From a virus: DNA of 22,668 nt. Positions within the stretch are counted from its first letter, which is position 1; each line of letters starts with the position of its first letter. The notes under the pieces are model-generated. The model had not been told where the DNA came from. It ran no database searches and saw nothing but the letters and a program-made list of their open reading frames with translations. The position numbers and the translations under genes are program-made. Shown piece by piece: positions 1-22,668 of this stretch. Location: the IMG/VR virus record IMGVR_UViG_3300042566_000732, positions 1 to 22,668 of that record; one strand, 5' to 3'.

Positions 1-1
1 G

Positions 2-1813
2 GAGCGCCTCAACGGCAACATGCTTCCAACGCTGCGGCATCTCATGCCAGCAGGAGTTATCAACGGCGCTGAGTACTGCGTCGGCGGACTAGGCGGGGAG
101 AAGGGGCAGTCATTGCGCGTCCACATGACTGGCCCGAAGGCTGGTGTGTGGAGCGACTTCTCAACTGGAGAGAGTGGCGGCGATTTGGTCGACCTCTGGC
201 GTGCGGTACACAATCTGAGCTTGATCGAAGCAATGGATGAAATCCGCTCGTGGCTTGGCGTCGAGCGCCCATCATTCGTCACGACGCAGAAGGAATACCA
301 AAAACCCCTAAAACCTGAGCGTATCCGCAAGGTAGAGGGCTCTTCGATAGAGGAGTTCTTGTTAGAAAACCGTGGTCTTATTTCTAACACACTGCAGGCG
401 TTTCGCATCGCCGTCGACGGCGACCGCATCCTGTTTCCCTTCATAGATCCCAACGGTGAAACGCGGATGATCAAGTTCCGCGACACCAAGGACAAGAAGA
501 AGCAGGGGCCGACATCCGCAGGACAGATGCCATGTCTCTTCGGCTGGCAAGCAGTTGATCCAAATGCTCGAGAGATATGGATCACTGAGGGTGAGTACGA
601 CGCGATGGCGGGATACCAGATGGGTGTGTCGGCGATGTCCGTTCCCTTTGGCGGAGGGAAGGGTGCGAAGCAGCAATGGATTGAGAACGAGTTCGACAAC
701 CTCGAGCGCTTCGAAACTATCGTGCTGGCGCTGGACATGGACGAAGAGGGTGAGCTCGCGGCTCGAGAGATTGCTGACAGGCTTGGCATTCACCGCTGCA
801 TACGAGCCTCGTTGCCGCATAAGGATCTCAACGAGTGTCTCTTAGCTGGCGTGGACATCAAAGCGATCCGCGATCTGGCCGCTGGCTACGATCCGGAAGA
901 GCTGCGCTGCGCAACAGACTATCGCGAGGACATCCTTCGCGAGCTGTACAACAACGACCAAGACAGCCGTGGCTTCCAGCCATTGCTCGAAGATCTTGAA
1001 GGCAACTTGCGGTTCCGCGATGCGGAGCTCGTGATCCTTAACGGTGTAAACGGACACGGCAAGTCACAGCTGGCGGGGCAGTTCGCTTTGGACGCAATGG
1101 CTCAGAGCAAACGTGTATGCATCGCGTCGATGGAAATGCCAGCGCGTCGTTTGCTCACACGCCTGACCAGACAGGCAGCGGGTATAGCAACTGGAGATCC
1201 AACACCGGCCTATGCCAACGCATGCATCGACTGGTATGCGCAGAAGCTATGGCTCTTCGATCTTGTCGGCACAGCGAAGACAACGAAGATGCTCGAGGTC
1301 TTCCGTTATGCACGTAAGAAATACGGCATTGATGTTTTTATCATAGACAACATGTCCAAATGTGGTATCGACGACGACGATTACAGTGCTCAGAAACGAT
1401 TTATGGAGGAGCTATGCGATTTCAAGAACACGACTGGAACCACAGTGTTCTTAGTCACTCACTCGCGGAAGGGCGAGAACGAGGAAACCCCAACCGGCAA
1501 AATGGATGTGAAGGGCTCGGGCTCTATTACAGACTTGGCGGACACTGTCCTCACGATCTGGCGCAACAAGAAGAAAGAACGCGAGCTATCGGAGCTCAGC
1601 GAGTATGAGCCCGTTCCGCCTGAGCTCTTGGCTATCCCCGACTCACGCCTCACCTGCAGCAAGCAGCGCAATGGTGAGTGGGAGGGTTATATCGGAACCT
1701 ACTGGGGCGGCAAAGCAATGCAGTTCATTAACAAGCGCGGAGAGCAGCCGCGAAAGTATGTGAGTTTTTCTCAGCCTGCTCCGGCTGTTGATATGGAAGA
1801 GGAATTTATATGA
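2..1813 (+). CDS. T7 gp4-like primase-helicase (5' partial)
   Basis: Probable replicative DNA helicase fused to a primase/TOPRIM module, which unwinds and primes phage DNA. Numbering from the ATG at 20, a TOPRIM domain lies at about residues 185-265: the WITEGE motif has its glutamate at E190 and the LDMD motif gives D239 and D241. A RecA-like helicase domain follows, with Walker A (NGHGKS, K348) and Walker B (FIIDN, D443). The N-terminal 80 residues (GVWSDF, then GGDLVDLW) resemble the region after the zinc finger in primases, but no cysteine cluster is visible. The frame is open to the left edge (ERLNGN precedes the ATG), so the true start and perhaps a zinc-binding domain lie outside the window. 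Its stop overlaps the next start (ATGA). Confidence 0.93.
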   Translation, partial: ERLNGNMLPTLRHLMPAGVINGAEYCVGGLGGEKGQSLRVHMTGPKAGVWSDFSTGESGGDLVDLWRAVHNLSLIEAMDEIRSWLGVERPSFVTTQKEYQKPLKPERIRKVEGSSIEEFLLENRGLISNTLQAFRIAVDGDRILFPFIDPNGETRMIKFRDTKDKKKQGPTSAGQMPCLFGWQAVDPNAREIWITEGEYDAMAGYQMGVSAMSVPFGGGKGAKQQWIENEFDNLERFETIVLALDMDEEGELAAREIADRLGIHRCIRASLPHKDLNECLLAGVDIKAIRDLAAGYDPEELRCATDYREDILRELYNNDQDSRGFQPLLEDLEGNLRFRDAELVILNGVNGHGKSQLAGQFALDAMAQSKRVCIASMEMPARRLLTRLTRQAAGIATGDPTPAYANACIDWYAQKLWLFDLVGTAKTTKMLEVFRYARKKYGIDVFIIDNMSKCGIDDDDYSAQKRFMEELCDFKNTTGTTVFLVTHSRKGENEETPTGKMDVKGSGSITDLADTVLTIWRNKKKERELSELSEYEPVPPELLAIPDSRLTCSKQRNGEWEGYIGTYWGGKAMQFINKRGEQPRKYVSFSQPAPAVDMEEEFI

Positions 1814-2064
1814 GCGACAACGACAACGTGATCCGCTTTCCCAAGGGAGGGCCAGACATCACCCATGAAATTATTCCACCCGAAGTAATCCTAACTGCAG
1901 CGCTCGACAAAGTAGAGATGTTCGAGACGTTGTTTCTTGTTGGATGGAAGAAGGATGGTGGCCTGTTCATGGCATCTACTGATGCCTATATCCCAGACAT
2001 TATTTCGACGCTCGAGATTGCAAAAATGGAACACATTCACATGATGGTTGGCGACCGTGACTGA
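1810..2064 (+). CDS. Small hypothetical phage protein, 84 aa
   Basis: Not recognised with certainty. The start ATG overlaps the primase-helicase stop as ATGA, which implies translational coupling in the replication operon. The protein opens with a VIRFPKGG segment, often seen at the start of small phage proteins, followed by a compact domain containing LFLVGWKKDGG and FMASTDAYIPDI that looks like beta strands and one helix. No catalytic motif, signal peptide or membrane segment is visible. Being placed directly behind the helicase suggests a role near replication, but that is inference only. Confidence 0.75.
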   Translation: MSDNDNVIRFPKGGPDITHEIIPPEVILTAALDKVEMFETLFLVGWKKDGGLFMASTDAYIPDIISTLEIAKMEHIHMMVGDRD

Positions 2065-2389
2065 GGAAAACTTTGCTCAGGATATCCGCGAAGTCGCCGT
2101 CATGTTGCGTGATGCGGAGTATCGCGTCCTTAAGACAGAGGCCGACGTCAAGCGCGTCATTGCCAAGGCAATGCTCGAGGGCGAGATGAACGGCAACAAG
2201 AGCGCAGCCGCGCAAGCAAGGTACGCAGACGAAAGTGATGCGGTCTATGCGGCGCGACTTGATCATGGTGTAGCCAAGGGTGACCTTGCTTATGCAAAGG
2301 CAGAGCTGAAGGCGAGAGAGATCGCCTTCGAGTACTGGAGAACAAAGGCAGCAACGCTGCGACTAGAACGGAAAGCCTACAACACATGA
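2057..2389 (+). CDS. Small alpha-helical phage protein, about 110 aa
   Basis: Function unknown. The GTG at 2057 overlaps the preceding stop (GTGACTGA), making it the likeliest start. A TTG at 2048 would add three residues. The product is almost wholly helical and charged, with heptad-like runs (AEYRVLKTEADVKRVI, then YAKAELKAREIAFEYWRTK), so a coiled coil or helical bundle is expected. The C-terminal AFEYWRTKAATLRLERKAYNT pattern resembles small phage proteins found next to recombination or replication genes. The stop overlaps the next gene as ATGA. No catalytic residues stand out. Confidence 0.72.
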   Translation: MTEENFAQDIREVAVMLRDAEYRVLKTEADVKRVIAKAMLEGEMNGNKSAAAQARYADESDAVYAARLDHGVAKGDLAYAKAELKAREIAFEYWRTKAATLRLERKAYNT

Positions 2390-2805
2390 TTGATCCATCA
2401 ACTTACAACGGCAAGTCGCATGAGGCGCTTGTCCTATACGCATCAGTGGTGACGGCGCTATCGCGCACGATCTTCGACATCAACAAAGCCGCTGGCTGGT
2501 GGACGGATCTTAAGACTGGTCAGTCTACGCACGACACGCGCAATGTGGGCGAGGTGCTGATGCTCATCGTCAGCGAAGTAGCGGAGGCGATGGAGGCGGA
2601 CCGCAAGGGATTGATGGACGACAAGCTTCCTCATCGCTCAGGACTCGAGGTCGAGCTCGCCGATGCGGTGATCCGGATCTTTGACCTGTCAGCAGCCAAG
2701 GGATTCGACATTGGTGAGGCCATCATGGAGAAGATCCTCTACAACATGAGCCGCGAAGATCACAAGATCGAGAACCGCATGCGGGATGGCGGCAAAAAGT
2801 ACTGA
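2386..2805 (+). CDS. MazG-like nucleotide pyrophosphohydrolase
   Basis: Likely hydrolyses a nucleoside triphosphate to the monophosphate plus pyrophosphate, shaping the nucleotide pool or a (p)ppGpp-type signal. The all-alpha NTP pyrophosphatase signature is visible: EVAEAME with E67 and E70, then ELAD with E90 and D93, giving the ExxE...ExxD metal site. Length (139 aa) fits single-domain phage MazG-like proteins. The N-terminal segment GWWTDLKTGQ is typical of the phage group. The ATG overlaps the upstream stop (ATGA). The gene sits two bases before a nuclease gene in the same operon. The substrate cannot be read from the sequence. Confidence 0.85.
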   Translation: MIDPSTYNGKSHEALVLYASVVTALSRTIFDINKAAGWWTDLKTGQSTHDTRNVGEVLMLIVSEVAEAMEADRKGLMDDKLPHRSGLEVELADAVIRIFDLSAAKGFDIGEAIMEKILYNMSREDHKIENRMRDGGKKY

Positions 2806-2807
2806 GC

Positions 2808-3119
2808 ATGAAGGGACGGACGCCGACAGCAGAAGAGCGCCTATGGATGGATGCGATAGGTGAGCTTGGTTGTATCGCATGCAAGCAGCTTGGCATGTAT
2901 CAACCACGAGTATCAATCCACCACATCGATGGACGCACGAAGACTGGCGCTCACTTCAAGACGCTTCCTCTTTGCTACCTACATCACCAAGGCGGTGATA
3001 GCGCAGGTTCCTACGTGTCCGTCCACCCTTGGAAGCGCAGGTTCGAAGAGATGTTTGGAACGCAAGAGGAGTTACTGGCTGAGTGCCAGAGCCTAGTTAA
3101 GGAGAACGGTAATGGATAA
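2808..3119 (+). CDS. Ref-like HNH nuclease (RecA-dependent nuclease family)
   Basis: Resembles the phage P1 Ref family (recombination enhancement, RecA-dependent HNH nuclease). A zinc/HNH core is visible: C22xxC25, an HHIDG motif at H38-H39, and PLCYLHHQG with C56, H59 and H60. The small size (103 aa) matches the C-terminal catalytic globule of P1 Ref, whose disordered N-terminal arm is missing here. The family cuts single-stranded DNA at RecA filaments. Placement among nucleotide and nuclease genes suits phage recombination or repair, or host DNA breakdown. It starts at ATG 2808, two bases after the MazG-like stop, and its end overlaps the next gene by 8 bases. Confidence 0.8.
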   Translation: MKGRTPTAEERLWMDAIGELGCIACKQLGMYQPRVSIHHIDGRTKTGAHFKTLPLCYLHHQGGDSAGSYVSVHPWKRRFEEMFGTQEELLAECQSLVKENGNG

Positions 3120-3849
3120 GCACGAATATATGCGCAAGATGAAGGAGAACGAGCGCTTATATATGTACGGCGACATGAGTGAAGAGCACGTCGCCCATTG
3201 GACAGCGTGGAATGGCGCTAAGAAGGGGGAGTGGCGACCATCTGGCTTAGTGGATGTTGTTCTGCGTGGCGGTGAAGCGCTCATGGGCAGGGCGTCGGAG
3301 AAGCTTTTCTGGAAGCACTCTGGTTTGGGTGGCGACATCATTTACTGGCGGCATGCGGGAGACTTAGATGAGAACGTGTTCCCGTTAATCGTCGGTGAAA
3401 AATCGGCGGAAAAAACCCAGAAGCCAACGAACCCGAAGGACGCTGTCGGTATAAAGAAAGCTCCCATGTCCACCGTATCAGCAGCAGTGCTAGCTGAGGT
3501 AGGAGTAGGGATGCTCGAAGGCGCACTGAAGTACGGTCGCCACAACTATCGCGGTGTAGGCGTAAGGGCATCGGTCTATTACGACGCAACGATCCGTCAC
3601 TTGTTTAGTTGGTGGGAAGGTGAAGACACTGATCCGGACTCTCAGCTCAGCCACGTAACCAAAGCGATCTGCTCGCTGGTAGTGCTGCGTGACGCAATGA
3701 TCCAAGGTAAGTGTGAGGATGATCGCCCTCCGCGCAGTGCCAATTTCTATGAGCAACTCAACGAACTGGCGGCAAAGAACGTCGAGATCTACGGCGACCG
3801 CAACCCTCACCACTACACAAATAAATACACACAAAAGGATGATGTATGA
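3112..3849 (+). CDS. Two-domain protein with dATP/dGTP diphosphohydrolase-like C-terminus (DUF5664/MazZ type)
   Basis: Residues from about 105 to 200 match the family annotated as dATP/dGTP diphosphohydrolase N-terminal (DUF5664). NPKDAVG opens the domain, then LEGALKYGRHNYRG, then YYDATIRHLFSWWEGEDTD and HVTKAICSLVVLRDA, a helical MazG-like metal site. In phages with 2-aminoadenine genomes a relative (MazZ) removes dATP and dGTP. Here the substrate is unknown. Residues 35-82 form a separate small domain ending GLGGDIIYWR, a pattern common in phage accessory proteins. The linker (about residues 95-108) is encoded by a copy of the TCGGCGG repeat. The start overlaps the previous gene, and the stop overlaps the next as ATGA. 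Confidence 0.8.
   Translation: MDKHEYMRKMKENERLYMYGDMSEEHVAHWTAWNGAKKGEWRPSGLVDVVLRGGEALMGRASEKLFWKHSGLGGDIIYWRHAGDLDENVFPLIVGEKSAEKTQKPTNPKDAVGIKKAPMSTVSAAVLAEVGVGMLEGALKYGRHNYRGVGVRASVYYDATIRHLFSWWEGEDTDPDSQLSHVTKAICSLVVLRDAMIQGKCEDDRPPRSANFYEQLNELAAKNVEIYGDRNPHHYTNKYTQKDDV
3398..3420 (+). repeat. TCGGCGG repeat, copy inside DUF5664-type gene
   Basis: AAAAATCGGCGGAAAAAACC followed by CAG, in the same orientation as the non-coding copies. It encodes the linker between the two domains of the protein. Confidence 0.5.
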
Positions 3850-4091
3850 AACAGCACAAGATGGATAGCTTCATGGAAGCGGTGACCAATACGTCGGTGG
3901 GGTTCTTTATCTCGCTGATCACTTGGTACTTCGTGGCAACTGCAATGGATATCCCCGTCACATGGACCCAGAACCTGATTATCACCGGCATCTTTACGGT
4001 GGTCTCTGTAGCTAGGGGCTACATTCTGCGCAGGATCTTCGATGGTCGGACGGTCTGGCAGGAAATTAAATACACGTTTGCGAGAGGGTAA
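3846..4091 (+). CDS. Small two-helix membrane protein (DUF7220-like)
   Basis: An 81-residue protein with two predicted transmembrane segments, about 18-36 (VGFFISLITWYFVATAM) and 43-60 (LIITGIFTVVSVARGYIL), followed by a basic tail with RRIF. The pattern EAVTNTSVGFF...TVVSVARGYILRR is shared by a widespread family of tiny phage and prophage membrane proteins of unknown role. It starts at ATG 3846, overlapping the preceding stop. It lies among nuclease and nucleotide genes rather than the lysis genes, so it is unlikely to be the holin. Function unknown. Confidence 0.78.
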   Translation: MKQHKMDSFMEAVTNTSVGFFISLITWYFVATAMDIPVTWTQNLIITGIFTVVSVARGYILRRIFDGRTVWQEIKYTFARG

Positions 4092-4094
4092 CTG

Positions 4095-4400
4095 ATGGGA
4101 AAGATGTCGAGAACCAAGGGTGCGGTGTACGAGCGCGAGCTCGTTAACCAAGCCAAGGAATTTGGTCTGTTCGCACAGCGCGTGCCGCTGTCTGGAGCAA
4201 CCAGCTACGCCAAGGGTGACGTGGAGATCACGCCATCCTTCAGTGAGACGCCGTGGGTGTTTGAGGCTAAGCGCAGGAAGGAATTACCAGCATGGATGAT
4301 GGAGGCTTTGGGTGAGAACGCTGGCCTGATCCTGCGTGCTGACAACGAGAAGTCTGTGGCCGTCATTCCGCTGAAGACACTGCTGGAACTTATGCAGTGA
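4095..4400 (+). CDS. PD-(D/E)XK nuclease, Holliday junction resolvase (Hjc)-like
   Basis: A 101-residue protein with a restriction-endonuclease-like core: YERELVNQAKEFG with E13, RVPLSGA, KGDVEI with D42, and FEAKRRKE with E57 and K59. This order (E, then D, then ExK) and the RVPLSGA segment match Hjc-like resolvases and related small phage nucleases. The expected role is cutting branched DNA during recombination or before packaging. ATG 4095 follows the membrane protein by three bases. The stop overlaps a GTG start (GTGA). A second PD-(D/E)XK protein lies one gene downstream. Confidence 0.78.
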   Translation: MGKMSRTKGAVYERELVNQAKEFGLFAQRVPLSGATSYAKGDVEITPSFSETPWVFEAKRRKELPAWMMEALGENAGLILRADNEKSVAVIPLKTLLELMQ

Positions 4401-4705
4401 AGAAGGTTGGACCGAAGGCGCAGCGCCTGAAGTCGATGGTCTGGGCAGAGCAAGCGGCAAGGGGAAATACACATGAAGAAAGAATGCAGTGGATCGATAG
4501 CCATGTTCCGGAAGAGTTCCGCGCTCTGGTCCGCGATCACATGGTGGGTTGTCTTGCGGAGAGAATATTTAAGATACCTACTAAGGAAAAGCGGAGAGAG
4601 GCTATCGACGACATACCGCTTGATGCTGATCCTTATTGGTCGCGTTCACTAGTGGAGTGCTTAGTTTTATCCCTTTGGAAAGAGCAGAGAAAGATGGTCC
4701 GTTGA
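4397..4705 (+). CDS. Hypothetical phage protein, 102 aa
   Basis: Not recognised. The GTG start at 4397 overlaps the nuclease stop (GTGA), and the end overlaps the TTG start of the next gene. The protein is basic and helical, with RALVRDHMVGCLAERIF and IPTKEKRREAIDDIP, followed by a C-terminal helix (ECLVLSLWKEQRK). The arrangement recalls small phage proteins that accompany replication or nuclease genes. No metal-binding cysteine pair, Walker motif or membrane segment is visible. Its location between two PD-(D/E)XK nucleases suggests DNA processing, which is inference. Confidence 0.65.
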   Translation: MKKVGPKAQRLKSMVWAEQAARGNTHEERMQWIDSHVPEEFRALVRDHMVGCLAERIFKIPTKEKRREAIDDIPLDADPYWSRSLVECLVLSLWKEQRKMVR

Positions 4706-5118
4706 TCTATGAGAATGAAAAGACACTAGCTAATGAGCGTGCCGTCATCACTGTGTTGGCGGACAAATGGGGGGTGGAGGTTGTAAAGCTTCCGCGCCGC
4801 TACTCAGCGGACTTTGCGCTGCTGCGTGGGAAAGAGATCATGTCGTGGGCTGAGCTAAAGTCGCGGGGAAATCCGATACACACGTATCCCACCTATCAAG
4901 TCTCGCTGCACAAATACATGAACCTGCTGTCGCTATCTCGAGACACGGGCATCATGTCGATGCTCATCGTGGAGTGGCAGGACTGCGTTGGTTATATCAA
5001 TGTCCCAACCCCCATCAACGTAGTCTTCGGAGGGACAACGAAGCGCGGGGATTGGGAAGACAAAGAGCCTATGATCGAAGTTCCGATCTCAGACTTTAAG
5101 ATTATTAGCAGAAAATGA
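4702..5118 (+). CDS. Putative PD-(D/E)XK nuclease, 138 aa
   Basis: A PD-(D/E)XK-like core is visible from the TTG at 4702: N-terminal helix with E12, then SADFALLRG with D37, then MSWAELKSRG with E51 and K53. The C-terminal half alternates strands and short helices (SMLIVEWQDCVGYINV). The TTG overlaps the previous stop (TTGA) with a purine-rich AGAGAAAGA just upstream. Another TTG at 4636 would add 22 residues lying inside the upstream gene and is less likely. It is the last gene of the plus-strand operon, and its final 30 bases overlap the 3' end of the convergent minus-strand gene. The target is unknown. Confidence 0.68.
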   Translation: MIYENEKTLANERAVITVLADKWGVEVVKLPRRYSADFALLRGKEIMSWAELKSRGNPIHTYPTYQVSLHKYMNLLSLSRDTGIMSMLIVEWQDCVGYINVPTPINVVFGGTTKRGDWEDKEPMIEVPISDFKIISRK

Positions 5119-5379
5119 TGCGAGCAACTCGACCTGCTCTTTGTAGGTCGGGTCTTTCGCCATAACGACTTCGATCCTGCGCAGACCACTCAGAACAGTT
5201 GAGTGATCACGCTTTAAGTAGCGACCGATCTGCGTCAGTGACATACCCCGATCTCGATAGACCTTGTACAAAGCCATGCGGGGGCGCGTCATCTCAACAA
5301 AACGATTGTCGCCAATCAGATCCCTGTCGCGGATATCCCAGATCCGAAGGGCTTCCGCTTTAATTTCACCTAGTAGCAT
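5089..5379 (-). CDS. Stand-alone DnaA domain IV-like DNA-binding protein
   Basis: A 96-residue protein matching the DNA-binding domain IV of the bacterial initiator DnaA: RPRMALYKVYRDRG, then SLTQIGRYLKRDHSTVLSG with the signature RDHSTVL at residues 57-63, then RRIE. In DnaA this helix-turn-helix reads DnaA boxes. The AAA+ ATPase and the other domains are absent, so it cannot act as a full initiator. It could occupy DnaA boxes to regulate phage or host replication, or act as a transcription factor (inference). The start is well supported by AGGAGG at 5385-5390, five bases before the ATG. It is the last gene of the minus-strand cluster, behind the reductase and a UUCG hairpin. Confidence 0.85.
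   Translation of the reverse strand: MLLGEIKAEALRIWDIRDRDLIGDNRFVEMTRPRMALYKVYRDRGMSLTQIGRYLKRDHSTVLSGLRRIEVVMAKDPTYKEQVELLASFSANNLKV
5127..5158 (+). terminator. Possible weak terminator hairpin of the plus-strand operon
   Basis: Just after the 5118 stop a 9-bp stem with one G-U pair (ACTCGACCT with AGGTCGGGT, 9-base loop) is followed by CTTTCG. The U-run is poor, so termination here is uncertain. The hairpin lies inside the convergent minus-strand gene. Confidence 0.3.
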
Positions 5380-5396
5380 ATCTACCTCCTTGTATT

Positions 5397-5418
5397 GGAG
5401 GGGACCGAAGCCCCCTCC
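5397..5418 (-). promoter_or_regulatory. UUCG-capped mRNA hairpin between reductase and DnaA-like gene
   Basis: Read on the minus strand, a 9-bp stem (GGAGGGGGC with GTCCCCTCC, one G-U pair) is closed by a C(UUCG)G tetraloop. It starts just after the reductase stop and ends before the AGGAGG of the next gene. No U-tract follows, so it looks like a transcript-stabilising or processing hairpin rather than an intrinsic terminator. Confidence 0.7.
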
Positions 5419-5423
5419 CGTTG

Positions 5424-7361
5424 TTATAAAGACTGTGCGTCTACGATCTCGCAGGTGTTACCAACGCACGCCAGTTCGCGTGTGCCAGTCACTGTGTCGA
5501 TCCCCTTCTCATAGAAGGCGAGGCCAGCCCAATCAATCTCCTTTGGCATTGCATCGAGACGTTGCTCGTACTCAGCCTTGCTGATCGTCTCGTAAGGCAT
5601 CTGCGTGTAAGAGCTATCGCCCTCGAAGTGAGGCAGGAACGACAGGCCACAGATGTCATCGAAGTGATCGAAGACCCAGCCACCAACGGTCGGCCACTCA
5701 TTCTCTTTAACGCTGATGGTGCAGGACACAGCGTGCTCCGACCAATGCGTGTTGTAGGCGCGAACCAGCTCGAGGTGCTGCAATGCAGTCACGTCATCGC
5801 GAGTAGTAGTACCGTCGCCAAGCTTCACCGGAAAGGCGAAGACCGTCATGCCTTGAGGCTTCGAAGCATGCGGCTCGTTAGGAATGCCAGCATCACCCAT
5901 GAAGGCGGTGATTGGATCTTTGTTGTCACCAGTCACGCGCCGGATGTAGTACTGCGCATGCCCTTGGTGGATTCCGCTTGGGCTGTTCACCAACTGCGAC
6001 ACAGTGCCGGATGGCTTGACGGTAGTGACGGCGACAGATGGGTTGATCCCAATGTCGTGAGCCTCGAGACGGTTAGCCTTAATGGCGGTCGCCTTCAGCT
6101 TCTCCAGCGCCGTACCCAAACGATCAAGACCGTTGTCACCACGCATCAGTGGGTTGTCATAGATGCCGGTGAGGGACACGCCAAGCAAGCGCTCTTCCTC
6201 TGCATTGCGCCGCCACTCTGGCTCGATAAAGTTGAAGCGGGTGAGGGTGGACTGCCAAGTGCCAAGGATCGATGCGAGACGCACCTTCTCTTTAAGGTCA
6301 CCAAGGCTATCGTTCTCACGCACCACAGCTTCGGTCAAGTTGCAGAAGCCACGGGGACGCAGCACGATCTCTCCGCATGGGTTAGTGCCAAAGTCATAGC
6401 GGTGGTCACGACGACCAAGACGCAGGATCTTGTTGATGGCTCCCTCACGATTGAAGATGCCACGCTCACCGGATCTCGAGCGGTACAAAGCGGACCACTC
6501 ATCCATGAACTGACCAACCTCTGGCTTTTCTGTATAAGCAGCGGAGTTGTTGGCTAGCGCAAGGTATGGCTTGTCCATCCACCAGTTACCAGACTTGGCG
6601 TCACGCATGCGCTGGTCGGACAGATTCGAAAGGCTGATCTCAGCGGAGCGGCGGACACCACCAACCACCACGATCTCACCGATCTTGCAGACGATCTCGT
6701 GTACCTCGAGACTGTTCAGCTTACGGCCAGCAGCATTACGCATGGTGCGGATCGTGAATTCGAACAAGTCGCGCAAAGGATCTGGGCCAGACGCACGACC
6801 ACCGAAGACGCGAAGACGTTCACCTGCTGGACGGATCTGACTGTAGTCCACATTAGGAATAGTGCCAGCGTATAGACATGTCAGTAGCGTGTGGTACGCC
6901 TCTGCCCAACCAAGTTTGCTGTCACCCACAATGACGTCGAATGCAGTGCGGTCGAAGTGCTCAGGCACAACTGGCAGCTTGCTGATCTCTTGACGCTCGA
7001 CAGAGAAGCCAACGCCTGTACCGCACATGAGAACGTAGAGCGCCTCAGCGAACGCCTTGGGCCGATCTATAGGCAGGTAGCTACAGTTATAGCCAGCAAC
7101 GCTTTCGCGCTTCAGAGCCTCTCCTGCGGTCATCAGCGCACGCATGGATGGCATGACGGCGAGGCTTAGGACAGCGTCCTCGAGCTCACTACGCAGACTG
7201 GCAGACACCTTGTGTCCGTTGTGGGTCTCGAGCTCTTCCTCGAAGAAGTCGAAGTATCTCGAGACGGTTTCATCCCAATGTTCGCGGCGACCTTTCTCGT
7301 CGATGAAGCGTGCGTAACGGGACTTGTGAATATAGGATTGGTAGTCAGTCGGTAGTTGCAT
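5424..7361 (-). CDS. nrdJ: Class II (adenosylcobalamin-dependent) ribonucleotide reductase, monomeric RTPR type
   Basis: Makes deoxyribonucleotides for phage DNA using coenzyme B12 to generate the thiyl radical. Every key residue of the Lactobacillus RTPR type can be placed: C93 in AGYNCSYLP (first redox cysteine), N327-C329-E331 in NPCGEI (radical cysteine and its acid-base partners), C340 in GFCN exactly 11 residues later (second redox cysteine), PSGTVSQLVNSPSG (phosphate binding), and a C-terminal pair C632/C637 (CVGNTC) that re-reduces the active site. At 645 aa it is shorter than the 739-aa bacterial enzyme, as is usual for phage forms. The start is supported by GGAGA upstream. It stands apart from the plus-strand nucleotide genes, on the accessory strand. 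Confidence 0.95.
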   Translation of the reverse strand: MQLPTDYQSYIHKSRYARFIDEKGRREHWDETVSRYFDFFEEELETHNGHKVSASLRSELEDAVLSLAVMPSMRALMTAGEALKRESVAGYNCSYLPIDRPKAFAEALYVLMCGTGVGFSVERQEISKLPVVPEHFDRTAFDVIVGDSKLGWAEAYHTLLTCLYAGTIPNVDYSQIRPAGERLRVFGGRASGPDPLRDLFEFTIRTMRNAAGRKLNSLEVHEIVCKIGEIVVVGGVRRSAEISLSNLSDQRMRDAKSGNWWMDKPYLALANNSAAYTEKPEVGQFMDEWSALYRSRSGERGIFNREGAINKILRLGRRDHRYDFGTNPCGEIVLRPRGFCNLTEAVVRENDSLGDLKEKVRLASILGTWQSTLTRFNFIEPEWRRNAEEERLLGVSLTGIYDNPLMRGDNGLDRLGTALEKLKATAIKANRLEAHDIGINPSVAVTTVKPSGTVSQLVNSPSGIHQGHAQYYIRRVTGDNKDPITAFMGDAGIPNEPHASKPQGMTVFAFPVKLGDGTTTRDDVTALQHLELVRAYNTHWSEHAVSCTISVKENEWPTVGGWVFDHFDDICGLSFLPHFEGDSSYTQMPYETISKAEYEQRLDAMPKEIDWAGLAFYEKGIDTVTGTRELACVGNTCEIVDAQSL

Positions 7362-7641
7362 TGTAATTCTCCATTACATAGGTGGAACCTCCAGCCATAC
7401 GGCTAAAGCAGTGGTGCTTCAACTAATGTGTTTGCATCAGTCGAAAAAAATAGTTGTGTGTTTAGAGAGAGTTGCGGCTGTTCTTTTTATGTTCGCCGCT
7501 GATCAAAAATTGCTACGTTGCTAGACATTCACACCCTACTGTCTATGACCCCCATCACCCAAAGGTGTTTGATGCTTCCGCTGTCTAGCCGTCTATCCCG
7601 CCGTAGTTGTCGAGATTGAAAGGAGTTGGGGTGGGGTATTC
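7362..7641. other. Intergenic region upstream of nrdJ
   Basis: About 280 bases without a convincing gene. The nrdJ ribosome-binding site (GGAGA) is at its left end, with a small hairpin (AGCC-GTAT-GGCT on the minus strand) further upstream. A cluster of GTCTA pentamers occurs at 7541, 7583 and 7591, with one in inverted orientation at 7522. A weak CATCA...TGATG inverted repeat lies between two of them. This may be an operator or promoter region for nrdJ. No sigma-70 promoter is clear and no cobalamin riboswitch core was found. Confidence 0.4.
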
Positions 7642-7719
7642 TTAAAATCTAATTTCGTCTGGTGACCACTCGTAAATGTCCCAGCCAAAGTTGTCAAAGA
7701 GGAACTGGCGCAGGGTCAT
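7642..7719 (-). CDS. Possible 25-aa peptide gene
   Basis: A 25-codon frame with an ATG preceded by CGGGGA nine bases upstream. The product contains RQFLFDNFGWDIYEW and an acidic end. It lies 30 bases downstream of the preceding tiny gene in the same orientation, at the end of the ATGA-coupled series. No family is recognised. At this length chance is a real alternative. Confidence 0.4.
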   Translation of the reverse strand: MTLRQFLFDNFGWDIYEWSPDEIRF

Positions 7720-7749
7720 GTTAAAAAATCCCCGTTTCTTTAACAGGTT

Positions 7750-7818
7750 TCATTGGTCGCAATCCTTTTGGTCTTTGGACAGGCGGTCTATGATCCACTC
7801 GATGATGCGGCGGATCAT
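7750..7818 (-). CDS. Possible 22-aa amphipathic peptide gene
   Basis: Encodes MIRRIIEWIIDRLSKDQ plus five residues. Support comes from context: its ATG overlaps the upstream stop as ATGA and it is preceded by the same AGGAGCAAAGC element used at the three neighbouring junctions. The first half is an amphipathic basic helix. Function unknown. Confidence 0.45.
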   Translation of the reverse strand: MIRRIIEWIIDRLSKDQKDCDQ

Positions 7819-8024
7819 TGGCTTTGCTCCTGCAATTGTCGGACAATCTCAACCGCCCTTGCCGATGTGATGGTTTTGTAGTCAGCCCACGCCCCACAAC
7901 CGCACTCGCTTTCTTCCCGCGCAGCGCAATCGCATAGCTTGGCGTCAGCCTCTAGTGCCTTGGCCGCTTCTTCAACGCCGCTGTTAAATCCCTTCTGCCA
8001 TCTGGATAGGGGTTTATCGGTCAT
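7815..8024 (-). CDS. Small cysteine-rich phage protein, 69 aa
   Basis: Function unknown. The protein has an N-terminal helical part (WQKGFNSGVEEAAKALEADA) and a cysteine-rich centre (CDCAAREESECGCGAW, four cysteines) that could bind a metal. Similar short proteins with the same helix and CDC...CGCGAW pattern occur in accessory regions of alphaproteobacterial phages (from memory, unverified). Its ATG overlaps the preceding stop. Its last residues (QEQSQ) are encoded by the ribosome-binding element of the next small gene. Confidence 0.7.
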   Translation of the reverse strand: MTDKPLSRWQKGFNSGVEEAAKALEADAKLCDCAAREESECGCGAWADYKTITSARAVEIVRQLQEQSQ

Positions 8025-8500
8025 TTGCTTTGGTCCAGTGCTGCGCGATATTGCCCGTTAAGCCATGCGTCTTGACGCGCTTTGAAACTTTCCGCGCTTT
8101 CAGTAGCGCCTATTAGTGGCGCAGCTTCCAAAGCCTCACGCAGCGCATCGTGCCGCACAATCGGGTGTGTGCTGCCATCGTAATAGCCACGGTCGAACTG
8201 CGCCTTTGCTTCGGTTCGCAGCCGTTCGATTTCTGCCGCTTGGGCTTCGCTCTGTGTGGGCTGTGCAATCATCCTGCGTATATGCTCCACGAACACCCGC
8301 GCCGCTTCGGACGTATCCTCAATCTCGCCTGTCACCGTGCCGTCGGGGTGAATACTCAACAGGTGACGGCCCGTGTCTGGGTTTTGGATAAGGATAGTCG
8401 GTGGCGGCGGCGTGGATGCCCCAATGCTTAATTTCATATCAGCATGGGTTGTGATGTTGTTGGCGTCGATTTCGCCGTGGATGCAGTTATCGTCTGTCAT
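8021..8500 (-). CDS. Hypothetical phage protein, 159 aa
   Basis: Not assigned. The N-terminal part contains a proline stretch (STPPPPTI) followed by a strand-rich segment (NPDTGRHLLSIHPDGTVTGEI) that resembles the beta-hairpin unit of small phage accessory proteins. Then come a helix (AARVFVEHIRRMI) and an E/R/A-rich coiled-coil-like stretch. The C-terminus (ALDQSK) overlaps the shared junction element GGACCAAAGCAAATGA. The start is preceded by AGGAACAAAGCAA. Coupled to both neighbours by ATGA overlaps. No enzymatic motif seen. Confidence 0.7.
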   Translation of the reverse strand: MTDDNCIHGEIDANNITTHADMKLSIGASTPPPPTILIQNPDTGRHLLSIHPDGTVTGEIEDTSEAARVFVEHIRRMIAQPTQSEAQAAEIERLRTEAKAQFDRGYYDGSTHPIVRHDALREALEAAPLIGATESAESFKARQDAWLNGQYRAALDQSK

Positions 8501-8739
8501 TTGCTTTGTTCCTGTAGATACGCGCCGCGTTCAACCGCGTCCGCAAGGTTCCGGCCTATGTCATATTCGGGGTCGGTGTAATCCGTTGGCACGTCACCGC
8601 GCAGCCAAGCAGCGATAGCTTTGCGCTCGTTTGCAATGATGTTCGCATCGGTCTGTGTGTTCTGCTCAGCTCTGCCGTGCTTAACGCCTAACAAGTAGGC
8701 GATAAGCAGTGCGTCTTCGCTGTCTTTATCATTGGTCAT
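8497..8739 (-). CDS. Hypothetical phage protein, 80 aa
   Basis: An acidic, helical protein of unknown function with LLIAYLLGVKHGR near the N-terminus and IANERKAIAAWLRGD in the middle. The ATG overlaps the upstream stop (ATGA) and is preceded by AAAGGAGCAAAGCAA. Its end (LQEQSK) is made by the junction element that serves the next gene. It belongs to the run of ATGA-coupled accessory genes between ArdC and the reductase. No membrane segment or metal site is visible. Confidence 0.68.
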   Translation of the reverse strand: MTNDKDSEDALLIAYLLGVKHGRAEQNTQTDANIIANERKAIAAWLRGDVPTDYTDPEYDIGRNLADAVERGAYLQEQSK

Positions 8740-8870
8740 TTGCTTTGCTCCTTTGATCTCTCGTTACGCGACTTCTCGTAAGCCCGTAGCTGTTCTGAAT
8801 TCAGCTTGAGTAGATGCTCTTTGGGCATTGGAGGCACGTTCTTGGCGAGTAGTTTTAGGTAGTCGCTCAT
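8736..8870 (-). CDS. Small basic phage protein, 44 aa
   Basis: A 44-codon gene coupled at both ends: its ATG overlaps the stop of the upstream gene and its stop overlaps the start of the next one. The product (opening MSDYLKLLAKNVPPMP) is helical and basic at its C-terminus (YEKSRNERSKEQSK). The final EQSK is again encoded by the shared AGGAGCAAAGC junction element. Gapless packing and identical strand make it likely to be real. Function unknown. Confidence 0.6.
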   Translation of the reverse strand: MSDYLKLLAKNVPPMPKEHLLKLNSEQLRAYEKSRNERSKEQSK

Positions 8871-9256
8871 GCTGCACCTATGGCGACTGCGTAATCCCAC
8901 TCAGCATCGTCCGGTAAGGGGAAGCGGGTTATGTACTCTTCATCCTCGCGGGTCAGCTCTTCTATGGTTCCTTGTGGCTCTTCGTCGAAGGCAATCATCG
9001 CCTCCAGCAATTGGATCAGCAGATCGTCATGAACCTGTGGCCGTTCGAGGTAGGGCAGGTGAGCATTCGCGGATCTGATCTCGTTTGCGGCCTCGAGTGA
9101 TCTGATGGCGGTGATGACGTGGTCGTTCAGTGTCACATGCTTTCCTCTCAACGTGCCCTTCTGCGCCTCAGCAAAGGTCAGCCCCGTTGCACTGCGTAGG
9201 GGCCAGACACTGTCTGAAGAGATGCGCGTTTTGCGCTTGGGATCGATCTTAATCAT
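8867..9256 (-). CDS. Hypothetical phage protein, 129 aa
   Basis: Not recognised. The N-terminus is basic (MIKIDPKRKTRISSDSV). The rest is helical and increasingly acidic (FDEEPQGTIEELTREDEEYITRF). Its ATG overlaps the ArdC stop as TAATG, with GGAAG upstream, so it is translated with ArdC. A partner role in defence evasion is possible from position alone. No catalytic motif or membrane segment seen. Confidence 0.7.
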   Translation of the reverse strand: MIKIDPKRKTRISSDSVWPLRSATGLTFAEAQKGTLRGKHVTLNDHVITAIRSLEAANEIRSANAHLPYLERPQVHDDLLIQLLEAMIAFDEEPQGTIEELTREDEEYITRFPLPDDAEWDYAVAIGAA

Positions 9257-10125
9257 TAGGCTTCCTTTCCTGCTGCTTCAATAACGAAATCGACGGCCTT
9301 AGATGCAGCCGCCGCTGCTGATATAAATTCTTTCTTGTGGTCGGACAGCGCCCTCATCCATCCGTTGAGGTACTGGGCATGATCTGGGCGAGGGGTCGCG
9401 CTGATCTCGAGGTGAGCGCACAACAGTGCAGCGCCGATCTCAGCGACCAGCTCTTCACGCGCATAGGTCTCATCACCGAAGCGTGACTTCTCGAGACGAT
9501 CCAGACGTGACGTGTGTCCTGTCCAGTGCGTCAGCTCATGCGACAGGGTGCTGTAGTAGCACTCAGTTGCGCTGCTTGTCGGCGTGTCTTCGAACACGTC
9601 CTTAGCTGGCATGCTGATGAAGTCTTTCATGGGGTTGTAGTACGCACGACCAGTGGCCGTGTGATGCACGTCCGCAGGGATCTGGCGGAAAAAATCCTCA
9701 GCCACCGCGATCTCTTCTGCACCTGTACCAGTATCTGTACAGGTCAACAGACGGTCAGCGTAATCACCCTCGACCTGCGAGACGTTGAAGACGTGATACT
9801 GGCGAAGGAACGGGATGGTGACCTTATCGCCCTTCTCGTTTTCTTTCTCGAGAAACTGCCAGAAGACGATGGGGGTGGACTTCTCACCCTTAATGACTTT
9901 GCAGCCCTTCTCGTTCCACTGCTTGAAGGTTCCCCAAGCAGACGTTTCGTAAGGCGACCAGAGCAGCATGAGGTGGTTGATGCCACGATAGGTCTTGTTG
10001 CTGATGATGTTGTGCGGCTGAAGCGCCTTGCCCTTGCGAGCGAATGGGTTGATCCAGTTAGCGCCATGCGTCTCCATCATCTCGAGAACCTTGGCGGTGA
10101 CTGTTTCGTAAACGTCCTGTTTCAT
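9256..10125 (-). CDS. ardC: ArdC-family antirestriction protein
   Basis: Predicted to protect incoming phage DNA from host restriction. The N-terminal part (about 1-125, with NPFARKGKALQPHN, TYRGINHLMLLW, WGTFKQWNEKG and KGEKSTPIVFW) is the ArdC ssDNA-binding domain (DUF1738). The C-terminal part is a zinc metallopeptidase-like domain with HELTH at residues 196-200, followed by WTGHTSRLDR and YAREELVAEIGAALLC, which supplies the third ligand. The length (289 aa) matches plasmid ArdC. The start is supported by AAGGA upstream. It is the largest gene of the minus-strand accessory cluster apart from the reductase, and a TTGACGCAT sequence 50 bases upstream may be part of its own promoter. Confidence 0.93.
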   Translation of the reverse strand: MKQDVYETVTAKVLEMMETHGANWINPFARKGKALQPHNIISNKTYRGINHLMLLWSPYETSAWGTFKQWNEKGCKVIKGEKSTPIVFWQFLEKENEKGDKVTIPFLRQYHVFNVSQVEGDYADRLLTCTDTGTGAEEIAVAEDFFRQIPADVHHTATGRAYYNPMKDFISMPAKDVFEDTPTSSATECYYSTLSHELTHWTGHTSRLDRLEKSRFGDETYAREELVAEIGAALLCAHLEISATPRPDHAQYLNGWMRALSDHKKEFISAAAAASKAVDFVIEAAGKEA

Positions 10126-10188
10126 ATCGAATCCTTTCTATAAATGCTCCTAGTGACGCTGTTCTTATGCGTCAAGCATGTAAATACA

Positions 10189-10347
10189 TCAACGATTGGT
10201 GCGCACCATGTGTTCCACAGTGGCATCGAGTCCGGTTTCTAGTTTGTAATCGCTAACGGCTGTCCATCTCGCGAGTGCAGCACTGTTGGCTTTAACTTGG
10301 CGGACAGCGCTCTTGCCATCCGCCATGAGGATCACGCGCCACTGCAT
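10189..10347 (-). CDS. Small hypothetical phage protein, 52 aa
   Basis: A 52-codon gene whose ATG overlaps the upstream stop as TGATG. The product begins MQWRVILMADGKSAVRQVKA and continues to a basic end (MVRTNR). It looks like a small strand-helix domain with no cysteine. Overlap with its neighbour and the same orientation support it. Function unknown. Confidence 0.55.
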   Translation of the reverse strand: MQWRVILMADGKSAVRQVKANSAALARWTAVSDYKLETGLDATVEHMVRTNR

Positions 10348-10607
10348 CAGCACATGCACTCAGCGATGCGTGTTGCGAAGCGCAATTCCTCGATAGTCCG
10401 CCATGCGGGGTGCTGTCTGTCTCCGCTAGGCTCGAGCTCCGGCATGATGCCTTCAAGATCCGCCAAAGCGTTTTTCGCAGCGCTTAGTAGGCCAGCCAGC
10501 ATCTCATCAAAGTACCGCTCTTGGCTCTTAACCACAGCGAGCGCCACTTCTTCAATTCCGTAGACGCCGATCATTCCTTGCATTTCGTGTTGGAGATTAT
10601 CGTCCAT
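10347..10607 (-). CDS. Small helical phage protein, 86 aa
   Basis: Unknown function. An acidic helical protein with IEEVALAVVKSQERYFDEMLAG and AAKNALADLEGIMPELEPSG, and two cysteines at the very end (ECMC). The start is supported by GGGAG eight bases upstream of the ATG. It follows the 26-residue membrane peptide gene by about a dozen bases and overlaps the next gene by one base. No enzyme motif is visible. Confidence 0.7.
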   Translation of the reverse strand: MDDNLQHEMQGMIGVYGIEEVALAVVKSQERYFDEMLAGLLSAAKNALADLEGIMPELEPSGDRQHPAWRTIEELRFATRIAECMC

Positions 10608-10619
10608 GTATTTTCTCCC

Positions 10620-10700
10620 TTATGCGTAAAGGTTGGCGGCGATCACGATGATCGCGAAGATGCCGCAGCGGATTGCTAGGTGTAGTTGTCCTTCAGTCAT
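10620..10700 (-). CDS. Possible 26-aa single-span membrane peptide
   Basis: Begins MTEGQLHLAIRCG and continues into a hydrophobic segment (IFAIIVIAANLYA), so it is essentially one membrane helix. The ATG lies inside the end of the upstream gene (AATGACTGA), 8 bases of overlap, and the stop is followed directly by the ribosome-binding site of the next gene. It fills what would otherwise be an 85-base gap in a tightly packed operon. No homologue is recalled. Confidence 0.5.
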   Translation of the reverse strand: MTEGQLHLAIRCGIFAIIVIAANLYA

Positions 10701-10989
10701 TGGTTTTCCCTTTCGCTTTGTTGATTACTTCCTCGATCACATAGATGAGAAACGGATGCAGATTGCCGTTTTGATCTAAGGCCTCGCTGCGCCGATTGGC
10801 TCTCAGTACGTGGTCGAGTGCCTGAAGCATTTCGGGAGCAGCGGCCATCAAATAGGCGTTAGCCAGCTTGTTCCGACTTTTGTCCTTCACCACTGCTAAG
10901 GCGTGGTGGTGCTGGTCGATCACCTGCAGGATCGTTCCGGTTTTTGTAGGTCTTACCTCCAAAAGCCAAGGTGCGGTTGAGATATCCAT
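10693..10989 (-). CDS. Hypothetical phage protein, 98 aa
   Basis: Carries the motif NAYLMAAAPEMLQAL, which recurs (as ANARLIAAAPDLL...) in a large set of small phage and prophage proteins of unknown role. The N-terminal half is beta-rich (PWLLEVRPTKTGTILQV) and the C-terminal half helical. The start is supported by AAGGAG upstream. It is the first gene after the downstream hammerhead-like element, so its message would begin with a ribozyme-generated 5' end. Confidence 0.75.
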   Translation of the reverse strand: MDISTAPWLLEVRPTKTGTILQVIDQHHHALAVVKDKSRNKLANAYLMAAAPEMLQALDHVLRANRRSEALDQNGNLHPFLIYVIEEVINKAKGKTND

Positions 10990-11004
10990 TCTTCTTCTCC
11001 TTTG

Positions 11005-11060
11005 CCTGTCTCATCAGTGACGGGAGGCAACCCCGCCAGACGCCCGAAGGCGTTTCGACT
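11005..11060 (-). ncRNA. Type II hammerhead ribozyme, copy 1
   Basis: On the minus strand all invariant hammerhead parts occur in type II order: GTC-GAAA (11059-11053), stem III ACGCC/GGCGT capped by TTCG, cleavage-site C at 11039, stem I TGGCGGG/CCCGTCA (11038-11018, one G-U pair, 7-base loop), then CTGATGA (11017-11011) and GAC closing a short stem II. The A-U pair beside the cleavage site and the G-C closing stem II are canonical. Predicted cleavage is between 11039 and 11038. The G-U pairs form only on the minus strand. It begins two bases after the stop codon of the upstream gene and ends just before the next gene's ribosome-binding site. Stem II has only 3 bp, the weakest feature. Confidence 0.85.
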
Positions 11061-11061
11061 A

Positions 11062-11244
11062 CTAGCCAATGATCCCTTGATCGATCAGCGACTGAGCGGT
11101 GCGGCCAAACCAACCTTGGAGGCGGTAGGCAAGGCCAGTGTCATGCAGGTACTGCCAAGCTTCGACGGTGCGGTGGTAGTCCGCATCTTCGACGCCCTCA
11201 GCGATCATGACGGCGGTGTAGTCATCCAGTTTCTCTTCGGTCAT
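11062..11244 (-). CDS. Small conserved phage protein, 60 aa (DUF7417-like)
   Basis: Matches the pattern of a widespread small phage family: an acidic N-terminus, then EAWQYLHDTGLAYRLQGWFGRTAQSLIDQGII, where the LQGxFGRTAxxLIxxG core is the recurring part. Function unknown. The start is supported by TAGGAG upstream. It is the last gene of the four-gene segment bracketed by the two hammerhead-like elements. Its TAG stop is two bases from the first ribozyme strand, so terminating ribosomes would cover the ribozyme. Confidence 0.78.
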   Translation of the reverse strand: MTEEKLDDYTAVMIAEGVEDADYHRTVEAWQYLHDTGLAYRLQGWFGRTAQSLIDQGIIG

Positions 11245-11265
11245 TCACTTTCTCCTACTGATTGA

Positions 11266-11454
11266 TTAATACTGATCTGCGCTCTGCGCCCACATAGCCT
11301 GATGCTTCGCATCAATCCAACCCAACTGCCAACGGTTGTATCGGCAATCGTCGCCCTCTTCACGATAGTTGTAGGGGCATTCTGTGTCCTTAACGCCGCG
11401 ACCAAAATCTCTATAGCCTTGGTGATATTCGACGTTGTCTCTTCTGATAGTCAT
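11266..11454 (-). CDS. Ribosome modulation factor (Rmf/CrpP fold)-like protein
   Basis: A 62-residue basic/acidic protein with the Rmf signature: HQGYRDFGRG (G13-Y14), ECPYNY (C26-P27-Y28) and RWQLGWIDA (W42, G45-W46). In Escherichia coli, Rmf promotes dimerisation of 70S ribosomes into inactive 100S particles. The fold is also found in CrpP-type proteins. A phage copy might hibernate or remodel host ribosomes, or act elsewhere as a small fold (inference). It has about 12 more residues between CPY and GW than E. coli Rmf, with an extra cysteine (C37). The start is supported by AAGGAG. It is preceded by a UUCG-capped hairpin and lies in the segment between the two hammerhead-like elements. Confidence 0.78.
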   Translation of the reverse strand: MTIRRDNVEYHQGYRDFGRGVKDTECPYNYREEGDDCRYNRWQLGWIDAKHQAMWAQSADQY

Positions 11455-11483
11455 TTACTTTCTCCTTGCTGAATTCATCCTCG

Positions 11484-11505
11484 CTGCGGCTCCGAAGAAC
11501 CGCAG
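11484..11505 (-). promoter_or_regulatory. UUCG-capped mRNA hairpin upstream of the Rmf-like gene
   Basis: On the minus strand CTGCGGTTC pairs with GAGCCGCAG (9 bp, one U-G pair) around a C(UUCG)G tetraloop. It lies between the stop of the 109-aa gene and the ribosome-binding site of the Rmf-like gene. It has no hammerhead core and no U-tract. Confidence 0.7.
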
Positions 11506-11515
11506 TCTGGGGAAG

Positions 11516-11845
11516 TCAGTCGGGGTACAGATCCCAGCAGATGCTGAGGCATGCATCGTTGTCACTGTGATCCGCGATCAGCTCACTGCCGTCCTCAGCG
11601 TTGCCGTAGACCAGCCAGAGCGATCCAACCCGTTCGCCGTCCTTGTAAAGGCGGACGATGTCCTCGCCAGTGGTTGCGAGGGCGGACAGGATCTCGTTGC
11701 GGTCAGTGCTCAGGGTAACGGTCCACTCTTCGCCGTCATTGATGCTGACCATGTACCCGCGCTCGAGGATGATGCGGACTAGACGTTTTACTACTGCGGC
11801 CTCGCCTCTGGTGGCGAAGCGGTCAAGATCGATTACTTGTGACAT
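11516..11845 (-). CDS. Hypothetical phage protein, 109 aa
   Basis: Unknown function. Looks like a small alpha/beta domain: an N-terminal helix (AAVVKRLVRIILERGY), strands (MVSINDGEEWTVTLS), a helix (NEILSALATTG), then DIVRLYKDGERVGSLWLVYGNAEDGSELIAD and an acidic end. The pattern of strand, DGEE and final Asp/Glu-rich tail is common in phage accessory proteins. GGGAGAG precedes the ATG. It lies within the segment between the hammerhead-like elements. Confidence 0.7.
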   Translation of the reverse strand: MSQVIDLDRFATRGEAAVVKRLVRIILERGYMVSINDGEEWTVTLSTDRNEILSALATTGEDIVRLYKDGERVGSLWLVYGNAEDGSELIADHSDNDACLSICWDLYPD

Positions 11846-11857
11846 TGGTACTCTCCC

Positions 11858-12031
11858 TTAGAAAATTGGTTCGATCCGCTCACATGCGGGGAAGTCGCTT
11901 TCGTACTTAGCGAACAGCGGAACATCTGCGTTCTTGCAGCCATAGCCAATGTAGCGGGGCTGGACGATGATTAGGCTGGCAACGACCAGAACGGCCAAGC
12001 CAGCAACAAATGATTTAAATGCTTCAACCAT
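11858..12031 (-). CDS. Small membrane-anchored protein, 57 aa
   Basis: A 57-codon gene with one N-terminal transmembrane segment (about residues 6-24, SFVAGLAVLVVASLIIV), followed by a short soluble part with two cysteines (C32 and C50), which could form a disulfide if exported. The ATG is preceded by GGAG. It is the first gene downstream of hammerhead copy 2, so its message would start at the ribozyme cut. Function unknown. The layout resembles small periplasmic or membrane phage proteins. Confidence 0.62.
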   Translation of the reverse strand: MVEAFKSFVAGLAVLVVASLIIVQPRYIGYGCKNADVPLFAKYESDFPACERIEPIF

Positions 12032-12050
12032 GTACTTTCTCCATTCGTGA

Positions 12051-12108
12051 CCTGTCTCATCAGTGGTGGGCGGTCAGTCCCAACCAGACCCCCGAAGGGG
12101 TTTCGACT
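12051..12108 (-). ncRNA. Type II hammerhead ribozyme, copy 2
   Basis: Same fold as copy 1, with changes that keep pairing. GTC-GAAA lies at 12107-12101, stem III is ACCCC/GGGGT with a TTCG loop (copy 1 has ACGCC/GGCGT), the cleavage-site C is 12087, stem I is TGGTTGGG/CCCACCA with one bulged U, then CTGATGA (12063-12057) and GAC. Predicted cleavage is between 12087 and 12086. The first ribozyme base follows directly on the TAA stop of the upstream gene (12110-12108). Loops differ from copy 1 while the core is identical, the pattern expected of a selected ribozyme. Stem II is again only 3 bp. Confidence 0.85.
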
Positions 12109-12494
12109 TAGTGGTGGCGCTCGATCACCAGATCATGCTCCCAGCTCTTCAGAATCCGTTTACGCCATGCGTCTGGCTTTTCGTCCGACACGTTAACGGT
12201 GAGGCCAATGTGCTGGCGGATATCCTCGAGCGTGTAGGGATCATCAACGAACCCGCCTCTGTCGCTCTTCTTGACCCGCACACAACCCCGAAGGCGTTCG
12301 AACAGCGCGATCCGCTTGTAGAACTCTTTGTAGTTGCTTTCGGTGATCCGGCCCAAGCCCACGACCATCGTGAGGAAGATCAAGTTTTCGGTGGACTGCG
12401 TCAGTCGGCGCTTGGCCTCGCCGTCCTCTTTGTAGTTGAAGAAACAGACTGCTTCGCTGTTCGCGATGTTCGATACGTTCCAATTCAGTGACAT
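12108..12494 (-). CDS. Hypothetical phage protein, 128 aa
   Basis: Unknown function. The start at 12494 is chosen because AAGGGAA precedes it. Upstream codons in the same frame lie antisense to nothing useful and overlap the previous gene out of frame. The protein has a strand-rich N-terminus (NSEAVCFFNYKEDGEAKRRL), then helices (NLIFLTMVVGLGRI, YKEFYKRIALFERLRG) and a basic C-terminal region. It resembles small phage proteins whose hydrophobic TENLIFLTMVVGLGRIT segment is conserved, but no name can be given. Its TAA stop touches hammerhead copy 2. Confidence 0.72.
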   Translation of the reverse strand: MSLNWNVSNIANSEAVCFFNYKEDGEAKRRLTQSTENLIFLTMVVGLGRITESNYKEFYKRIALFERLRGCVRVKKSDRGGFVDDPYTLEDIRQHIGLTVNVSDEKPDAWRKRILKSWEHDLVIERHH

Positions 12495-12532
12495 AAATAT
12501 TCCCTTCGTATTTGGCACTAGCGCCATCCTCG

Positions 12533-12554
12533 CGGCGGAGTAGGAACCCCGCCG
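12533..12554 (-). promoter_or_regulatory. GC-rich intergenic hairpin
   Basis: On the minus strand CGGCGGGG pairs with CTCCGCCG (8 bp, one G-U) around a six-base loop, between the 84-aa and 128-aa genes. It lacks the UNCG loop of its neighbours and has no U-tract. Probably an mRNA stability or processing element. Confidence 0.5.
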
Positions 12555-12564
12555 TCTGGTGGTG

Positions 12565-12819
12565 TTAGAAACGGATGTCGATCTCTGTAGGCATCGCCTC
12601 CTGCTTGGCGGCAGCGATGTCATGCTTAGCTGCAAGGTTGAAGCCTCTGTACAGGTCTCGCAGGTGACGAAGGTTTTGAACGAGTGTTTGAGCTCGCTCA
12701 TATTGGTTTGCCTCAACGCTGGAAGCGATCCAGTTCTTGTGCGCCGCTATGTCCGACTCAATCAACTTGAAGATGGTGTCGGCTTGTTCGCGGTCCATAG
12801 TGAAAGTGTACTTATCCAT
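12565..12819 (-). CDS. Hypothetical helical phage protein, 84 aa
   Basis: First gene of the minus-strand operon. Start at 12819 is supported by AAGGAG eight bases upstream. A GTG at 12843 in the same frame would put the ribosome-binding site inside the gene. The protein is strongly helical (FTMDREQADTIFKLIESDIAAHK, then ERAQTLVQNLRHLRDLYRGF), probably a helical hairpin or coiled coil. Its leader is about 150 nt long from the predicted promoter and contains a UCCG-capped hairpin. Function unknown. Confidence 0.7.
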   Translation of the reverse strand: MDKYTFTMDREQADTIFKLIESDIAAHKNWIASSVEANQYERAQTLVQNLRHLRDLYRGFNLAAKHDIAAAKQEAMPTEIDIRF

Positions 12820-12877
12820 GTTAGTTCTCCTTGCTAAAATCACCAGACGGCAGCGGACTGCGGTGTGATGATCCTAG

Positions 12878-12895
12878 CGGGGACCGGAGCCCCCG
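12878..12895 (-). promoter_or_regulatory. UCCG-capped hairpin in the leader of the minus-strand operon
   Basis: On the minus strand CGGGGGC pairs with GTCCCCG (7 bp, one G-U) around a C(UCCG)G tetraloop, a UNCG family member. It lies in the 5' leader upstream of the first operon gene. Confidence 0.55.
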
Positions 12896-12971
12896 TAGGT
12901 ATCAAGCGTTTAACGATGTCAAAGAACGGAGACGGTGGGAGCCTCGCGGCGGCGTTGTCTCGATGTCCTAG

Positions 12972-13001
12972 TTAATAGTCGAAGGTAATTTGATGCGTCA
13001 A
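12972..13001 (-). promoter_or_regulatory. Sigma-70-like promoter of the minus-strand operon
   Basis: On the minus strand a TTGACG box (13001-12996) and a TATTAA box (12977-12972) are separated by 18 bases. This is the best promoter match upstream of the long minus-strand gene series. The TTGACGCAT around the -35 recurs upstream of ardC (near 10171). Confidence 0.6.
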
Positions 13002-13057
13002 CCCACATTCGTACATAAAAATGCATTTACTCGATGCATGGTGAATAAGGTATTGAA

Positions 13058-13076
13058 AAAGTTTCGAGAAAACTTT
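13058..13076. promoter_or_regulatory. Operator-like inverted repeat
   Basis: AAAGTTT and AAACTTT separated by the 5 bases CGAGA form a perfect 7-bp dyad. It lies about 55 bases before the plus-strand coiled-coil gene and upstream of the minus-strand promoter. The size and symmetry fit a dimeric helix-turn-helix repressor site, but no repressor gene is in the window. Confidence 0.4.
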
Positions 13077-13131
13077 GTTTGCACTCGCGTACAACGTCAC
13101 TCGATGATATGGAGATGGCAGTGATTAACCA

Positions 13132-13395
13132 GTGAGACCTGTTGTGGATTTGCCAGCCATTGACCACCGCCTTGGGCGGATCGAAGAAGAAATGAAATCC
13201 ATAGCGGATGCGCTGCGGCTGCTGTCGCGGGTGGATGAACGGTTACACGGTCACAGGGAGGCCATCGACGATCACGAAGGGCGGCTGCGATCACTGGAAA
13301 AGTCAGCGACTAACCAATCTGGTGCAATCAAGATGGCTGAGCGCTTCATCTGGTTAGCGGTGACAGTGGGCCTCGCCTTCGTCAACTTCGCCTAG
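13132..13395 (+). CDS. Coiled-coil protein with C-terminal membrane anchor, 87 aa
   Basis: A charged coiled coil (HRLGRIEEEMKSIADALRLLS, HREAIDDHEGRLRSLEKSA) followed by one transmembrane segment at about 70-86 (FIWLAVTVGLAFVNFA). The organisation resembles XhlA-type phage membrane proteins. The start is uncertain: GTG 13132 or GTG 13144, neither with a strong ribosome-binding site, although GGAG lies 18 bases upstream. It stands alone, not in the lysis cassette, which has its own holin and spanins. It might anchor a complex at the membrane or belong to superinfection control, both of which are inference. Confidence 0.65.
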   Translation: MRPVVDLPAIDHRLGRIEEEMKSIADALRLLSRVDERLHGHREAIDDHEGRLRSLEKSATNQSGAIKMAERFIWLAVTVGLAFVNFA

Positions 13396-13543
13396 AGTTT
13401 CCACGTCATCGCTGCGGCGGTGGCCCCCGCTGGTTTCGGCCAGTGGGACTTATTCAGAGGTTAGCGCCCGTGCTGGTCTGAGCGGGGAACATCGAATGGG
13501 TTGGGAGGTTTCTGCAGAGGCCGTTAGAACCAGCATCAGACCG

Positions 13544-13590
13544 CCCCAAAATTTCGGCGGGAAAACCCAAGGGCCAGCGACCCCAAAAAC
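13544..13590 (+). repeat. TCGGCGG repeat, non-coding copy 1
   Basis: Contains AAAATTTCGGCGGGAAAACC, then CAAGGGCCAGCGACCCC. Shares its core and downstream part with copies at 13758 and 14101, and its core with copies inside genes at 3398 and (inverted) 17141. Confidence 0.6.
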
Positions 13591-13591
13591 T

Positions 13592-13629
13592 TACATATAA
13601 GCCATAACTACCTTTCTGACTTATATGTA
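13592..13629. repeat. 10-bp inverted repeat
   Basis: TACATATAAG at 13592-13601 and CTTATATGTA at 13620-13629 are perfect complements separated by 18 bases. Possible operator or transcript hairpin. Confidence 0.5.
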
Positions 13630-13656
13630 GGCCATTATCTTGTTCATGTGGATCTC

Positions 13657-13673
13657 ATGTAGTGGATGTAGTG
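13657..13673 (+). repeat. Tandem ATGTAGTG repeat
   Basis: Two ATGTAGTG octamers separated by one base, within a stretch that has more TCATGT and ATGTAG words (13643-13692). Possible protein-binding array. Confidence 0.45.
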
Positions 13674-13757
13674 TTTCCCGTATTTCATGTTGTAGCAAAA
13701 ATCGTGTTTGATCTTGATGCCAGTGTGGAAGGCTAGGCGTCAGCGAGATGAAGGCGT

Positions 13758-13785
13758 CCCCAAAATTTCGGCGGAAAAAAGAAAA
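13758..13785 (+). repeat. TCGGCGG repeat, non-coding copy 2
   Basis: CCCCAAAATTTCGGCGGAAA followed by an A/G run. It is preceded by GATGAAGGCGTC, which also occurs before copy 3. Its A-rich end doubles as the U-tract of the minus-strand terminator. Confidence 0.6.
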
Positions 13786-13806
13786 GGGGCCAGCGATGCC
13801 GACCCC
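13775..13806 (-). terminator. Intrinsic terminator of the 66-aa minus-strand gene
   Basis: On the minus strand GGGGTCGGC pairs with GCTGGCCCC (9 bp, two G-U pairs, 3-base loop) and is followed by TTTTCTTTTTT. It lies 28 bases after the stop codon of the minus-strand gene. A textbook rho-independent terminator. Confidence 0.8.
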
Positions 13807-13816
13807 TGTTCATTCC

Positions 13817-13836
13817 CATATAGGGGAGAGAGACTA
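13817..13836 (+). promoter_or_regulatory. Candidate promoter motif, copy 1
   Basis: CATATAGGGGAGAGAGACTA closely matches the second copy at 14173. The TATAGGGGAGA portion is reminiscent of promoters for single-subunit phage RNA polymerases (T7: CTATAGGGAGA). It points rightward, across the 3' end of the minus-strand gene. Confidence 0.4.
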
Positions 13837-14034
13837 AGCCATAGCCACACAGGCAGCGACAGCTTCGCGCCTAGTAGGGAATGACTGGATAAACCGGACA
13901 GTGTCTTCGGTCACCTCATAGGCCTTCCAGATCTCGCGATGCTTGCAGGTGATCTCGAAAGCCTTGTCGCCAACATCGACATAGTACAGACCAGCGGAAA
14001 CGCGCTCGATCATGGGTTGGTTCTTCATGTACAT
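13834..14034 (-). CDS. Small phage protein, 66 aa
   Basis: Unknown function. The second ATG (14034) is preferred: AGGAGG lies seven bases upstream of it but touches the first ATG (14040). The protein is a compact alpha/beta domain: GLYYVDVGDKAFEITCKHREIWKAYEV, then DTVRFIQSFPTRREAVAACVAMA. It resembles small phage proteins ending in a PTRREAVAA helix. It is transcribed alone, ends at a strong intrinsic terminator, and is flanked by TCGGCGG repeats on both sides, so it may be a mobile single-gene module. Confidence 0.72.
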   Translation of the reverse strand: MYMKNQPMIERVSAGLYYVDVGDKAFEITCKHREIWKAYEVTEDTVRFIQSFPTRREAVAACVAMA

Positions 14035-14100
14035 GTTCATGCCTCCTTTGTGTAGTGAACGAGCCCCCAGTAATCGGAGGGGATGAAGGCGTCAAGCCAG

Positions 14101-14128
14101 CCCCAAAAATTCGGCGGAAAAACCCAGA
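14101..14128 (+). repeat. TCGGCGG repeat, non-coding copy 3
   Basis: CCCCAAAAATTCGGCGGAAA followed by AACCCAGAGGG. Preceded by GATGAAGGCGTC like copy 2. Lies directly upstream of the late-gene leader. Confidence 0.6.
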
Positions 14129-14172
14129 GGGCGGCAATCCCGTACTCTTGTTTCCAATAGGAGAGTAAGACT

Positions 14173-14190
14173 GTATAGGGAGAGACACTA
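14173..14190 (+). promoter_or_regulatory. Candidate late promoter motif, copy 2
   Basis: GTATAGGGAGAGACACTA lies 21 bases before the terminase small subunit ATG. It repeats the 13817 motif and a weaker AATAGGAGAGTAAGAC at 14156. Either a T7-like phage polymerase promoter, or the -10 region of a host promoter with TTGTTT about 18 bases upstream. Confidence 0.45.
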
Positions 14191-14210
14191 GATCAACTGA
14201 GGACAGACAC

Positions 14211-14675
14211 ATGAGTAAAGACAAAGAGCTTAGCCCAGAGGGTAAGGCACGCATCATGGCTAGCCAGAACCCTGACTACATCACGCCCAAGCAACAGGCT
14301 TTCATCCACGCCTACATCGCCAATGGTGGCAACGGATCGCAAGCAGCTATCACTGCAGGTTATGCACCGAAAGGTTCGCGAGTGACCGCCTGTGACCTGC
14401 TCAAGATGGACAAGATCCAGAAGAGGCTGAAGCCAACGCTGACAGAGCAGAAGGAGAGGCTCTCTCTCGATGCTGATTGGATCGTCTCGAAGCTGATGGC
14501 TGAGGCCAAGGACGATGACAGTCCCGCAGCCGCACGCATCCGCGCTCTCGAGCTCTTGGGCAAGGTCGAAGGGATCTTCGCGCCGGAGAAGAAACAGATC
14601 GAGACCATCAATGGCGGCGACTTCCTCGCAAACCTAGACATGAGCGACGAAGAGGACAGCGACACGCTGCAATAG
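14211..14675 (+). CDS. terS: Terminase small subunit
   Basis: Recognises phage DNA for packaging. A 154-residue protein of the Terminase_2 type: ITPKQQAFIHAYIANGGNGSQAAITAGY at residues 24-51 is the helix-turn-helix DNA-binding domain, followed by AxxLLKxxKIQKRL (about 60-73), a central helical oligomerisation region, and an acidic C-terminus (EEDSDTLQ) that could contact the large subunit. The start is supported by GAGGA upstream. First gene of the rightward late cluster. Unusually, the large subunit is 3.6 kb away, beyond the lysis genes. The G-rich region just downstream is a candidate packaging site. Confidence 0.92.
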   Translation: MSKDKELSPEGKARIMASQNPDYITPKQQAFIHAYIANGGNGSQAAITAGYAPKGSRVTACDLLKMDKIQKRLKPTLTEQKERLSLDADWIVSKLMAEAKDDDSPAAARIRALELLGKVEGIFAPEKKQIETINGGDFLANLDMSDEEDSDTLQ

Positions 14676-14841
14676 GTACGCATACGACCACGACCCTGAC
14701 TAGGTTGTCGTCGTTTGCCTTCTGTTTTTCTTGGGTTTTTTTCTAGGGCTTTGGATTTTGCGTTGGCCTTGGGCTTTTTCCCAGCGGAAAACGGCTGCGG
14801 ATCGTAGGTGGCATGCCCTCTGTGCGGCGCGTGTGTGCATA

Positions 14842-14862
14842 GGGGGGAGGGGGAGGGGGGGG
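14842..14862 (+). other. G-quadruplex-forming tract
   Basis: Runs of 6, 5 and 8 guanines separated by single adenines. The 8-G run can supply two G-triplets, giving four G-tracts. It lies 165 bases after the terminase small subunit stop. Confidence 0.6.
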
Positions 14863-14964
14863 ACGTGGTGCCAGACCCCCGCCCTCGCGTCTGCGGTTCC
14901 ATAAGACCTATCTCACTGTGTAGCTCTATGTTTCGTACCCCTACTCCCCAACCCCATCCATAAC

Positions 14965-14982
14965 AGACCGGTGGGTCTTTTT
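14965..14982 (+). terminator. Possible short intrinsic terminator
   Basis: AGACC pairs with GGTCT around a GGTG loop, with T5 overlapping the end of the stem. Only 5 bp, so weak. Confidence 0.4.
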
Positions 14983-15094
14983 AGGAAACGAAACCAAAAA
15001 AAATAAAAATAACCAAATCATGTTTCCCACATAAGAGTTATGCGAAGAATGATTGACTGTTGCCTATGCCGCACAATGGCATTAGTTACGCTGC

Positions 15095-15247
15095 ATGCGT
15101 GAAAAACTTTCTGGTCTGTCAATCGGCAATGGTTCGTCCAGCTTCAACCTTTGCCTGTCCTTCAACGTCTTCAGCTTTGGCTTTGAAGTCTACGAGGGAG
15201 CCTTCCTCATCCGTCTTGGGTGCTTAGTGGCGTGGATCGAAAGATAA
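15095..15247 (+). CDS. Small phage protein, 50 aa
   Basis: A 50-codon frame beginning MREKLSGLSIGNGSSSFNL, continuing with FNVFSFGFEVYEG and a hydrophobic segment (AFLIRLGCLVAWIER). The alternation of strand-forming residues looks protein-like, and it recalls tiny phage proteins with FSFGFEVY motifs. There is no clear ribosome-binding site. It overlaps the next small gene by 16 bases in another frame. Function unknown. Confidence 0.5.
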   Translation: MREKLSGLSIGNGSSSFNLCLSFNVFSFGFEVYEGAFLIRLGCLVAWIER

Positions 15248-15339
15248 GGAAGAAGAAGCCCCGTAAGGAGCGGCGAGAGAAGTACCCACTAGAGCGGGTG
15301 CTAGTTGAGTCACAGGCCATAAAGGAGCAATGGCGGTAG
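15232..15339 (+). CDS. Small basic phage protein, 35 aa
   Basis: A 35-codon frame from GTG 15232, very basic at the N-terminus (MDRKIRKKKPRKERREK), then PLERVLVESQAIKEQWR. It overlaps the start of the next gene by 10 bases, and its 3' end carries that gene's AGGAG. May bind nucleic acid. Length makes this tentative. Confidence 0.42.
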   Translation: MDRKIRKKKPRKERREKYPLERVLVESQAIKEQWR

Positions 15340-15614
15340 AGAGGATTGTGGTGAGTAAGAAAGATCCCCGTCTCGAGCGAGCAGGCGTATCCGGCTACAA
15401 CAAGCCGAAGGCCACTCCTTCCCATCCCACAAAGTCCCACGTCGTTGTTGCCAAGTCTGGCGACACAGTGAAGACGATCCGCTTCGGCCAGCAAGGCGTG
15501 AAGGGATCTCCGGACGGCTCCAAGCGAAATGCAGCGTTCAAGGCGCGTCACGCGAAGAACATCGACAAAGGAAACATGTCGGCGGCTTATTGGGCCGACA
15601 AGGTGAAGTGGTGA
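15330..15614 (+). CDS. Conserved small basic phage protein, 94 aa
   Basis: Unknown function. The C-terminal part (TIRFGQQGVKGSPDGSKRN, then FKARHAKNIDKGNMSAAYWADKVKW) is a pattern recalled from small proteins encoded next to terminase or head genes of many tailed phages, rich in Arg, Lys and Gly and probably nucleic acid-binding or virion-associated. The start is supported by AAAGGAG. The end overlaps the next gene (GTGA). No enzymatic motif visible. Confidence 0.75.
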   Translation: MAVERIVVSKKDPRLERAGVSGYNKPKATPSHPTKSHVVVAKSGDTVKTIRFGQQGVKGSPDGSKRNAAFKARHAKNIDKGNMSAAYWADKVKW

Positions 15615-16237
15615 GTACGCTACTCGTCAACGTCCCCTCTCAAGCTGTGTGGGTGCGCAAGGAATATCTGCGCGACATGCAGGACGGTCATGGAGAGTTC
15701 GTCAAAGGCGTGTGGGTTACGGCTAAGTCAATCTCTGGCCGCGCCCTGTATTTTGAAACGTACCTTCCAGAGTACGGTGCCTTCTTCGACAAGCTGCCGA
15801 TCTCGGCCTTTGTGTCGCGGCCAGAAACTCCTACGCCAGATTACCCGCTGTCGGATCTCCAGTTCTGGAACTGCATGGACTATGGCGTGGTCGCGATCTG
15901 TAAACAGTTTATCGCCAGCATGCAGTACGAGGCGCGTCTGCGTAGCGGGGACACTGTCAGGGCGGAGTATCTCTTCACGCTAGACAACTACCACCCAGAC
16001 AACGATGTGGTCGACTGCGGCACCTCTGAGATCCCGTCTGAGCACAAGGCGATGAATATCCTCGCGCTTGAGAACGGACAGTTCTGCGCCTATCCCAATA
16101 ATCGGATGCGCCTTTACGACATCTCGCTGACGCCAAAGGAAGTCCTTACTCCAGACTTCAAGGCATCGGGGGAATTCTTTGCTGTGGAAAATCATGACTT
16201 CACGCGCTATGGAGACGTGGACGAATATCACTACTGA
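15611..16237 (+). CDS. Hypothetical phage protein in late cluster, 208 aa
   Basis: Not recognised. The GTG at 15611 overlaps the previous stop (GTGA) with AAGGTGA upstream. The TTG at 15590 would give seven extra residues and is less likely. The protein is beta-rich and neutral, with AVWVRKEYLRDMQDGHGEFVKGVWV, RALYFETYLPEYGAFFDKLPISAFV, LQFWNCMDYGVV and YLFTLDNYHPDNDVVD, then HKAMNILALENGQFCAYPNNRM. That composition suits a structural or assembly protein. Similar proteins sit just before lysis genes in some podoviruses (from memory). No catalytic signature or membrane segment. Confidence 0.72.
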   Translation: MSTLLVNVPSQAVWVRKEYLRDMQDGHGEFVKGVWVTAKSISGRALYFETYLPEYGAFFDKLPISAFVSRPETPTPDYPLSDLQFWNCMDYGVVAICKQFIASMQYEARLRSGDTVRAEYLFTLDNYHPDNDVVDCGTSEIPSEHKAMNILALENGQFCAYPNNRMRLYDISLTPKEVLTPDFKASGEFFAVENHDFTRYGDVDEYHY

Positions 16238-16246
16238 GGTGAAGAC

Positions 16247-16399
16247 ATGAAGAAGGTGTGGGACAAACCAAATCCAAAGAAGAAGTCGACGCCACTGACT
16301 GACGGTCAGAAGGCCAGCGCTAAGGCTGCAGCCAAGAAGGCTGGTCGCCCATACCCGAACCTCGTGGACAACATGAGAGCTGCACGAAAGAAAAAGTAA
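16247..16399 (+). CDS. Small lysine-rich phage protein, 50 aa
   Basis: A 50-codon gene with a strong GAGGTGA ribosome-binding site. The product begins MKKVWDKPNPKKKSTPLT, then has an Ala/Lys helix (QKASAKAAAKKAGRPYPNLVDN) and a basic end. The KKAGRPYPNLVDNMRAAR segment is familiar from small proteins in phage late clusters. Function unknown, possibly DNA-associated. Stop and next start overlap (TAATG). Confidence 0.72.
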   Translation: MKKVWDKPNPKKKSTPLTDGQKASAKAAAKKAGRPYPNLVDNMRAARKKK

Positions 16400-16872
16400 T
16401 GTGGATGAAGACTGCTCGCGAGTCTGTTGGCCTAAAGGAAGTCGCTGGACCGAAACACAACACAAAGATTCAGGCGTGGCTCGCTAAGCTTGGTGCTTGG
16501 TGGCGCGACGATGAGACCCCTTGGTGCGGCACGTTCGTTGCCCACTGCCTGCGTGAAGCAGGTCATCCCATTCCCAAGCATTGGTATCGCGCACTGGCGT
16601 GGAAAGAATACGGATCTAATCTGCGTCCCACTCACGTATGTGAAGGCGCGATCTTAGTCTTTGCTCGTGCGGGTGGCGGTCACGTTGGCTTCTACGTGGG
16701 CGAGGATCGTTTCTACTATCGCGTGCTAGGCGGCAACCAGTCGAACGCCGTCAACATCATGCGCATTGCCAAGAGCCGTTGCGTTGCCATCCGCTGGCCG
16801 AAGGGCGTGCCTGTAACTGGTGGTCCCATCCACGTTGCATCCAGTGCTCCCGTCTCGGAGAACGAGGCTTGA
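16399..16872 (+). CDS. Endolysin, NlpC/P60- or CHAP-like cysteine peptidase (TIGR02594 family)
   Basis: Degrades host peptidoglycan at lysis. The sequence matches the TIGR02594-type cysteine amidase/peptidase: TPWCGTFVAHCLREAG with catalytic C43, then GAILVFARAGGGHVGFYVGED with catalytic H95, and YRVLGGNQSNAV. The length (157 aa) fits a single catalytic domain without a cell-wall-binding module. The C-terminal 20 residues are low complexity. No signal peptide is present, so release depends on the holin encoded next. The ATG at 16399 overlaps the previous stop; an ATG six bases later is an alternative. Confidence 0.9.
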   Translation: MWMKTARESVGLKEVAGPKHNTKIQAWLAKLGAWWRDDETPWCGTFVAHCLREAGHPIPKHWYRALAWKEYGSNLRPTHVCEGAILVFARAGGGHVGFYVGEDRFYYRVLGGNQSNAVNIMRIAKSRCVAIRWPKGVPVTGGPIHVASSAPVSENEA

Positions 16873-17123
16873 GCCTGAAGCAGCGCCTACTGGACTTTGA
16901 GGCCGTTGCACTCTGCATGATCCGCAAGTGGTGGAGGCCCATGACCTGCGTCTGGATCGCGGGAACTATGGCGGTGCATGGAGTTGTTGCTCCTCTCTAC
17001 ATGCTACTCGTAAAGGATGAGGCTCCCAGCGACATGACTGGGCTGTCTCTATTAGTCACCGCCATTGCCGCTGCGTTTGCAGTGAGGGAGTGGGGCAAGA
17101 TCAAGGGATCTGGTAATGATTGA
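16869..17123 (+). CDS. Holin
   Basis: Forms membrane lesions that release the endolysin and trigger lysis. The TTG at 16869 overlaps the endolysin stop (TTGA) and has GGAG nine bases upstream. The 84-residue product has hydrophobic segments at about 24-43 (MTCVWIAGTMAVHGVVAPLYML) and 56-73 (LSLLVTAIAAAFAVREW) and a charged C-terminus (EWGKIKGSGND). Two or three spans are possible. The position between endolysin and spanins makes the assignment strong even though the family is not named. Confidence 0.8.
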   Translation: MSLKQRLLDFEAVALCMIRKWWRPMTCVWIAGTMAVHGVVAPLYMLLVKDEAPSDMTGLSLLVTAIAAAFAVREWGKIKGSGND

Positions 17124-17466
17124 AGTGTTGAAGGGTGTTTGGGTTTTCCGCCGATTTTTTGGGTACGCCATTCTTTTGGGTGTTATCGGTTGGTTGTGGG
17201 TGTCCAACGCTGGGCTCGAGAACGATCTCCTCAAGCAGAAGATCCGCTACACAGACTTGACTGCGCAGGTCGAAAAGCAAAATACGCAGATTGAGGCATA
17301 CGAATCGGTTGCAAAAAAATCGGCTGCTGCCGCAGATAAGGCGCTCAAGGAAGCTCGAGTCGTGGAGAAGTGGCACGCCGGTAAGGCAACCCGCATTCTT
17401 GTTTCAGTTCCGACGAACAGCGATGAGTGCATTGCCGCCCTCGATCTGCTGAAGGAGTACCAGTAA
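17116..17466 (+). CDS. i-spanin (Rz-like)
   Basis: Inner-membrane subunit of the spanin complex, which fuses inner and outer membranes in the last step of lysis. One N-terminal transmembrane segment (about 14-30, FFGYAILLGVIGWLWVS) is followed by a periplasmic coiled coil (LENDLLKQKIRYTDLTAQVEK, KSAAAADKALKEARVVEKW). The length (116 aa) is in the Rz range. It overlaps the holin by 8 bases and its stop overlaps the o-spanin start (TAATG). The first codons carry an inverted copy of the TCGGCGG repeat. Confidence 0.85.
   Translation: MIEVLKGVWVFRRFFGYAILLGVIGWLWVSNAGLENDLLKQKIRYTDLTAQVEKQNTQIEAYESVAKKSAAAADKALKEARVVEKWHAGKATRILVSVPTNSDECIAALDLLKEYQ
17141..17164 (-). repeat. TCGGCGG repeat, copy inside i-spanin gene
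   Basis: On the minus strand CCCAAAAAATCGGCGGAAAA followed by CCC. Same core as the non-coding copies, inverted relative to them, within the start of the i-spanin gene. Confidence 0.5.
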
Positions 17467-17714
17467 TGCGCGTCCTAGCTCTGCTGCCAATCGTCCTCCT
17501 GTTTGGCTGTGCTGCCAAGCCGCCAATCGAGATCAAGATCCCTGTGCCGGTGCCTTGCATTAAGGAGCAGCCGGTCGCGCCGATCTATCCAACGGTCACA
17601 GAAAGCGCTGGAATATTCGAAAGAGTGAAGGTACTGCTTGCTGAGCGTGAACTCCGCAAGGGGTACGAGGCTAAGTTACAGGCCATGTTGGCCGCTTGTG
17701 GAGAAATCAAATGA
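17466..17714 (+). CDS. o-spanin lipoprotein (Rz1-like)
   Basis: Outer-membrane lipoprotein partner of the i-spanin. MRVLALLPIVLLFGC is a lipoprotein signal with the lipobox cysteine at residue 15, followed by a proline-rich stretch (PPIEIKIPVPVPC) typical of Rz1. The mature part is unusually long for Rz1, ending in a charged helix (VKVLLAERELRKGYEAKL). The start at ATG 17466 overlaps the i-spanin stop and is preceded by AAGGAG. The two spanin genes are consecutive rather than nested. The stop overlaps the next gene (ATGA). Confidence 0.85.
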   Translation: MRVLALLPIVLLFGCAAKPPIEIKIPVPVPCIKEQPVAPIYPTVTESAGIFERVKVLLAERELRKGYEAKLQAMLAACGEIK

Positions 17715-17851
17715 AGATGATGGGTAAGAAGATGGACAAGATGGACAAGATGGACAAGATGCCAAAAGGCAAAGGCAAAGCCGCTGATCCAAAAGCCAAA
17801 GAGATGATGGGCAAAATGAAGATGCTCATGAAGGCGAAGAAGAAGAAGTAA
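17711..17851 (+). CDS. Methionine/lysine-rich 46-aa protein
   Basis: A 46-codon gene coupled to the o-spanin by an ATGA overlap. By direct count 12 residues are Met and 18 are Lys (30 of 46). It contains four MDK-type units in tandem (KKMDKMDKMDKMPKGKG), then MMGKMKMLMKAKKKK. No hydrophobic span and no cysteine. The function is unknown. It might bind nucleic acid or anionic membrane. Confidence 0.65.
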   Translation: MKMMGKKMDKMDKMDKMPKGKGKAADPKAKEMMGKMKMLMKAKKKK

Positions 17852-17863
17852 GAAAGTGGGTAG

Positions 17864-18328
17864 GTGCAGAAGAGCTGCACCCACTGCGGCCAATTGAAGC
17901 CCAAATCAGAGTACCGCCTGAATCCTATGACTGGGCGGTACTCTTTCCGTTGCATGTCGTGTCCGCCTACAAGGCTGGCATCGAAGTACAGATGCGTCGA
18001 GTCTTATCTCAGGGCTCGCTTTCATGACGCAAAAAGGAAATCCAAAGGCGGGAGCTTTTCAACCGATTGCTTTACGTTTGTTCACCTGCTCGAGCTCCTC
18101 CAGAAACAGAATGGACGCTGCGCGGTTACCGGCAAAGCATTCACCTTCGAAGGCGATGATGTCGGAACCAACATCAGCATTGACCGGATCGACTCGAACA
18201 GACCGTACTCCGCAGGCAATGTAAGACTGGTCTGTGTCGCAGTTAATTATATGAAGCGCCGCATGAGCGATGACGAGCTCATCGACTGGTGCTTGGACAT
18301 TGTTAAGGGTATGGGTTTGTGGAAATAG
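17864..18328 (+). CDS. HNH-like endonuclease with N-terminal zinc finger
   Basis: An N-terminal zinc ribbon is visible: C5xxC8 and C30xxC33. The C-terminal half (about 84-145) has an HNH-like pattern with NGRCAVTGKAF, SIDRIDSNRPYSAGNVRLVC and N128, but the usual first histidine is replaced by aspartate (ISIDRID), as in several phage HNH families. It starts at GTG 17864 with a weak ribosome-binding site. It lies directly before the large terminase, and its end overlaps that gene by 10 bases. HNH proteins beside terminase can be needed for packaging or be homing-type intruders. The sequence does not decide which. Confidence 0.78.
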   Translation: MQKSCTHCGQLKPKSEYRLNPMTGRYSFRCMSCPPTRLASKYRCVESYLRARFHDAKRKSKGGSFSTDCFTFVHLLELLQKQNGRCAVTGKAFTFEGDDVGTNISIDRIDSNRPYSAGNVRLVCVAVNYMKRRMSDDELIDWCLDIVKGMGLWK

Positions 18329-19905
18329 AGCAGGTAGCAAAGAAGCTGATGGGGGACTTCCCCATGTATGCGAAGAACGTGCTACGCATTGTCGACAAGC
18401 GCGGTGAGGAGAAGCGCTTCAAGCTCAACTACGGCCAGATGATCCTCCATGAGAAGCTCGAGAAGCAGCTCGCCGACACCGGTCGTATCCGCGCTCTCGT
18501 GATTAAAGGGCGGCAGATGGGGATCTCCACCTACGTCGAGGGTCGGTTCTTCTGGAAGACGACCAAGACCAAGAACGCCAACGCCTTCGTGCTCTCCCAT
18601 CTTGCAGAGTCGACCACCGCCATCTTCCGAATGGTGCGCTATTTCTACGACAACGCAGCTCACCCGATCTTTAAGCCGCCGCTGGCGACCAGCACAACCA
18701 CCACGATGGTCTTCGAGAAGCTGAACTCCCAATACCGAATTGGTACGGCGCGATCCACGAACATCGGTCGAGGCATGACCAACCGCTACGTGCATGCATC
18801 TGAGGCCGCTTTTTATCCAAATAGTGGCGAGATTGTGGCAGGCCTGCTGCAGTCTGTCCCCGCCGAAGACTCTGAAGTGATCGTTGAGTCCACAGCGAAC
18901 GGTGCCGGTGGCTGGTTCTACGACCAAGTGATGAAGGCGCTAAGAGGAGACGGCGATTGGATCGTGATCTTTATCCCTTGGTTCTGGCTCCCAGAGTACG
19001 AGAAGAAGTGCGATCCGTACTTCACCCGCACAACGGAAGAGGACAAGCTAGCGGCTCTTTACAACCTGTCGAACGAGAAGCTGAACTGGCGTCGGTCGAA
19101 GATCGACGAGCTCGGGTCTCTGGATCTATTCAAGCAGGAGTACCCATGTACGCCAGAAGAAGCGTTCCTGTTTTCTGGCCGCAGCTTCGTTGAAGAAGAC
19201 TGCCTCATGGATGCAGAGCGTAACTGCTACAGCCCAGAAATCGAGGGAAGCTTTAAGGACGGCAACATCACGCCGCACGAGAAGGGGTCGTACAAGCAGT
19301 GGATCAAGCGCATTGATCCGGACGAGCGCTATTGCATCGGCGTCGACGTCGCTGAAGGCTTGGCGCATGGCGACTACACAGTGGCTCAGGTGCTCGATTC
19401 GCTTGGACGACAGGTGGCGACATGGCATTTGCACATCGATCCATACGAGCTTGGTGACCAGCTCTGTGCGTTGGGCAAGATGTTCAACCGTGCCTACATC
19501 ATTCCAGAGCGAAACAACCACGGTCTGACTACGATCCGCCGCATGCAGGATCTGGGTTACCCCAACCTCTATGTAGAACACACAGTCGACGATGCGTATG
19601 CAGACAGAATGACTAAGCGTGCAGGTTTCTACACGTCCAGTAAGACAAAGCCATTGATCATCGATAATCTCGCTGCTTTGTTGCGTAAGCGCGATAGTGG
19701 AATATCCGACACAGAACTTGTAAAAGAGTTGCGTAACTACGTTATTGATGACAAAGGCATTACGAATGCGAAGGCGGGTTGCTTTGATGACAGAGTGATG
19801 GCATACGCAATAGCTCTATTCGGACTTAACTCAATGCCACGTAACCGTAGGACGAAAACCGTAGCAACTAAGTACGAGCCGTTCGATAGTGTCGTGGGGT
19901 ATTGA
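18319..19905 (+). CDS. terL: Terminase large subunit
   Basis: Packaging ATPase and headful/cos nuclease. ATPase: the Walker A variant KGRQMGIST at 63-71 and a Walker B-like HASEAAF at 159-165 with E162. Nuclease (RNase H fold): D343 in CIGVDVAEG, E397 in IIPERNNHG, and D490/D491 in GCFDDRVMAYA. The QEYPCTPEEAFLFSGRSF segment linking the domains is typical of one large group of phage terminases. The length (528 aa) is complete. It starts at GTG 18319 inside the HNH gene end, with AAGGG upstream. The stop overlaps the portal ATG (TGATG). Confidence 0.95.
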   Translation: MEIEQVAKKLMGDFPMYAKNVLRIVDKRGEEKRFKLNYGQMILHEKLEKQLADTGRIRALVIKGRQMGISTYVEGRFFWKTTKTKNANAFVLSHLAESTTAIFRMVRYFYDNAAHPIFKPPLATSTTTTMVFEKLNSQYRIGTARSTNIGRGMTNRYVHASEAAFYPNSGEIVAGLLQSVPAEDSEVIVESTANGAGGWFYDQVMKALRGDGDWIVIFIPWFWLPEYEKKCDPYFTRTTEEDKLAALYNLSNEKLNWRRSKIDELGSLDLFKQEYPCTPEEAFLFSGRSFVEEDCLMDAERNCYSPEIEGSFKDGNITPHEKGSYKQWIKRIDPDERYCIGVDVAEGLAHGDYTVAQVLDSLGRQVATWHLHIDPYELGDQLCALGKMFNRAYIIPERNNHGLTTIRRMQDLGYPNLYVEHTVDDAYADRMTKRAGFYTSSKTKPLIIDNLAALLRKRDSGISDTELVKELRNYVIDDKGITNAKAGCFDDRVMAYAIALFGLNSMPRNRRTKTVATKYEPFDSVVGY

Positions 19906-21938
19906 TGTACGAAGACGAAATAGAAGACGAAGAAAATGGAGAATTCGCACCAGTAGAAAAACGTGAGGAAGATCTTGAAGAATTTCAAGGTCTTGGTCCG
20001 CGTCTGCAGTCTTTGTTCACTGAGTACAAGGACGCCCGTAACGACATCGAGGATGAGTGGCTCTCGAGTTTCCGCCAATTTTTGGGGGAATATGACCCCG
20101 AAGTCCTCGCAAAGCTAACCGGCACACGCTCAAAAGTATTCGTCGGCCTCACCCGCACTAAGGTGATGTCGGCGTTTTCGCGTCTGGTCGACCTTCTGTT
20201 CCAGAGTGGACAGGACTTCTACAGCATCGATCCCACGTCGATACCTGAGCTCGACCCGCTCGAGATGGCGGAGATCACCAAAGAAGCCACTGCTGAGATC
20301 ATGCAGGCCTCTGGTGCAGCTTCGCCGACGATGGTTCTCGACATCATCAATGAGCGTCGTGACGAGCTGATGGATCAGGTGCGTGACGAGGTTAGACGCC
20401 GCGCCAAGATGGCTGCGTCTGAAATGACCATCCTTGTCCGCGATCAGCTAGGCGAAGCTAACGCTGAGCAGAAGATCAAGGAAGCCATCATGGAGTCTTG
20501 CATCTTCGGCACTGGCTGCATCAAGGGCGGCACAGTTCGAATCGAACGCAGCAAGCGCTGGAAGCGCAGCTACCAGAACGGCGTGCAGGCTCACTCGCTT
20601 ACGGTCGTTGAGCAGGTCAAGCCAGACATCGAGTCGGTATCGATTTTCGACATATATCCAGACCCTTACGCGACGTCGAACGAAGATCTTCATGGTTTGT
20701 TCCGCCGCCATGTTCTTACCCGTCGCCAGTTCCGCGACCTGCGTGACCTTGACGGCTTCGACAGCGACGCGATTGAAGAGATCCTTTCCGACAGTCCTCG
20801 CGGCAACCACGTTGAAGAAGACCACGAGCGTATCCGCCGTGAGGTCGCCAACATCAAGCTGCAGTCTGGTCCCAATAACAGGTTCGAAGTGCTCGAGTAC
20901 TGGGGATCGATCAACGGCACCGACCTTCTCGAGGCAGGCGCTGAGCTCCCAGAAGGCTCCGAAGAGGATGACGACTACGACGGCAACGTCTGGATCTGCG
21001 CTGGCAAGGTTATCCGCGCCACGCTGAACCCGATTCCGGATGGCCGCATTCCTTACAACTGCTTCCCATACGAGCGTAACCCGCACCAGTTCTGGGGTAC
21101 AGGCGTGCCTCGCATGATGCGCGACTCGCAGTCGACCATGAACGCGGCGACCCGCATCTTCATCGACAACATGGCGATCTCCTCTGGCCCAATGGTCGAA
21201 GTCAATATGGACTTCCTCGAGGCCGGTGAAGATCCAACCGATCTACATCCTTGGAAAGTCTTCCTGCGTAGTGGCGGCGATCCTAATGCCCCAGCCGTCC
21301 GCTTTAACCAGCCGGTGGCAAACGCAAACGGACTGACCAGCATCATCGAGATGTTCCGCAAGTTCGCGGATGAGACCACCTCTCTGCCGTCATACACGCA
21401 CGGTGACGCAGGCCAGCAGCTCAACAAGACCGCGACCGGTATGTCCATCCTGATGGGTAACGCCAACGTGGCACTGAAGTCGACGCTTAAGAACGTCGAT
21501 GACTATCTGATCATTCCGCTGATCAAGTCTCTCTACCACTGGAATATGGAGTGGAGCGACAACGAGAAGGCTAAGGGCGATCTAAATGTGACAGCTCGTG
21601 GCAGTACCTCGCTCATTCAGCGTGAGGTTCGCTCACAGCGTTTGCTGCAGTTTATGTCTTTGATCAGCAATCCTATGGACGTTGCTATAACAAAACGTAA
21701 AGAGTTGCTTACTGAGATTGCAAAGAGTATGGACATTAATCCAGACGAAGTAATCAAGACGGATAAGGAACTTCAACTTGAAGCGCAAGCACAACAGCAG
21801 CAGATGCTCGCCGCAAGCGGCGCAGGCGGTGCTCCAACTGACGGCTCAGCCCCAGTGGAAGGACTTGATGATCTTTCTAACGGAGCGGCTGGAGGCTTGC
21901 AGGGACAAGTTGGAGACCGTTCCGGACCACAGATTTGA
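19905..21938 (+). CDS. Portal protein
   Basis: Forms the dodecameric ring at the DNA entry vertex. Support: position directly after terL, length (677 aa) and family-type motifs: FLGEYDPEVLAKL, SKVFVGLTRTKVMSAFSRLVDLLF (about 53-76), ESCIFGTGCIKGG, SVSIFDIYPDPYATS, RNPHQFWGTGVPRMMRDSQSTMN, and a C-terminal STSLIQREVRSQRLLQFM helix. The N-terminus is strongly acidic (MYEDEIEDEENGEF), and the C-terminus is Gln/Gly-rich and probably flexible. The ATG at 19905 is preferred over the TTG three bases before it because it overlaps the terL stop. A small gene is nested out of frame in its last 71 bases. Confidence 0.92.
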   Translation: MYEDEIEDEENGEFAPVEKREEDLEEFQGLGPRLQSLFTEYKDARNDIEDEWLSSFRQFLGEYDPEVLAKLTGTRSKVFVGLTRTKVMSAFSRLVDLLFQSGQDFYSIDPTSIPELDPLEMAEITKEATAEIMQASGAASPTMVLDIINERRDELMDQVRDEVRRRAKMAASEMTILVRDQLGEANAEQKIKEAIMESCIFGTGCIKGGTVRIERSKRWKRSYQNGVQAHSLTVVEQVKPDIESVSIFDIYPDPYATSNEDLHGLFRRHVLTRRQFRDLRDLDGFDSDAIEEILSDSPRGNHVEEDHERIRREVANIKLQSGPNNRFEVLEYWGSINGTDLLEAGAELPEGSEEDDDYDGNVWICAGKVIRATLNPIPDGRIPYNCFPYERNPHQFWGTGVPRMMRDSQSTMNAATRIFIDNMAISSGPMVEVNMDFLEAGEDPTDLHPWKVFLRSGGDPNAPAVRFNQPVANANGLTSIIEMFRKFADETTSLPSYTHGDAGQQLNKTATGMSILMGNANVALKSTLKNVDDYLIIPLIKSLYHWNMEWSDNEKAKGDLNVTARGSTSLIQREVRSQRLLQFMSLISNPMDVAITKRKELLTEIAKSMDINPDEVIKTDKELQLEAQAQQQQMLAASGAGGAPTDGSAPVEGLDDLSNGAAGGLQGQVGDRSGPQI

Positions 21939-22023
21939 TCAAGGTAGAGCAGCAGAACTGCGCTTCATCCTTGAACTAGAAGATACCGCGCAAGCGGTTT
22001 TAAGCGCGAAGACGACCTCGTAA
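21868..22023 (+). CDS. Small helical protein overlapping the portal 3' end, 51 aa
   Basis: Starts at ATG 21868 inside the portal gene in a different frame, preceded by GGAAGGA. It runs 85 bases beyond the portal stop. The product is a charged helical hairpin (FLTERLEACRDKLETVPDH, then GRAAELRFILELEDTAQAVL). Small proteins with a GRAAELRFILEL-type second helix are often encoded after phage portals. Probably real. Role unknown, possibly head assembly. Confidence 0.65.
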   Translation: MIFLTERLEACRDKLETVPDHRFDQGRAAELRFILELEDTAQAVLSAKTTS

Positions 22024-22087
22024 GAGATACCCGTCTTCTAAACGAAACGCGGACACTCCGTAGCGGACCCGCAAACATTGGTGAGAT

Positions 22088-22666
22088 ATGAAGGTAGACC
22101 CTGAGAAGCTTGAGCAAGAAGCCGACGAACTTTTGAAACAGATGATGGCAGAGCAGGACGGACCGGAACAGCAGCCCAAGGCTGAAGAGACCGACACCCC
22201 GCCGCAGCCAGAGGAAGATGAAAACCCACCCGCAGAATCGGCGGACACTGGGGAAGACGGCGAAGAGATTCCACAGGAAGAAGATCGCGGCGATCAAGAT
22301 CCTGATGAAGGCGAAGGTGACCTGCAACAGCAGATCAAACTCGCGAACGAGCGTATCAAGAATGCTCAGGCTCGAATGACAAAGGCGACGCAAGAAGCGG
22401 CGGATTTGCGCAAAGAAGTAATAGCGCTACGTCAGCAAAATGCGGAGCTGAGTTCTGAACTGGCTAATGCCCAGAGCGGACGAGACGGTGACGATGATGA
22501 TCTGAAAACCCTCGCTGAGGAATATCCAGACATCGCTGCGCCGCTTCTGAAGAAACTGGCAAAGTTGGAACAGACAGTCACACAGTATAGGGACCAAGTT
22601 AAAACGAATGAAAGTCAGAGCACTCTCACTGAGCACTTTGACACCATCCGTGAGAGTGCTCAGTGA
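22088..22666 (+). CDS. Scaffolding protein (3' end doubtful)
   Basis: Head-assembly scaffold expected after a portal. The N-terminal third is acidic and Pro/Gln-rich (EETDTPPQPEEDENPP), followed by a long coiled coil (QQIKLANERIKNAQARMTKATQEAADL, then EVIALRQQNAELSSELANAQ) and a DDDDLKTLAEEYPDIAAPLLKKL segment, the usual scaffold layout. The frame ends at TGA 22664, just after TLTEHFDTIRESAQ, where scaffolds normally continue with a conserved HPD/W-containing C-terminus. The stop lies in an inverted repeat at the window edge, so the true gene may be longer. The ATG lacks a strong ribosome-binding site (GGTGAGAT). Confidence 0.75.
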   Translation: MKVDPEKLEQEADELLKQMMAEQDGPEQQPKAEETDTPPQPEEDENPPAESADTGEDGEEIPQEEDRGDQDPDEGEGDLQQQIKLANERIKNAQARMTKATQEAADLRKEVIALRQQNAELSSELANAQSGRDGDDDDLKTLAEEYPDIAAPLLKKLAKLEQTVTQYRDQVKTNESQSTLTEHFDTIRESAQ

Positions 22667-22668
22667 GA
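22618..22668. repeat. Terminal inverted repeat at window edge
   Basis: GAGCACTCTCAC (22618-22629) is the exact reverse complement of GTGAGAGTGCTC (22650-22661). In addition TCTCACTGAGCAC (22624-22636) is the reverse complement of the last 13 bases of the window. The spacing is about 20 bases. Confidence 0.75.

Follow-up and report, generated by a model that had tools for sequence, protein, structure and literature searches.

What self-cleaving RNAs might do between the small genes of a phage operon is the question raised by two short minus-strand elements of a viral DNA record. The accessible part of the review PMC6155905 names the role of prokaryotic and phage hammerheads as an open question. 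We analyzed the whole 22,668-nt stretch of record IMGVR_UViG_3300042566_000732 (positions 1-22,668), hereafter termed the window, which carries both hammerheads on its minus strand, and compared it with related phages.

Two hammerheads in a minus-strand operon

The genes and RNA elements concerned are listed in the order in which the minus strand reads from 12843 to 10693, followed by two structural-side genes. Besides the hammerheads they include a second RNA element, termed motif B, which is described below.

12565..12843, minus strand: ORF of 92 aa, upstream of motif B 12568-12517; no Pfam or PHROGs match
12517..12568, minus strand: motif B in its CUAAC... form, holding the UAA stop of the 92-aa gene at element positions 2-4; 61.2 bits with our own model R1
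12108..12494, minus strand: ORF MSLNWN..., 128 aa by the chosen start; no Pfam or PHROGs match (12108-12491)
12054..12107, minus strand: type II hammerhead copy 2, core read directly, RF02276 score below cut-off; predicted cut 12087/12086; the UAA stop of the 128-aa gene abuts its 5' end
11858..12031, minus strand: ORF of 57 aa, after hammerhead copy 2
11516..11845, minus strand: ORF of 109 aa, phrog_22565 (unknown function)
11468..11519, minus strand: motif B, CUGAC-NNNN-CC-RGA-hairpin-CGAGGA-...-UCAG, holding the UGA stop of the 109-aa gene at element positions 2-4; 63.4 bits with model R1
11266..11454, minus strand: ORF of 62 aa, sub-threshold match to ribosome modulation factor (RMF; 18.4 bits, cut-off 27.9)
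11062..11244, minus strand: ORF of 60 aa, DUF7417, 5' of hammerhead copy 1
11008..11059, minus strand: type II hammerhead copy 1, core read directly, RF02276 match; predicted cut 11039/11038; the UAG stop of the 60-aa gene ends 2 nt before it
10693..10989, minus strand: ORF of 98 aa, phrog_1273, downstream of hammerhead copy 1, with its start codon 18 nt past stem II
18319-19905, plus strand: terminase
19902-21938, plus strand: portal

The terminase and portal genes bear out the original prediction that the virus is a phage, and the gene order indeed places both hammerheads between small genes. Each of the four RNA elements contains, abuts or lies within 2 nt of the stop codon that ends the preceding gene. 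The term "early operon", also used in that prediction, is suggested by an ArdC-type antirestriction gene (9256-10125, minus strand; Pfam ArdcN and MPTase-PolyVal) and a class II (B12-dependent) ribonucleotide reductase gene (5424-7361, minus strand; weak Pfam matches), both on the strand of the operon and opposite to the structural genes. In the searched operon, only the ArdC gene resembles a named phage by blastn (Roseobacter phage CRP-804). When window positions 10500-13200 were scanned for promoters and terminators, sites were no more numerous than in shuffles.

Direct reading revealed the complete hammerhead core that had been claimed for both copies: CUGANGA, GAA, the A15.1-U16.1 pair and a cleavage-site H (not G), arranged in type II order from GAAA through stem III, the cut site and stem I to CUGAUGA, with stem II open. 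Copy 1 reads GUC-GAA-A-CGCC-UUCG-GGCG-U-C up to the cut, then stem I and CUGAUGA-GAC; copy 2 has the same core, and in both the predicted cut would fall after a C, at the positions originally stated. In copy 1, stem II pairs GUC with GAC, stem III is A-CGCC-UUCG-GGCG-U, and stem I comprises 7 bp including one G-U, with an eighth G-U possible. The stem changes between the copies retain pairing overall, as proposed, but stem I of copy 2 is not a clean helix, having one extra U in TGGUUGGG/CCCACCA, most plausibly a 1-nt bulge. The 3-bp stem II had been singled out as the main doubt, of which a weak form remains; each copy, however, can form the loop I/3'-tail pseudoknot typical of the family, with 6 bp in copy 1 (UUGCCU/AGGCAA, the 3' strand AGGCAA at 11007-11002) and 5 bp in copy 2 (UGACC/GGUCA, the 3' strand GGUCA at 12052-12048).

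The covariance-model check suggested along with the prediction came out differently for the two copies. A cmscan search against RF02276 gave 44.1 bits for copy 1, over the gathering cut-off of 37 (E 3.4e-6 over the window), and 33.5 bits for copy 2, under the same cut-off (E 5.4e-4 in a 6-kb scan, 5.0e-7 in a per-genome search). We class copy 2 as a hammerhead, with reservation, on its core, stems and pseudoknot despite the sub-cut-off score. In stand-alone minimum-energy folding the hammerheads do no better than shuffles (z -0.59 and 0.51); because such folding cannot see pseudoknots, we relied on covariation instead. Altogether, the core, the stems that vary with pairing kept, the pseudoknot, the many relatives described below and, for copy 1 only, an Rfam score over the cut-off support the identification of both elements as type II hammerhead ribozymes, whose self-cleavage is predicted.

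Hammerhead relatives and the junctions they occupy

At least 120 stretches of viral contigs fit a strict core pattern. Among the matches listed, the window included, at least two further pairs form in the interior of stem III in 124 of 130 unique hits (21% in shuffles) and in the interior of stem I in 122 of 130 (18% in shuffles), both interiors having been left free by the pattern. The invariance of the core is not independent evidence, since the searches themselves required it. A structural parser that accepts CUGANGA variants and a spaced stem II found 162 elements, or 161 once overlaps are discounted; the 26 records parsed comprise 13 Streptomyces phages and 13 records of the window's clade. 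Three shuffles and the reversed sequences gave no element. Copy number per record ranges from 13 down to 0, the latter in L145 of the window's clade; in each of the other 25 records the hammerheads all share one strand, which is that of the neighbouring stop and start. Among 315 unique hammerheads, 226 allow loop I-tail pairing of 4 or more bp, compared to 39% after permutation.

Two hammerheads in one operon had been considered unusual, which does not hold: many of the records examined, a set chosen for having hammerheads, carry 3-13 copies. The 13 Streptomyces phages contain 8-13 each by the structural parser, so that the window's pair is modest by comparison; RF02276 finds nine in R4, eight in Tefunt and nine in Spernnie. 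The early region of R4 has matches in 152 records. When the 5.5-kb operon was searched by blastn against 50,697 phage records, 10 matched, one on the ArdC gene and nine on a hammerhead, these nine being Streptomyces phages with 84-89% identity over 54-63 nt. No ribozyme is annotated in the deposited feature tables of the Streptomyces phage stretches examined, and no report of Streptomyces-phage hammerheads or of cassette swapping at hammerheads was found in open-licence PMC texts.

Hammerheads were correctly said to be known in some phages. As far as its accessible text goes, the study of Perreault et al. 2011 (PMC3088659) already reports phage type II hammerheads, their clusters in phages and prophages and the idea of mRNA processing; it describes loop I/tail pairing of at least 4 bp as possible in the majority of type II motifs, and three tandem arrangements that cleave in vitro, one of these also in E. 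coli. The hammerheads found here are new members of this published kind.

Back-to-back hammerhead pairs about 70 nt apart, which would release a tiny RNA, occur in several Streptomyces phages. The pairs are as follows.

L131, minus strand: hammerheads at 7700 and 7632
L193, L194 and L196, reverse-complement coordinates: pairs at 1500/1570, 1485/1554 and 1245/1314, respectively

The placement of the hammerheads relative to genes is tight. Across 136 records, 276 of the 315 unique hammerheads begin between -25 and +6 nt of the stop codon closing a frame of at least 40 open codons (22% at random), and a Shine-Dalgarno (SD) sequence plus a start lies within the next 60 nt in 273 of 315 (23% at random). 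According to the deposited annotation of 10 Streptomyces phages, 82 of the 96 early-region gaps of at least 55 nt contain a hammerhead and 14 contain none; 12% of the early region is intergenic. Of the 103 Streptomyces hammerheads, 15 share at least 20 nt with an annotated CDS, and six lie wholly inside one, which reflects either misannotation or genes read through the ribozyme. The six are as follows, in reverse-complement coordinates.

L193: hammerheads at 1499, 1569 and 7148
L194: hammerheads at 1553 and 7193
L197: hammerhead at 3291

Deposited annotation was substituted for our own ORF calls in 10 of the 13 Streptomyces phages; our calls in these high-GC regions, judged unreliable, had put 40 of 129 hammerheads inside ORFs, with a stop near 68 and a start near 56. 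R4, Tefunt and Spernnie were left out of the gap, gene-order and element-retention comparisons, for which the Streptomyces set is therefore 10; genes of the window's clade are our own calls. Overall, the sequences indicate that hammerheads mostly begin at the upstream stop codon and finish before the next ribosome-binding site.

Motif B at the same junctions

Motif B, a repeated 52-nt element with one copy between the two hammerheads, was found by its habit of occupying hammerhead positions. Members, about 50 nt long, have two helices flanking an internal loop of conserved sequence, CC-RGA / CG(A or C)GGA; the stop codon of the upstream gene forms part of the outer helix. A pattern search matched 57 stretches of viral contigs. 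In an alignment of 31 of the 32 copies, the excluded one having the core variant CGCGGA, 88.6% of cells pair compared to 66.3% in shuffles (0/500), a percentage that is partly built in, as is the constancy of the required letters, because the finder demanded CC.GA, CG.GGA and a 5-bp hairpin and kept rows with 5 of 9 outer pairs, and the fetching pattern fixed CTRAC. Changes on both sides of a pair are not built in, and they occur in 14 of 19 pairs versus 10.6 in shuffles (2/500); the covariation score is 0.543 versus 0.139 (0/500 shuffles), with slid versions at 0.06-0.11. Stand-alone folding of motif B is somewhat better than that of shuffles (z -2.83 and -2.15).

The covariance model R1 gives motif B members 41-66 bits and all else in the sequences searched less than 28. 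Among the 53 new viral loci (L133-L185), the rescoring took in 52, L160 not being separately rescored; 47 reach at least 41 bits, and L137, L149, L157, L161 and L170 fall under that value. In cellular genomes, the pattern gave 44 hits in GTDB contigs; all were rescored, and we take these hits as chance because the best reaches 27.8 bits compared to 41-66 bits in phages. Searches against Rfam 15 returned no match to motif B at gathering in the window, none to the element at E up to 5 in window positions 7500-13500, and none at E up to 2 in 10 further loci; a RAGATH-1-hammerhead match (22.8 versus 56.3 bits, E 2.2) overlaps the motif B edge by 8 nt. Three motif B copies gave no blastn match among named phages, blastn being a blunt tool for short structured RNA, and a fourth gave two matches of 22-27 nt in Mycobacterium phages (E 0.04), taken as chance.

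The junction occupied by motif B corresponds to that of the hammerheads. An open-frame stop lies at the element start in 62 of 63 members (random 26%), and an SD and a start follow the element in 61 of 63 (random 19%). Because the fetching pattern had fixed CTRAC, other CTRAC sites on the same strands served as a control: the UGA or UAA of copies beginning CTGA or CTAA is in a frame open for 40 codons in 55 of 60 cases, compared to 255 of 870 at the control sites.

One record of 24,893 bases (G049, locus L140) has nine motif B model hits and no RF02276 hammerhead, its operon being punctuated by motif B alone. Another motif-B-bearing record carries a DUF3800-VII RNA (RF02967, 59.7 bits) at L141 4029-4115, minus strand. 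Outside the window's clade, a hammerhead is also present in one of the 21 tested motif B records, which does not show wide co-occurrence.

Two downstream gene families of the window's clade, one in 11 records and the other in 10, have motif B before them in some phages and a hammerhead in others. Orthologues of ORF MSLNWN... come after motif B or after a hammerhead, depending on the relative, and those of the 57-aa ORF likewise follow either element type. Both types are carried by two of 16 downstream families and by none of 14 upstream families (upstream families in at least 2 records), so that the element type follows the preceding gene in this clade. Judging by these families, motif B and the hammerhead are exchangeable in front of the same downstream gene in this clade. 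Because it stands where hammerheads stand and can take a hammerhead's place before the same gene, motif B probably does an equivalent job. Its structure, conservation and context make it a candidate ribozyme or processing signal. It is conceivable, though we lean against it, that motif B represents a new class of small self-cleaving ribozyme, used by phages interchangeably with hammerheads as a self-made cassette 3' end. The accessible text of PMC10085705 describes self-cleaving ribozymes as enriched near other self-cleaving ribozymes.

Gene-order breaks and proposed self-cleaving cassette ends

Comparison of the window with four relatives revealed homology blocks that begin and end at hammerheads, other block ends lying elsewhere. 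The window has only copy 2 at the place where L127 has a hammerhead-gene-hammerhead arrangement (1240-2002), and the single L127 hammerhead that corresponds to window copy 1 is matched in L126 by three (10280-11122). In the variable region of the window's clade (13 records), comparisons between records show a broken gene order 165 times out of 238 for hammerhead junctions and 171 out of 254 for motif B junctions, compared to 337 out of 942 for junctions elsewhere; element-free junctions with a gap of at least 15 nt are broken in 206 of 414 cases, and part of the effect in this clade may be one of gap size. In the 10 Streptomyces phages, matched by region, breaks amount to 366 of 594 at hammerhead junctions versus 548 of 1710 elsewhere, and to 76 of 264 at element-free junctions with gaps of 15 nt or more. 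None of 5000 label permutations reached the observed difference in either set, the permuted label in the window's clade pooling hammerheads and motif B; permutations within genomes are the better guide because genome pairs are not independent. A first comparison in the window's clade, with all genes as the control, had given 266 of 2058 broken from the upstream side; the region-matched control is preferred because hammerheads sit in the variable region. Gene-order breaks thus appear about twice as frequent at hammerhead junctions as at other nearby junctions.

When only the upstream gene survives a break, the partner shows a hammerhead in that position in 72 of 85 cases in the window's clade and 168 of 179 in the Streptomyces phages; when it is the downstream gene that survives, the figures are 47 of 80 and 118 of 187. 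With wider windows, the hammerhead is kept with the upstream gene in 80 of 93 cases and with the downstream gene in 56 of 98 in the window's clade (p 1.2e-5), and in 208 of 232 and 177 of 212 in the Streptomyces phages (p 0.068). That the hammerhead stays with its upstream gene therefore holds in the window's clade and is a trend in the Streptomyces phages. We also considered a half-swap, in which each half of the ribozyme follows its neighbouring gene, upstream for the 5' half and downstream for the 3' half; the idea proved weak, with p 0.15 in the window's clade and p 0.002 in the Streptomyces phages, the latter a small effect among non-independent pairs.

We think it likely that the hammerheads are self-cleaving 3' ends of exchangeable gene cassettes in one shared transcript. 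This proposal takes hammerhead identity, junction position and the association with gene-order breaks from the sequence, and from them we infer co-transcription, cleavage in cells, protection of mRNA ends and the equivalence of motif B. Both hammerheads lie in the sense orientation of the minus-strand operon, from the stop codon to just before the next ribosome-binding site. Once the RNA is cut after C17, the upstream mRNA would end in the stem III hairpin with its UUCG cap and a 2',3'-cyclic phosphate; the downstream mRNA would begin with a 5'-hydroxyl end in the stem I hairpin and the pseudoknot. Such 5'-hydroxyl ends are poor entry points for 5'-monophosphate-sensing decay. No transcription stop would be needed, the ribozyme acting as a terminator that does not terminate, and one promoter could supply a chain of interchangeable genes that each bring their own RNA 3' end. 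Any gene that brings a ribosome-binding site and a 3' element of its own could be inserted into the chain, and related phages do differ through gains, losses or swaps of genes at element junctions. Because the ribozyme starts at the stop codon, a terminating ribosome would cover its first nucleotides, and we predict that cleavage may be timed by upstream translation.

Boundary sequences at gene borders have been proposed for mosaic phages, and the elements might accordingly matter mainly as DNA, as short conserved stretches providing border homology for recombination, with RNA cleavage incidental. The breaks of gene order at hammerheads and the direct repeats of 23-25 nt common to both window copies are what such a role would produce. 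However, stem interiors that vary while still pairing are not required for recombination; Streptomyces copies whose flanks are unrelated average only 0.63-0.65 identity per half and would offer poor homology; and in all 25 records the hammerheads keep to the strand of the neighbouring stop and start. We regard this explanation as improbable. Still less probable are regulated decay switches in the manner of glmS, in which a signal triggers cleavage and lowers downstream expression: no extra domain is evident on inspection beside the minimal ribozyme, and one upstream family with its element precedes up to five downstream families, although the pseudoknot strand of copy 1 does adjoin a ribosome-binding site. 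Were the elements neutral passengers of mobile cassettes with no present function in these phages, they would travel with the cassettes, as they do, and some phage hammerheads have core changes and low activity according to the accessible text of PMC3088659; the pairing kept in variable stems and the tight spacing from stop and start codons, seen across 315 unique hammerheads, make this very improbable. Excision of a 1048-nt RNA, circularized or spliced as in retrozymes, can nearly be dismissed: two same-strand hammerheads 1048 nt apart would release 12086-11039, but this stretch contains four ORFs and a motif B, copy number runs from 0 to 13 across the 26 records, and Perreault et al. could not detect spliced or circular products according to the accessible text (PMC3088659).

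The reading of the hammerheads as cassette 3' ends has a practical consequence: the junction rule, the cassette swapping and the replaceability make their role directly testable in cultured, non-pathogenic systems, for example Streptomyces phage R4 with its nine copies. The cassette rule and motif B, which is supported by covariation and has no Rfam match, go beyond the published accounts found in the accessible parts of open-licence texts.

Compared to the type II hammerhead family RF02276 (clan CL00010), the window copies share the core of CUGAUGA, GAAA, A-U and C17, the open 3-bp stem II, the closed stems I and III and the loop I-tail pseudoknot; copy 2 differs in its score of 33.5 against 37 bits and its bulged stem I. 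The accessible text of Perreault et al. 2011 (PMC3088659) holds no stop-codon placement, early-gap filling, gene-order test or second element. Streptomyces phage R4 and other Arquatrovirinae have hammerheads 84-89% identical to the window copies at the same kind of junction; they differ in carrying 8-13 hammerheads per phage, the window operon having no other DNA match to these phages, and in R4 and Tefunt stem II is GGC/GCC or GCC/GGC in 14 of 17 copies. In integron gene cassettes, a gene plus its 3' element is the unit of exchange. The likeness is one of analogy only, in that gene and 3' element are exchanged together, whereas the 3' element in these phages is an RNA structure.
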